51,982 nucleotides of DNA. It comes from Syntrophorhabdaceae bacterium. GTDB lineage: Bacteria; Desulfobacterota; Syntrophorhabdia; Syntrophorhabdales; Syntrophorhabdaceae. Under the pieces are notes generated by a model that ran no database searches, was not told the DNA's origin, and saw only the letters and a program-made list of their open reading frames with translations. The DNA lies in assembly GCA_036504895.1 (NCBI GenBank), contig DASXUJ010000126.1, positions 1 to 51,982 on the forward strand. Reading direction: 5' to 3'. Made by a program: the position numbers and the translations under genes. Below, piece after piece: positions 1 through 51,982 of the stretch; position 1 is the first letter of the stretch, and each line of letters opens with the position of its first letter.

Positions 1-2
1 TG

Positions 3-1043
3 GACCCGGAGATCATGAAGTGTGTCCTCAACGACATGATGGAGGAGGCCGGCGTGACCTTGTTTCTCCATTCCTGGGGCACGGAGCCGCTGGTCGAAGG
101 GAACGAAGTTCGCGGCGTGATTTTCGAGAGCAAGTCAGGGAGGCAAGCGATACTCTCCAAGGTCGTGATCGATACCACGGGTGACGGCGATCTCTTTGCA
201 TCGGCCGGCGCGCCCTTTGACGGGAATCTCGACCCGAAGGCCAGGATCTCGAGAATGGCCCTGGTTTTTCAGCTTGCAAACGTGGATACAAAGAAATTCA
301 GCAGGTTCATGACCGAGGAGAAAGAGCGCTATGGCGAGCTCATGTACGAACTCGAGGGTCTTGGAGGTTATTCGCTCATATTGCGCAGCCAGCGCAAAGA
401 CGTGGTCTGGGTCAATAACTATTTCCCCAAATGGGTACCCAATTACATGAAAAGCTTCGTAAAGGAGGCAGCCGGAGTCTCCTCGGGAAAGGGTATTCTC
501 AGCGCCCTCAGTTTTGAAGACCTCACCTGGGTGGAAGTCAATGCCAGGAAAGGCATGCTTATTACCTACAATTTCCTGAAAAAGCACGTGCCCGGTTACG
601 AAAAGAGCTTCATCATGAACGTCGCTCCCCAGATAGGGACCCGTGGGAGCAGGCGGTTGCTCGGAGAATATATGGTTACCGAAAAGGATGTACACACCGG
701 CGTGGTCCATGACGATACCATTGCATTGTGTCCTTCCATCGACGGAAACGTCTCGCAGGCTCACCCGCATATGTGCATCCCTTACCGCTCGTTAGTGCCG
801 CAGAAGATAGAGAACCTGCTCGTTGCCGGGCGCTCTTTTTCCTCGGATCTGGTCGCAAATGACGTGCTCAACATCATCCCCTTCTGCGTACAGATGGGGC
901 AAGCGGTCGGTACCGCGGCGGCCATGGCGGCAAAAGCGGGCGTAAGCCCCAGGGATATCGACATAAAAACGCTCCAGCGTCGACTGATCGACCAGGATGT
1001 GGTGCTTCCCCGGCAGATCGAGGACCGCGCGACAAACAGATGA
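3..1043 (+). CDS. FAD-dependent oxidoreductase, C-terminal part (cut by window start)
   Basis: The open frame runs in from the left edge without a stop, so the N-terminus with the FAD-binding GxGxxG is outside the window. The visible 346 residues have the features of the FAD_oxidored family (PF12831). These are an early Asp-Pro-Glu segment leading into a helix, a VIDTTGDGDL segment (the usual DATGDGD motif), and near the end LLVAGRSFSSD followed by the AxGTAAAMAAKAG helix, which closes the FAD site. Members are cytoplasmic flavoproteins of varied and mostly unknown substrate. The stop overlaps the start of a 2[4Fe-4S] ferredoxin by 4 nt (ATGA), so the two are translationally coupled and the ferredoxin is probably its electron partner. 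The substrate is unknown. Confidence 0.8.
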   Translation, partial: DPEIMKCVLNDMMEEAGVTLFLHSWGTEPLVEGNEVRGVIFESKSGRQAILSKVVIDTTGDGDLFASAGAPFDGNLDPKARISRMALVFQLANVDTKKFSRFMTEEKERYGELMYELEGLGGYSLILRSQRKDVVWVNNYFPKWVPNYMKSFVKEAAGVSSGKGILSALSFEDLTWVEVNARKGMLITYNFLKKHVPGYEKSFIMNVAPQIGTRGSRRLLGEYMVTEKDVHTGVVHDDTIALCPSIDGNVSQAHPHMCIPYRSLVPQKIENLLVAGRSFSSDLVANDVLNIIPFCVQMGQAVGTAAAMAAKAGVSPRDIDIKTLQRRLIDQDVVLPRQIEDRATNR

Positions 1044-1285
1044 AGGACCGGGTCGCGCTGGAAGTGAAGACGGAGATGTGCCTGGGGTGCGGGGCGTGCG
1101 CCGGCGTTTGTCCCCGCAGAGCCATCTGGTTTATGTGGGGACGGGCCAACATAAACCGGGCCCGCTGCGATCTCTGCTACCGCTGTCTGCCGGAATGCCC
1201 GGAAGCGGCGATCCGGGAGAAGATTCCTCCGGCGGCCGGGCAGGTCCCCAGCATGAAAGAAAAGAAGGGGGGCGGAGGAGGGTAG
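1040..1285 (+). CDS. 2[4Fe-4S] ferredoxin-like protein
   Basis: This 81-residue protein has two CxxCxxCxxxC clusters: C14, C17, C20, C24 and C43, C46, C49, C53. The second cluster is followed by Pro, as in bacterial 2[4Fe-4S] ferredoxins and ferredoxin-like subunits. It is probably a small cytoplasmic electron carrier. The start ATG overlaps the stop of the FAD oxidoreductase by 4 nt, which argues for dedicated electron transfer to or from that flavoprotein. The Gly/Lys-rich C-terminal tail looks disordered. A longer frame beginning near 997 in another register is only a shadow. Confidence 0.82.
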   Translation: MKDRVALEVKTEMCLGCGACAGVCPRRAIWFMWGRANINRARCDLCYRCLPECPEAAIREKIPPAAGQVPSMKEKKGGGGG

Positions 1286-1349
1286 GCATGTGCGACGTCT
1301 GAGTCCCCTTGAGCTTTTCGGACAAACAAAATCTACGAAGGAGTCTTTT

Positions 1350-2372
1350 ATGAAAAAAAATATCGGATTATCATGGATCGTTTTCGGCGTTCTCTTTTTG
1401 TCCTTTGCGTACCTGACCCCGGCTTACGGACAGGAAAAAGTGGTAAAGCTCAGGTATTCCAATTTCTTTCCGCCCATGCACCCCATCAGCAAGCTCGCGG
1501 AAGACTGGTGCAAAGAGGTGGAAAAGAGAACCAACGGGCGCGTGAAGGTCTCCTATTTTGCAGGAGCCACCCTGACCCCGCCCATGCAGACTTATGACAG
1601 CACGGTGAAAGGAATAGCCGACATCGGGCAGGCCCTTCTGGCATATGTGCCCGGCAGGCTGCCGCTTAGCGAAGTGCTGCAGCTTCCGCTGGGCGAAAAG
1701 AATGGGTATCAGGCAACAATGATGGCGAATGCGTATTATAAGAAGTTCCACCCGAAGGAGTTCGATGATGTAAAGGTGATGTACCTCCACGGTGCCGCCC
1801 CCGCCCTTTTCTATACAAAAAAGGTCATTTCGTCGATTGACGGGATAAAGGGCTTGAGAATAAAGGCGAGCGCGGACAGTGCACACATAGTATCCGCGGT
1901 GGGAGGGGCCCCAGTGACCCAGCCCATCACCGAGACCTACGACTCCCTGCAGAAGGGTCTCGTCGACGGCGTGGTGGGCCCCATAGAGACGCTCAAGGGC
2001 TGGAGGTTCGCGGAGGTCACAAAGGGGTCTCTCGAGAACTATGCTATTTCCTACATGACTTCCATGTTTGTGGTCATGAACAAAGGCAGGTGGAACTCGC
2101 TTTCAAAAGCCGACCAGGCGGCCATAGAAAAGATCAACGAAGAATGGATTGAAAAACAGGCAAAACTTTGGGTTGTCCTTGACGAGGAGGCGAAGGAGTA
2201 TTCAATAAAGAAAGGTATGACATGGGTCAAAGTGACAAAGGAAGAAGAAGCGAGGACGGCCGAGAAGATGCAGTCCGTAAGGGATAGATACGTCCGGGAG
2301 ATGAAGGCGAAAGGACTGCCGGGCGACGAAGCGGTGAAGTTCTGTTTGGACTATATAAAGACGCACCCGTAA
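1350..2372 (+). CDS. TRAP transporter substrate-binding protein, DctP family (orphan)
   Basis: The product is about 340 aa with a Sec signal peptide (Lys-Lys followed by a hydrophobic stretch to about residue 26, cleavage near AYG-Q) and a DctP fold. Family signs are KLRYSNFFPPMHPIS at the mature N-terminus, a central GLRIKAS segment, PITETYDSLQKGLVDG and the C-terminal helices. These proteins bind organic acids in the periplasm and deliver them to DctQ/DctM membrane subunits. I chose the ATG at 1350 because AAGGAG at 1338-1343 sits 6 nt upstream and the signal peptide starts there; an in-frame start at 1290 would add 20 non-signal residues. No DctQ or DctM gene lies next to it, so the partner must be encoded elsewhere. 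A terminator-like hairpin follows. Confidence 0.85.
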   Translation: MKKNIGLSWIVFGVLFLSFAYLTPAYGQEKVVKLRYSNFFPPMHPISKLAEDWCKEVEKRTNGRVKVSYFAGATLTPPMQTYDSTVKGIADIGQALLAYVPGRLPLSEVLQLPLGEKNGYQATMMANAYYKKFHPKEFDDVKVMYLHGAAPALFYTKKVISSIDGIKGLRIKASADSAHIVSAVGGAPVTQPITETYDSLQKGLVDGVVGPIETLKGWRFAEVTKGSLENYAISYMTSMFVVMNKGRWNSLSKADQAAIEKINEEWIEKQAKLWVVLDEEAKEYSIKKGMTWVKVTKEEEARTAEKMQSVRDRYVREMKAKGLPGDEAVKFCLDYIKTHP

Positions 2373-2385
2373 GCGTCAACGGACA

Positions 2386-2420
2386 GAAGGGCCGGGCGCC
2401 GATGAGGAGGCCGGCCCTTC
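2386..2420 (+). terminator. Terminator-like hairpin after the DctP gene
   Basis: A perfect 10-bp stem (2386-2395 with 2411-2420) encloses a 15-nt loop and is followed by a pyrimidine-rich tract (CTCCTCTCCTCTTTCT). It lies 14 nt after the DctP stop. The tail is not a pure T run, so intrinsic termination is likely but not certain. Confidence 0.55.
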
Positions 2421-2546
2421 CTCCTCTCCTCTTTCTGCATAATTGTCGACGGGACCACCCTCAGATATTCCATCACGATAATCTTGCTACGGGAGACAGG
2501 TATGGATAGACCGCATATAAGAAAACGTCAGAAATAAGGAGAAAAT

Positions 2547-4610
2547 ATGTCGAGCGATAGAGCGGTACGATCCATATGCGGATTTTGCCATTCAAATTGC
2601 GGGATCAAGGTCTATGTGAGAGACGGAAAAGTTCTTCGCGTGGAGGGCGATCCGGACCATCCCGTCAACAAAGGCTATCTCTGTCCCAAGGCTCGGGCGA
2701 TAAAGCCGATGCTGGAATCGGAGCAGCGGCTGAAATTTCCCCTTAGAAGAACAAAGGGAGGATTCGCCAGAATATCCTGGGATGAGGCGCTCGATTTCGC
2801 AGCGGAAAAGCTTTCGACGGTTAAGGGAAAATATGGCCCCCAAGCCCTCGTCCATATGGGAGGAGCGCCTGTCAGCTACGGAGGAAGGGATGGTTTTGTG
2901 CAGTTCATGGGCGTCTACGGCTCTCCCAACCTCTCGGGAGCCGCCAATCTCTGCGCCATTCCCAGACAGGTGGCTTTCGTTCAGGCTTTCGGCGGAAGAC
3001 CTGAACCGGACTATGAACATACGCGATTGGCTGTGTTCTGGGCTTCAAACCCGGTCAATACCACTCGTTTCAGCAACTATGCGGCCTACGATGGTTTGCA
3101 CGAAATCGTGCCCCGATTGAAGAAGAGAGGGGTAAAGATTATTGTCGTGGATCCGGTCCGGTCTGAAACCGCCTCTTTGGCGGACGAATGGATCCGTCCC
3201 AATATAGGAACCGATCCCGCTTTGGGGCTCTCCATGGTTCATGCCATAATCGAAGAAGACATCTGGGATGAAGAATTCGTGAAAAAATGGGTCTCCGGCT
3301 TTGATGCGATCAGAAAACATGTAGAGACCATGTCGCCGGAATGGGCGGAAGGAATTACATCCGTCCCCGCGGAGCGCATCCGCGAATTCGCCCGTCTTTA
3401 TGCGAAGACCGATGGGGCGCTCATTTGTGAGGGAAACGGGCTGGACATGCACACGAACGGCGTGGATGCGGTGAGGGTCATTTGCATGCTGATAGCCCTC
3501 ACCGGTAATTTCGACGCGCCCGGTGGCAATGTCCTCTACTCGATTGTCCCCCAAAGCGTCCTGCCTACCGTGAAATCGGGCAAAGAGATGTTGGGCCGGC
3601 AGGAGTTCCCCCTCTTCCCCGTGAGTACATTCCCTGCCGTCAAGGAGGCGCTACTCGGTGAAGGGACCGACCGTCCAAGGGCCATGATCGTCCACCACGC
3701 CAACCCGGTGTTGGTGCAGGCCAATCAAAACCGTACAGTGGATGCCTTCAGGAAATTGGATTTCCTGATGGTCCTGGATATATTTCCCACGGCCACCACC
3801 GAAATGGCCGACCTTATTCTGCCGGCAGCGGCAGACTTGGAGGCGGTCGATTACAGGGCCTATTCCAGCAGTAAAGGAGGGTTCGTCGCCCTTCGGGAGA
3901 AGGTTTCCGAACCTCTCGGGGAATCGCGGTCCATCTTCGAGATCGAGTACGATCTGGCAAAAAAAATGGGTATCGAGGCCGACTATCCCTTTCATAACGC
4001 AGAGGAATGGATAGATTTTGAGCTCAAGCCCGCGAATGTGACACTCCGTGATCTGAGGGCAAATCAAATCATCTACGTCTCGCCACCTGTAGTGTATAGG
4101 AAGTACGAAAAGGGAGGCTTCAAGACGCCCTCGGGCCTCGTTGAATGCTGCTCCTCCAGGTTCGAAGATGGGCACTATGGCGCCCTTCCGGGTTACGAAT
4201 ACCCGAAGGAGTCTCACATTACGAACCCTGAATTATGGGCCAAATACCCCCTTTCGGGGACGACCAGGAGGCCCGCCGAGTTCGTTCACACAAAGCTGGT
4301 GAACCTCCTTGCCCCGAAGAAAGGCTACGCCGAGCCCGTTCTCATGCTCCATCCTTCGGATGCGGAGGCCAGGGGAATAGGGGACGGAGAACGAACAGAG
4401 GTCGAATCTCCCCGGGGAAAGATTAACGCAAGGGCCCTTCTCACTGAAAACCTGGGGCCCGGTCTCATTTCCATCGACTTCGGGTGGGGAAATCCGACAG
4501 ACAAGGGCGCCGGCGTGAATCAGCTTACCCGTGACGACGTGTGGGACCCTGTCTCCGGCGGATACCCCAATAGGCTTTTCCTCTGTGAAATAAGGAAGGT
4601 TCCGCTGTAG
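2547..4610 (+). CDS. Molybdopterin-dependent oxidoreductase, DMSO reductase family
   Basis: This 687-residue protein has an N-terminal Molybdop_Fe4S4 domain (C11, C14, C18, C46). The central molybdopterin oxidoreductase domain follows (about 60-500), with HANPVLVQANQN and MVLDIFPTATTEMADLILPAA as pterin-binding landmarks. A molydop_binding beta-barrel closes the protein (about 560-680). C136, in ANLCAIPR, lies where family members carry the Mo ligand and is a candidate for it. No Tat signal is visible, so it is probably cytoplasmic. There is no adjacent FeS or membrane-anchor subunit, so the partner and substrate are unknown. Single-subunit relatives include formate dehydrogenase-like and hydroxylase/dehydrogenase enzymes. 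The start has AAGGAG at 2536-2541, 5 nt upstream. The gene sits alone between intergenic stretches of about 175 and 270 nt. Confidence 0.85.
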   Translation: MSSDRAVRSICGFCHSNCGIKVYVRDGKVLRVEGDPDHPVNKGYLCPKARAIKPMLESEQRLKFPLRRTKGGFARISWDEALDFAAEKLSTVKGKYGPQALVHMGGAPVSYGGRDGFVQFMGVYGSPNLSGAANLCAIPRQVAFVQAFGGRPEPDYEHTRLAVFWASNPVNTTRFSNYAAYDGLHEIVPRLKKRGVKIIVVDPVRSETASLADEWIRPNIGTDPALGLSMVHAIIEEDIWDEEFVKKWVSGFDAIRKHVETMSPEWAEGITSVPAERIREFARLYAKTDGALICEGNGLDMHTNGVDAVRVICMLIALTGNFDAPGGNVLYSIVPQSVLPTVKSGKEMLGRQEFPLFPVSTFPAVKEALLGEGTDRPRAMIVHHANPVLVQANQNRTVDAFRKLDFLMVLDIFPTATTEMADLILPAAADLEAVDYRAYSSSKGGFVALREKVSEPLGESRSIFEIEYDLAKKMGIEADYPFHNAEEWIDFELKPANVTLRDLRANQIIYVSPPVVYRKYEKGGFKTPSGLVECCSSRFEDGHYGALPGYEYPKESHITNPELWAKYPLSGTTRRPAEFVHTKLVNLLAPKKGYAEPVLMLHPSDAEARGIGDGERTEVESPRGKINARALLTENLGPGLISIDFGWGNPTDKGAGVNQLTRDDVWDPVSGGYPNRLFLCEIRKVPL

Positions 4611-4787
4611 AGTTTTGGATCGGCCCGGCCTTGCCCGAAGACTTCCCGCACTGCTTCTTTGGCCGCGGAGGTTACCGAATATAAAGGTGCCTTCTATAAT
4701 AGAAAGAAACAGCCGTGATGTATATCCCCTGCGCATACGGAAAAAAGTGTGCCCGTGAGATTGGGGCGTGATATATTGGTAACTATT

Positions 4788-4867
4788 AGGCCATCAGGGG
4801 TCAGCCTCGAACCGATGGCCTGTCCGCGATGCAGGAGTCGTTGTGAGTTGTAAAAGAAGCATCGCGG
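4788..4867 (+). promoter_or_regulatory. Two consecutive hairpins in the leader of the DUF1847 gene
   Basis: Hairpin 1 pairs 4788-4795 with 4814-4821 (8 bp, 18-nt loop). Hairpin 2 pairs 4824-4832 with 4859-4867 (9 bp perfect, 26-nt loop). Hairpin 2 ends 4 nt before the AAGGAG ribosome-binding site at 4871. Such a leader could control translation or be an uncharacterised cis-regulatory RNA. I match it to no known riboswitch. The upstream GTG at 4843 lies in the second loop, which argues against its use as the start. Confidence 0.4.
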
Positions 4868-4881
4868 AAAAAGGAGAGCAA

Positions 4882-5565
4882 ATGAAGAAGGGCAGTGAGG
4901 CCGAGTGCGCCAGTTGTGCGGTAATTGAAGGGGAGCGGGCCTGCATGGTCCCCGGGGGCAAGGCGGGAAAAGGATGTCCTACCGTGGGCAGGAAGAAGCT
5001 TCTTAAAAAGGCGCTCGAAGAGTACAAAACCGATGATCTGAAGGAGTTTGCCCGCCTGGCATCGGTGCAGGAGGGAGAGTGTTACTCCGGGCGGGACAGG
5101 CAGCCCTTTGTGATGCATCCGGTTAAACCGAGAATTGTGGAAACCATGGAATTCGCGAAAAAGATGGGATACGTGAGACTGGGCCTCGTATTTTGCGGCG
5201 GACTGGCGAATGAAGCGGCGGCGGTGGCCCGGATCTTTGAAAACCATGGCTTCACGGTAGTATCGGTGGTGTGCAAGGCAGGCGCAGTCCCGAAGGAAGA
5301 AATAGGGTTGAAGGACAAGGAGAAGGTGCACTGGGGCGAGCACGAGTCCATGTGCAATCCCATATTCCAGGCAATGGTTCTCAACGAGGGGAAAACGGAT
5401 TTTAATGTGCTCTTAGGGCTTTGCGTGGGACACGACTCCATGTATTTCAAGTTTGCCGAGGCGCCAACGACGGTACTTGCCGTGAAGGACCGCGTTACCG
5501 GCCACAATCCCTTATCGGCCATTTACCTTTCGGACAAATATTACTCATGGGTAATGGAGCCATAA
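4882..5565 (+). CDS. DUF1847 family metal-binding-type protein
   Basis: This 227-residue protein has an N-terminal cysteine cluster (C9, C12, C21, C32) resembling a zinc- or FeS-binding knuckle. An alpha/beta domain with further conserved Cys and His follows, including VFCGGLANEAA, VVCKAG, MCNPIFQA and LGLCVGHDS. This is the pattern of DUF1847, a family common in anaerobes and of unknown function. The ATG at 4882 is preferred over an in-frame GTG at 4843 because AAGGAG at 4871-4876 is correctly spaced and the GTG lies inside a hairpin loop. The repeated cysteines suggest metal binding; the biochemical role is unknown. It is monocistronic as far as can be seen. Confidence 0.8.
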   Translation: MKKGSEAECASCAVIEGERACMVPGGKAGKGCPTVGRKKLLKKALEEYKTDDLKEFARLASVQEGECYSGRDRQPFVMHPVKPRIVETMEFAKKMGYVRLGLVFCGGLANEAAAVARIFENHGFTVVSVVCKAGAVPKEEIGLKDKEKVHWGEHESMCNPIFQAMVLNEGKTDFNVLLGLCVGHDSMYFKFAEAPTTVLAVKDRVTGHNPLSAIYLSDKYYSWVMEP

Positions 5566-5657
5566 ACCGGTTCAAGGTCGAATCGGATCAACATCTGCCC
5601 TGAGCCATGGCCACTTCGATCACGGGGGTCCAATGGTTACCCTTTGCCTTCTCCGCT

Positions 5658-5670
5658 GCCATTATGGCAA
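5658..5670. promoter_or_regulatory. Short palindrome, possible operator
   Basis: TGCCATTATGGCA is a perfect inverted repeat around one central base. It lies 17 nt upstream of the -35-like TTGACA at 5687 and about 65 nt before the regulator start, a reasonable place for autoregulatory binding. No binding protein can be named from sequence. Confidence 0.3.
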
Positions 5671-5686
5671 AAAATTGTTGTCTATT

Positions 5687-5714
5687 TGACATCAACGTGC
5701 TAACTTCTAGTAAT
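5687..5714 (+). promoter_or_regulatory. Candidate sigma-70 promoter for the XylR/V4R regulator
   Basis: A perfect TTGACA (5687-5692) is followed after 16 nt by TAGTAA (5709-5714), a fair -10. The regulator ATG at 5734 is about 20 nt downstream. The short leader contains GGAG at 5716-5719, rather far from the ATG. Confidence 0.4.
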
Positions 5715-5733
5715 GGAGTGAGCGCGCGACCGA

Positions 5734-7341
5734 ATGGAGAATACACAGACATTTGACTTACGGAGCCTCCTTTCCTTTAATCCCGAAGGAGGTATTATCA
5801 AGTTCATGGGGCATCGTGTGCTTCTCTTCGACGCCGTTGCCATGGGCCTTTTGCGCCGCGAGCTTTTCGACAGACTCGGCGTATCGGCCGCACGGAACGT
5901 CCTCACCCGCCTGGGATACGCCCACGGCTGGCTGGCCGCCGACCATCTGAGCGCGGAGTGGCCGGACCTGTTGGGAGACCCGCGGTTCGGACCGGCCCTT
6001 CACATGCTGCAGGGATTGGTCAGTATTAGTGAATTCAATTTTAACGTGGGCAATGAGCTCCATCACACGACGTGTACATGGCATGACTCCTATGAGGCGG
6101 AGCAGCACGTGCTTCAATTCGGTATATCGACTGAGCCCGTGTGCTGGACACTGACCGGGTTCATAAGTGGCTACACCAGCCGGGCGCTGGGCCGGGAGTT
6201 GTATTGCATCGAGCACAAGTGCGTCGGAAAAGGCGATGCCTATTGTTCCGTTGAAGCCAGACTTATTGAAGACTGGGGTCCGGAGATTCACGATCATCTG
6301 CCTTTTTTCCGGGAAAAAACTATTGATGGCATCCTCGAGGATGTGACGGCAAAGCTTCGCAAGGCCGAGCGACGCCTGATTCAGTTGAAGAAGACTCTCG
6401 ACACCGACATCTATTCATCGGGCATAATCGCAAACAGCTCGGTGATGCGGGATACCCTGAGCCTTGCGAAGCGTGCGGCAAAGGTGGACTCGTTTGTGAT
6501 GCTGACCGGGGAAACCGGAAGCGGGAAGGAATTGATCGCCCGTCTCATCCACGACGAATCTGCCCGATCGTCACGACCTTTCGTCTCGGCGAGCTGCAGT
6601 GCGGTCTCGCCTTCTCTTTTAGAGAGCGAGTTTTTCGGGCATGCCAGGGGGGCCTTCCCCGGTGCGGATCGCGACCGGGCAGGCCTGTTCGAAGGCCCAA
6701 GGGGAGGAACGGTCTTCATCGAAAAAATTGAGGAGATGCCCTTCGAGATGCAGGCGAAACTCCTCAGGGTGATTCAGGAGGGGAGCGTGTGCCGGGTCGG
6801 GGAAGCCATTTCGCGGCCGGTCGATTTCAGGATCATTGCCGCGTCAAACCGCGATCTGGAGGAGGACGTCAAGTCCGGGCGTTTCCGTTCGGACCTGTAT
6901 TACCGGCTTTGCGTGATCGGGCTGACGATGCCGCCGCTACGTCAGCGTGTGGAAGACATATTGCCCCTCGCGCGTTTTTTTCTTGCCATGATGAATAAGG
7001 GATCGGGGCGCGGGGTCAAAGGGTTTTCGCCTGCCGCGGTGGAGTGTCTGCTCCGCCATGACTGGCCGGGCAACGTGCGGGAGCTTCAGAATGTCGTCGA
7101 AAGGGCGGTTGCCCTCTGCGCCGGCACGCGTGTCGAACTGGAGGACCTTCCCCATGGTCTAAGAAAGCCTTCTTTCAGACCCGTGGTGCACGATGACATC
7201 AGGCCGCTCCGTGAGATTGAGCGCAAGTATGTCCTGGCAGTCTTCGAACTGGCCAAGGGCGACAAGAAGTTGGCGGCGACTAAGCTGGACATAGGGTTGA
7301 GAACCCTTTATCGCAAGCTCGAGGAATACGGAGTGCGATAA
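5734..7341 (+). CDS. Sigma-54-type transcriptional regulator with XylR_N and V4R sensor domains, altered ATPase motifs
   Basis: This 535-residue protein follows the XylR/DmpR plan. It has an XylR_N domain (about 10-90) and a V4R domain (about 110-175) with conserved cysteines C159-type IEHKC and YC. A linker coiled coil (about 200-222), an AAA+ sigma-54 interaction domain (about 228-450) and a Fis-type HTH (about 500-535) follow. The sensor part normally binds small aromatic effectors. Walker A is normal (G259-ETGSGK-E266) and the Arg-finger region (GRFRSDLYYRL) is intact. Two hallmark motifs are changed: GAFTGA reads GAFPGA (Pro309), and the Walker B Asp-Glu reads Glu330-Lys331. In family members these residues contact sigma-54 and drive ATP hydrolysis, so classical activation may be impaired. 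It probably regulates the downstream flavoprotein gene 49 nt away; no clear -24/-12 site was found there. Confidence 0.88.
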   Translation: MENTQTFDLRSLLSFNPEGGIIKFMGHRVLLFDAVAMGLLRRELFDRLGVSAARNVLTRLGYAHGWLAADHLSAEWPDLLGDPRFGPALHMLQGLVSISEFNFNVGNELHHTTCTWHDSYEAEQHVLQFGISTEPVCWTLTGFISGYTSRALGRELYCIEHKCVGKGDAYCSVEARLIEDWGPEIHDHLPFFREKTIDGILEDVTAKLRKAERRLIQLKKTLDTDIYSSGIIANSSVMRDTLSLAKRAAKVDSFVMLTGETGSGKELIARLIHDESARSSRPFVSASCSAVSPSLLESEFFGHARGAFPGADRDRAGLFEGPRGGTVFIEKIEEMPFEMQAKLLRVIQEGSVCRVGEAISRPVDFRIIAASNRDLEEDVKSGRFRSDLYYRLCVIGLTMPPLRQRVEDILPLARFFLAMMNKGSGRGVKGFSPAAVECLLRHDWPGNVRELQNVVERAVALCAGTRVELEDLPHGLRKPSFRPVVHDDIRPLREIERKYVLAVFELAKGDKKLAATKLDIGLRTLYRKLEEYGVR

Positions 7342-7390
7342 ACGCGTACCAGCCTGGATTTGGTTGGATCTAAATATCTGGAGGGATTTC

Positions 7391-9034
7391 ATGAAGAATG
7401 AGGAGAAGAAAGGACGTCGGGATTTTCTGAAAGGTTCATTGGCTGCAGGGGCCGCGGGGCTGCTGGCGGGTATCGGCGCGGTTGCCCCGGGGATCGGGGA
7501 GGCTGCCGCTCCAAAAGGGGGGAAAGGGACAGCACCGGGTGCGTCCGCGGGACGATGCAAGACCTATTCTTTCGAGACCCCGCCGAAGCCCATCCGTGCG
7601 AGTGAGATCAAGACGAAGAAAACGGCCGACGTGGTGGTCCTCGGCCTTGGCCTCTCGGGATTTTGCGCGGCCCTGGCGGCTGCCGAGAAGGGCGCGAAGG
7701 TCATAGTTCTGGAAAAGAGGAATACCTTCACCACTCACGGAGGATGGAACGCATCGATAGGCGACCGCCAGCATAAGGCCCAGAAGATAGAGGTCCCGAA
7801 AGACCAGGTCATGGCGGACATCATGCGTTTTGGTGGCTATCATGCCAACGCGAGGCTCATCAAGCTCTGGATCGACGAGAGCGGGCGGGTCATGGATAAA
7901 CTCCTCGACATGGCGGATAAGGACGGCGTCAAATACCGGGTCGATACGGACGGAAAAGAATACTGGCCCTACAAGGATTTTCCTCTTCCCGTCAATTTTC
8001 TGCCCGGTATGCAGCGTTCCCTCGGCCGTGTGCTCGAAAAGAACGTCAAGGCGGCAGGCGTAGAGGTCCTCTATGAAACTCCGGCAGTACAGCTGATCCG
8101 GAAGGACGGCAAAAGCAAGGTGACCGGTGTAATCGCGAAGGGAAAAGACGGATATGTCCAGGTGGACGCGGCCAAAGGTGTTGTCATCTGCACGGGAGGC
8201 TACACCAACAATAAAGAGATGCAGGAGAAGTACTCGCCCCGGGCCTTGAAGACGATCAACACTTCCTACGAGGAAGGCAGCGACACGGGCGACGGCATCA
8301 TTATGGGTATGTGGGTCGGCGGCGTGAAACAGGAGACCGACTGCCCCATGCTATGGGACGGACATACTCCCGGAGATCCCATGCACATGACGCTTGCGCG
8401 CCAGCCCTTCCTCTACGTCAACACCCTGGGCGAGCGCTACGCCAACGAAGACGCGCCTTTCGGCTATACGGCAAACCAGGACATCGAGCAGCCCGGCAGC
8501 ATCAAATGGACCATCTGGGATGCGAACTGGAACACGGACAAAGAGAAGATGCACGGCGTAATCTGCGAGAACATGCATATCCCCGTCTTCTGGAACGACA
8601 AGAGCTACGAGAAGTGGAAGAGGAAAGGCGTCATCGTGGAAGCGAACTCGATTGAAGAGCTGGCAGCCAAGATGAATGTCCCCAGGGACGCCTTCGCGGC
8701 CACGGTGAAGCGCTACAATGAGCTGGTCAAGAAGGGCGTTGACGAGGACTTCGGCAAGGACCCGAAAAAACTGACCTATATCGTGAAGCCTCCTTTCGGT
8801 GCGGCCAAAGTCGGCACGGGTCTGCTCGTAACCCTGGACGGCCTGCGCATCAATACGGACCTCCAGGTTCTGGATAGGGAAGGTAAGCCCATCCCCGGTC
8901 TCTATGCCGCGGGCAATGCATCGGGTGACTTTTTCTGCAATGACTATCCCATCACCGCGTCCGGCGTGAGCCACGGGAGGGCATATGCCTTCGGGTGGCT
9001 GGCCGGGGAGAAGGCGGCCGCATCGAAAGGCTGA
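7391..9034 (+). CDS. Tat-exported FAD-dependent reductase (fumarate reductase/flavocytochrome c flavoprotein type)
   Basis: This 547-residue protein begins with a twin-arginine signal (GRRDFLKGSLAAGAAG, then a hydrophobic stretch), so it is exported folded with its cofactor. An FAD_binding_2 domain follows, with the nucleotide motif DVVVLGLGLSGFCAALAA and the FAD-contacting GGWNAS. The C-terminal segment is GLYAAGNASGDFF, then SGVSHGRAYAFGWLAG. This layout is shared by periplasmic fumarate, urocanate and methacrylate reductases and by related flavoproteins of anaerobes that reduce activated C=C bonds. The specific acceptor cannot be told from sequence. I place the start at 7391 because GGAGGG at 7380-7385 is well spaced and the Tat signal begins there; an upstream in-frame start at 7364 is less likely. 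The tetraheme cytochrome 75 nt downstream is the likely electron donor. Confidence 0.87.
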   Translation: MKNEEKKGRRDFLKGSLAAGAAGLLAGIGAVAPGIGEAAAPKGGKGTAPGASAGRCKTYSFETPPKPIRASEIKTKKTADVVVLGLGLSGFCAALAAAEKGAKVIVLEKRNTFTTHGGWNASIGDRQHKAQKIEVPKDQVMADIMRFGGYHANARLIKLWIDESGRVMDKLLDMADKDGVKYRVDTDGKEYWPYKDFPLPVNFLPGMQRSLGRVLEKNVKAAGVEVLYETPAVQLIRKDGKSKVTGVIAKGKDGYVQVDAAKGVVICTGGYTNNKEMQEKYSPRALKTINTSYEEGSDTGDGIIMGMWVGGVKQETDCPMLWDGHTPGDPMHMTLARQPFLYVNTLGERYANEDAPFGYTANQDIEQPGSIKWTIWDANWNTDKEKMHGVICENMHIPVFWNDKSYEKWKRKGVIVEANSIEELAAKMNVPRDAFAATVKRYNELVKKGVDEDFGKDPKKLTYIVKPPFGAAKVGTGLLVTLDGLRINTDLQVLDREGKPIPGLYAAGNASGDFFCNDYPITASGVSHGRAYAFGWLAGEKAAASKG

Positions 9035-9109
9035 GAGCGAAGGACGGCCCGCCCGTTCACACGTAAGGAGCGGGCGGCAGTAAATTAAAGTAAGCGAGGA
9101 GGAAGAAGA

Positions 9110-9490
9110 ATGGCCGTAAGGAGCTCGTCCCGAAAACGCATATGGACAGGGGTATTCTGTTCGATAGGCGCCCTCTTCTTTCTCCTCGCCGTCTCGAACG
9201 GAGCATGGTCGCAGAAGGCCGGAAAAGACCCGCTTCTCGGCGAAAAGCACACGTCGGCCGGGATAAAATGCGCCCAGTGCCACAAGGAAAAGCCCTCATC
9301 CCCGGTCACCACCGGAACCTGCACGGGCTGTCATGCAGACGTGGCCAAGCCCTCGGCCGTGCAATCGAAAAAACGGAACCCCCATGACGCCCACATGCCC
9401 TTTCCGGACTGCGCGAGCTGTCACCACGCACACAAAACTTCGGAGAACCAGTGTGACGTCTGCCACGATTTCGGCGTGAGGACTCCCTGA
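9110..9490 (+). CDS. Periplasmic tetraheme c-type cytochrome
   Basis: This 126-residue protein has an N-terminal membrane/signal segment (about 12-34) and four CxxCH haem sites: C54-H58, C71-H75, C101-H105 and C115-H119. Extra histidines (H47, H92, H95, H106, H108) can serve as distal ligands. The size and spacing resemble the tetraheme domain of flavocytochrome c fumarate reductases (cytochrome c3/c7-like). In this locus that domain is a separate protein downstream of the flavoprotein, as in the two-component methacrylate reductase system of Geobacter. It probably passes quinol-derived electrons to the Tat flavoprotein. The start has GAGGAGG just upstream. Confidence 0.88.
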   Translation: MAVRSSSRKRIWTGVFCSIGALFFLLAVSNGAWSQKAGKDPLLGEKHTSAGIKCAQCHKEKPSSPVTTGTCTGCHADVAKPSAVQSKKRNPHDAHMPFPDCASCHHAHKTSENQCDVCHDFGVRTP

Positions 9491-9653
9491 GCTCGCGGTT
9501 CTGTGTCTTGCCTTCTCATCCCGAGGCGTGCCTGTCTGGTCCCCGGGGAGAGCTTGCTCGATATCTCTTCGTGCCGTCCTTGGGGCGGTCTTATTTTGTG
9601 CCCCTCCACAGGTTCTCAAATCATTCGATCCAAAGTCAAGATAGGGGTTTGGG

Positions 9654-9674
9654 ACGCAGGTAAGGCCCCTGCGT
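9654..9674. terminator. Small hairpin, possible terminator of the flavoprotein-cytochrome operon
   Basis: ACGCAGG (9654-9660) pairs perfectly with CCTGCGT (9668-9674) across a 7-nt loop. It is followed by AATTTA rather than a T run, so its role as a terminator is uncertain. It lies just upstream of the promoter-like element for the radical SAM gene. Confidence 0.35.
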
Positions 9675-9681
9675 AATTTAC

Positions 9682-9708
9682 TTGACTCGATATAATTAGA
9701 TATATTAT
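9682..9708 (+). promoter_or_regulatory. Candidate sigma-70 promoter for the radical SAM/DarB-like pair
   Basis: TTGACT (9682-9687) and TATTAT (9703-9708) are separated by 15 nt in an AT-rich stretch 110 nt upstream of the ATG at 9821. The spacing is short, and other TATA-like hexamers overlap, so the exact -10 is uncertain. Confidence 0.35.
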
Positions 9709-9820
9709 GGTTAACGGCAATGTGTTTGTATGATAGAGAGGGCTGCTTTTTTCCGGAAAAGTGTGCCTGTTGAATATTGATTTAAACAGGAGAAGTTCCT
9801 TTTTTTTGATAGAATGCTGA

Positions 9821-11116
9821 ATGCGAATCCTTCTAGTTAATCCTCCGAATTGTGGGCGCAGTATCCCTGAGGAGCAATATGGTATCGACTCCTTAAAGCT
9901 TATTCTGCGCGGAGAACCGCTGTGCCTTGAAGTTCTTGCCGGCAACCTCGATGACCATGAGGTGAAGATAGTCGATCTCAAGGCGGAGCCCGCTGTTTAC
10001 ACGGAAACCCTTGTAAATTTTAAGCCTCATGTTGTCGGGATTACCGGTGTGACATGCGAGGCGAACACTATGGTGAGCCTGGCTTTTGAGGCAAAGGAGA
10101 CGGTAAAGGCGACGGTGGTCGTCGGAGGTGTTCATGCGAGCAACGATCCGCAATTTTTTAACAAGCCGCATATAGATTATATCGTAGTGGGACTCGGGAA
10201 GCTGAGCTTCGGAGAATTGATCGCCGCCCTGGAAGCCGGGGGACCGACAGATGAGATCCCGGGCGTTGCAAAGACCGATCCTCGCAATGTTCTTTCCTAT
10301 CTTCCGCGGACCTATTCCCCTTCCGATCTGGTAGAGGAAAAACCTCCCCGATATGATCTGGTAAGCAGCTACCGGGAGCATTACATATTGCCCTCTCTCG
10401 GTTTCAGGCTGGGGGCTGTATCTGCCGCTTCCGGCTGCCCTCATCGCTGCTCGTTCTGTTCCATCGAGAAGATGACGGGTGGCCGCTATCTGACCCATAG
10501 CCCGGAGGCGGTTCTCAGGGATATAGGGTTACTTGGGGACATTCCGGTCATACGTCTCGTAGACGCCAATACCTTCGGGAACGTAGACCAGTCGCGCGAA
10601 TTGTGTCGAAAAATAGAGGGGGCCGGAATACGAAAGAATTACGTGGCCGATGTGCGATCCGACACGGTGGTGCGTCATCCGGACCTTTTTGTTGAATGGA
10701 AGAAGGCAGGGCTTCGTTCCGTTATCGTCGGTTTCGAGGAGATAGACGACGGGAGACTCAAGGAGATGGAGAAGGCAAATACGTCCTCCATGAACACCGA
10801 GGCGATAGGGATACTCCACGATACAGGCATCACTATCGTGGGGGATTTCATAATCTCTCCCGATTGGGATGAGGTGCGGTTTCAGGAGATGAGAGCATAT
10901 TTGGAGAAAAATCCGGTGGATCTGCCTATGTTCTCGGTCCTTACGCCGCTGCCGGGGACCCCTCTTTATGAATCGTTGAAATCCAAAATCACTCTCCATG
11001 ACCTCGATTTCTACACCCTCACAAATGCCGTAATCCCTACCAAAATGAATGAAAAAGCGTTTTATGAAAATTATGCCGATCTCATGAAGTCGGGGCATAT
11101 TGGGGCAAAGCTATGA
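9821..11116 (+). CDS. B12-binding domain radical SAM protein
   Basis: This 431-residue protein has an N-terminal cobalamin-binding Rossmann domain (about 1-140; ILLVNPP, then VKIVDLKAEP, then VGITGVTCEA and VVVGGVHAS). The radical SAM domain follows, with the cluster motif CPHRCSFC at C206, C210, C213. Enzymes of this layout are usually methylases acting on unactivated carbons (for example hopanoid C-3 methylase HpnR) or ring-forming enzymes. The substrate is unknown. It lies 16 nt upstream of a StlD/DarB-type ketosynthase on the same strand and converges on the large lipid operon, which contains three more proteins of this class. A substrate built on an acyl chain is therefore the best inference. 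The ATG at 9821 has no strong ribosome-binding site; an AGGAGAAG lies about 25 nt upstream. Confidence 0.85.
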   Translation: MRILLVNPPNCGRSIPEEQYGIDSLKLILRGEPLCLEVLAGNLDDHEVKIVDLKAEPAVYTETLVNFKPHVVGITGVTCEANTMVSLAFEAKETVKATVVVGGVHASNDPQFFNKPHIDYIVVGLGKLSFGELIAALEAGGPTDEIPGVAKTDPRNVLSYLPRTYSPSDLVEEKPPRYDLVSSYREHYILPSLGFRLGAVSAASGCPHRCSFCSIEKMTGGRYLTHSPEAVLRDIGLLGDIPVIRLVDANTFGNVDQSRELCRKIEGAGIRKNYVADVRSDTVVRHPDLFVEWKKAGLRSVIVGFEEIDDGRLKEMEKANTSSMNTEAIGILHDTGITIVGDFIISPDWDEVRFQEMRAYLEKNPVDLPMFSVLTPLPGTPLYESLKSKITLHDLDFYTLTNAVIPTKMNEKAFYENYADLMKSGHIGAKL

Positions 11117-11132
11117 GGGGGTGCGCGCTCTG

Positions 11133-12281
11133 ATGGATGTATATATCACCGACATCTCGGCCTTCCTTCCCAATGCGCCCGTCTCGAACGAGGAGATCGA
11201 CCGGGTATTGGGCGCGGTCAATCGTATGCCGCCCCGGATCAAGAATATCATCCTGAAAAGCAACAATATCCGGACAAGATATTACGCAATTGACCCCCTC
11301 ACGGGCGAACCCACCCATACGAACGTTCAGCTTACCGCCGAAGCGATACGGCGCCTCATGCCTTATGAAGGATTCCATCTCGACGATATAGAGTGTCTCT
11401 GCTGCGGGACGTCGACTCCGGACCAGTTGATGCCGGGCCACGGGTTGATGGTTCATGGCGAGCTGAAAAGCGCACCCTGCGAAGTAGTCAGCACCTCAGG
11501 CATTTGCCTGTCAGGGATGACTGCCCTGAAATTCGGCTACATGAATGTGGCCCTCGGCCTCACCAAGAATGCCGTGGCATCAGGGTCGGATCGTGCGTCA
11601 TCGTTCACGAGGGCCTCCTTCTTCGAGGGCGTAAAACAGAAAAAAGAGGCTTTTCTCAGGAAGGATAAGCTTGTGCCCTTTGACACAGCTTTCCTCAGAT
11701 GGATGCTCTCTGACGGCGCCGGCGCGGTATTTGTGACAAGTGACCCTGTTCCCGGCAAGCCCGCCTTGAGAATAGACTGGATCGAGCAGATCTCTTATGC
11801 CGGGGACTTTGAAACCTGCATGTACGCCGGAGCAAAGAAAAACGCCAACGGCGCGATGACCGGCTGGCGTGATTTTCCCTCTCTGCAAAATGCCCTCGAG
11901 GAAGGGGCCTTTCTCATAAAACAGGATGTGAAGCTCTTAAACCGTGAAGTGCTGCAGGTCGCAGTGGAAAAGACCCTGCCCCGGGTCGTAAAAAAACATG
12001 ACGTTTCGGCCTCCCGGGTCGATTGGTTCCTGCCCCATTATTCCTCTGAATATTTTAAAATGAAGTTCTATGAAGATATGAAAAATGCGAACTTCGAAAT
12101 CCCCCTCGACAGGTGGTTTTCGAACCTCACCTATAAAGGAAATACAGGGGCAGCCTCAATTTATATCATTATGGAAGAACTGTTCCATTCAGGCAAGATA
12201 CAGAGAGGGGAGAAGATCCTCTGCTTTATTCCCGAAAGCGGCAGGTTCTCCATGTGTTATATGATGCTCACGGCCGTGTAA
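11133..12281 (+). CDS. StlD/DarB-family beta-ketoacyl synthase (FabH-like)
   Basis: This 382-residue thiolase-fold enzyme has the KAS III triad: C125 (STSGICLSG), H302 (DWFLPHYSS) and N337 (TYKGNTGAAS). Landmark strings KSNNIRTRYYAID, GTSTPDQLMPGH and MVHGELKS are typical of the StlD/DarB ketosynthases. Those enzymes condense a beta-ketoacyl thioester with a second acyl unit and cyclise it to a cyclohexanedione, a dialkylresorcinol precursor. No DarA/StlC-type aromatase is visible in the window, so the final ring state is open. The ATG at 11133 fits the family N-terminus (DVYITDISAFLPN); an in-frame TTG at 11100 would overlap the previous gene. The gene ends at the large inverted repeat that separates it from the convergent operon. 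Confidence 0.87.
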   Translation: MDVYITDISAFLPNAPVSNEEIDRVLGAVNRMPPRIKNIILKSNNIRTRYYAIDPLTGEPTHTNVQLTAEAIRRLMPYEGFHLDDIECLCCGTSTPDQLMPGHGLMVHGELKSAPCEVVSTSGICLSGMTALKFGYMNVALGLTKNAVASGSDRASSFTRASFFEGVKQKKEAFLRKDKLVPFDTAFLRWMLSDGAGAVFVTSDPVPGKPALRIDWIEQISYAGDFETCMYAGAKKNANGAMTGWRDFPSLQNALEEGAFLIKQDVKLLNREVLQVAVEKTLPRVVKKHDVSASRVDWFLPHYSSEYFKMKFYEDMKNANFEIPLDRWFSNLTYKGNTGAASIYIIMEELFHSGKIQRGEKILCFIPESGRFSMCYMMLTAV

Positions 12282-12405
12282 TTCCATTTCTAATTCAAAG
12301 CGCTCTCTTCGTTGCCTTCGTCATCCGCTCCTCGATGTACTGAAAGTACACCTCCGTCGCGTCTTCCTCGTCGCCTCGATATCATCTTTGACTTAGAGAT
12401 GGAAT
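12281..12405. repeat. Large inverted-repeat element between convergent operons (REP-like or bidirectional terminator)
   Basis: Arms at 12281-12300 and 12386-12405 match as an inverted repeat at 18 of 20 positions. The central part holds a perfect 6-bp hairpin, TGTACT/AGTACA (12336-12350, GAA loop). The 85 nt between the arms are rich in TCCTCG/CGTCG words. The element begins at the last base of the DarB-like stop codon and its right arm overlaps the last codons of the ACP gene on the other strand. It is well placed to end transcription from both sides. Confidence 0.55.
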
Positions 12406-12681
12406 AAGGGCTGTCTGTTTTCTCACATAGTTTGCCAGTGTTTTCAGAGATCTGAATATCTTGCGCGTAGTCTCCTGTGAGCCGATGCGAATATTGTATT
12501 TCTTCTCCACCGCTACCACGATCTCCACCGCGTCAAGGGAATCGAGTCCGAAAGCCGATTCGGGACCAATGAGCGGATCACCTGGAGACAGATCCTCCGG
12601 TATGGGGTCGGTTATGTTGCACACCTGAATAATCATTTCAAGCAACTCTCTTTCAAGACCGTCTTTTTCAACCGATTTCAT
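12382..12681 (-). CDS. Acyl carrier protein (last gene of the operon)
   Basis: This 99-residue protein has the phosphopantetheine attachment motif FGLDSLDAVEIVVAVE, with S48 as the modified serine. The four-helix ACP pattern and acidic character are present. It follows an ABC-2 exporter pair and a BtrH-like acyltransferase, so its acyl load may be handed to BtrH or to the partner ketosynthases. The N-terminal helix is slightly longer than in FabD-type ACPs. The C-terminal residues are encoded by the arm of the inverted repeat at 12386-12405. Only 17 nt separate it from the permease stop. Confidence 0.85.
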   Translation of the reverse strand: MKSVEKDGLERELLEMIIQVCNITDPIPEDLSPGDPLIGPESAFGLDSLDAVEIVVAVEKKYNIRIGSQETTRKIFRSLKTLANYVRKQTALIPSLSQR

Positions 12682-12698
12682 GCGATTTCACCTTGCCG

Positions 12699-14048
12699 TT
12701 AATGAATGTGGAGTCTTCCTCGCTTGAACATATAAAACCATGCGACGAGAATTGTGAGCACAAAAAAGAGAAACATCGACATAAGCTCGGGGAGTATCGA
12801 CCCTATGCCTCCACCGCGGACAAAAACAGTCAAAAATGCAGTGAGGCCCCAGGAAAGAGGGGAAAAGAGGCCAATGGTTTGCATTATTTTCGGCATCACA
12901 TAGACCGGCACCATGACACCCCCAAGGGCTGCGGCGATTACCACGGAGACGGCGCCGAAGGTCGAGGCCTGCTCGTATGTCCTTGCCACCGTGCCCAGGA
13001 GGATGCCATATCCGGACGCGGCCAGCGAAGCGCACAGGGCAATGAGGATGAGCGCGGCATAGGAGGATCCCACCTCCAGGGCAGGGGCCCCAAGAATTGG
13101 GAGCAACACCTTTCCGACTCCCATGATGAAGAAAAACTGCACCATACAGATAATGACGTATGCGAAGACCTTGCCGGATATAATAGTCAGGTACGATATG
13201 GGCATGGTGAGAAGGCGGGCCAGCATCCCGTCCTGCCGCTCCCTTATTAAGGCAGCCCCGAGGGGGACCACTATAAAGAACATGCCGAAAAGTGTCCATG
13301 CCGGTACGTTTTGTTGCACGGTAGTAGGGATCTTCGCGGTGCCGCCATAACCTGCAATCTCCTCTTTAATCGCGACAATCGGCCTGTTGTCCCAATTGAA
13401 ATGGACCTGAGGGATCGCGTTCCTGTACTCTTCCGACCACATGGCGCCCATGGCTTTTCGGGTCGCCGTCTCCATCTCTTTCGGGAGGAGCTCGGATAAA
13501 ACCTTCAGTTTTTCGCCGGCTTCCATACCCAGGATTACCTTCTCCAGGGTACTCTTGACCCCCATCCTGAAAGTCTCCTTTAGAGTCGGATCGAAATAAA
13601 CGAAGAGGAGAGGGGTCTCCCCCGGCGCCCCGGCTACCGATTTAGTTTTGTCATCCCCCACAGAGAAGGAATCTTTTCCGCTCTCTCTTATCCTTTTCCT
13701 GAAAGCGGCGGTCGTCCCTTCGGGGATCACGATGCAAAGCGGGAAATCTCCCTTCCCAACCGCTTTTTTTGCGGTCTCCACGCTCAATGCTTTACCCTGG
13801 ATCTCCGATACAATTTTCACCGCCCCGGACCGGAGTAACGCTTCTTCTATGCCCCGGCCCACAAATTGCCCGTCCATGTTTATGAAAAGAACCTCCGTCT
13901 TTGTCACCATGGATTTAAGCACGTTCTCCTGGACAAGGGTCACCACGATGACGAGCACGACGGGCATGACAAAGAGCACGAGAAGCCCGGCAAAATCGCG
14001 CCCCAGGAGGGTAAGCTCCTTTGCTACGGAAGAGAGTAGTTTCAACAT
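12699..14048 (-). CDS. ABC-2 type transporter permease
   Basis: This 449-residue protein has one N-terminal membrane segment (about 16-38), a large extracytoplasmic domain (about 40-265) and five to six C-terminal membrane helices (about 270-445). This is the YhhJ/DrrB-like ABC2_membrane_3 architecture, used for export of drugs, lipids or polyketides. It pairs with the ATPase encoded 8 nt upstream. I chose the ATG at 14048; an in-frame upstream start near 14114 would overlap the ATPase by over 50 nt. The likely cargo is a product or intermediate of the cluster, since the neighbours are a BtrH-like acyltransferase and an ACP. Confidence 0.83.
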   Translation of the reverse strand: MLKLLSSVAKELTLLGRDFAGLLVLFVMPVVLVIVVTLVQENVLKSMVTKTEVLFINMDGQFVGRGIEEALLRSGAVKIVSEIQGKALSVETAKKAVGKGDFPLCIVIPEGTTAAFRKRIRESGKDSFSVGDDKTKSVAGAPGETPLLFVYFDPTLKETFRMGVKSTLEKVILGMEAGEKLKVLSELLPKEMETATRKAMGAMWSEEYRNAIPQVHFNWDNRPIVAIKEEIAGYGGTAKIPTTVQQNVPAWTLFGMFFIVVPLGAALIRERQDGMLARLLTMPISYLTIISGKVFAYVIICMVQFFFIMGVGKVLLPILGAPALEVGSSYAALILIALCASLAASGYGILLGTVARTYEQASTFGAVSVVIAAALGGVMVPVYVMPKIMQTIGLFSPLSWGLTAFLTVFVRGGGIGSILPELMSMFLFFVLTILVAWFYMFKRGRLHIH

Positions 14049-14056
14049 TGAAGTAA

Positions 14057-14809
14057 TCAATCCCTCAGTTGTTTTCCCGTGAGGCTTATGAACAGGGTCT
14101 CCAGGTTCGAGCACCCGGCAACCCGGCGAACAAGCTCTCCCGGAGGTCCTTCCGCAATGATAGAGCCTGCATCCATTATCGCCACATAAGTGCAGAGCTG
14201 CTCCGCTTCCTCCATGTAGTGCGTGGTATAGACCATTGTGATTTTGTCTTTCAGAAAGGTAAGCCTCTCGAGAATCAAATTGCGCGATTGAGGGTCGATC
14301 CCGACGGTCGGTTCGTCAAGAAAAAGAAGCTTCGGTTTTTGGAGAACGCCCGCCGCGAGGTTGGCCCGGCGCTTCATTCCGCCCGAATAAGTGAAGACGC
14401 GCTGATCGGCGGTCTCTTCGAGACCGACCAGCTCCAGAGCATCGCATACCCTCGTTTCAAGGTCCTTGCCCCGTAATCCGTACATGCGGCCAAAAAACCG
14501 GAGATTTTCGCGGGCGGTGAGGTTCTGATAAAGGGCAACCTCCTGGGGAACGTAACCGATGAGCTTTCTCACCTGTGTGGGATACCTGACTATGTCTATT
14601 CCGCAGACGGTGACAGTCCCGCCGGTCGGTTGGAGCAAGGTGGTCATAATGGAGATGGCGGTTGTTTTACCTGCCCCGTTCGGACCGAGGAGGCCGAAGA
14701 CCGTGCCTTCCCTGATCGAGATATCGACCCCGTTCAAAGCCGGCCGGGACGCGCCCCGGTAAGTCTTGGCAAGGGAGCGCGCTTCGAGGATTATTCCTCC
14801 GGAAGTCAC
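14057..14809 (-). CDS. ABC transporter ATP-binding protein
   Basis: This is a 250-residue ABC ATPase with Walker A GPNGAGKT (about 42-49), Q-loop Q89, signature YSGGM (141-145), Walker B LLFLDEP (161-167) and H-loop TTHYMEEAEQ. It is of the DrrA/CcmA type that drives ABC-2 exporters. The start is uncertain: GTG at 14809, or TTG at 14821 overlapping the preceding stop as TTGA with an AGGA about 8 nt upstream. Long upstream extensions in frame overlap the BtrH gene and are not credible. It is translationally linked to the BtrH-like gene upstream and the permease downstream. Confidence 0.85.
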   Translation of the reverse strand: MTSGGIILEARSLAKTYRGASRPALNGVDISIREGTVFGLLGPNGAGKTTAISIMTTLLQPTGGTVTVCGIDIVRYPTQVRKLIGYVPQEVALYQNLTARENLRFFGRMYGLRGKDLETRVCDALELVGLEETADQRVFTYSGGMKRRANLAAGVLQKPKLLFLDEPTVGIDPQSRNLILERLTFLKDKITMVYTTHYMEEAEQLCTYVAIMDAGSIIAEGPPGELVRRVAGCSNLETLFISLTGKQLRD

Positions 14810-14817
14810 CCCTTCCG

Positions 14818-15831
14818 TCAACGGAGCACTTCCTGCAAGTCTTTGAAGAGGGTCTGCTCCCTGTTCCCGCAATCGTGGAGAATATCGGCCAGGCGATCGA
14901 AATTGTCTCCGTCCGTCGACCTCTCCTTGCAGATTCGTGCCCCGAAGAGGGCGAATTCCCTCCATTTATCCCCCGCATCCGTCATTCTGCGGGAAATGTC
15001 CAAGAGGCCTTTATTGTCCATGATGCCTGCAGCTTCCTGAAGGAAAGCGGCATACATGAGGCGAAATCCACCTCCGCCTGTGCCGATTTCCTCCTGCATC
15101 CTGATCGCGTGGCCCAGATGGAGCACGGCCTTCCGCCTTCCATATTTTACCGGCCACCCTCTTACTTTTTTGGCGAAAAGCCTGATCCCTCTCACGCCGA
15201 TGAGAGGGAATGGTGTTTTGACCATCATCCGGCAGGTTTCCTTGATCCCTTCCCTCACGGCCCGGGGCAAGTCGATCTCTCCGGGAATTCCCGAGAGATA
15301 ATACATTTTGCCTTTTGGGGCAAGCGCGCCTTCGGAAAATCGGGCCTTCATGAGGTCGTCCCTGGAACAGACGACCGGCTCGTCAAATACAGGATCGCTG
15401 ATGAGGTAGTCATTCCCTTTCCTGCCGTATGCGATGAGGGTGTGGGCATTGAAATGAAACCTTAAGGCATCGGGAAAGTAGGGAAGCCAATAGATGCCCG
15501 CCTGGAGACCCACGGGAATACCCTTGCCGAGGATCGCGTCGAGGGAATCCATTGCCTTCTCAGGATCCTTGAATTTGGAGCACTGGAAGCGGACCTTCAG
15601 CCGTCTCGCGGTATTCTTGATAATCCTTCCAGGCGCGTTCCGGAACGTAATGAGCGGGAGACCATGAACTTTAATGAAAGGAAAGTACCCGAAGAACAGG
15701 CCGGCGCCGATGCCGAAGGCAAGTGCTTCAGAGATGTTCACGCCATGATTCGAGAAGAGGTTGGACGTGGAGCCGCTTTCGCAGTGGGCCGACTGGCGGT
15801 GAATAAATGCTGTTCCTGATGGGTTCGACAT
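14818..15831 (-). CDS. BtrH-like protein (BtrH_N plus DUF4872), putative acyl-ACP acyltransferase
   Basis: This 337-residue protein matches the BtrH_N domain, a papain-like fold. C17 (SAHCESGST), H130 (FHFNAHTLIAYG) and D146 (YLISDPVFD) form a plausible triad, and a DUF4872-like helical C-terminus (about 190-337) follows. BtrH of butirosin biosynthesis moves an acyl group from an ACP to an amine. Here it may release or transfer the chain from one of the three ACPs, or modify an amine-bearing lipid. The start ATG directly abuts the stop of the preceding gene (TAGATG). Two other BtrH partners usually found with butirosin-type systems are not in the window. Confidence 0.78.
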   Translation of the reverse strand: MSNPSGTAFIHRQSAHCESGSTSNLFSNHGVNISEALAFGIGAGLFFGYFPFIKVHGLPLITFRNAPGRIIKNTARRLKVRFQCSKFKDPEKAMDSLDAILGKGIPVGLQAGIYWLPYFPDALRFHFNAHTLIAYGRKGNDYLISDPVFDEPVVCSRDDLMKARFSEGALAPKGKMYYLSGIPGEIDLPRAVREGIKETCRMMVKTPFPLIGVRGIRLFAKKVRGWPVKYGRRKAVLHLGHAIRMQEEIGTGGGGFRLMYAAFLQEAAGIMDNKGLLDISRRMTDAGDKWREFALFGARICKERSTDGDNFDRLADILHDCGNREQTLFKDLQEVLR

Positions 15832-16224
15832 CTAGGGCACCTCCATGAGTTGATCTGCGGTCATTTTGAAGATCTTCGCGTAGCGCTCAAGAAGGGTCCG
15901 ATTAAGACGCTTGAATACGAGGGGCTTGCAATGCCGTTTCACTCTCCAGCATGCAAGACCGGTATAGCGGGAAAGCATTTTTACGTCCATGAGGCTGCGT
16001 GCCATGTGATATGCGAGGGGACTTCGTCTGCCTTTTCTCACTTCCTCGAGGACTTCTGCAAGTTCCTGGTCCAGCAGGTCCCATGCCTGCCGGTTGGCCC
16101 AATTCGCCGGCTCCCATCCGGAGCTCGGAGTGAGCACGTAGTTCCCCTCCTCGTCAACCGCATAATTGATGCCATGCCACCGGCCGTATATACCTTTATC
16201 CTGGGGCACATCTTTCTCTTTCAT
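15832..16224 (-). CDS. Conserved hypothetical protein with an HTH-like C-terminus
   Basis: I do not recognise this 130-residue protein with confidence. The N-terminal half contains many Trp and Asn (YGRWHGIN, SSGWEPANWANRQAWDLL). The C-terminal half (about 70-130) is helical: LMDVKMLSRYTGLACWRVKRH followed by LLERYAKIFKMTADQL. This resembles the helix-turn-helix part of phage-type repressors. It sits directly between the methyltransferase and the BtrH-like gene and shares their operon, so it may be a BtrH-associated accessory factor or a small regulator. No signal peptide is seen. Confidence 0.6.
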   Translation of the reverse strand: MKEKDVPQDKGIYGRWHGINYAVDEEGNYVLTPSSGWEPANWANRQAWDLLDQELAEVLEEVRKGRRSPLAYHMARSLMDVKMLSRYTGLACWRVKRHCKPLVFKRLNRTLLERYAKIFKMTADQLMEVP

Positions 16225-16230
16225 TAACCC

Positions 16231-17127
16231 TTACCCCATATCATGGCGATATTCTCTCAACGATTCTCCGGATTCCGTCTCCGCGCCCGTTTGGACGGCG
16301 GTGAGCCCCATGTGCTTTCCATCTCCTATGTTTTTCCGTGTCCCAAATTCAGCCTGTTGGCGGTATCCCAGCAGGTAGGAAATGGGGACAGGCGAGTGGG
16401 GGGCCTTTATTGCCCCTGTTTCCCAGATGTACTCCTTATGAAGGTCTTTCGTCAATTCCTGAAGTTCCGAGGGGGAGTAGGTGCGGAGACAGGATATAAG
16501 CGAATCGTAGAACTGGACCACGGGCGCAACGGGAATCACATAGGTCCACATTAACCTCGACCAGCGGAAAGGCCGAAAAAAGGGTATACAAAAAGGCATA
16601 ATCAGGGAAACTCCTATAAAAATAAGAATCGTTCGGAATGTCCGTTCTGTGATCTCAAAAATCGCGATCCCCTGTTGTGAATTTGCGGCGTCCCGGAGGA
16701 TGGCGCGGGCCTCGGGAGGCCGAAAATGGTGAAAGGCCGCACACAGGGTCCTGAAACCGTTCAGGGCCCTCGGCACTTTTGCGGCGTCGACAGGTTCCGG
16801 AGAAAAACCGAGATTGCCGGCGGAATGATCGCACACGTATTGAAGGGCGGGAATGTTCGGATACTTGTCCGTGAGACAGACCGTAACCGGCGGATGGGTG
16901 TCTTCAAAAAACTTGATCATCCCGAGCCACGGCCCACCACTTCCCGAGCAAAGGTCGACCACGTGATGGACCCCGAGACGGTCGAGGGCTTGCCGTAAAA
17001 GGGAAGCCATGGCAATATCCGATTTCCACATGGTTACACCGAACTGTATGTAGTCGGTCACAGTCCCGCGAAGCGAGTGGGGGCACCATTCTTTATCGGC
17101 AATCTCAAATAAGTGTAATCTACGCAT
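16231..17127 (-). CDS. Class I SAM-dependent methyltransferase-like protein with membrane segment
   Basis: This 298-residue protein has SAM motif I in VVDLCSGSGGPW (about 56-67). It also has VTVCLTDKYPN (post-I acidic residue), a His-rich motif near AAFHHFRPPEA (motif IV region) and AIFEITERT (motif V/VI). Two hydrophobic stretches after it (about 165-205) suggest membrane association, which is unusual for small-molecule methylases and fits a lipid substrate. It lies between the PagL-like gene (81 nt upstream) and the HTH-like gene (6 nt downstream). The O-, N- or C-acceptor cannot be told. The ATG at 17127 has no obvious ribosome-binding site. Confidence 0.75.
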   Translation of the reverse strand: MRRLHLFEIADKEWCPHSLRGTVTDYIQFGVTMWKSDIAMASLLRQALDRLGVHHVVDLCSGSGGPWLGMIKFFEDTHPPVTVCLTDKYPNIPALQYVCDHSAGNLGFSPEPVDAAKVPRALNGFRTLCAAFHHFRPPEARAILRDAANSQQGIAIFEITERTFRTILIFIGVSLIMPFCIPFFRPFRWSRLMWTYVIPVAPVVQFYDSLISCLRTYSPSELQELTKDLHKEYIWETGAIKAPHSPVPISYLLGYRQQAEFGTRKNIGDGKHMGLTAVQTGAETESGESLREYRHDMG

Positions 17128-17208
17128 CGCTATGGGCCCTAAGAGAAAGAATAGGCTCTCCTGTGAGTGCCCGTACGCACCCGCTCTCGCCGGTCAAAAA
17201 CCTTCTGT

Positions 17209-17802
17209 TCAAAAAAACCGGCCCAGTGTCAGCGTGACGGAGTTGATCCCCCTGTTGTCGTGGTTGAGCCCACCGTTGGAGATATGGTGGAGTCTGAGAG
17301 AAGCCAGACAGGTCGTCTCCGGTCCGGCCGCGAACTCTACTCCCACGCCGACCTGGGGGTTGAAATTGAAGCGGAGCCCCTGGCCCTCGACCTGAAAGTC
17401 CGTATAGATTATGCCGATTCCCCCCTCGAGATAGGGGCGAAAGGTTTTGAACGCAAGGCTTTTGAGATAATAGAGGGCGAACATATTCGCCGAGGTCATA
17501 AGTTTCTTGTCGGGTCGCGTAGTCGTCCCGAGACTGGTCTCCACTTTGAACCGAAGCCCGTCCGGGGCCTTGTGACCCCAGACCTTCTCATGGTCGAAGA
17601 GGGCAAAACCCGACAATAACACAAAAGATATATCGTTTTGAGGGGTATAGGAATTCCCTCCGGTGATGGCCATGCCGTAGCGGTCGGCGACATCCCTGAC
17701 CCCTTCCTCGGCGCGGCCCTTATCCGGACAAAACGCCGCCTGAGAGAAGAGCAGGAGGGCGATCAAATAAAAGGTGAGCGTCCTTTTCTTCAAGACCGTC
17801 AT
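17209..17802 (-). CDS. Acyloxyacyl hydrolase, lipid A 3-O-deacylase PagL-like outer-membrane protein
   Basis: This 197-residue protein has a signal peptide (Lys-Lys-Arg, hydrophobic to about residue 24) and an eight-stranded beta-barrel pattern ending in aromatic GRFF. The PagL signature LHHISNGGLNHDNRG is present, with H173 and S175 as the His-Ser pair. The acidic residue of the PagL triad is not obvious: the position 14 after H173 is Asn187. PagL removes the 3-O-linked acyl chain of lipid A in the outer membrane. Within a lipid-biosynthesis operon it may make room on lipid A or act on the cluster product. The ATG at 17802 is 4 nt after the stop of the ketosynthase-like gene; upstream in-frame extension lacks a signal peptide. 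Confidence 0.78.
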   Translation of the reverse strand: MTVLKKRTLTFYLIALLLFSQAAFCPDKGRAEEGVRDVADRYGMAITGGNSYTPQNDISFVLLSGFALFDHEKVWGHKAPDGLRFKVETSLGTTTRPDKKLMTSANMFALYYLKSLAFKTFRPYLEGGIGIIYTDFQVEGQGLRFNFNPQVGVGVEFAAGPETTCLASLRLHHISNGGLNHDNRGINSVTLTLGRFF

Positions 17803-17806
17803 CACT

Positions 17807-18913
17807 TTATCGCACGTCCCGCGAGGCCAGAGTGATAATCCCTGCCTCTCCTGCCGCGCCCAGCTTGAGGCAGCATATGGGCTCCACGCCAAGGTCACGG
17901 GGAAGAGGCGAAATATTCATGGAGGACGGAAGAGCGATCCCGGCCGAAGGGGCAAATATCTTCCTTTCTTTTATGGACGCACACGCCGCCGCCATGTCGA
18001 ACGCCATATTTGTGGGAAAACTCCCGTAGAGAGGCGCATAAGACGCTACGTTCATCTCCTTCGTGATTAATTGACGGTAACGTGAGCCTGATTCTTTATG
18101 GCCGTCGGCGCCGAGGATAAAAAGCCCCTCCTTCCCCTGGAGAAGGTGAGCGCTGTCCCGGTATTCCGTGAGCGCCCCTGTAATGCAGCCGTAACCGTTC
18201 TCCCTTTCTCTCTTGCCCGAAAGGAGAAAGAACGCGGCGCCTTCGCCTAACACCGCACTCTGTCGGTCAAAGAGGAAAGGTTCCGTCCCGGCGGAGGACC
18301 GCTCCACCCCGAAGAAACGACGCCAGCAATATCCCAGCACGTCACAATATTCGTCTACTGCGCCGAAGAGCACCCGCTCCACCCTTCCTTCCCTCAGCCA
18401 ATGAAGGGCCGATATGAGGGCAGAGGGGACCGACATCTCGAACTGACTCACGGTGAGGCATGGGCCGGTGACCCCGAGGAATATGGATATATACGCCGCC
18501 GCGGCGTTATGGACTGAATTTGAAAAATGGGTGGGAGAGGAATAGGCGTCGGTGCCGGTCATAAAGGAATCGAGGAAGCCGAAAGTCCCGGCGCTGGCGC
18601 CATACCCGCTGGCCACAACGATGCCGAGGCTCGCGCGGTCAATATCGAGCATATGGGCGTCTTCCAGGGCGAGGTATGCCCCCAGAAGGGCCATCTTCGC
18701 ATGGTGATCCACCCTTCTCAGCGCCTTCTTCGAGACAAATTTATCGAGGCCCGTCGTGTCCGCGAGAAAAGCGGGCATCTCTTTTGTCCCTTCCTCAGAT
18801 GGAAAAGAAACAGACTGGACCGGACTCGTTCCGCGAGCGAGGGCGGAAGAGAATTCCTCGATATCCGAACCGAATCCCCCCACAATGCCGATGCCTTCAA
18901 CAAAGGCTTCCAT
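17807..18913 (-). CDS. Ketosynthase-like partner lacking the active Cys (chain-length-factor type)
   Basis: This 368-residue protein has the FabF-type thiolase fold. The nucleophile elbow reads CLTVSQFEMSVPSAL, so Glu159 stands where the Cys should be. The two active-site His motifs (HGT, KxxxGH) are not present. Such proteins pair with an active ketosynthase and set chain length, as CLF/KS-beta does in type II polyketide synthases. The active ketosynthase immediately upstream (18915-20114, 1-nt gap) is the obvious partner. KS-beta proteins usually carry Gln at this place, so Glu is unusual. It could instead be a decarboxylating initiation subunit. Confidence 0.8.
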   Translation of the reverse strand: MEAFVEGIGIVGGFGSDIEEFSSALARGTSPVQSVSFPSEEGTKEMPAFLADTTGLDKFVSKKALRRVDHHAKMALLGAYLALEDAHMLDIDRASLGIVVASGYGASAGTFGFLDSFMTGTDAYSSPTHFSNSVHNAAAAYISIFLGVTGPCLTVSQFEMSVPSALISALHWLREGRVERVLFGAVDEYCDVLGYCWRRFFGVERSSAGTEPFLFDRQSAVLGEGAAFFLLSGKRERENGYGCITGALTEYRDSAHLLQGKEGLFILGADGHKESGSRYRQLITKEMNVASYAPLYGSFPTNMAFDMAAACASIKERKIFAPSAGIALPSSMNISPLPRDLGVEPICCLKLGAAGEAGIITLASRDVR

Positions 18914-18914
18914 A

Positions 18915-20114
18915 TTAATTCTCCCCCTTGCCTAACACCAGGACCCCGTTACATCCGCCAAACGCGAGAGATTGGCTGACGGCGGTACTCCCGGTGACGG
19001 CTGTCGTAGCGGCTGCCGGAGATGCGGTTACCTCGGGATCGAAAGTGGTGAAACCGATATTGCCGGGTATCATGCCTCGCTCAAGACAGGCCACGGTAAA
19101 GGCGGCCTCAATGGCCCCGGCAGCTCCCAGGGTATGCCCCGTGAAGCCCTTTGTGGAGAAGAAGGGGACGCCGGGGAGCGTTTCATGAAGGACCCTGCCT
19201 TCAACGCGATCGTTATCCGGTGTGGCGGTGCCGTGGGCATTTATAAAGGCGATATCCGATCCATTCCTGTGAGATAACCTGAGCGCTTCATAAAGGGCCC
19301 GCTTCAATCCCTCACCCTGGGGATGGGGCGCGGTAAGGTGATAGGCATCGCTCGAGGAGGCGTAGGCGAGAAAACGGGCCCGGGGGGATTTTTCTCTTTC
19401 CCGGCAGGAGTCTGCGGACTCCAGTATGAGCATGGCTGCGCCCTCTCCCAGGTTGAGCCCTTTTCTGTCCCGGTCAAAGGGCTTGCAAGGGGTCTCATCG
19501 GTGATCATGAGGGAGATAAAGCCGTTGTAAGTAATGTGACAGACTTCGTCGGCTCCGCCTGCAATGACTATATCGCAGAGCCCCGATTGAATCCACGATG
19601 CCCCTATGCCCACGGCATCGGTGCCGGAGGAGCACGCATTCACTACTGTCTGGCACGGTCCTGTAAGATCGAACTCCCTGGCGATCACCTCGGCGGGGTT
19701 GCTCGAAAGAAAGCGGGTAATAGGCGCCATCTCGGGACTGCCCCCTCTATGAAGCTCCCCGTAAAACACCTCGTTATTCAGCGCCACGCCCACCGTGGTG
19801 CCAATGCATACCCCCACCTTCTTGTTTCTGAGGGAGGCGCGGTCAAGCCCTGCGTCGCCTACGGCTTCATGGGCAGCGGCGAGGGCGAGCTTAGCGGTGA
19901 ACGAGATGCGGGGAGAATCCATTATATTGCCGGGAATTGCGCTCTCAGGCACCTCGAATACGGGATAGGAGATGGCGTGGTTGCCGCAAAACCTTGTAGG
20001 GGGCGCGGGATTCCGCCTGCCCTCGAAGAGGGAATCCATACATTCCCCGAGTGTCCCTCCGGCGCCCGAGAGGCAGCCCACTCCGCTGATGCCGACAGGC
20101 ATTGCCGTCTTCAC
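18915..20114 (-). CDS. Beta-ketoacyl-ACP synthase II-type (FabF-like), active triad
   Basis: This 399-residue elongating ketosynthase has C161 (VVNACSSGTDA), H294 (INAHGTATPD) and H327 (TKGFTGHTLGAAGA) as the complete Cys-His-His set. It condenses malonyl-ACP with acyl-ACP. The start is GTG at 20114, overlapping the ACP stop as GTGA with AGGA about 7 nt upstream. Gene order ACP, KS, KS-like partner is the classical minimal type II synthase arrangement. It is therefore expected to work as a heterodimer with the Glu159 protein downstream. Confidence 0.88.
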   Translation of the reverse strand: MKTAMPVGISGVGCLSGAGGTLGECMDSLFEGRRNPAPPTRFCGNHAISYPVFEVPESAIPGNIMDSPRISFTAKLALAAAHEAVGDAGLDRASLRNKKVGVCIGTTVGVALNNEVFYGELHRGGSPEMAPITRFLSSNPAEVIAREFDLTGPCQTVVNACSSGTDAVGIGASWIQSGLCDIVIAGGADEVCHITYNGFISLMITDETPCKPFDRDRKGLNLGEGAAMLILESADSCREREKSPRARFLAYASSSDAYHLTAPHPQGEGLKRALYEALRLSHRNGSDIAFINAHGTATPDNDRVEGRVLHETLPGVPFFSTKGFTGHTLGAAGAIEAAFTVACLERGMIPGNIGFTTFDPEVTASPAAATTAVTGSTAVSQSLAFGGCNGVLVLGKGEN

Positions 20115-20368
20115 CGGGGAATCCTTTCTTCGATGTACGCCGCAAGACTTTCAATGGTCTGAAAGGCGGCGCGCCCCTCATCGAGGTTCTTCACCTCCAC
20201 CCCGAAATGTTTTTCCAGCAGGACGACCAATTCCACGGCGTCCAGCGAATCAAGACCGAGGCCCTCCCCAAAAAGTGGCGTATCGTCTTCGATCTCTTCG
20301 GGAGTCACATCCTCGAGATTGAGTTCTTCAACGAGGATCTTCTTCAGTCGTTCCTTGGTGGTCATCAT
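20111..20368 (-). CDS. Acyl carrier protein of the first KS/CLF pair
   Basis: This 85-residue acidic ACP has GLGLDSLDAVELVVLLE, with S41 as the phosphopantetheine site. The ATG at 20368 is preceded by a GAGGG-type ribosome-binding site and overlaps the 3' end of the LpxL-like gene by 41 nt. In-frame extension to 20488 lies wholly inside that gene and is unlikely. Its stop overlaps the start of the ketosynthase gene, so expression of ACP and KS is coupled. Confidence 0.87.
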   Translation of the reverse strand: MMTTKERLKKILVEELNLEDVTPEEIEDDTPLFGEGLGLDSLDAVELVVLLEKHFGVEVKNLDEGRAAFQTIESLAAYIEERIPR

Positions 20369-21329
20369 GCTTCCCTCTCTTTTGATTAATTGTCTGCAAA
20401 TCGTGACTCCACATGTCGTAAAAATTAAAGAACTGGTACGGATGTGCGGTGGTATAGGATTCAAGCGCCTCTGCGAATCGGCCGACATAGGGAAGAAAAT
20501 CTCTATGGCTCCGCCCCGCGTCGTGAGGCACGCGGATTATTGCGGCTATCTCCAGGGTATAACCGGAGGAGCTCGATTTGTGGGAAAAGAAGACCACAAT
20601 GGGCGCCCCTGTTGCCGCGGCGATCTTGAAGGCGCTGAAGGGGAAGAGGACCTTCCCTCCCATGAAATCAACGGTCGCCGCCCCCTTGGGGCTGCCTAAA
20701 AGCCGGTCGCCCATTACACAGAGGACCTCGCCCCTCTTGAGTAAGGCTATTATCTCTAAAACGCCGCCCATGTAGCCCCTCGGGTCGATTATCCCGTAGG
20801 GGCATGGAATCCCTGCATGTTCATAGTAGTGAAGATCGATGTCCCCTTCCTCGCGCTGCAAAAGGAGGTGCACAGGGGCGCCCAGAAATCGAAGGGTTGA
20901 CATGGCGGTCTGCCAGCATCCCACGTGGGCCGTCATGAGGATCATACCTCGTCCTTCTTTGAGGATTGGGAGAATCGCCTCTTTTTCGCTGAATTCCCAG
21001 GTTATCTTCTCTTCACCCAGGATTCCGATCACCGCCCTGTCTATCAGGGCCTTTCCGAGGTTGAGATAGAGGAGGTAGCGATCCAGGAGCCTTTTGACGC
21101 GTCCTTTCTCCTTAAACCTGCGGGAGAGGTAATAGTCCGACTTCTTTCGCGTTGATGGAGCGAAGAAGACGTAGAAGGGCACGACAAAAGAGAGGACAAA
21201 GTATGCAAACTCGCGGCCCGCGTACTTAATGACGAGGTAGAAGAACCGGTGTCCGAAGGTCGAACCGATACTCCGGCTTGTCCATTGCGGAGCGCCGGGC
21301 CGGGTCGGAGTGGAGTCAGCTGTTTCCAT
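20328..21329 (-). CDS. LpxL/HtrB-type lysophospholipid (lipid A) acyltransferase
   Basis: This 333-residue protein has an N-terminal hydrophobic segment (about 38-58) and the LABLAT/LpxL acyltransferase block MTAHVGCWQTA. H135 is the catalytic histidine, and Gln140 stands where the canonical HX4D/E acid would be. FMGGKVLFPFSAFKIA and DFLPYVGRFAEALE are further family landmarks. Related proteins occur in APE clusters and are thought to transfer the polyene acyl chain to a membrane anchor. The gene overlaps the glycosyltransferase gene upstream by 14 nt and the ACP downstream. The Gln variant could alter activity or be common in this subgroup. Confidence 0.8.
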   Translation of the reverse strand: METADSTPTRPGAPQWTSRSIGSTFGHRFFYLVIKYAGREFAYFVLSFVVPFYVFFAPSTRKKSDYYLSRRFKEKGRVKRLLDRYLLYLNLGKALIDRAVIGILGEEKITWEFSEKEAILPILKEGRGMILMTAHVGCWQTAMSTLRFLGAPVHLLLQREEGDIDLHYYEHAGIPCPYGIIDPRGYMGGVLEIIALLKRGEVLCVMGDRLLGSPKGAATVDFMGGKVLFPFSAFKIAAATGAPIVVFFSHKSSSSGYTLEIAAIIRVPHDAGRSHRDFLPYVGRFAEALESYTTAHPYQFFNFYDMWSHDLQTINQKRGKHDDHQGTTEEDPR

Positions 21330-22500
21330 GGTTTTCCCTCTTCAGGAGCAAGGCGGTCACATAAATGACCGCCCCGGTGAGGATCCCTAACAGGGGCCCG
21401 AGAATAAGGGAGCCGAGAAACCACTCGAAAATCCTCTCCAGGGCCTGATATCCGAGGGTTTCCAGTGAAACCTCAGTCAGGAATCTGCCGTGACGGATAA
21501 AATACCCTGCTTCTATACAGAGTGCGGGGACCAATGGAGGTATGCAGATCTGACCCGCCGCAAGGGCCATCAACTTGTTTAACCGAAAATAGTTGGCGGC
21601 AAAGAGGGTGGTGATACTCTGGCAGGCGATCAGCGGCAAGGCTCCCATGAATACGCCGAGCCCCCCGGCCACTGCAAGCCTTTCAGGCGAGTTGTTCCCC
21701 GTGAGGAGCAATCTCAGGGACCTGAGGGGTTTGAGGATGCTGACCTTCCCTGCCTTGGCGGTCGTGAACCTTCTGTGCGGGAAAGGAGTGATGGCCCTCA
21801 GGCTAAGTCTCGTATTGAGCAGGCTCAGGCGAATATTGTCCATAAAGAGGCGAAAGTGAGACACCCGCAGGGAGGGAGGGGGGTAGTATACGGAGATATC
21901 GACCTCTCGCAAAGTGATTCCGGCCCAGACCGACTTCACGAGAACCTCTATCTCGAAGTCGTAGTGCCGCACCCTCAGCGTCAGCCATCCAAGAAGGGGG
22001 AGAGGGTAGACACGAAAGCCGCTCTGAGTATCTTTCAACATGGAACCCGTCTGAACCCTGAGCCAGAAGTTGGAGAAGCCGCGGCCGAACCGGGAAAGAA
22101 GGGGGACAGAGGTTGAATCGAAGGTCCTGGTCCCCACGATGATAGCATCGGGATCTTCGTCGATCAAGGGGAGAAAACGCAGGTAATCAGCAGGATCGTG
22201 CTGCCCGTCCGCGTCAATGGTCACTATGTGGGTTGCCCCCCTCTTACGCGCTTCGTTGGCGGCAGTGATGATGGCCGCGCCTTTCCCTCTATTTTCGGGA
22301 TGCCTTAACTCGATTATGGGAAGCTCCGCAAGGGTCTCCGGGCCGCCGTCCGTGCTCCCATCATCGACGACTATCACGTTATCGTTCACCGCGAGGGCCC
22401 TGAGCACCACGTCCCGGAGGGTTTTCCCATGGTTGTATACAGGGATAACAAGGAATACGTTCGATATGTCAGGACTCTCTTTTGCGGCTATCATTAACAT
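21316..22500 (-). CDS. Family 2 glycosyltransferase fused to a DUF2062 domain
   Basis: The N-terminal half (about 10-235) is a DPM1/DolP-mannosyltransferase-like GT2. It shows VIPVYNHGKTL, VVDDGSTDGG, the metal-binding DADGQHD and the later GFRVYPLPLL. The C-terminal part (about 265-390) is a DUF2062 membrane domain with three or four helices. The product is a membrane-bound sugar or amine transferase acting at a lipid headgroup. GT2 plus acyltransferase genes are a recurrent pair in APE clusters, sometimes fused. Start codons are clustered (TTG 22506, ATG 22500, ATG 22494) with no strong ribosome-binding site; I use 22500. Confidence 0.82.
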   Translation of the reverse strand: MLMIAAKESPDISNVFLVIPVYNHGKTLRDVVLRALAVNDNVIVVDDGSTDGGPETLAELPIIELRHPENRGKGAAIITAANEARKRGATHIVTIDADGQHDPADYLRFLPLIDEDPDAIIVGTRTFDSTSVPLLSRFGRGFSNFWLRVQTGSMLKDTQSGFRVYPLPLLGWLTLRVRHYDFEIEVLVKSVWAGITLREVDISVYYPPPSLRVSHFRLFMDNIRLSLLNTRLSLRAITPFPHRRFTTAKAGKVSILKPLRSLRLLLTGNNSPERLAVAGGLGVFMGALPLIACQSITTLFAANYFRLNKLMALAAGQICIPPLVPALCIEAGYFIRHGRFLTEVSLETLGYQALERIFEWFLGSLILGPLLGILTGAVIYVTALLLKRENHGNS

Positions 22501-22537
22501 TGGCAAGGTTTTTTAGGGCACAAGGAGAACTTTTTCG

Positions 22538-23449
22538 TCAAGGCCGCGACAGGAATTGAAGGGCCTTTTCATTCACCAGATCCGGCTGCTCGATGCTCAG
22601 GCCATGACCGGCACAGGGAATGATTTCCGTGTGTATTTGGGGCGCCACCTTGTCGAGGCGGAGAACGGCACTTCGGGCGGAGTAGATCTTTTCATTTTCA
22701 CCGACCAGAATGAGGGTGGGCACTTTGATGCCCGCCAGTTCCCCATCCTTTAAGAGGGTGGGGCGCACGAGACGCTTGGGCTTGAAACATCGCGATGCGA
22801 CACGCATATCACTTACCCCATCCTCCAAAATTGCCCGGCTCCTCCTGTCTTTGCACATGAGGTCGGTGAAGAGCCATTTCATGAAACTTTCAGCGAACAG
22901 ACCGGGCGACAAGGAGACGAAAACCGCGCGCAGCATAAAGGAGAGGCTCACAGGCAATATCGTGCAAGCCGGGGCCAGAAGCACTATTTTCGCAAGGCGA
23001 TTTGAAAAACGGAGCGCATAGAGGCATGATATCCAGCCTCCATAGGAGAGACCCATCAGGTTGAATGGGTTCCCGAGTTCAAGTCCGTCGACGAGCTCGT
23101 CAAGCCATCGTACTAAATCATCCGGGTCTTTGACTGCGCGGGTATACACACTGCGCCCGTAATCATAAATGTTATCGACCGCATAGGTCCTGAAGGGCCC
23201 GGATAAAGCCCGTATGTTCGGGATCCACATGAGCGACGTGCTCCGGGCCCCGGACAGCAGTACCAGGGGCGGCCCATCGGACGGCCCGCTTACGCGCACG
23301 AAGGTGGGGCCGTAATACGTATCGATCACTGCAGGCTCCGAAGGGACGGGCCACTGCCTTGCCCGCACATCATATAGGTCCAGGTACTGCGCTTGAGCGC
23401 GGGTCGATCGAAAAGGGTGATAGGAGGGCACGGGCCCTGCATCAGGCAT
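22538..23449 (-). CDS. Alpha/beta hydrolase
   Basis: This 303-residue alpha/beta hydrolase has nucleophile S135 in the elbow GLSYGG, H282 in CAGHGLS, and a Glu in VGENEKIYS (E251 or E253) as the probable acid. The oxyanion region LLSGARSTS precedes. Substrate is unknown; within this operon a thioester, ester or lactone of the acyl product is plausible. It overlaps the upstream radical SAM gene by 8 nt and no signal peptide is seen, so it should act in the cytoplasm. Confidence 0.82.
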   Translation of the reverse strand: MPDAGPVPSYHPFRSTRAQAQYLDLYDVRARQWPVPSEPAVIDTYYGPTFVRVSGPSDGPPLVLLSGARSTSLMWIPNIRALSGPFRTYAVDNIYDYGRSVYTRAVKDPDDLVRWLDELVDGLELGNPFNLMGLSYGGWISCLYALRFSNRLAKIVLLAPACTILPVSLSFMLRAVFVSLSPGLFAESFMKWLFTDLMCKDRRSRAILEDGVSDMRVASRCFKPKRLVRPTLLKDGELAGIKVPTLILVGENEKIYSARSAVLRLDKVAPQIHTEIIPCAGHGLSIEQPDLVNEKALQFLSRP

Positions 23450-24887
23450 GACGGTTATTGGTCCAGGCGAATTTCAGGAAAGCCGCAAGATGGGAGAAAA
23501 ACCTTAGCCAACTGTCAGGGGAGCGCCATACCATGGTGAAATAGTGCCAGAGCCCCCTTGGCCTCAGGATATGTCTCATATAAAACCGGGTGAAGAGCTG
23601 TTCCAGCCTCTCCCGTGTCATACCCTTCGGTATGAACTGGAAATGCATACAGTCCATTTTCTCCCAGTCCTCATCGAAAGCCCCATAATCCCCTATATCT
23701 TTGTAGAGTGCCGATCCGGGAAAGGGGGTGAATTTTGACACATTGATGTAATCGATGGGGAGGGAAAAGACATACTCCATGCTCTTCTTCACGCTCGCTT
23801 GCGTCTCCCCGGGCAGTCCCATCATCATGAGCCCCTTGACCAGAATCCCCGCTTTCTTGATGAGCCGTATTTTTTCAGCCACAAGATCGAGGCCGGCGCT
23901 GCTGCGATGCTGCGAAAGGAGCTCTTCGTCTCCATTTTCAATGCCAAGACTGATCATCCAACACCCTGCCGCCTTCAGCCGTTCCAAAAGATCAACGTCG
24001 ACATGTTCCGCCCTCACGGCGCAGTTAAAGGTCATTCCCAAGGGTCGGTCTACCATCATCCGGGTAAAAGCCTCCACCCTCTTCCGGTGAAAGGTGAACT
24101 GGTCGTCGTAAAGATTGACGTGCCGCACGCCGAAGCGTTCCTTCAGGTACCGTAGATGCTGATAGAGATACTCCGCGGAGTTGTATCGGTAGCCCGTGGG
24201 AAAGACGGATCTGTCGCAATAAGTGCACCGATAAGGGCAGCCGCGGCTCGATGTGCAACTGGAATTCGGGGTATGGGGGTAATTAAAAATGGGGAGGCTG
24301 TATGTCTCAGGGTAGCCATCCAGTTTTTCATATGCAGGAAAGGGAAGCGTGTCAAGGTCGAGGAGGGGGGAGCGGTAGCCCGTAAAGCAGATACCATCCG
24401 AACCTTCCCTGTAAAGCAGGCCCTCGATCAGAGAAGCATTCTCTCCTTTGGCCTCCAGGAGCTCCGCCATCGTTTTTTCACCCTCTCCCACCACGGCGAA
24501 GTCGATGCCCGGGAACGACTCCAGGGCCTCCTTCTTCAAAGCCGACACGTGGTGGCCTCCGAATACGGTTCTTACGTCGGGCAGGACGCTTTTTGCCCTT
24601 TCCGCGATGCGAAGACCGTCGCGGAAGTTTGCGGTGGAACAGCTGAAGCCGATGAACGCGGGTCTTGCGTCTCTCAGGTATTCTTCGATAAGGTTGCCCG
24701 AGCGGGGCTTCGCGTAGCAGTCGATGATTTTCACTTCAATCCCGCTTTTCTCCAAATAGGCAGCGATGCTCGCAAGCCCCAGAGGGGGCATGATGTTGGC
24801 CATCCTTGAAATGTCGCGGCCCGCGGAGTCGGCGCGATAGCCGAGGGGATGGATAAGGAGCACTTTTCTGAAATCAAGAGGGCTCAT
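23442..24887 (-). CDS. B12-binding domain radical SAM protein (third of three in tandem)
   Basis: This 481-residue protein has an N-terminal cobalamin-binding domain (PPLGLASIAAYLEKSGIEVK, then FIGFSC, VFGGHHVS and VGEGE). The radical SAM core follows with CPYRCTYC (C217, C221, C224). The HRKRVEAF helix and the FTPFPGSALY segment near the C-terminus are typical of the B12-radical SAM family with DUF4080-like or HpnR-like ends. The reaction is unknown; methylation or carbon-carbon bond formation on an acyl chain is the best guess. It starts 3 nt after the previous gene stops, and three genes of the same class follow each other without gaps. Confidence 0.85.
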   Translation of the reverse strand: MSPLDFRKVLLIHPLGYRADSAGRDISRMANIMPPLGLASIAAYLEKSGIEVKIIDCYAKPRSGNLIEEYLRDARPAFIGFSCSTANFRDGLRIAERAKSVLPDVRTVFGGHHVSALKKEALESFPGIDFAVVGEGEKTMAELLEAKGENASLIEGLLYREGSDGICFTGYRSPLLDLDTLPFPAYEKLDGYPETYSLPIFNYPHTPNSSCTSSRGCPYRCTYCDRSVFPTGYRYNSAEYLYQHLRYLKERFGVRHVNLYDDQFTFHRKRVEAFTRMMVDRPLGMTFNCAVRAEHVDVDLLERLKAAGCWMISLGIENGDEELLSQHRSSAGLDLVAEKIRLIKKAGILVKGLMMMGLPGETQASVKKSMEYVFSLPIDYINVSKFTPFPGSALYKDIGDYGAFDEDWEKMDCMHFQFIPKGMTRERLEQLFTRFYMRHILRPRGLWHYFTMVWRSPDSWLRFFSHLAAFLKFAWTNNRHA

Positions 24888-24890
24888 GAT

Positions 24891-26261
24891 TTAGAGCCCA
24901 GCCTGCGGTTTTTGATAAGAAATGAGTTTCTGCCACGGAAAACCTTGATGACCGAAGCGGTACATGACCTCGAGCTTTGATTGAAACGCCGAGGGAGGGA
25001 AAATCCGGTCCCTCCGGCCCCCGAAGGCGTTCTCGAGGGCTTCGTTCATTTGGGCCGCATCCACTTCGGGGGAAAAATAGAATACAGGTTTCAAGAGGGA
25101 GTCTTCTTCCTCTATCACCCCTTCCTCTATGGACAACGTGCGCAGCGCAGCGCCCGGATAGATGCGTACTCCGGAGAATGCGAGGACCAGGCAGTTTTTC
25201 AGAGACGCAATATTGTTCAGTCCCTCTCCCAGGGTATTCCGTGTTTCCCCCGGTCCTCCGAACATCACGTAGTGGACACAGGGGATATTCTCCCCGACAC
25301 AGGCATCGTTGAAATGGACCACATCATCGAAGCCGAAGGGCTTGTTGAGCCCCTGAAGGGCGGTGTCGCTTGCCCCATCTGTTCCCGCCTCCACGGCACA
25401 GAGGCCCGAGCGCTTTAACAATCGCAGGTCTTTGCCATGGAGCCCGCGGGGCTGAAAAAATGCGGACCACTCGATTGTTATTTCCCGGCGCAGGATCTCC
25501 TCGATAATCCCGAGATAATGATCTTCACCATCATTGAATATCGAATCAGTGAAAAATACGCTGTGAGCATGGTGGTCTTTTTGCAGTTGCAAAATATCTT
25601 CTATCACCGACCCCGGTTCTCTGCACCTGCAGCTCGTCCCTTCCACCGCCGGATAGGTGCAATAAATGCAATTATACGGGCAGCCGCGCTTGGTGTGAAG
25701 ACCGACCACCCCACTCTTCTTTGTGTAGTATTTGATTAATTTCCTGTCCCATAGCGGCCGGAAAACCATGTCCCCCTGGTGAGCCGTTTCCGTCTCCCCC
25801 TTTCTCAAGATGGCCCCGGTCGATTCTCCCCGCTCTAACCGCCCGATCAGACTGTTGAAGAGAACTCCCCCTTCTCCGACAATCCCGTAATCTCCTCCGA
25901 CATAGGCGAGGATTTCCTCGGGCATGATTGAAAAAGCCGGGCCGCCTAAGACCACGGGAGCCCCCGTGAATTTCCTGACGGTTTCTCCCAATGCCCTGAC
26001 CGAGTCGAGGGTCCAGACTTCCTCCGCCGTAAAAGAGTCGACGTTATCGATATTGCGGAGCGATACCCCGACAATATCGGGTTTGAACGCCCGGACGGCC
26101 TCGCCGAGCCCTTCGTGAGATCCTTTTTCAACGAGGAGATCGAACTGCTTCACTCTATGCCCCCGGGAGGACAGGGCAGAGGCAACCACTGCCATCCCCA
26201 GGGGGTATACGGGATAAGGCTCGGTCATCGTGTTGGTGGAAATGAGGAATACCCTGCTCAC
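24891..26261 (-). CDS. B12-binding domain radical SAM protein (second of three in tandem)
   Basis: This 456-residue protein has a cobalamin-binding domain (PLGMAVVASALSSRGHRVKQ, then IVGVSLRN, VVLGGPAFS and IVGEGG). A radical SAM domain follows with CPYNCIYC (C194, C198, C201), and a C-terminal extension of about 150 residues contains FYFSPEVD. GTG start at 26261 overlaps the previous stop as GTGA. Its sequence is clearly different from its two neighbours, so the three are not recent duplicates and probably catalyse different steps. Confidence 0.85.
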   Translation of the reverse strand: MSRVFLISTNTMTEPYPVYPLGMAVVASALSSRGHRVKQFDLLVEKGSHEGLGEAVRAFKPDIVGVSLRNIDNVDSFTAEEVWTLDSVRALGETVRKFTGAPVVLGGPAFSIMPEEILAYVGGDYGIVGEGGVLFNSLIGRLERGESTGAILRKGETETAHQGDMVFRPLWDRKLIKYYTKKSGVVGLHTKRGCPYNCIYCTYPAVEGTSCRCREPGSVIEDILQLQKDHHAHSVFFTDSIFNDGEDHYLGIIEEILRREITIEWSAFFQPRGLHGKDLRLLKRSGLCAVEAGTDGASDTALQGLNKPFGFDDVVHFNDACVGENIPCVHYVMFGGPGETRNTLGEGLNNIASLKNCLVLAFSGVRIYPGAALRTLSIEEGVIEEEDSLLKPVFYFSPEVDAAQMNEALENAFGGRRDRIFPPSAFQSKLEVMYRFGHQGFPWQKLISYQKPQAGL

Positions 26262-27523
26262 CCGCCCGTCCCCTGAACCTTGAAAGAGCGCTTCTTCTTT
26301 GTGTCGTATCTCCGGTATGTCCCGTTGTCCATTTCCCGGCGGATGATTTTTTTGAAGAGCTCACCCATCTTGAGCTGGTAACCGCCCCCCGCATAAAAAG
26401 TGTCCCATGCGTACCTATACATTTCAAGGAGCTTTTCCGGAGACATCAGCTTCGGTTGGAAAACCACCTTATCCGCCGTATAATCGATCCAGTTGTTGCT
26501 CAGGATCCTCCCGTCTTTTTCGAAGCGCTCCCGTATGGGGGAATGGGGGAATGGGGTGAGGATGGTGAACTCTGCCATATCGAGCCCGATCTCGAGAAGA
26601 AACTCTACCAGCCTTTTTATGTAATCTTCGTCCTGGTCGTCTGTTCCCAGGATAATAGTACCCTCGACGCCGATGCCATGGTCTTTCAACCTTTTTATCC
26701 TGGTCCGGATCACCTCGGACGTATCGAAGATAGCCTGGTACACATACCAGCTTCCTGCCTTCGCCGCGAGGTCAAGCACCTTGTCGTCATCCAGAATAGG
26801 GTGGGAGACCCAGTTCTTCTTGAGGGGGATCATGGCGGTAAAAAGGTCTATGACCCATTCCCGGTCCTGGGCGAGAGAGTTGTCGACCAGGAAGAGCCGG
26901 TTGTTGGGGATGGACTCCATCTCTTCGATCACTGCGTCAATCGGGCGGGGACGGAACTGCCTCCCCCCGAGGAAGCCCGTGCAACAGGGGAAACAGTTGA
27001 ATCTGCATCCTCGTGACGCGTGGACGAGATCGAACATCTGGACGCCCCGGTAATTATAGAGGGAACGGTTGAGGATGTCCCGTCTCGCGGTTCCCACGAG
27101 GTGAATATCGGGATAGTCCGTCATGTAGTCGTATACTTTTTTGAGCTTTCCCTGGGTGAAGTCCCGAAGCACGACCTCGAATCTTCCCTCTGCTTCACCG
27201 ATGAACACGCTGTCCCCATGAAGGACCACCTCTTCTCTGTGGAGCATTACCGCGATCCCGCCGAATATGACGGGAACCCCTCTCTGCCTGTATGCGCGGG
27301 ATATCTCGAAGGCTCTCGGGAGCTGACTTGTGAGCATCACTGAAAGGGCCACGAGGTCAGGGTCGTCGTCAAAAGGTATGGACTGAACGTTTTCGTCAAT
27401 AAAGGTAATGTCGACCTCGGGAGGAACTGTTGCGGCGAAGACCGCGGGCCCATGGGGCGGCAGATGAAACTCCCGTTGTCCTTCGAGCTTCGGCCAGGCC
27501 GGGTAAATAAGGGTCATCTTCAT
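26258..27523 (-). CDS. B12-binding domain radical SAM protein (first of three in tandem)
   Basis: This 421-residue protein has a cobalamin-binding domain (MTLIYPAWPKLEGQ, then DLVALSVMLTSQLPRA, VIFGGIAVML and FIGEAEG). The radical SAM motif CRFNCFPC (C173, C177, C180) is followed at once by C181. ATG at 27523 has AGGAGAG 6 nt upstream; longer in-frame starts up to 27754 lie inside the preceding gene. It belongs to the HpnJ/BchE-like superfamily. The exact substrate cannot be told. The late segment LTPFPHSPIRERFEKDGRI is a common feature of these enzymes. Confidence 0.85.
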   Translation of the reverse strand: MKMTLIYPAWPKLEGQREFHLPPHGPAVFAATVPPEVDITFIDENVQSIPFDDDPDLVALSVMLTSQLPRAFEISRAYRQRGVPVIFGGIAVMLHREEVVLHGDSVFIGEAEGRFEVVLRDFTQGKLKKVYDYMTDYPDIHLVGTARRDILNRSLYNYRGVQMFDLVHASRGCRFNCFPCCTGFLGGRQFRPRPIDAVIEEMESIPNNRLFLVDNSLAQDREWVIDLFTAMIPLKKNWVSHPILDDDKVLDLAAKAGSWYVYQAIFDTSEVIRTRIKRLKDHGIGVEGTIILGTDDQDEDYIKRLVEFLLEIGLDMAEFTILTPFPHSPIRERFEKDGRILSNNWIDYTADKVVFQPKLMSPEKLLEMYRYAWDTFYAGGGYQLKMGELFKKIIRREMDNGTYRRYDTKKKRSFKVQGTGG

Positions 27524-27546
27524 TTGTCTCTCCTGTCCCCCCTTGG

Positions 27547-28260
27547 TTAGGTGATGGATGCGGTGCAGATGCTCGCGAGAGTGTTCAGGTCTTCCACCTC
27601 TTTCCCGTCGTAAAAGAGGGTCCCCGACCCATTTTGTGTCAGTGTGCCGTACGAGGGCCGCCGGGAGGAGTTTTCGTTCTGGAGCACGAAGAAGAGGGCT
27701 CCGGGAACCGAACGTCCTATCCCGGCGAGGGCCGGAGGGGCCCCTGCGTCGCACACGCCTGCAAGGGCCGAATCGTATTCCCCCTTCCCAATACCCCTCA
27801 TGGCCATGCTCACACCCGGAAGACCAGAAAGGACCGATTCGGAAAGGGCAAAGCTCGGACCGCTAAGTCCGAAATGGATTGCCGCTTCTCCGAGAAAAGT
27901 ACTAGTAAGGGCATATACGAAAAGATGGGGGCTCGCCAGGCGGCCCCCTTCAGGTATGACCGTATCACAGTAATCTTCATCCGTCTTGAGGCATCCATAG
28001 ACCGTGGAGGCGATTATAGCGATTTCTCTCGGGTCCGTCCATTCGTCGAGCCCCGCGTCTTTCAGGGCCAGGGATATGGCGGATACGCCAAGCCGGGAAT
28101 AGCTGTCCATCCTGCCGAACCGGGGGAAAGAGCCGGGGGAGACATCTTTTCTCGAGAGCTTCGGCAACGGTCCGTCGCCGCCTGCACGGAAAGGGCCTTG
28201 CCTCCCCCATCCTGCGCCCGCGGTATTCACCCAGCCCACACCTGTGAGATTCGCTTTCAA
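27547..28260 (-). CDS. Beta-ketoacyl synthase chain length factor, ApeC-like (Ketoacyl-synt_2)
   Basis: This 237-residue protein is about the size of the single-domain CLF proteins of APE clusters (PF13723) and shares their pattern. The pattern is GRMDSYSRLGV near residue 50, AIIASTVYGCLKTDEDY, ASPHLFVYALTSTFLGEAAI, and an elbow region FALSESVLSG with no Cys. It therefore looks complete rather than truncated. It should pair with the active ketosynthase encoded just upstream. The start is a TTG overlapping the previous stop (TTGA); no ATG or GTG lies nearby that keeps the family N-terminus. Confidence 0.78.
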   Translation of the reverse strand: MKANLTGVGWVNTAGAGWGRQGPFRAGGDGPLPKLSRKDVSPGSFPRFGRMDSYSRLGVSAISLALKDAGLDEWTDPREIAIIASTVYGCLKTDEDYCDTVIPEGGRLASPHLFVYALTSTFLGEAAIHFGLSGPSFALSESVLSGLPGVSMAMRGIGKGEYDSALAGVCDAGAPPALAGIGRSVPGALFFVLQNENSSRRPSYGTLTQNGSGTLFYDGKEVEDLNTLASICTASIT

Positions 28261-29390
28261 TATGATCCCGGCCGCTTGAGGATGATTGCGGCATTGATTC
28301 CGCCAAATCCGGAGTTTGTGGTGAGGAGGTAGTCGCCGGCCATGGAAACGGGTTTCGACCCGACAAGGCCTTCCGCGCCTCTCTCGGGATTGACGAAACC
28401 CACGGTGGGAGGAATGGTCTGCTCCAGGAGGGTCTTTGTCCCCAGAGCCACCTCGATACCCCCCGCGGCTCCGAAGGTATGCCCTATACACCCTTTCACG
28501 GAGTAGAGGGGAGGGCAATCTCCGTCGAAAAGGGTGTGAAACGCGGTCAGCTCCATGAGGTCGTTCTGGATGGTTCCTGTTCCGTGGGCGCTTATCCCCG
28601 CAATATCACCCTTTTCTATCCCCGCTAGGGCAATCGCATTGGAGGCCGCCCGGAGCAGGCCCAGACCTTTCGGGTCGGGAGCCGTGACATGAAACGCATC
28701 ATCGGCTATGCCGAAGCCTTTCACGATGCATAGGGGCATATGACCCTTTTGCCGAGCACGGGTTGAGCTCATGAGCAGAAGAAATGCCCCTCCCTCGCCG
28801 GGGGAGAGACCCGACCGATCTTTGTCGAAGGGCTTGCAGGCAACGCCCGACAGGGCCTGGAGTGCCGAAAAACCGGAAAATAAGAATTCGGTCATTGCAT
28901 CCGCACAGCAGATGAGTACCGATTCTACGCTTCCCGACGAGATCATGGCCGCACCCTGGGCCACTGCAATCGTGGAAGAGGCGCAGGCGGCGCCTATAGT
29001 CATTACGCCGCCCCTGAGACCCAATTTTGCCGCCACTTTTTCCCCGATTGAGGACGGCAGAATGTCTCCCGGGTCAAAGGCGAGACCCCGTCTCATTTTT
29101 TCCAGGTTGTCGATGCCGGCTTTTGTCGTAGCGGCGATGACCAGGGCATCGGTAGGAGCCCCGTTAAGCTGACCCAGGAGCCGGTCTAATATGGTTGAAA
29201 CCAGGGAGCCGGGCCCTACGGCTTCCAATCCGCGAATTGTTGCGGCTACCGTGCTCCGGTACGCCTGTGTGGGAAAGCGGTCTATTTCGCCTATTGCCGT
29301 CGTGCCTGATATAACCTTCTGCCATGTGGCTTCCAGGCTATCTCCTGCCGCGGTTATCGCGCACGCATCCGTGATCCAGACTTCCCTCAA
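28257..29390 (-). CDS. Beta-ketoacyl-ACP synthase (FabF-like), active triad
   Basis: This 377-residue ketosynthase has Cys136 (IGAACASST), His269 (ISAHGTGTIQ) and His304 (VKGCIGHTFGAAGG). I place the start at TTG 29390, overlapping the thioesterase stop as TTGA. The protein then begins REVWITDACAITAAG, which matches the FabF N-terminus. Upstream in-frame GTG 29411 or TTG 29420 would add a short non-homologous tail. Followed directly by a Cys-less ApeC-like CLF, it forms the second KS/CLF pair of the operon, probably the ApeO/ApeC equivalent. Confidence 0.86.
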   Translation of the reverse strand: MREVWITDACAITAAGDSLEATWQKVISGTTAIGEIDRFPTQAYRSTVAATIRGLEAVGPGSLVSTILDRLLGQLNGAPTDALVIAATTKAGIDNLEKMRRGLAFDPGDILPSSIGEKVAAKLGLRGGVMTIGAACASSTIAVAQGAAMISSGSVESVLICCADAMTEFLFSGFSALQALSGVACKPFDKDRSGLSPGEGGAFLLLMSSTRARQKGHMPLCIVKGFGIADDAFHVTAPDPKGLGLLRAASNAIALAGIEKGDIAGISAHGTGTIQNDLMELTAFHTLFDGDCPPLYSVKGCIGHTFGAAGGIEVALGTKTLLEQTIPPTVGFVNPERGAEGLVGSKPVSMAGDYLLTTNSGFGGINAAIILKRPGSY

Positions 29391-29857
29391 TGGAACTGCC
29401 CCGCTTTCCACTTTTCGCAAAATTCTCTGTAAAAAGGCGGCGGAATAAGGAGGAGATTGCCTTTTGCATCCAGCATTATCTGAACCGTATATCCTGTGGT
29501 CGCAAGGAGGCCTTCCTTGTCGCGTATCAGATATTCTATATCGATGCGGGCCGCTTCGGTCCAGTGGAGAATGCTCTGGATGGTGAAATCGTCGTGGTAC
29601 CTCAGTGGCCGATGATAGTCCGAGTGCATGATTCTTATGGGCGCAATGATGCCGTTCCTCTGCAGGTCCAGGTAGCCGAGGCCGTACTTCTCTCCGGCCG
29701 CACAGCGTGCGTCTTCGAAATAGCTTGCATACCGGCCGTGCCAGACAATACCGAGGGGATCCGTCTCTTCGAACCGCACCCGCCTTTCTACGGTGATTAT
29801 GAGGGGCGGTGGATTATCTTTTCGGAAGGGAAAGTATGGTTTACGCATGATCTTCAT
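29387..29857 (-). CDS. Acyl-CoA/ACP thioesterase, 4HBT hotdog family
   Basis: This 156-residue hotdog protein has the YbgC/4HBT catalytic region RFEETDPLGIVWHGRYASYFEDAR (D33, H40, E48). It hydrolyses acyl thioesters. APE clusters contain a thioesterase of this kind (ApeK), thought to edit or release chains. The ATG at 29857 has an AGGGG-type ribosome-binding site. It is 26 nt downstream of the dehydratase stop and coupled to the ketosynthase downstream. Confidence 0.85.
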   Translation of the reverse strand: MKIMRKPYFPFRKDNPPPLIITVERRVRFEETDPLGIVWHGRYASYFEDARCAAGEKYGLGYLDLQRNGIIAPIRIMHSDYHRPLRYHDDFTIQSILHWTEAARIDIEYLIRDKEGLLATTGYTVQIMLDAKGNLLLIPPPFYREFCEKWKAGQFH

Positions 29858-29883
29858 TACCCCTTTGAAAGTTGTATAAATGC

Positions 29884-30273
29884 TCAGACAGACCCATGGC
29901 CCCTTTCGGAAAAAGTGAGGAGCAGGGAGGCGGCGAGGCCTTCGCCGATAGTCAGCGTTGCCTCAAAGCCGGTCTCTCCTTTCATGATACGCTCGCGGTA
30001 CTGCACCGTTACCTCGCTGCCGGGATGTATTTCCATACGGAATTTGGCCTTGATGATGGAAATGAGCGCGAGAGGGCGGCGCTGTATCTCCTCTGCCATT
30101 GTGAGGACCGTCAGTACCTGCATGAAGGCGGGAAGGACCGGATAGCCGGGGAAGTGGCCGGAAAACCCCACGAAGTCGGGTGTAAAAGTATAAGACTGTG
30201 TGAATACTCCGGTTTCCGTCTCCCTTGCGGGGCCGGATGCCGATAGGTGTATGGCAGTTTTTAATAGATCCAT
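29884..30273 (-). CDS. 3-hydroxyacyl-ACP dehydratase, ApeI/FabZ-like hotdog
   Basis: This 129-residue single-hotdog protein has GHFPGYPVLPAFMQ (H40 as the catalytic His), the FabZ/FabA signature in the ApeI version. It dehydrates 3-hydroxyacyl-ACP to the trans-2-enoyl form, keeping double bonds if no enoyl reductase follows. No enoyl reductase gene is seen in the cluster, consistent with an unsaturated product. The ATG at 30273 is 4 nt after the MMPL stop; longer in-frame starts fall inside that gene. Confidence 0.83.
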   Translation of the reverse strand: MDLLKTAIHLSASGPARETETGVFTQSYTFTPDFVGFSGHFPGYPVLPAFMQVLTVLTMAEEIQRRPLALISIIKAKFRMEIHPGSEVTVQYRERIMKGETGFEATLTIGEGLAASLLLTFSERGHGSV

Positions 30274-30277
30274 CCGG

Positions 30278-32662
30278 TCACCCCATCTTCCGCGAACGAT
30301 AGAAGGCGGGTACGACAAAGAGAGCGGACGGTATGGCCCCGCACATGCCGAGAAGCACCGATATGCCGATAGAGTAGAGGGCGGGGTGGCGGGCAAGCGT
30401 CAGGGCGCCCATCCCCACGAGGCTTGTGAGTCCGCCGAGAAGGACGGCCATGTTCGTATTGTCGTCATTTCCTTGAGAGATGCGGCTCACCATGAAAATA
30501 CCGAGGTCTACGCTCAAACCGATGACAAGGATGGTGGCTATGATGTTGAAAAGGTTAAACTCGATGCCCCTCCATCCCATGGCGCCGAACATAAAAATGA
30601 GGCCTGCGGCCACGGGAACCGCAGCGTAGAGAACTTTGCTCCACGAGCGGAAGACCAGAGAGAGAAAAACAAGGATAACGATCGAAGCTGCAATAATGTA
30701 GCTCACGAAGTTCTTGACCATGGCCTTGCTGATCGTCTCATTGAAGCGGGAGTTTGACACAAACCGGTGGACAAAAGGGGTATTTGCCCGATTCTCGAAG
30801 AGGGCGGCCACTTCCGGGGTGTCGGGAACCAGAGTGAGGACCCGCCAGTTGGGGCCTTCACGCACAATCATGGAGTCTATCACATCGGCAAACCCGGCCT
30901 TTCTGAGACCTTCCGGAGTAACCTCAACCGGCGTGGCCTTCAGCGTCTCCAGAAAGGGCTCGAAAGCCTGAGGGGTAAAGCCTGTCTTCACGCTTTCCTG
31001 CTCAAGAAGTCTCTTTACCATGTTTCGGTTGGCGCCCGACCATTGCGCTTCCCAGCGGCGCCGGTTCGCCTCCTGCGTTCCCGCCGAAGGCAGCAGCGGT
31101 GCGAGACTGATGATCCCCTCGTCAGGAACTTTCCCCTTGAGGTAGGAGAACAACCGGTCGTTATTTTTAAGGGCCGATTCAAGGTCCGCGCCTTCTGCAA
31201 AGACCATTGCAAGTCCGCGGAAGTCTCCCCAGGTCTGTTTCAGTTGCTCTTCCATTACGCTTAATGACTTGGGGATCATGCTCACCGCGCGCATATCGCC
31301 GTTGAACTTGAGCCGGCTTCCCTGCCACAGGCAAAGGACCATGAGGAGGAGCCATCCCGCGATTATGATGCCCCTGCCGAATGCCTTCGTGGCGGGAACG
31401 GGGATGGCTGAAGAGCGCCTTCGCGGCGGCAGACCCCGGATGAAATGGGGGAGAATGACAAGGGAAAAGATAAGGGATGCGATAATGCCGATAATGGAAA
31501 AAAATGCGATTTGACGCTGCCCGGGAAGCTCGGAAAAGAAGAGGGCGCTGAAAGTTGCCATGGTGGTTACGCCGCTCAACAGCACGGGGCGTGAAATGCG
31601 GGCAACCGCTTCCCCCTTGTAGTCTCCCATGTCCCGGAGCGAGAAGTAAGTAAATATGGGATAATCATCGGCAATCCCCATGAGTACGGAACCAAAAGCA
31701 ATAGTCACCGCAGAGATGGTGTGGTAGACGCACAAGACCCCCGCAGTGGCGATGCAGACCACCGAGGTGGGTACGAGAAAAACAAAGATCGCCCTCCAGT
31801 TCCGCATGAAAAGAAAGAGGAGCAGGAGAATGGTAAGGGATGCACAGGTGAGTATGACAAAGAGGTCTTCCTTTATGGTCTCCGCATTCGCACTGGTGTA
31901 GGAGTGGCCGCTCAAGAAGGAAACGGCGATGCCGGGCGTGCGGTGGGCGTCGATAACCCCCCTCGTGTAATCGATCAGATGCTTTGCCCCCAGGGCATCG
32001 GTAATCTTTATAGGGGTTTCGGCGATGAGAAGTCCATTTTTGTCGTCAGCGCTTATGAAATGGTTCTCCTTGAGGACCATCCCCTTAAACATATTCATGT
32101 GTCGGAGCTTCTCGAGGATAAGCAGGTGAAACTGGAGCGGATCTGCCTGGAATAAGGGTTTCATGACCCAGCCCTCAGGAGAATTGAGGGTGACCCTGAT
32201 CTCTCTGAGCCTGGAGTCGACGTTTTCAGGAGTAAGGAGTCCCCTGGTCCTCTCCACATCCTTATCAGTCATAAGGGAAGGACCGCTCTTAAGGACCCAG
32301 GAGAGGAATTCATCGGGCGCCGGCATCTCCGGACCTGCGATCACGCGGCGGTAATAGGGCATTTTCAACGCCCCCGCGAGCGTGTCCTGAGCTTCCATAA
32401 GGGCCTTCCGGTCAACTCCGGGACCCGCCTTGAGATTGATGACCACCTTCTGCATAAAAGGAGCCTGCTGGAGAAGGCGGAAATCTATTGCGGCGTCCGA
32501 GGCGCCGTCGGGAAGTAAAGGGCTGACGTCTTCACTCAGTTTTATGCTCTTGAGAGCAAAGGCGCTCAAGGCCATAACCAGGGCGATTATGGCGTACAGA
32601 AATATCCGGCGATGCTGGAAGAACTCAAAGACCCGTGAAAATATGGTGTAAAAAGATCCCAT
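30278..32662 (-). CDS. MMPL/RND-family exporter
   Basis: This 794-residue inner-membrane protein has the two-fold RND layout. TM1 is near residues 18-36, followed by a large periplasmic domain, then TM2-6 around 258-410 (including ILLLLFLFMRNW and VLMGIADDYPIFTYFSLRD). TM7 is near 425, then a second periplasmic domain, then TM8-12 around 650-790. Proteins of this size without a fusion or porin partner (COG4258) occur in APE clusters and are thought to export the acyl product from the inner membrane. It lies directly next to a LolA-like carrier: the LolA stop and MMPL start share one base (TGATG). Confidence 0.87.
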   Translation of the reverse strand: MGSFYTIFSRVFEFFQHRRIFLYAIIALVMALSAFALKSIKLSEDVSPLLPDGASDAAIDFRLLQQAPFMQKVVINLKAGPGVDRKALMEAQDTLAGALKMPYYRRVIAGPEMPAPDEFLSWVLKSGPSLMTDKDVERTRGLLTPENVDSRLREIRVTLNSPEGWVMKPLFQADPLQFHLLILEKLRHMNMFKGMVLKENHFISADDKNGLLIAETPIKITDALGAKHLIDYTRGVIDAHRTPGIAVSFLSGHSYTSANAETIKEDLFVILTCASLTILLLLFLFMRNWRAIFVFLVPTSVVCIATAGVLCVYHTISAVTIAFGSVLMGIADDYPIFTYFSLRDMGDYKGEAVARISRPVLLSGVTTMATFSALFFSELPGQRQIAFFSIIGIIASLIFSLVILPHFIRGLPPRRRSSAIPVPATKAFGRGIIIAGWLLLMVLCLWQGSRLKFNGDMRAVSMIPKSLSVMEEQLKQTWGDFRGLAMVFAEGADLESALKNNDRLFSYLKGKVPDEGIISLAPLLPSAGTQEANRRRWEAQWSGANRNMVKRLLEQESVKTGFTPQAFEPFLETLKATPVEVTPEGLRKAGFADVIDSMIVREGPNWRVLTLVPDTPEVAALFENRANTPFVHRFVSNSRFNETISKAMVKNFVSYIIAASIVILVFLSLVFRSWSKVLYAAVPVAAGLIFMFGAMGWRGIEFNLFNIIATILVIGLSVDLGIFMVSRISQGNDDNTNMAVLLGGLTSLVGMGALTLARHPALYSIGISVLLGMCGAIPSALFVVPAFYRSRKMG

Positions 32663-33324
32663 CAGGGCGTGAACAGATTACCCGGCAGTGGTTCGTCAAG
32701 AAGAGTGTGAAAAAATCTAATGCGTACATAATCCCCGCCTTTTTCAGATATATCCACCGAACTGACGTGGGACCAATCCCTGGAAAAGGTAATAATGAGG
32801 TGTGAGATATATTTCTTTTCCTGCGAGGAGAGAGGGGTGAGTCTGAGGGCCGTGGGCCTGTCTTCCGTCACGGTGATCCTGTACCGTTTCTCGAGCCATG
32901 CAAAGTCGGCTCGCGACCATGCAAAGACCTGCTCCACAATCGCCCTTGCCACGGGCTCCTTCCGTACATCGAAGGTCTCTGTCTTACGGGCATCACCCTC
33001 CCACCGTCTTGCCTTGACACCCGTCACCACAAATCCCGCCGGAGAGGGTTTAACGATCTCCCAGTAGAGACGGTCCGGCTTTTCGTAGACAAAGCGTCCG
33101 CTGGATAGGAGAGGGTCTTTCAGCATGGACGAGTGTTTTTCCTGAACAAAATCGCTCGAGATAGTCCGGAAGGACGCTGCGGCGGCGGCAATACGGGAAA
33201 AGGCCTCCGACCTCAGGTCCTGTCTCTCCTCTTCGGCTTGTGTTTCCGTCATCGATCCGAAGGCCAGGCAAAGGACCAGAAGAGTAATAAGAGAAGAGAG
33301 ATAACGATACGGCCTTGTGATCAT
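32662..33324 (-). CDS. LolA-like periplasmic carrier protein
   Basis: This 220-residue protein has a signal peptide (about 1-30, cleaved near TQA-E) and a LolA-like fold. It shows FRTISSDFVQEKHSSML, SGRFVYEKPDRLYWEIVKP and a late AFSRDWSHVSSVDISEKGGDYVRIRF-like segment. LolA proteins shield acyl chains crossing the periplasm. The version in APE clusters is presumed to carry the polyene lipid to the outer membrane after the MMPL exporter. The ATG at 33324 has GGAGGAGG upstream and overlaps the preceding stop as ATGA. Confidence 0.84.
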   Translation of the reverse strand: MITRPYRYLSSLITLLVLCLAFGSMTETQAEEERQDLRSEAFSRIAAAAASFRTISSDFVQEKHSSMLKDPLLSSGRFVYEKPDRLYWEIVKPSPAGFVVTGVKARRWEGDARKTETFDVRKEPVARAIVEQVFAWSRADFAWLEKRYRITVTEDRPTALRLTPLSSQEKKYISHLIITFSRDWSHVSSVDISEKGGDYVRIRFFHTLLDEPLPGNLFTP

Positions 33325-33767
33325 AAGGCCTCCTCCTTCGGAACCCATACCATCACTTTTCCGCAGGCGATGGCCTCCGTTTCGCGCATGACGGTGCCCT
33401 CTGCCAGGGCAAAGTCGTCGGTCTCTCCTACTTTCTTAATAACGATCGACAATTTGTCTCCGATCTGCGCGGCTCCGAGAACTTCAAATCCTTTCACCTC
33501 CACGAGAAAACCTTTCGCTACGCGATTTCCCTCCATCATATCTTCGTACCCCTTCACCGTCGCAAAAGCCTGCGCAATGAGCTCGACAAACACGGTGGGC
33601 TCGACTGAACCATCCTTCGTGACGAAAATACCGTCAGGGGCTATGGTCGACTCCACCACTCCGCCGCCGCTGTGAAACTCAGTCAGATAGTCGACCGCCA
33701 ACAGGGGCGGCCTCTGGGGCAGGAGCATCCCGGCCGCGACAGGAAGATCGAGGGAGCGGTTCCTCAC
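33321..33767 (-). CDS. Hotdog-fold 3-hydroxyacyl-ACP dehydratase, ApeP-like
   Basis: This 148-residue hotdog protein has LLPQRPPLLAVDYLTE (FabZ-like substrate loop, lacking the HFPG motif), VEPTVFVELIAQAFATVKGYE along the central helix, and GTVMRETEAIACGKVMVW at the end. This matches the ApeP type of APE clusters, which works together with the ApeI-type dehydratase. The GTG start overlaps the acyltransferase stop (GTGA). Alone it may be non-catalytic or form a heterodimer with the ApeI-like protein. Confidence 0.8.
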   Translation of the reverse strand: MRNRSLDLPVAAGMLLPQRPPLLAVDYLTEFHSGGGVVESTIAPDGIFVTKDGSVEPTVFVELIAQAFATVKGYEDMMEGNRVAKGFLVEVKGFEVLGAAQIGDKLSIVIKKVGETDDFALAEGTVMRETEAIACGKVMVWVPKEEAL

Positions 33768-34549
33768 AGCCCTCTCATGGCGGCCACCTTTTCCGTCATC
33801 ATGGCCTTTGTATGTTTTTTAAGTTCCATATGGGCAGAAGGCCCGTCGAAATCCCCGGGGTCAACAGGGGGCAGCGCGGTGAGACGGACTTTCGCAGGCA
33901 GCATCCACCATCGCCCGGGCGGCAGGAGCACGTCCGTACCCGTGAGACACAGGGGCAGGATTTTGGCGCCCGTTTCCTCGGAGAGTTTAAAGGCCCCGGA
34001 AAAGAAGCGCTGGATTTTCCCATCCTTGCTTCTGTGTCCCTCAGGGAAGAACAGGACCGATCCGCCCCCTGAGAGTATTTTGGCGCCAATCCGGAGATAC
34101 CCGGCGGCGCCGAGAGATTCCACGTCGAGATAACCGGCAAGCCGCATGAATGGCGCGTACCACGGCATTTTGAAAGGCCACGAGCGCACGGCTGCGGCGA
34201 TGTTCCCGAGGGGGAAGGGGAGCAGGCCCATACAGTAGAAATCGAAGAAGGACAAATGGTTTATCACCATCACGTAGGGTCGTCCTGTCGCCACTTTGTC
34301 GAAACCTTCTCTGCTGAATTTTACAAAGGGCGATGTTATGGCTACCCATCCTCTTCCGTAAAACCAGATTAAGAGCCTCATGATGCGGCCATTGTCCCAC
34401 CTCGTGAAGATTTTGCAGAGGCCGAAGAGAAAAGGCAGGGCGAAGATCCCGAGAAGAGTCCAGAGCGCGATCATGGGATAGACAAGGAGGTTCATAGGGA
34501 TAGACCAGAGGAGAGAGACGACTCCCGGTTTTTTCACCCCCCAATCCAC
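33764..34549 (-). CDS. 1-acyl-glycerol-3-phosphate acyltransferase-type enzyme (PlsC family)
   Basis: This 261-residue membrane acyltransferase has the HX4D motif NHLSFFD (H98, D103) and LFFPEGHRSK (E170, R173). Two N-terminal hydrophobic segments (about 10-48) anchor it. It esterifies an acyl chain onto a glycerol or similar acceptor. It is the second acyltransferase type of the operon besides the LpxL-like one. The start is GTG at 34549, 6 nt after the ACP stop; a second GTG at 34537 is possible. Confidence 0.84.
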   Translation of the reverse strand: MDWGVKKPGVVSLLWSIPMNLLVYPMIALWTLLGIFALPFLFGLCKIFTRWDNGRIMRLLIWFYGRGWVAITSPFVKFSREGFDKVATGRPYVMVINHLSFFDFYCMGLLPFPLGNIAAAVRSWPFKMPWYAPFMRLAGYLDVESLGAAGYLRIGAKILSGGGSVLFFPEGHRSKDGKIQRFFSGAFKLSEETGAKILPLCLTGTDVLLPPGRWWMLPAKVRLTALPPVDPGDFDGPSAHMELKKHTKAMMTEKVAAMRGL

Positions 34550-34555
34550 GGAACT

Positions 34556-34837
34556 TCAGCCCTGGGGTTGGGCGCTCTGGGTTACTCCGAGGTCCCTTAT
34601 TTTGTTGATCACGAACCGGTGAATGTCGCCGAGAGTTATGATCTCGCGGACCGCACCTTCGTCCCGTATCTTGAATTTGAACGCATGTTCCAGTACGATC
34701 ACGGTATCCACCCGGTCCAGGCTGTCAAGTCCAAGGTCGTCATAGAGGATCGCCTCGGGGACCATTTTCTCCGAATCGAGCTCAAACTCCTCGGCGAGCG
34801 AGGTGTTTATAATCTCTATTATTTTCTCGTCAGTCAT
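34556..34837 (-). CDS. Acyl carrier protein (early operon)
   Basis: This 93-residue ACP has LYDDLGLDSLDRVDTVIVLE, with S39 carrying phosphopantetheine. It has a good AGGAGG-type ribosome-binding site inside the end of the ketosynthase gene, which it overlaps by 8 nt. The adjacent ketosynthase and PlsC-type acyltransferase are probable users. Sequence around the serine differs from the other two ACPs of the operon, so each may serve its own partners. Confidence 0.87.
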   Translation of the reverse strand: MTDEKIIEIINTSLAEEFELDSEKMVPEAILYDDLGLDSLDRVDTVIVLEHAFKFKIRDEGAVREIITLGDIHRFVINKIRDLGVTQSAQPQG

Positions 34838-36065
34838 GTCTATACCTCCTCAACACGGTACACGTGTTCACGCCGCCCAAGGCGAAATTATTCTTGATCG
34901 CTATCTCTATGCGGGAATCCTCAATCTTGAAGACATGGGCAAGATTTGCGCACAGGGGGTCGACATTGTCCAGATTGAGGGTGGGGATCAGACGGTCGCG
35001 GTTCATCATCCCGATTGTTGCGATAGCCTCCAATGCCCCCGATGCCGCCATAGTGTGCCCAAGGTGTCCCTTCAGACTGCTTACCCGCGCTCCCTTGCCG
35101 AAAACTCGACCTATTGCTTCGCCCTCCGAAACATCTCCAAGGACTGTGCCCGTGGCATGGGCATTGACATAGTCCACGTTCTCAGGCTCAATGTCCGCAT
35201 CCAGAAGGGCCAGCCGGATACACGACTCTATCGAATCCGCATGAGGATCGGCTATATTGGCAGGGTCTGATACGGTAGCAAAACCAATCACTTCGGCGAG
35301 GATGGGAACTCCGCGCCGCAAAGCCGACTCCAGGGCTTCCAGGAGGATAATGCCGGAGCCTTCCGCGCAGACTACGCCGTCACGATTGAGGTCAAAAGGG
35401 CGCGGCGTCATGTGGGGCCGGTCATTATACTTTACCGACCCGGCATTAATGATGTCGAAGGTGGCCGCGGAAAGGGGATGAAACTCATCGGCCCCTCCGC
35501 AAAGCATGAGGTCCTGTTTTCCGAAGGCGATCATCTCATACCCGTACCCTATTGCCTGATTCCCGGTGGAGCAGGCCGACGACGGAGCGAACATCCTGCC
35601 TGTTATCCCCAGGACCTGAGCTACATTGGAGGCGCACGAGTGATTCATGATTTGGAAAAAAAAGGTGGCCCTGGTCTCTTCAATAGAATTGCTCGGGATG
35701 AATTCTTTATAAAAATCGTGGGTAGCAATCGGGCTTCCCACCGTAGAGCCTATGGAAAGTCCCATCCTGCCGCCCGATCGGTCGGAAAGGGTGATGCGGC
35801 CCGCGGCGCACGCCTCCTGGCCGGCCAAAGTCGCATAGACGGACATATTTGACATGGAACGTCTGAATTTTCTCGGTATTTCCCGGGGGTCGACATCGGC
35901 CGCCAGCGCGGCTACCCCTGACCTCATGCCCCCAATGCGGGCGAGCTCGGGGACGGCCACGACCGCGCTCTTGCCTGCCATTAGTCCTTCCATGAGGCGA
36001 TCAACACCTATTCCAAAAGGCGATACGGAACCCATTCCCGTCACCACAACCCTTCTTATGCCCAT
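34830..36065 (-). CDS. Beta-ketoacyl-ACP synthase (FabF-like), active triad
   Basis: This 411-residue ketosynthase has C165 (PSSACSTGNQ), H303 (NAHATGTVLGD) and H337 (LKGHLGHTMAASGA). A short insertion around residues 110-140 is typical of FabF-like enzymes. The ATG at 36065 has GAGG about 9 nt upstream and begins MGIRRVVVTGMGSVSPFG, a textbook FabF N-terminus; the longer frame to 36113 is inside the preceding gene. No CLF-type partner is adjacent, so it is likely a homodimer, perhaps for early condensations (ApeR-like role). Confidence 0.87.
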   Translation of the reverse strand: MGIRRVVVTGMGSVSPFGIGVDRLMEGLMAGKSAVVAVPELARIGGMRSGVAALAADVDPREIPRKFRRSMSNMSVYATLAGQEACAAGRITLSDRSGGRMGLSIGSTVGSPIATHDFYKEFIPSNSIEETRATFFFQIMNHSCASNVAQVLGITGRMFAPSSACSTGNQAIGYGYEMIAFGKQDLMLCGGADEFHPLSAATFDIINAGSVKYNDRPHMTPRPFDLNRDGVVCAEGSGIILLEALESALRRGVPILAEVIGFATVSDPANIADPHADSIESCIRLALLDADIEPENVDYVNAHATGTVLGDVSEGEAIGRVFGKGARVSSLKGHLGHTMAASGALEAIATIGMMNRDRLIPTLNLDNVDPLCANLAHVFKIEDSRIEIAIKNNFALGGVNTCTVLRRYRHD

Positions 36066-37540
36066 TTTCTTAGCTCCTCGATGAGTCTTTCGTGCCCGAT
36101 TGCGCTCCCGCACGCGAGGAATCCGGAGACCACGGCGCCCATGATGCCAGGGGCAGTGATTGCCTGACCCGCAAGAAAGAGATTCTTTATCTTTGTCAGG
36201 GGCATGGGGTTATACTGCTCAACCTTGTGTTTTACCCCGTAAATACTTCCCACGGGGCTATGAGTATACTTTTTGAGGGTCAGCGGTGTCGCACACTCCA
36301 CGTGGCTTATCCTGCCCCTGAATTCCGGTACCGCGGTCTCGAGGTATGCGGTGATCCTCCTGCTCATGCTTTCTTTATAGGACCGATACGCGTGAGATCG
36401 ATCGGCGACCGGGGCAGACCAGTATTCTGTTCCCATATTCGGCTCCGGGCAGACCACGATATACCCTTCCTTGGGAGTGGCGCTCCTGTCCTGCCGCGCA
36501 TGGGTTATGAAAAGCGGTTTTTCCTCCACCGGGCCATTACCATCGGGATAATTGAAACGGGGGGAGGGGAAGAGGAGGATGTTCGCCCTGTCGAGGTCCC
36601 CTGGCGGAAGGTCGGATTCCACGTAGAGTATGATCGCCGAGCAGGTATCTTCCAGGGTTTCGAGCCGTTTCCTGTAGACAGGGCGGAATACCTGGTCGGG
36701 CACAAGGGTGAGCAGCTGGCGGGGGTGTATGGTGGAGACGCATCTTTCGCAGTTGATTATCTTATCGTCTCCAAAACGAAGACCGGATACTGAGCGGTCG
36801 GCGGAAAGGAGGATTTCCTTTACCTCCGCTCCGCAAAAGACTTCGACGCCCAACTCGCGAAGTCGGACATCGAAGGCCTCGGAGAGGCTCGAGCCCCCAC
36901 CCTTTATGCCGCTGGCCGATTCGTAATAAGATCCCGCAACGCAGGCATGACTCAGAAATGAAACCTCTTCCGGATATACCCCATGGAGCAGGCAATGCAT
37001 GGAAAGGATGCACTTAAGTATCTCATTATCCGTTATCCCGTCCAGAAATCCGCTCAGGCTTTGACCCTCGCCCGGCAGGGACCTTTGCATATTCCCGCCG
37101 GCACCGAGGTCTATATAGGGCTGGGAACGGTAGACATGCCTCACTGCATCGAGATATATGTCGATGGCCCGGGCATCTTGCGGGAATGTGTCTTGAAGCT
37201 GCTTACGGATACGGTCATACCCGTAAGGGAAGGTGAATTCAAAGCGAGGCTCGAGGCACCGGAAGGTATCGAATCCATCTTCAGGAAAAGAATATTTTTC
37301 TATTTTCCCGGACAGCCCAAGGTATCTGAAGAAGATGTCGAGGGGTTCCCCTTCATTCAGGCCTCCGGTATAGTGAAAGCCCGTGTCGAAGAAAAGGCCT
37401 CTTCGCGTAAATCCCCTGATAGTGGGGGCAGTCTTGCCCGATGACTCCAGGAGGGCGGTACGGTACCCCTGCCTTGCCATGATAATAGCGGTGGTCATTC
37501 CGGAGACACCGCCGCCGATGACCGCACATCCGTAGCTCAT
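36056..37540 (-). CDS. CrtI/RetSat-like FAD-dependent oxidoreductase (operon copy)
   Basis: This 494-residue flavoprotein has an N-terminal dinucleotide motif (CAVIGGGVSGMTTAI) and the phytoene desaturase segment GLFFDTGFHYTGG. It ends with NLFLAGQAITAPGIMGAVVSG, the FAD-closing motif of the COG1233 family. Members desaturate, isomerise or saturate polyenes. In a cluster without an enoyl reductase it may introduce or adjust double bonds on the acyl chain. The ATG at 37540 overlaps the upstream KS stop as ATGA. It resembles the second flavoprotein at 41570 but is not near-identical to it. Confidence 0.83.
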   Translation of the reverse strand: MSYGCAVIGGGVSGMTTAIIMARQGYRTALLESSGKTAPTIRGFTRRGLFFDTGFHYTGGLNEGEPLDIFFRYLGLSGKIEKYSFPEDGFDTFRCLEPRFEFTFPYGYDRIRKQLQDTFPQDARAIDIYLDAVRHVYRSQPYIDLGAGGNMQRSLPGEGQSLSGFLDGITDNEILKCILSMHCLLHGVYPEEVSFLSHACVAGSYYESASGIKGGGSSLSEAFDVRLRELGVEVFCGAEVKEILLSADRSVSGLRFGDDKIINCERCVSTIHPRQLLTLVPDQVFRPVYRKRLETLEDTCSAIILYVESDLPPGDLDRANILLFPSPRFNYPDGNGPVEEKPLFITHARQDRSATPKEGYIVVCPEPNMGTEYWSAPVADRSHAYRSYKESMSRRITAYLETAVPEFRGRISHVECATPLTLKKYTHSPVGSIYGVKHKVEQYNPMPLTKIKNLFLAGQAITAPGIMGAVVSGFLACGSAIGHERLIEELRKWA

Positions 37541-38757
37541 GCGTTCAATTTCAGGATCAGACAGGAATTGGTGCCGCCGAACCCCGCGGAATTGCATAGC
37601 ACTACACGGGGCGGCCGGAAAATGGTCTCTCTCACGATATTTAACTTTTCCGATCTTCTATCGGGCTTTTCAAAATTGATGTTAGGGGCGATAAAGCCAT
37701 GGCGGGCCATGATAACAGAATATACTACCTGCGAGGCCCCGGACATCCACAACTCGTGACCCGTCATCGATTTGGTGGAGGAGACGGGGGGTGTAGGGTC
37801 GCCGAAAACGGAAGAGATGCAGGCCGCCTCAGCGGCATCTCCCACGGGAGTCGAGGTGGCATGGGCGCAGATATAATCTATCCCGGAAGGTTCCAGGCCG
37901 GCGCTACTGAGTCCCTTTCGCATGCCGGCGGCAATACCCTCCTCGCTCGGGACAGAGAGATTGTATCCATCCGAAGAAAAGGCATAGGAGAGGATTTCTC
38001 CAAGGATTCGTGCCCCCCTTTGTTGCGCGAGGTCATAGCGCTCAAGTATGACCGCGGCGGCCCCTCCGCTTGGGACAAGGCCATCACGACCTTCGTCGAA
38101 GGGTCTGCTTGCCCCTTGAGGATTATCGATTCTTGTCGAAAAGGCGTTGATTCCATCGAAACTGCACATGGATTCCCAGTTGATCTCCTGGGCGCCCCCG
38201 CATATCACCCGTTCCTGGCGGCCCAGGGAAATCAAATCTGCCGCTTGCCCGATCGCATGACCGCCGCTCGAACAGGCGGAGCTGATGGACCAGCAGGCGC
38301 CCTTGGTTTTGAGAAGGGTATTGAGATTCATGGTTACCGTAGACGTCATGGACCTGAAGATGAGACCGCTGCCGATGCCCTTTGTGTCGCCCTGGTCGAT
38401 CACCAGTTTTGCCTGCTCGATGGCCGCTACACAACTCGAGTCACACCCGAAAATCAGACCCGTTTCTCCATTTTGGATCTCTTCCGGGGTCAGCCCGGAC
38501 AGGGCCAGGGCGTCCATGGCGGCGGTGTAGGCCTGAACCGCGAAATCGGGCATGGTTTTAAGTTGTTTCCTTGACAGGCTGCTATGGGGCACAAAATCTT
38601 TAATCGCCCCCGTAAGGGGGCTGCGAAACCCCAGTTCTATTCGCTTCTCATCGACTACGATGCCTGATTTTCCCTGGCGAAGCGACGCGGCTACGGTCTC
38701 TGAATCATTGCCCAGACAGGAGATAATACCGATACCGGTTATGGCTACTCTAAACAT
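37537..38757 (-). CDS. Beta-ketoacyl-ACP synthase (FabB/FabF-like), active triad
   Basis: This 406-residue ketosynthase has C162 (SISSACSSGG), H299 (ICAHATSTPVGD) and H334 (STKSMTGHELWMSG). The last motif is closer to FabB than to FabF. FabB enzymes extend unsaturated chains, which would fit a polyene-type or cis-unsaturated intermediate. It is preceded by a 77-nt gap, the largest gap in the early operon. It is followed by the CrtI-like flavoprotein with 4-nt overlap. Confidence 0.87.
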   Translation of the reverse strand: MFRVAITGIGIISCLGNDSETVAASLRQGKSGIVVDEKRIELGFRSPLTGAIKDFVPHSSLSRKQLKTMPDFAVQAYTAAMDALALSGLTPEEIQNGETGLIFGCDSSCVAAIEQAKLVIDQGDTKGIGSGLIFRSMTSTVTMNLNTLLKTKGACWSISSACSSGGHAIGQAADLISLGRQERVICGGAQEINWESMCSFDGINAFSTRIDNPQGASRPFDEGRDGLVPSGGAAAVILERYDLAQQRGARILGEILSYAFSSDGYNLSVPSEEGIAAGMRKGLSSAGLEPSGIDYICAHATSTPVGDAAEAACISSVFGDPTPPVSSTKSMTGHELWMSGASQVVYSVIMARHGFIAPNINFEKPDRRSEKLNIVRETIFRPPRVVLCNSAGFGGTNSCLILKLNA

Positions 38758-38834
38758 TCGATCTTTTCAGCCTTTCCTATGAATATTGCATATGACGGTC
38801 ATTATGGCAGCCCTGGGGAGAATCGTGTGACAGG

Positions 38835-39737
38835 TCACGCGGGGAAGCCGTTCCCGGAAGCATACCGGTAGAGGCTCGATGCGTCATTCATAGAGGGGAG
38901 GTAGGCGCGGTAGGCAGTCTTCAGGGGGGCAAACCTGAACTGCTCAGCGAGGTGTGACAGGTGGTGCCTGTATATACCGAAATAGATCCCGTAGAAAGCT
39001 GCCCAGACCGAGCCGTATTTCCACGGGTGTTTGTTGGCCCCTTGAGGATGGATTTCAAAAGGATGACAATAATAATTGAAGGGAACCCCTTTCCGGTTTA
39101 ACCGCCGGTAATGCCGGATTTGGGCACTTATGGGCACATAGGCGCAGAAGAGTCCCCCATTAAGAGGAAAATCGCGCCCGAACAACCGGCAGGAAGTTAC
39201 CGGAATAACAGTCAAAGAATCCTTGTAGGTGAAAGGCTCCATATCGTCGGGGAGCCGTCCCAGGGACTTCAACAGGGCCGGCTGGGCAGTATGATCGACA
39301 CGGTAACCCACCGAGATGAGCTCATCATAGGCCCACGGGGTGCAAGGGGTGATACTCCATTCAGGGGCCTTGTAGGTGCTGACCTCCGCCGACAGGAGAT
39401 CCTCCAGCATGCTCTTACTCATTGAGGCGTCCTCCCGGAAGCCCTTTCTCCCTAATCGTTCGGCGGTCATATGGGTATATCCGTGAGAGGCGACTTCATG
39501 ACCGGCCCGGCCGATCTCCCTCACAACGCCGGGGTAACGTCGGGCCACATATCCGGGGACGAACATGGTGGCCCTGATATCCATCTTTACCAATGATTCC
39601 AGGAGCACATATGTTTCTTTCTCCACGAGGCCGCCGTATGGCAGATGCGTGCCGTTCCTCATATTGAGGCCGTATGCCAGGTCATCGATATCGAAGCATA
39701 GGGCGTTAACTATGCCGGGGGCAACATTCACTCTCAC
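38835..39737 (-). CDS. Polysaccharide deacetylase-family protein
   Basis: This 300-residue NodB-type protein has catalytic/metal residues in LCFDIDDL (D16, D18/D19) and SHGYTHM (H85, H89). A C-terminal region shows YYCHPFEIHP. The pattern resembles the exosortase-associated DUF3473 subgroup that works on exopolysaccharide or lipid-linked sugars. In this operon it could deacetylate an N-acetyl-hexosamine headgroup, giving an amine for the BtrH-like or GT2-related enzymes. The GTG at 39737 overlaps the FabG stop as GTGA; longer in-frame starts lie inside fabG. No signal peptide is evident. Confidence 0.75.
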   Translation of the reverse strand: MRVNVAPGIVNALCFDIDDLAYGLNMRNGTHLPYGGLVEKETYVLLESLVKMDIRATMFVPGYVARRYPGVVREIGRAGHEVASHGYTHMTAERLGRKGFREDASMSKSMLEDLLSAEVSTYKAPEWSITPCTPWAYDELISVGYRVDHTAQPALLKSLGRLPDDMEPFTYKDSLTVIPVTSCRLFGRDFPLNGGLFCAYVPISAQIRHYRRLNRKGVPFNYYCHPFEIHPQGANKHPWKYGSVWAAFYGIYFGIYRHHLSHLAEQFRFAPLKTAYRAYLPSMNDASSLYRYASGNGFPA

Positions 39738-40462
39738 CGGTAGACGCCGCCGTTCACCGAGATGACCTGACCCGTAATGTACGAGGCTTTCTCCGAGCAA
39801 AGGAAACTCACCACGCCGGCTACCTCCATGGGTGTTCCATAACGACCCATGGGGATCATGGGGAGGACCTTGTCTTTCGGGAGGTCTTTCACCATTTCGG
39901 TATCGATAAAACCGGGTGAGACTGCATTGACGAGGACGTTCCGCCGTGCCACTTCCACGGCCAGGGCCTTCGTGGCCCCCATGAGACCCGCCTTTGCGGC
40001 GGCATAATTTGTCTGACCTGCAATCCCGCTTTGTCCGGAGGTGGATACTATGTTGATAATACGCCCCTCTCTTTTTCTGAGCATGTTGTTCACTACAGGT
40101 TTCGTTACGAGAAAGAAGCCTCCGAGGTTAACGGAGAGGACTTCGTCCCATTCCTCGTGCGTCATCCAGGCCAGGATTACATCCTTTTTAAAACCCGCAT
40201 TATTAATCAGGGCATAAGGTGTTTCATTTTCCAGCAGGGGCATAAGGTGTGACTCGACGCCTGCCGGATCGGACACGTTAAAGGGGAGCAAAATACACTT
40301 CCGCCCGGCCTGCTCGACCGACTTTGCCACATTCGATGCTGCCTCATGGTCGCTCCTGTAATTCAGCCAGATGTCAAAACCGTCGGCCGCAAGGGCCAAA
40401 GCCACAGCCGCTCCGATCCCTCTGCTGCCGCCCGTTATTAATGCGATCCTGTTAGTTCCCAT
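39734..40462 (-). CDS. fabG: 3-oxoacyl-ACP reductase (FabG/ApeQ-like)
   Basis: This 242-residue short-chain dehydrogenase has the NADPH motif GGSRGIG (11-17), NNAG (87-90) and the catalytic set N112, S140, Y153, K157. The C-terminal ITGQVISVNGGVYR is typical of FabG. It reduces 3-oxoacyl-ACP to 3-hydroxyacyl-ACP, feeding the two hotdog dehydratases. As the only ketoreductase of the cluster it must serve all ketosynthases. It is translationally coupled to the deacetylase gene. Confidence 0.88.
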   Translation of the reverse strand: MGTNRIALITGGSRGIGAAVALALAADGFDIWLNYRSDHEAASNVAKSVEQAGRKCILLPFNVSDPAGVESHLMPLLENETPYALINNAGFKKDVILAWMTHEEWDEVLSVNLGGFFLVTKPVVNNMLRKREGRIINIVSTSGQSGIAGQTNYAAAKAGLMGATKALAVEVARRNVLVNAVSPGFIDTEMVKDLPKDKVLPMIPMGRYGTPMEVAGVVSFLCSEKASYITGQVISVNGGVYR

Positions 40463-40484
40463 ATCCTTATCGAGTACCGCCGGT

Positions 40485-41060
40485 CTACTTGATGACCGTG
40501 CTTACCTTTCCCGTATTATCGAATTGAACCGCAAAGGACTTCCATCTGTTTGTCCAGTAATACCAGGTATTGCTGTTAAGGGAAGGCGTCTTGTGCACTG
40601 CGGGATAGCCGAGGGCGATCCTTACTCCCTCTTTTGTCATGCCCGTGTAAACCTTTCCTTCATTAATCCCCTTGCGGTCGACAGCGGAGAGATGATTAAG
40701 GTTTGTAGGCTGAGGTGACGCGATGATATTGATATATTGGGCGTTGGTCATACCCATTTTCCCCTCGTCAAATTCAAAATAGATCGTTTTGTTGGTATCG
40801 CGGGTTACAATGGACAGATCCCTTCTCACAGTGTCTACGATGACAGGTGTATTTACCGGTATTATTACATGTCCTGCGCCGGGATTGGTCCAGTTTGCAT
40901 AGCTGGCCTTCATCTCCTTCTCCTGCTGCTGTGCGTGGATATTGCTCGTAAGGTATCTTGGTGCGTTGTCGCCAACGCGGACCGAACCGCCGCAACCTGC
41001 AAGACCGATAAGGAATGAACAGCAAAGGATAAAGCCGATAATTGTTTTGTGTGTGTCCAT
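40485..41060 (-). CDS. Outer-membrane lipoprotein with BamE/SmpA-like domain (first gene of the operon)
   Basis: This 191-residue protein has a lipoprotein signal peptide with lipobox LAGC (C23). A C-terminal BamE-like domain (about 140-190) follows, with KVYTGMTKEGVRIALGYPA and WYYWTNRWKSFAVQFD. A linker of about 110 residues contains Gln-rich and Lys/Asp-rich parts. Such small lipoproteins help outer-membrane assembly or anchor envelope complexes. As first gene of an operon with LolA- and MMPL-like genes it may help insert the product into the outer membrane. It has a strong AGGAGG ribosome-binding site (about 41064-41070) and an AT-rich TATTAT-like -10 region just upstream. Confidence 0.78.
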   Translation of the reverse strand: MDTHKTIIGFILCCSFLIGLAGCGGSVRVGDNAPRYLTSNIHAQQQEKEMKASYANWTNPGAGHVIIPVNTPVIVDTVRRDLSIVTRDTNKTIYFEFDEGKMGMTNAQYINIIASPQPTNLNHLSAVDRKGINEGKVYTGMTKEGVRIALGYPAVHKTPSLNSNTWYYWTNRWKSFAVQFDNTGKVSTVIK

Positions 41061-41569
41061 AGTTCCTCCTATATATTTGATAATACTATAAGAGAGCGGG
41101 AGCCGGGGGTCACGGTGAGCCGCGGGTGAAGGCAGGCTACCGCCATCGGAGCAGACCGCAGTGCGTTCCGGATACGCAAATGAAACTCAAAGGTTCAATA
41201 TTGTTGGATATTCCCGGAAGTAGCATCACGCAGTAGAAGAATAAGGATATGTGACAGGAGACGACCCCCCCGCGAATACAAGGTTATTTGAGGAAGTTTA
41301 GTAAAAATGACGGGTAAATGCAACAGATATTTAGGAAGGCCTCGGGTCCGTCAGCGAACCGGCTCGATAAAACGGCTTACGCGGCCGCTCCCCGGCCACA
41401 CCGTGAAGAATGCCAAGAAAGTGCTTGTTGTGTCTCTCCCGGTAGGTGTAGAATTCCGGAAAGGCACGTGAGTGAATTAAATACTTGCATGCGGGGAACG
41501 AACTGCGATGGATAAATCTGGATTCGATGTTCTGTTTGGCCCTGAACCGCGGGCACATCAGGAGATGGC
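41061..41569. other. 509-nt divergent intergenic region between the - strand operon and the + strand flavoprotein
   Basis: No convincing gene is present; small frames on both strands lack ribosome-binding sites or family features. Near 41075-41095, TATA-rich sequence on the - strand (TATTAT reading leftwards) is a probable -10 of the large operon, but no clear -35 is seen. Near 41485-41513 a TTGCAT...TGGATA pair is a weak candidate for the + strand gene. GC-rich repeats of GCCGG/CCGG type occur at about 41105-41150 and 41380-41400. The region probably holds both divergent promoters. Confidence 0.5.
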
Positions 41570-43222
41570 ATGCTCGACGCTGATACGATCGTCATAGGGT
41601 CCGGCGCGGGAGGCCTTACTGCGGCCCTGGCCCTGGCCCAGGCGGGCGAACGGGTGCTCGTGGTCGAACAACATACCCAACCGGGAGGCTTGTGCCACAG
41701 CTTTCGACGCGGAGGCTTTCGCTTCAGCCCCGGTGTCCATTACATCGGACAACTCGGACCCGGCGGATGGCTGCGCAGAATTTACGAAGGGCTCGGCGTC
41801 GCCGACGACCTGACTTTTTGTGAGATGAATCCCGGGGCTTTTGAGCATATCCGTATCGGAGATGAGGTTTTCGACCTTCCCAAGGGCGAGAAGGCCATGA
41901 TCGAGCGCTTCAAAATGAGATTTCCGCGCCAGGCCGGGGGAATCGACGACTATTTTTCTCTTCTCCATACGGTGTGCGAGGAGATGGCATGCATCCCGGA
42001 AACAAAAAGTTTTGTCGATTTCCTGACCGTCCCCTTTCGGACCTGGAATATGGGTCGTTACGGGCTCTACAGCCTCGACCGCATCCTTCGCGACAGGATA
42101 TCCGATCCATTGCTGCGCTCCTTCCTCTCCATCCAATGCGGCGACCACGGACTGCCCCCTTCCAGGGTGCCGTTTGCCATGCATGCTCCGGTGGCGGGAC
42201 ACTATATCGATGGAGGTTATTACCCCCTCGGGGGTGCGAGCGCCATCCCCGGAGCCCTGATCCAGGGCCTTTACAAAGAAGGCGGCGAGGTCCGGCTTTC
42301 CACTCCGGTGGAAAAAATACTTATCGAAAAAAGAGGGAGCAGGCGCCGCGCCATCGGGGTTCGCCTTGAGGGAGGCGCTGAACTTCGCGCGGGCCGGATA
42401 GTCTCCAATGCCAGTCCTCACATCACCTATAATCAACTCGTGGGCCGGGAGCACGTGAGTTCCCGCCTTAGACGAAAGCTCGACCGCACAAGCTACTCGA
42501 TCGCAGCCCTGACCCTTTTTCTGGCGACGGACCTGGACCTCGAATCGATGGGCATGGATTCCGGAAACTACTGGTACGCGTCCGGGGGTGATTTTGAGTC
42601 CGTCTACACCCGTGCGCAAGACCCCGATGCGGTGGGCGACCGACTCCCGAGCATCTTTTTCGGGATTACAAGCATGAAGGACCCGAGCAACTTCACTCGC
42701 GGGCATCACACCATCGAGGTCGTGCGTTTGATAACCTATTCGGCCTTCGGCGCGTACGCTGATTCAACATCCGGTAACCGTCCCGGAGGCTACCTGGACC
42801 TGAAAGAGAGACTCACCGGAGCCATGCTGAAATCGCTCGACAGGATTATTCCGGGAATCGGCGATCATATACTCTTTTGCGAACTGGGAACCCCGCTTAC
42901 TAATGAACACTATGTGCGCTCGACCCGGGGGGCCTGTTACGGGACTGCAAAAATTTTGAGCCAGATAGGTCCCTTCAGCTTTAAGCAGACTTCGGAGATA
43001 GATAATCTTTGTCTGTGCGGAGCGAGTATTCTGCATGGGGTATCGGGAGCCACGACGTCGGGGCTCACACTGGCGGCAACAGTCCTGAAGTGCCGTCCGA
43101 GCGAATTGCTTAAGAAGACGGGTCAGAACCTGCGGGTAATCGCCCCGGACAGCCCGCACCCCCCGACACTACCCATCCTCATTCAGGTTCCACATGACCG
43201 CGGGAAGGGCGGGTTGTCTTAA
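41570..43222 (+). CDS. CrtI/RetSat-like FAD-dependent oxidoreductase
   Basis: This 550-residue flavoprotein has the dinucleotide motif TIVIGSGAGGLTAALALA (about 6-23), GGLCHSFRRGGFRFSPGVHY (retinol saturase/phytoene desaturase signature) and IDGGYYPLGGASAIPGAL. It ends with CGASILHGVSGATTSGL, which closes the FAD site. Relatives are all-trans-retinol 13,14-reductase and carotene isomerase or desaturase. It probably reduces, desaturates or isomerises a conjugated chain made by the neighbouring operon. AGGAG at 41560-41564 is 5 nt from the ATG. It is divergent from the operon and followed 52 nt later by a small secreted protein. Confidence 0.83.
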   Translation: MLDADTIVIGSGAGGLTAALALAQAGERVLVVEQHTQPGGLCHSFRRGGFRFSPGVHYIGQLGPGGWLRRIYEGLGVADDLTFCEMNPGAFEHIRIGDEVFDLPKGEKAMIERFKMRFPRQAGGIDDYFSLLHTVCEEMACIPETKSFVDFLTVPFRTWNMGRYGLYSLDRILRDRISDPLLRSFLSIQCGDHGLPPSRVPFAMHAPVAGHYIDGGYYPLGGASAIPGALIQGLYKEGGEVRLSTPVEKILIEKRGSRRRAIGVRLEGGAELRAGRIVSNASPHITYNQLVGREHVSSRLRRKLDRTSYSIAALTLFLATDLDLESMGMDSGNYWYASGGDFESVYTRAQDPDAVGDRLPSIFFGITSMKDPSNFTRGHHTIEVVRLITYSAFGAYADSTSGNRPGGYLDLKERLTGAMLKSLDRIIPGIGDHILFCELGTPLTNEHYVRSTRGACYGTAKILSQIGPFSFKQTSEIDNLCLCGASILHGVSGATTSGLTLAATVLKCRPSELLKKTGQNLRVIAPDSPHPPTLPILIQVPHDRGKGGLS

Positions 43223-43274
43223 GCTTCGGAGAAGAAAGGGGAACCATTCCGATTATGAGAGAGGAGGAAATAAA

Positions 43275-43748
43275 ATGAGGTTACGTGGATTTCCAATTAC
43301 GACACTAGTCTCGATACTCTGTGCCGGCGCGGTCATGATCGGCTGGTCGGCGTTGCGAAGTACCGTGTGGGCGGGCGAGACGACCCAGGGGGTCGTACCG
43401 ATGGCCCAGGAAAGAGAAGGGGTGACAGGGCCCGGTTCCACCCCATCCCAAGAATCCGGGGAAGGGCAGAATCAAAGTTTGAAAAAGGATGCGAAAAAGG
43501 CGCTCCGGGACCTCAATGAACAGATAGCGGCTCTCGGCACGCAGTTTAAGGGACACGGATCGAAGGTGGAAGCGGGCGCAAAAGAGAGTTGGAATGACCT
43601 GAAAGAAAAGCAACGGGATGCAAAGATGAAGCTCAAGGAACTTTCGTCAGCCGGTGGAGAGGTGCGGGAAAAGGCAAAGTCGGACTTCAAAGCAGCCCTT
43701 GACGATCTCCGCAAGTCTTATCATAAAGCCGTATCTTACTTCAAATAA
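43275..43748 (+). CDS. Small secreted helical (coiled-coil) protein
   Basis: This 157-residue protein starts with a signal/anchor segment (about 8-33, small-residue rich end TVWA-G). A Pro/Gln/Ser-rich linker (about 40-70) follows, then a charged coiled-coil tail (about 75-150). The tail contains LKKDAKKALRDLNEQIA and SWNDLKEKQRDAKMKLKEL, with about 7- and 11-residue periodicity as in apolipoprotein-like proteins. It is likely periplasmic and could bind amphipathic material. No known family is assigned with confidence. ATG at 43275 has GAGGAGG 8 nt upstream; the in-frame start at 43194 overlaps the preceding gene end. Confidence 0.7.
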   Translation: MRLRGFPITTLVSILCAGAVMIGWSALRSTVWAGETTQGVVPMAQEREGVTGPGSTPSQESGEGQNQSLKKDAKKALRDLNEQIAALGTQFKGHGSKVEAGAKESWNDLKEKQRDAKMKLKELSSAGGEVREKAKSDFKAALDDLRKSYHKAVSYFK

Positions 43749-44090
43749 GAAGAGACGCCTGCATCAGCCACCCTCTTCTTCCGGTCTTTTATCGATCGCG
43801 TGACACGCATCATGGTCCGCACAGCGCTTCTCCCCGGCTTCTTCGTTATCCATCAAAAGTAGCCTCGGCAAATACTGAAAGGCTGAAAAAACCTCCTTGA
43901 CGCTGCCTCTATGTGAGGCCATTCCACGAAGAAGCGGGTAATGGGTCGGCTCCATTACCCGCTTTTCGACATCGATACCATTCAGTATTACCGCAGGCAG
44001 GACAGCTTTCGACAAAGTCTCGCGGCAGACATTGACGCTCCGGGTGAAGATGATTAGGTATCAGTCATGAACTATCCCTGGAGGTGAAAA
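43749..44090. other. 342-nt intergenic region
   Basis: It holds a weak AAGAAGAG/CTCTTCTT pairing just after the coiled-coil gene (43747-43754 with 43773-43780) and the strong terminator at 43934-43966. An 83-codon frame on the - strand (43764-44015) begins with TTG, lacks a ribosome-binding site and resembles nothing I know, so I leave it unannotated. Confidence 0.55.
43934..43966 (+). terminator. Rho-independent terminator
   Basis: A perfect 11-bp stem (43934-43944 with 43952-43962), a 7-nt loop and a following TTTT (43963-43966) form a classical terminator for transcripts coming from the 41570-43748 genes. The T run is short. Confidence 0.7.
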
Positions 44091-44723
44091 ATGATTCAGA
44101 ATAAAGTATTCCTGAGTCTTTCGTCCCACCGGCTGAGGGCGGCAATACTGCCCATGATAAGCCTGATTATAATCACCTTTATTTGTACTATTTTTCCCGC
44201 GGCCCCTGCATCTTCGGCGAGGGTAGCCCCCAAGGGCCTTCCGCCCTTTACCCTCCCTGCCCCCGCAACCGAGCAGGAGAGGAATTATCTGGGACTCAAG
44301 AGCCCGGGCCCTTTCGAGGTAGGGCAGATCAGGCCGGGGGTTGTGATCATCGAGTTCTTTGATTTAGAGTGCCCCTATTGCCGCTCCGCCACCTCGGACG
44401 TGGACGAGGTATTTCGGAAAATAGAGGGGAGACCCGACTTGAAAGGCAGGGTTACCCTTATCGGTATCGGCATGAGTAACGACGAAAATAAGGTCAAGAC
44501 TTATAAGGAAAGGTATCGCGTCCCCTTTCCCGTCTTTCCCGATTCCGACATGGTCATAAGCCGACTCCTCAACGTGAAAACCACTCCCACCTATATAGCT
44601 GTGAATGTGGACGGCAAAGGGTCGGCACAAGTCTTCTATCTCCAGGAAGGGGTTTTCAGCAGCCCTGCAGCATTTCTTGGGGACGTGATCTCCGCTTCGG
44701 GACTTCCGGGCGCCCGCCCGTAA
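44091..44723 (+). CDS. Thioredoxin-like periplasmic protein (TlpA/DsbA type)
   Basis: This 210-residue protein has an N-terminal membrane/signal segment (about 17-43) and a thioredoxin-fold domain. The redox motif is CPYC in FFDLECPYCRSA (C94, C97 region), and the cis-Pro is in VKTTPTYIAVN. A helix containing DVDEVFRKIEGRPDLKGRVTLIGIG separates them. It is probably a periplasmic thiol oxidoreductase, possibly for cytochrome c or envelope proteins. CTGGAGG lies 7 nt before the ATG. It may serve the envelope functions around it, but no direct partner is evident. Confidence 0.83.
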   Translation: MIQNKVFLSLSSHRLRAAILPMISLIIITFICTIFPAAPASSARVAPKGLPPFTLPAPATEQERNYLGLKSPGPFEVGQIRPGVVIIEFFDLECPYCRSATSDVDEVFRKIEGRPDLKGRVTLIGIGMSNDENKVKTYKERYRVPFPVFPDSDMVISRLLNVKTTPTYIAVNVDGKGSAQVFYLQEGVFSSPAAFLGDVISASGLPGARP

Positions 44724-44825
44724 GGCGGACGGGCAGAGCGCTTCGACAATCTGTCGCGTGGTCCACCAAGAATGACCATCAGGCCTTACGTACGCGTACG
44801 TCGACATGTGCTGCAGACGGGCCTG
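44716..44825. repeat. Cluster of palindromes, REP-like intergenic element
   Basis: GCCCGT/ACGGGC (44716-44721 with 44729-44734) overlaps the thioredoxin stop region. CAGGCC (44780-44785) pairs with GGCCTG (44820-44825) around a perfect 14-bp palindrome ACGTACGCGTACGT (44788-44801). The nested layout is typical of intergenic repetitive elements or transcription end structures. Whether other copies exist in the genome cannot be seen here. Confidence 0.4.
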
Positions 44826-44839
44826 CGGAATAATAAAGG

Positions 44840-44868
44840 TGGCGAATCCGGCCTTAAAGGGATATAAT
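44840..44868 (+). promoter_or_regulatory. Candidate promoter of the glucan synthase gene
   Basis: A perfect TATAAT (44863-44868) is preceded 17 nt upstream by TGGCGA (44840-44845), a poor -35. Transcription would start near 44875, giving a leader of about 125 nt that contains the hairpin at 44888-44930. Confidence 0.4.
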
Positions 44869-44887
44869 AGAGTACACACCAACCCGT

Positions 44888-44930
44888 TCCCACTTCAGGA
44901 AATGTTTCGGTAGTAACCGGAGAAGTGGGA
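44888..44930 (+). promoter_or_regulatory. Leader hairpin upstream of the glucan synthase gene
   Basis: TCCCACTTC (44888-44896) pairs perfectly with GAAGTGGGA (44922-44930), and the loop contains a smaller CGGT/ACCG pairing. No T run follows, so it is more likely a leader structure than a terminator. I match it to no known riboswitch. Confidence 0.35.
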
Positions 44931-45000
44931 GTCCAAAAATAGCATCCATATTCACAATCCGGTTGATTCGATCTTGGTTCGAGATAAGGAGAGGTCTATT

Positions 45001-48000
45001 TTGACGTTTCTCAGCACATCCCTCATCAGGGGGCCGGCCTATTTATGGGCCCGCTTCCATCAAAAAAAATTAGAGCAAAGAATCATCATTGACGAGCCGC
45101 CGCTCCGGTCGGAGCTGTTCAGCGCTTCCCAGATGGAGCATCACGGCAAGGGCCTGGCGGGTGCCCATGTAGTGAGCGCGAGCCCATCGGCCGAACAGCT
45201 GCTCGCGCGCCTTGGGGATAATGAAGAGGTCCTCCTCGGCGTGCGGGAGCTCCTGACGGAGGCGGTAAAAGATAACCGGAGGATTACGCCTGCGGGTGAA
45301 TGGCTCCTCGACAACTTCTATCTTATGGAAGAACAGATTCGCACCGCGAAGCGGCACTTGCCGAAGGGCTACGGCAAAGGACTGCCAAGGCTGAAAAACG
45401 GTCCTTCAAAGGGTCTCCCCCGCGTCTACGACATTGCCCTGGAGACGATCTCTCACGGCGACGGCCGGGTGGACCGTGAGGCCCTGAGCGGTTTCGTCGC
45501 AGCCTACCAGACGGTCACCGTGCTGGACCTCGGGGAATTATGGGCGATCCCCATCATGCTCCGCCTGGCGCTGATCGAAAACCTGAGGCGTGTTGCGACG
45601 CGGATCGCTGCTGACAGGATTAACAGGAACCATGCCGACCACTGGTCGGACCGGATTACCGAAACCGCCGAGTCGAACCCCAAAGATCTGATCCTGACTA
45701 TTGCCGACATGGCGCGCGCGAAGCCGCCCATGGTGAGCTCTTTTGTCGCCGAGCTTGCGCGCCGGCTCAAAGGCAGGGGCCCCGCCCTCGCATTGCCCCT
45801 TGCCTGGATCGAGCAGCAGCTTTCCGGCGCGAGCCTCACTATCGAACAACTGGTGCAGTCGGAAAACCAGCAGCAGGCGGCAGACCAGCTCTCCATCAGC
45901 AACAGTATCGGCAGCCTTCGTTTCCTCGGAGCCGCTGACTGGCGGAAATTTGTCGAAACCATGAGCGTGGTTGAGCAGACCCTGTGTGGAGATCCTGCCG
46001 GCGTCTACGCTGCAATGGATTTTGCGACCCGCGATCAGTATCGCCACGTGATAGAGAAACTCTCGAAAGGCGGTCTCTTGTCCGAAAACGAAGTGGCCCG
46101 TGTCGCAATCCGTCTTGCCGGGGAATCTGAGGCAGGGACGGACGGCGACGGCCGGAAGGGACATGTAGGCTTTTTCCTCATGGATAAGGGGCACGCCCGG
46201 CTCAAGGGACTTACGGGCGCGCGCAGGTCTTTGGCTCACGCGATTCAGGGCATGGTCCGCCGGTTTCCTTTATTTTTCTACCTTGGCGCGTTCACGGTAA
46301 TCACCGCGGTCCTCACGGGGGCTCTATATTCAGTGGGGTATACCCATGGATTACAGGGTCCTCTGGCATGGTTTACGGGTCTGCTCTGCCTTCTGTCGGT
46401 GGGTCAGTTATCGATGGCCCTGGTGAACTGGCTTACGACCCGGTTCGTGAGGGCCCGGCCCCTTCCGCGAATGGACTTCTCCAAGGGAATTCCCCTGGAA
46501 TCAGCGGGTCTCGTCGTGGTGCCCACGATGCTCACCGGTGACCGCAATATTGAGCATCTGATGGACGCCCTGGAGGTCAGATTCCTCGCAAACAGGGACG
46601 ACAACCTGCGGTTCGCCCTTCTCACCGATTTTCGGGATGCCGCCCAGGAAACCCTGCCTGAGGATGAACGGCTCTTATTGTCGGCCACGCAAAGGATCGA
46701 AGAGCTGAACGAGAAATACAGGTCTTCGGAAAAGGATAGTTTTTTTTTATTTCATCGTCCCCGTCGTTTTAATACTCAGGCCAATATCTGGATGGGTTAC
46801 GAGCGCAAGCGGGGAAAGCTCGCGGAACTGAATTCCTTTCTCCGCGGCGGCTCCCGGGACTGTTTCTCGCTTATCGTCGGCAATACGGATGCAATAAGCG
46901 AGGTCAAATACATCATCACCCTTGACACGGACACGCAGCTTCCCCGTGACGCGGCGCGACAGTTTGTCGGGGCCATGGCTCACCCGCTCAACCGTCCGCA
47001 TTACGATGAAGAAAAACAGCGCATCTCGGCAGGGTACGGCATTCTTCAGCCCCGGGTGGCGGTGAGCCTCCCTAATACGAACCGGTCCCGGTATGCACGC
47101 ATGTGGGGAAGCGATGCGGGCATCGATCCCTATACCCGGGTGGTTTCCGACGTCTACCAGGACCTTTTCGGGGAAGGCTCCTTTATCGGCAAAGGCATCT
47201 ATGAGATCGACGCCTTCGAGCGGGCAGTCAAAGGGCGCTTTCCTGAAAATCTTATTTTGAGCCACGACCTGATCGAAGGATGTTATGCCCGGGCAGGCCT
47301 TTTAAGCGACGTGCAGTTGTACGAGGAATACCCTTCCCGCTACAGTGCTGACGTGAACCGAAGGCACCGCTGGATTCGCGGCGACTGGCAGATCCTCCGA
47401 TGGGTGCTGCCCGGGGTGCCCTGCCGGAATGCGCGCTTTTGCGAAAATCCCCTCTCCATGCTTTCCCGATGGAAGATTTTCGATAATCTGCGCCGCAGCC
47501 TTTCCCCTCTGGCATTGACACTTCTTCTGCTCCTGGGCTGGATGGTCCTGCCCATGCCCTGGTTCTGGACGTCGTCGGTGATAGCTATCCTGATAATCCC
47601 TTCCTTGATCGCTTTTGGTTTGGAATTATTCAAGAAGCCGGCTGATGTGGTTCTCGGTCAGCATATCTTCTCTTCTCTGAGGGAAGGCGGCAGAAGCCTG
47701 GGCCAGACCGCATTCACCTTTTCGTGCCTGCCCTATGAAGCGTTTTTCAGCATTGACGCGGTAGTGCGCACCATCTGGCGAATGGCGGCTGCACGCAAGC
47801 GGCTTCTGGAATGGAACCCTTCGGGTGATTCCGATCGGGCGAGCCGGATGGGCTTTGCCGGGGCCTGCCGCACCATGTGGATATCTCCGGCCATCTCCGT
47901 TGCAACGGCGATATATCTCGCTTTTTCGAGGCCCGAGGTCTTGTTTGCTGCCCTGCCTGTCCTTATCCTCTGGTTTATCTCACCCCTCGTAACCTGGTGG

Positions 48001-51000
48001 ATCAGCGAGCCCCTGGATCGCCGTGAAGCAAAGCTCAGCGCGGGCCAGACAACCTTCCTGAGAAAGATTTCCCGAAAGACATGGGGTTTCTTCGAGACCT
48101 TCGTCGGCCCCGAAGACCATTGGCTTCCGCCCGATAATTATCAGGAGCATCCCCTTGCCAAAGTTGCGCACCGCACGTCGCCTACCAACATGGGGCTTTC
48201 GCTCCTCGCCAATTTATCGGCATGGGACTTCGGTTATATTTCTGCGGGACAGCTCATGGACCGTACGTCTCAGGCACTCGAGACCATGGAATCCCTGGAG
48301 CGCTACAAGGGGCATTTCTACAACTGGTATGACACGGAGTCGCTGAAACCGCTGCTGCCGATCTACATCTCCACCGTAGACAGCGGTAACCTCGCGGCCC
48401 ACCTGTTGACGCTGCGAGCGGGGCTCGCGGTTCTCCCTGATGCGAAGATAGTGGGGTCCAAGGTATTTGACGGTCTGGGCGATACAATTGATATTCTCTT
48501 TGACGAGGCCGGAAAGAACATCCCCCTTCCCCTCTCTCAGGCGAGAGAAGAGCGGGAATACGGTGAAGTCATACGGCTGGATACGCTCCATGGCGTATGG
48601 GAGGGGCTTCAGAGGCTCGTCGCCTTTGCCCCGGGAGTGGTCCGTGGCTTTGATGCCGATTCGGAAAGCGTGGCCTCATGGTGGGCGAAGGCGTACGCCG
48701 CTCAATGCCGGGCTGCCCTCGACGACCTGACTTTCCTCGTCCCCTGGATGGCATTGTCCCTCCCTTCAGGGGTCCTCAGCGACTTTCCCGCCCTTGGAGA
48801 GATTCCGACATTGCGGGCATTGTCCGGTCTTGACCGGAAACTGGTGCCGGCAATTATTGCTCAATCCAATGGGACGGCCGAGGAGCACAGGCGGATTGAA
48901 GAGCTCGCGGATGCCGTCAGGGAAGGAAGCGCCAGGGCCAGGGCGAGAATAGGGGCCATGGAGAAGCTTTCCTTCCGATCGGGCGAGCTTGCCCGCATCG
49001 ATTATGAGTTTCTTTATGACGAATCCCGCCACCTCCTGGCGATCGGCTACAACCTCATCGATAAGCGCCGGGATGGGAGCTGCTATGATATGCTGGCCTC
49101 GGAAGCGAGGCTCTCGAGCTTCGTCGCCATTGCCCAGGGACAATTACCTCAGGAGACCTGGTTTGCCCTGGGGCGTCTGCTCACGACCGCCGCGGGAGGG
49201 CCGATTCTCCTCTCCTGGAGCGGCTCCATGTTCGAATACCTGATGCCTCTCCTTATAATGCCCACCTATGAACAGACGATCCTTGACGACACCTGCAAGG
49301 CGGTTGTGGCAAGGCAGATTGAGTACGGCAACACCCGTGGAGTGCCCTGGGGAGTTTCCGAATCGGGATATAACAGAATAGACGGTCATCTCAATTACCA
49401 GTACAGCGCCTTCGGCATACCCGGATTGGGGCTTAAGCGCGGCCTCGCGGGTGATCTGGTCATCGCTCCCTACGCGTCGGCCCTGGCGCTCATGGTGGCG
49501 CCCGAAGAGGCGTGTCTCAACCTCGAGACCCTTTCCGCCCATGGCTTTGAGGGAAGATACGGTTTCTATGAAGCCATCGATTACACCCCGAACCACCTGC
49601 CACGCGGGCAGTCGCGCGCGGTGGTAAGGTCCTTCATGGCCCATCACCAGGGCATGAGCCTCCTTTCTCTGGCCTCCCTTCTCCTGGATCGTCCCATGCA
49701 GAGACGCTTCGAGTCGGACCCTTCATTTCAGGCGGTTCTGCTCCTCCTGCAGGAACGGGTACCGAAGGCAACGGCGTTCTATTCCCATACCACCGAGCTT
49801 TCCGAGGCCCATACCGCCTCCCACGACGTGGAAGAAATGCCGATACGGGTCTACACAAGCCCCGACACGGCCGTACCGGAAGTGCAGTTGCTATCGAACG
49901 GAAGATACCATGTAATGATCACCAACGCGGGCGGCGGCTACAGCCGCTGGAAGGATCTTGCGGTAACGCGATGGCGCGAGGACAGCACCTGTGATAACTG
50001 GGGGACCTTCTGTTACATTCGGGACCTTGCGAGCGGCATGTTCTGGTCGACCGCACATCAACCTGCCCTGAAGACTTCGAAGCAGTATGAGGCGATATTC
50101 TCGGAAGGGCGAGCGGAATTTCGGCGCAGAGACCAGGAGATCGATACCCATACGGAGATTGCCGTTTCGCCCGAAGACGACATCGAGCTGCGCCGGATTA
50201 CCCTCACGAACCGGACGCGGACCCGAAGAACAATAGAGATCACAAGCTACGCCGAAGTTGTCCTCGCAACACCCGCCCAGGACGCGCTGCACCCGGCATT
50301 CAGTAACCTTTTCGTCCAGACCGAGATCATCCGCGAGCGCAGCGCCATACTAGCCACGCGCCGGCCCCGCTCTGTTGAAGAAAAATCGCCCTGGATGTTC
50401 CATCTTATGGCAGTGCACGGGGCCGAGGCCGGTGAAGTCACCTTTGAGACCGACCGCGCGCGCTTTATAGGCCGTGGGAATACCGTTGCCTACCCGGAAG
50501 CGATGAAAGGAGCATACGGGCTTTCGGGCAGCGAAGGCTCGGTGCTCGACCCGATTGTCGCGGTCCGCCGCCGCATAACCCTTGATCCGGAAAAGTCGGC
50601 GACCATCAATATCGTGACAGGTATTGGTGAAACCCGTGATGCCTGTCTGGATCTGGCGGGAAAATATCAGGACCGGCGTCTCGCCGACCGGGTCTTTGAC
50701 CTCGCATGGACCCATTCTCAGGTACTCCTGCGGCAGATCAATACGACGGAAGCCGACGCCCAGCTCTATGGACGGCTTGCCGCCTCGATTGTATATGCGA
50801 ACCGGTCATTACGCGCCGGTCCGGGAACCCTGGCCGAGAACCGCCGTGGTCAATCCGGCCTCTGGGGCTACTCCATTTCCGGCGATCTTCCCATCGTGCT
50901 CCTCCAGATCGAAGATCCTGCCAATATCGGCCTCGTACGACAACTTGTCCGGGCCCACGCGTACTGGCGTCTTAAAGGGCTGGCGGTAGACCTCGTAATC

Positions 51001-51982
51001 TGGAACGAAGACCATGCCGGGTACCGGCAACTCCTTCATGAGCAGATCATGGGCCTCATCGCCCAGGATACGGAAGGTAACGTGACGGACAGGCCGGGCG
51101 GCATTTTTGTGAGGCCCTCCGACCAGATATCGGTGGAAGACCGCACCCTGTTCCAGGCCGTCGCCCGGGTTATCATCACTGACCGCAAGGGGACGCTCGT
51201 CGACCAGCTGAAGAGCCGGACGTACAGGGAAGGTATCTTGCCGGCCCCGTTGCCGGTCCGGAAGACAGGGAACGATGGACCGGCAACAGCGGCAAAACCC
51301 CGGGAGGACCTGATGTTCGGGAACGGACTGGGAGGCTTCACTCCGGACGGCAGGGAATACGTCATTTCTACTGCCCGGAATCAGGTAACGCCGGCGCCGT
51401 GGGTGAATGTGCTGGCGAATCCCTTTTTTGGAACGGTGGTGTCAGAGAGCGGCCCGGGCTATACGTGGGGTGAAAACGCGCACGAGTTTCGCCTCACCCC
51501 CTGGCACAACGACCCAGTCAGCGATCCGAGCGGAGAAGCCTTTTATATCCGTGATGAAGAATCCGGCCTTTTCTGGTCTCCCATGCCGTTGCCGAGCCGC
51601 GGGGCCACCCCTTACGTGACCCGCCATGGATTCGGCTACACCGTCTTCGAGCACACCGAGCGCGGCATCACCACGGAGGCGTGGGTCTACGTGGCCCTGG
51701 ACGCTGCGGTCAAGTTTACGGTGCTGAAGGTGCGCAACCAGTCCGGTGCATCGCGGCGGCTTTCCGCCTTCGGATATGTGGAATGGGTACTGGGCGATTT
51801 GAGACCGAAATCGGCAATGCACGTGCTTACGGCCATCAATCCTGTAAGCGGCGCCCTCCTCGCGCACAACCCGTACAGTACGGAATTCGGCAACAGGACC
51901 GCCTTTTTCAATGCAGATGATGCAGCCAGAACCGTGACCGGCGACCGGACGGAATTCCTCGGCCGTAACGGAACGACCGCAA
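45001..51982 (+). CDS. Cyclic beta-1,2-glucan synthase (NdvB/ChvB-type), 3' end outside window
   Basis: An open frame of at least 2327 codons runs to the window edge with no stop; full-length family members are about 2800-2900 aa. Order: N-terminal region (RITPAGEWLLDNFYLMEEQI near residue 95), a membrane block (about 420-480), then a GT84 synthase with LDTDTQLP (641-648) and RRHRWIRGDWQ (787-797). More membrane helices (about 835-1000), a glycoamylase-like domain (about 1330-1560, WGVSESGYN and FMAHHQGMSL) and two GH94-type sandwich regions (from about 1600 and again about 2135) follow. The GH94 phosphorylase catalytic part lies beyond the edge. The protein polymerises UDP-glucose and cyclises beta-1,2-glucan at the inner membrane for the periplasm. 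The start TTG at 45001 has AAGGAG at 44986-44991; no ATG lies upstream before the in-frame stop at 44914. Confidence 0.9.
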   Translation, partial: MTFLSTSLIRGPAYLWARFHQKKLEQRIIIDEPPLRSELFSASQMEHHGKGLAGAHVVSASPSAEQLLARLGDNEEVLLGVRELLTEAVKDNRRITPAGEWLLDNFYLMEEQIRTAKRHLPKGYGKGLPRLKNGPSKGLPRVYDIALETISHGDGRVDREALSGFVAAYQTVTVLDLGELWAIPIMLRLALIENLRRVATRIAADRINRNHADHWSDRITETAESNPKDLILTIADMARAKPPMVSSFVAELARRLKGRGPALALPLAWIEQQLSGASLTIEQLVQSENQQQAADQLSISNSIGSLRFLGAADWRKFVETMSVVEQTLCGDPAGVYAAMDFATRDQYRHVIEKLSKGGLLSENEVARVAIRLAGESEAGTDGDGRKGHVGFFLMDKGHARLKGLTGARRSLAHAIQGMVRRFPLFFYLGAFTVITAVLTGALYSVGYTHGLQGPLAWFTGLLCLLSVGQLSMALVNWLTTRFVRARPLPRMDFSKGIPLESAGLVVVPTMLTGDRNIEHLMDALEVRFLANRDDNLRFALLTDFRDAAQETLPEDERLLLSATQRIEELNEKYRSSEKDSFFLFHRPRRFNTQANIWMGYERKRGKLAELNSFLRGGSRDCFSLIVGNTDAISEVKYIITLDTDTQLPRDAARQFVGAMAHPLNRPHYDEEKQRISAGYGILQPRVAVSLPNTNRSRYARMWGSDAGIDPYTRVVSDVYQDLFGEGSFIGKGIYEIDAFERAVKGRFPENLILSHDLIEGCYARAGLLSDVQLYEEYPSRYSADVNRRHRWIRGDWQILRWVLPGVPCRNARFCENPLSMLSRWKIFDNLRRSLSPLALTLLLLLGWMVLPMPWFWTSSVIAILIIPSLIAFGLELFKKPADVVLGQHIFSSLREGGRSLGQTAFTFSCLPYEAFFSIDAVVRTIWRMAAARKRLLEWNPSGDSDRASRMGFAGACRTMWISPAISVATAIYLAFSRPEVLFAALPVLILWFISPLVTWWISEPLDRREAKLSAGQTTFLRKISRKTWGFFETFVGPEDHWLPPDNYQEHPLAKVAHRTSPTNMGLSLLANLSAWDFGYISAGQLMDRTSQALETMESLERYKGHFYNWYDTESLKPLLPIYISTVDSGNLAAHLLTLRAGLAVLPDAKIVGSKVFDGLGDTIDILFDEAGKNIPLPLSQAREEREYGEVIRLDTLHGVWEGLQRLVAFAPGVVRGFDADSESVASWWAKAYAAQCRAALDDLTFLVPWMALSLPSGVLSDFPALGEIPTLRALSGLDRKLVPAIIAQSNGTAEEHRRIEELADAVREGSARARARIGAMEKLSFRSGELARIDYEFLYDESRHLLAIGYNLIDKRRDGSCYDMLASEARLSSFVAIAQGQLPQETWFALGRLLTTAAGGPILLSWSGSMFEYLMPLLIMPTYEQTILDDTCKAVVARQIEYGNTRGVPWGVSESGYNRIDGHLNYQYSAFGIPGLGLKRGLAGDLVIAPYASALALMVAPEEACLNLETLSAHGFEGRYGFYEAIDYTPNHLPRGQSRAVVRSFMAHHQGMSLLSLASLLLDRPMQRRFESDPSFQAVLLLLQERVPKATAFYSHTTELSEAHTASHDVEEMPIRVYTSPDTAVPEVQLLSNGRYHVMITNAGGGYSRWKDLAVTRWREDSTCDNWGTFCYIRDLASGMFWSTAHQPALKTSKQYEAIFSEGRAEFRRRDQEIDTHTEIAVSPEDDIELRRITLTNRTRTRRTIEITSYAEVVLATPAQDALHPAFSNLFVQTEIIRERSAILATRRPRSVEEKSPWMFHLMAVHGAEAGEVTFETDRARFIGRGNTVAYPEAMKGAYGLSGSEGSVLDPIVAVRRRITLDPEKSATINIVTGIGETRDACLDLAGKYQDRRLADRVFDLAWTHSQVLLRQINTTEADAQLYGRLAASIVYANRSLRAGPGTLAENRRGQSGLWGYSISGDLPIVLLQIEDPANIGLVRQLVRAHAYWRLKGLAVDLVIWNEDHAGYRQLLHEQIMGLIAQDTEGNVTDRPGGIFVRPSDQISVEDRTLFQAVARVIITDRKGTLVDQLKSRTYREGILPAPLPVRKTGNDGPATAAKPREDLMFGNGLGGFTPDGREYVISTARNQVTPAPWVNVLANPFFGTVVSESGPGYTWGENAHEFRLTPWHNDPVSDPSGEAFYIRDEESGLFWSPMPLPSRGATPYVTRHGFGYTVFEHTERGITTEAWVYVALDAAVKFTVLKVRNQSGASRRLSAFGYVEWVLGDLRPKSAMHVLTAINPVSGALLAHNPYSTEFGNRTAFFNADDAARTVTGDRTEFLGRNGTTA

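Follow-up and report, generated by a model that had tools for sequence, protein, structure and literature searches.

A probable radical SAM tailoring cassette in a flexirubin-like lipid gene cluster of an anaerobic bacterium

Genes for ladderanes and polyunsaturated lipids have been sought in strict anaerobes for well over a decade, to our knowledge with no pathway solved, and fatty-acid clusters outside anammox bacteria that bear radical SAM (rSAM) genes are now routinely labelled 'ladderane'. Flexirubin is a yellow-orange pigment lipid of the outer membrane. The flx and dar clusters of Chitinophaga pinensis hold several ketosynthases (KS), a ketoreductase, dehydratase, thioesterase, polysaccharide deacetylase, acyltransferase, LolA, glycosyltransferase (GT) and exporter together with the DarB, DarG and DarH families (PMC3992019). 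Aryl polyene (ape) clusters pair a KS with a chain-length factor (CLF) and contain an ApeI-like dehydratase, a thioesterase, LolA/MMPL-type export and acyltransferases (PMC8253772). A list of ladderane-candidate genes has been published (PMC2649909, PMC4790861). The FASII clusters of Kuenenia stuttgartiensis and Desulfotalea psychrophila, both anaerobic hosts, encode a TIGR04072-type B12 rSAM, CrtI-like FAD enzymes, an acyl carrier protein (ACP), FabG, active and inactive FabF paralogues, a GT and a polysaccharide deacetylase (PMC2649909).

All of these elements recur in the window, i.e., the whole 51,982-nt stretch analyzed here, which comes from a relative of Syntrophus and in which three dissimilar rSAM genes are inserted into a lipid gene cluster of roughly 30 kb. 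According to Pfam and NCBIfam, the content is that of a type II fatty-acid/polyketide outer-membrane lipid set, which agrees with the 'lipid operon' named in a sequence-only reading of this DNA. On one side of the rSAM genes, the minus strand encodes an ABC-2 permease and ATPase (12699–14114 and 14057–14965), a PagL-like outer-membrane barrel protein (17209–17898), a CLF-like KS without the active-site Cys/His motifs (17807–18913), a KS with Cys/His/His intact (18915–20114), an ACP (20111–20488), an LpxL-like acyltransferase (20328–21329), a family 2 glycosyltransferase with DUF2062 (GT2; 21316–22506) and an alpha/beta hydrolase (22538–23449). On the other side, and on the same strand, follow a second CLF-like KS (27547–28518, a mechanical ORF that is coding in its C-terminal part only), a KS with an intact active site (28257–29420), a 4HBT thioesterase (29387–29857), a FabA/ApeI-like dehydratase (29884–30396), an MMPL exporter (30278–32662), a LolA-like protein (32662–33348), a PlsC-type acyltransferase (33764–34549), a further KS (34830–36113), a CrtD/CrtI-like FAD protein (36056–37597), a FabB-like KS (37537–38757), and a polysaccharide deacetylase, FabG-like ketoreductase and BamE-domain protein (together 38835–41060). 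A CrtI/carotenoid-isomerase-like FAD protein (41570–43222) is encoded on the plus strand. Judged on active-site residues, the cluster contains two KS/CLF pairs. Neither a cobalamin riboswitch nor any other RNA gave an Rfam match at the gathering threshold.

The cluster resembles flexirubin clusters because it includes a DarB, DarG and DarH module. The StlD/DarB-family beta-ketosynthase (resorcinol-forming; 11100–12281, plus strand) scores 553 bits against NF005293 (cut-off 450) and 464 bits against the DarB exception model, short of its cut-off of 550. DarH, a BtrH-related acyltransferase (14818–15831, minus strand), reaches 464 bits with NF053550 (cut-off 300), and the DarG-family dialkylresorcinol biosynthesis protein (15832–16224, minus strand) reaches 146 bits with NF053536 (cut-off 70) and 137.6 bits with the flexirubin equivalog, for which 170 are required. 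In contrast to the flx and dar clusters, four B12-type rSAM genes are added, neither a CoA ligase nor darA was identified within the window, and the ammonia-lyase family PF00221 (tyrosine/phenylalanine, aryl starter) has no match in the whole genome, which is rated 100% complete. Compared to ape clusters, the window lacks the aryl-activating ligase and adds rSAM and Dar genes. No aryl starter system was found by these searches of genome and window, so that the product is a putative polyene. A literature search for B12 rSAM enzymes in connection with dialkylresorcinols or acyl lipids returned nothing on point.

The three inserted genes, rSAM A (23442–24887, 481 aa), B (24891–26261, 456 aa) and C (26258–27523, 421 aa), lie end to end on the minus strand, with 3 nt between A and B and an overlap of 4 nt between B and C. 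For C, a longer mechanical ORF reaching 27754 is without homologue support, and the start at 27523 was taken. A fourth gene, rSAM D (9821–11116, 431 aa), lies on the plus strand and is convergent with the operon of A, B and C. Each protein has a single CxxxCxxC motif (beginning at C217 in A, C194 in B, C173 in C and C206 in D) and passes the PF02310 B12-binding cut-off of 32.1 bits (98.6, 60.6, 36.3 and 50.1 bits, respectively), while the PF04055 Radical_SAM cut-off is passed by A, B and D. Pairwise identity among the four is 23.5–29.4%, A, B and C being ~24% identical to each other. The sequence-only reading had described this arrangement, the motifs with cobalamin domains and proteins that 'differ throughout', and its coordinates are exact. 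It had also suggested a separate reaction for each gene, which is probable. The position predicted to lie beneath cobalt is not the same in any two of the three: B has an invariant Arg69, C an invariant Met63 and A Thr84/Thr85 (with putative registers for A and C).

B scores 626.9 bits against TIGR04072 (rSAM_ladder_B12), the 'ladder' lipid family of NCBI, with a cut-off of 360 and coverage of profile positions 1–442 of 443. Membership of a family with an established non-lipid substrate, which would have spoken against a lipid role, was not found: TIGR04072 is annotated as 'lipid biosynthesis', and A, C and D remain under every curated cut-off. The closest solved structure to B is TsrM, the tryptophan C2 methylase, with Z 35.1 (27.0 for the second match) and 25% identity across 440 residues. 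In TsrM, Arg69 lies under the cobalt and Glu273 ligates the unique Fe, with no SAM radical formed (PMC8992657). TsrM Arg69, which follows strand 3, aligns with Arg69 of B, invariant in 43/43 sequences, whereas the position of the iron-blocking Glu273 (241 in B) is Ile or Val in all 43. B almost certainly does not act on tryptophan; against TIGR04428 (tryptophan 2-C-methyltransferase) it scores 124.8 bits, with a cut-off of 500. The resemblance of the cassette to TsrM and to AprD4 (see below) is one of fold only, at 13–25% identity.

C belongs to an unnamed, very strongly conserved rSAM family whose members occur in comparable lipid clusters of anaerobes belonging to about ten phyla. No NCBIfam cut-off is reached (best TIGR04013, 52.6 vs 251 bits), and a scan of a 36-member C family returned the same best families. 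C itself falls under the PF04055 cut-off (21.4 vs 29.5 bits), although 34 of the 36 members match at E<=0.001, and its predicted fold has the full B12-type radical SAM architecture, with a Rossmann domain and a radical SAM barrel. AprD4 is a radical SAM diol dehydratase that is not known to be cobalamin-dependent. It is the closest fold to C in a structure search (Z 31.2, rmsd 2.5 Å, 372 residues, spanning the whole of C). However, identity is 17%, the cluster-binding motif of C differs (CxxxCxPC), C has no aminoglycoside context, and the AprD4 model NF033070 gives 21.3 bits against a cut-off of 500. The sequence-only reading had pointed to methylation of sp3 carbons or to strained rings; as specific proposals neither is supported, given that TsrM, the nearest characterized relative of B, transfers a methyl group to an sp2 carbon with no radical involved and that C is nearest in fold to a diol dehydratase. 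C passes PF02310 only narrowly, and cobalamin binding by C is at most predicted.

C is also the most constrained protein of the cluster. Across about ten phyla it is 60–81% identical, while its neighbors are 30–50% identical, and in the same loci the median pairwise identity is 62% for C vs 41% for B. Pro179 of the CxxxCxPC motif is invariant (63/63). Moreover, C covaries with B (Mantel r 0.80), KS (0.85) and GT2 (0.77), values attained in 0/2000 permutations. B exceeds 480 bits in 20 of 345 genomes of the phylum, and C directly adjoins it in 18 of these, so that the pairing is not due to chance; this is the unbiased figure, since the count of 61 out of 63 loci with B after C comes from loci gathered using B. 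A search with C alone finds it in 44/345 genomes; in other families it lies 1–22 kb away from B or on a separate contig. Ten C loci without B directly beside C were opened, and each contains a lipid cluster.

A is BchE/HpnJ-like (190.6 and 179.2 bits; cut-offs 481 and 578) and optional in relatives, and D is HpnR/BchE-like, with 192.3 bits against HpnR, the hopanoid C-3 methylase (cut-off 650). The hopanoid or bacteriochlorophyll role suggested by these best NCBIfam names is rejected because the scores are far under cut-off. D adjoins darB in 5/5 loci, and in the window the two genes overlap.

Taken together, we assign a probability of about 0.6 to the reading that A, B and C form a tailoring cassette in an anaerobic, flexirubin-like outer-membrane lipid pathway with a polyene chain. 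Judging from gene content, the two KS/CLF pairs, FabG, the ApeI-like dehydratase and the ACP would produce a polyene acyl chain. C, aided by B and sometimes A, might then modify this chain by radical chemistry, either ACP-bound or just released. C would carry out the core step, because this rSAM is always present in such clusters and is the most constrained protein. Its reaction would probably be a C-H activation or of the dehydrogenation/dehydration type, because AprD4 is the closest fold. B is most likely a TsrM-type cobalamin-dependent C-methylase acting on a nucleophilic sp2 or enol carbon; alternatively, a radical mode could operate because the iron-blocking Glu of TsrM is absent. A might add an optional modification. 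D may work with DarB in a separate resorcinol module, perhaps standing in for the aromatizing enzyme DarA under anoxia. DarH, GT2, the LpxL-like transferases, MMPL and LolA would couple the chain to a resorcinol and/or glycolipid and export it. Against this reading, the CrtI-like genes could mean that desaturation of the chain takes another route. A bolder version, which we regard as rather doubtful, is that the C family acts on ACP-bound polyenes in a new kind of step, a C-C bond formation or a dehydrogenation, and, with a TsrM-like B with an open iron site in this clade, yields a new lipid class (ring-modified or methyl-branched polyene resorcinols or glycolipids) in about ten anaerobe phyla. 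If C or B does perform new polyene chemistry, this would be useful enzymology and might provide new lipid biomarkers.

The best-surviving alternative, though in our view an unlikely one, is that polyunsaturated fatty acids or hydrocarbons are made anaerobically, with the rSAM and CrtI-like proteins acting as desaturases, as Rattray proposed for Desulfotalea (PMC2649909). Hydrocarbons of the types C31:8 and C31:9 occur in D. psychrophila, whereas a search for a Pfa synthase gave none (PMC2649909); furthermore, the window has two CrtI/CrtD-like genes, and the AprD4-like predicted fold of C would fit dehydrogenation or dehydration. However, DarB/DarG/DarH together with the MMPL, LolA, GT2 and LpxL-like genes point to an envelope lipid and not to a free hydrocarbon, and the KS/FabG/dehydratase sets of aryl polyene pathways yield polyenes without desaturases (PMC8253772).

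It is improbable that the cassette modifies a resorcinol or other aromatic head instead of the chain. TsrM and BzaD, the nearest characterized relatives of B, methylate aromatic carbons and Dar genes are present, but C and B are kept in many loci without Dar genes in the 10-kb flanks (e.g., Victivallis vadensis, L144; L113 and L114), where they stay with KS, GT2 and LpxL-like genes. Similarly little weight falls on a cross-linking of two chains or closure of inter-chain rings as by Tes, membrane-spanning-lipid synthase or GMGT synthase. Such rSAM lipid enzymes are known (PMC11868695), and a product with two chains would fit a cluster that has several rSAMs and two KS/CLF pairs; against this, no Tes chain occurs in the PDB sequence matches of A–D (0.01) or among the fold matches listed for B and C, an absence that is not proof.

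Finally, the likeness to the Kuenenia cluster might suggest that the cassette makes fused cyclobutanes of the ladderane kind, the product proposed for the homologous genes of anammox bacteria. B is 33% identical to the kuste3342-type ladderane-candidate rSAM (289–292 bits), and KS, FabG, CrtI-like, GT, LolA and deacetylase genes are common to both clusters. In contrast, the window has C, A and the Dar module instead of the CoA-ligase, SPASM-type rSAM and methylase of Kuenenia, for which tblastn gives no match in the window at 1e-5; four other loci (L223–L226) carry these Kuenenia-type proteins at 33–59%, the methylase in two of them. The reference is genome G463, which from its gene order we take to be Kuenenia. 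Kuenenia-type B groups with Desulfobacterota loci L057, L060, L063 and L064, apart from the window clade, and for most of the genes that the clusters of these loci share with Kuenenia, identity is 45–57%. Among 16 anammox genomes gathered via hydrazine synthase (HZS_alpha), only four have a Kuenenia-type B above 430 bits, and C has only 31–38% relatives; a query of the genome collection with B returned no anammox genome. We reject a direct ladderane assignment of the window as the least probable reading, since B phylogeny, gene content and patchy anammox occurrence all argue against it, a link to anammox ladderanes is weakened by the first two, and D. psychrophila, whose cluster is syntenic with that of Kuenenia, made no ladderanes (PMC2649909). 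At least two cluster types are thus separated, of which that of the window stands nearer to envelope lipids of the flexirubin kind and has C, a highly constrained unnamed rSAM, at its core. The C-B cassette, with no A found at the locus, is present in a type strain available in culture, Victivallis vadensis DSM 14823, so that the lipid can be sought directly.

Four radical SAM (rSAM) genes with B12 domains lie in the window. Genes A (23442-24887), B (24891-26261) and C (26258-27523) follow one another on the minus strand, with 3 nt between A and B and a 4-nt overlap between B and C, while D (9821-11116, plus strand) converges on them. Each protein has one CxxxCxxC motif and passes the PF02310 cut-off, C narrowly (36.3 vs. 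32.1 bits); A, B and D pass that of PF04055, and pairwise identities are 23.5-29.4%. The end-to-end arrangement of three divergent genes with a converging fourth described in the sequence-only reading is thus borne out, as is the lipid-operon setting by the FASII and export genes around A-B-C.

The minus-strand operon extends from roughly 41 kb down to 12.7 kb and begins with genes for a BamE-domain protein, FabG, a polysaccharide deacetylase, a FabB-like ketosynthase (KS), a CrtD/CrtI-like FAD protein and a KS. A PlsC-type acyltransferase, LolA, MMPL, an ApeI-like dehydratase, a 4HBT thioesterase and a pair of KS and chain-length factor (KS/CLF) follow, then C, B, A, an alpha/beta hydrolase, GT2, an LpxL-like acyltransferase and ACP, and finally a second KS/CLF pair, a PagL-like barrel, the dialkylresorcinol proteins DarG and DarH and an ABC exporter. 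According to catalytic residues, the window encodes two genuine KS/CLF pairs and two more intact KS. D overlaps a StlD/DarB-family ketosynthase gene by 17 nt (9821-12281 for both), and the two are adjacent in all five relatives with a close D (L068, L071, L075, L080, L136). An rSAM enzyme may take the place of DarA when dialkylresorcinols are made anaerobically.

With 627 bits against a cut-off of 360, B belongs to TIGR04072, and its AlphaFold model (pLDDT 92.5) is closest to TsrM (Z 35.1 vs. 27.0 for the next protein). In TsrM, Arg69 occludes the lower cobalamin face (PMC8992657, PMC13331322). The aligned arginine is invariant in B (43/43 sequences). Glu273 of TsrM blocks SAM at the cluster iron, whereas the aligned position in B is Ile or Val in 43/43 sequences. 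Hence, judged from aligned residues, the cobalamin pocket of B is TsrM-like and its iron site seems capable of binding SAM. C falls short of every curated NCBIfam cut-off and represents a protein family so far without a name in the curated libraries searched. Its motif is CxxxCxPC in 63/63 sequences, with proline at a position that is usually aromatic in other rSAM proteins. The model of C (pLDDT 90.3) most resembles AprD4 (Z 31.2, rmsd 2.5 Å over 372 residues), a diol dehydratase that is not known to use cobalamin. A resembles BchE and HpnJ, and D resembles HpnR and BchE, each scoring far under the two respective family cut-offs. In solved enzymes, the residue after strand 3 sits beneath the cobalt; it appears to be Arg in B and, in the inferred register, Met63 in C (36/36) and Thr84/Thr85 in A. 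A separate reaction for each enzyme is thus likely, as initially proposed.

Using relatives of B as bait, we compared 80 named loci and 20 further regions (≤20 kb) with the window. Loci from Desulfobacterota (Thermodesulfobacteriota), Nitrospirota, Omnitrophota, Lentisphaerota, Verrucomicrobiota, Planctomycetota, Acidobacteriota and candidate phyla share the order dehydratase-thioesterase-KS-CLF-C-B-(A)-GT2-LpxL-ACP-KS-CLF, in which A is optional. C stands out as much the most conserved protein of these loci, with a median identity to the window of 66%, compared to 59% for A where present, 42% for B and 28-53% for the majority of the remaining cluster proteins. Its divergence parallels that of B, KS and GT2 (Mantel r 0.80, 0.85 and 0.77; 0/2000 permutations as high), so C is an old partner rather than a newcomer. 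As this set had been chosen through B, the analysis was rerun with C as sole query. This finds C in 44 of the phylum's 345 genomes. Of the 20 genomes with B above 480 bits, 18 have C directly adjoining B; elsewhere it lies 1-22 kb from B or on a different contig. All ten non-adjacent C loci inspected are lipid clusters with KS, FabG, LolA, GT2, MMPL or ACP genes. Thus, C belongs to such clusters, and its position directly beside B characterises the clade of the window. The cultured type strain Victivallis vadensis DSM 14823 (L144) has a minimal C-B cassette accompanied by KS/CLF, ACP, GT2, LpxL-like, MMPL and LolA genes, which makes it a practical organism for testing the cassette. A third arrangement of TIGR04072-type proteins is found at L156-L166 (mostly Bacteroidota), where B-like genes accompany FabG, KS and LpxL-like genes, in some cases also DarG and DarH, and C is absent.

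FASII clusters that combine SAM enzymes with genes resembling phytoene desaturase have been described in Kuenenia and Desulfotalea, the latter making C31 polyunsaturated hydrocarbons but not ladderanes (Rattray 2009, PMC2649909). We searched B and C in 16 hydrazine-synthase genomes picked via HZS_alpha. B exceeds 430 bits in four, including G463, whose gene order agrees with Kuenenia and in which B adjoins a SPASM-type rSAM and a CoA ligase. In a FastTree phylogeny with unsure long-branch placement, this B clusters apart from the window with those of Desulfobacterota loci L057, L060, L063 and L064, whose clusters share 45-57% identity with Kuenenia in most shared genes. The window lacks the CoA-ligase, SPASM-rSAM and methylase genes of the Kuenenia ladderane-candidate cluster. 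We therefore reject identity with that cluster and regard the window's as a sister type; the hybrid L119 (Desulfobulbaceae), with C, B and Kuenenia-type CoA ligase (35%) and SPASM-type rSAM (48%), links the two. The region upstream of the Kuenenia fatty-acid cluster holds a distant C homologue (L216:5214-6557, ~31-34% identity) that does not figure in the published candidate gene lists examined. A second TIGR04072-like rSAM of ~475 aa (L217:9329-11828 in G463; relatives L185-L195) is present in most hydrazine-synthase genomes tested, more widely than the kuste3342-type gene, and in G463 is directly followed by a gene resembling chalcone synthase (type III PKS, by eye).

The gene list agrees with published flexirubin and aryl-polyene clusters (PMC3992019, PMC8253772). 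However, there is no aromatic ammonia-lyase in the entire genome and no CoA ligase was found within the window. The starter unit therefore differs from that of flexirubin.

The cluster is of an already known kind, the rSAM-bearing polyene/ladderane-type lipid clusters with TIGR04072; the C-B-A cassette together with the Dar module in an anaerobe is new. Gene content, its conservation, the assignment to families and the active-site residues are directly established; on this basis, a pathway can be proposed. KS/CLF, FabG, dehydratase and ACP would build a polyene acyl chain on which C would perform the key radical step. B would most likely methylate a nucleophilic sp2/enol carbon with methylcobalamin as donor, or use a radical route, and A may contribute an optional step. 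D would work for DarB within the resorcinol module, DarH and the transferases would attach the chain, and MMPL/LolA would export the product. Methylation of sp3 carbons or ring building, as suggested by the sequence-only reading, is possible, but the evidence does not favour it over sp2 methylation or dehydrogenation.

Elsewhere in the window, a very large plus-strand ORF (44974-51981, >2336 aa), interrupted by the contig end, has no Pfam match within its first 509 aa and is by its look perhaps a cyclic beta-glucan synthase. A XylR_N/V4R sigma-54 activator (5734-7341) lies beside FAD, molybdopterin, DctP and cytochrome c3 genes, in what seems to be a separate anaerobic catabolic locus.
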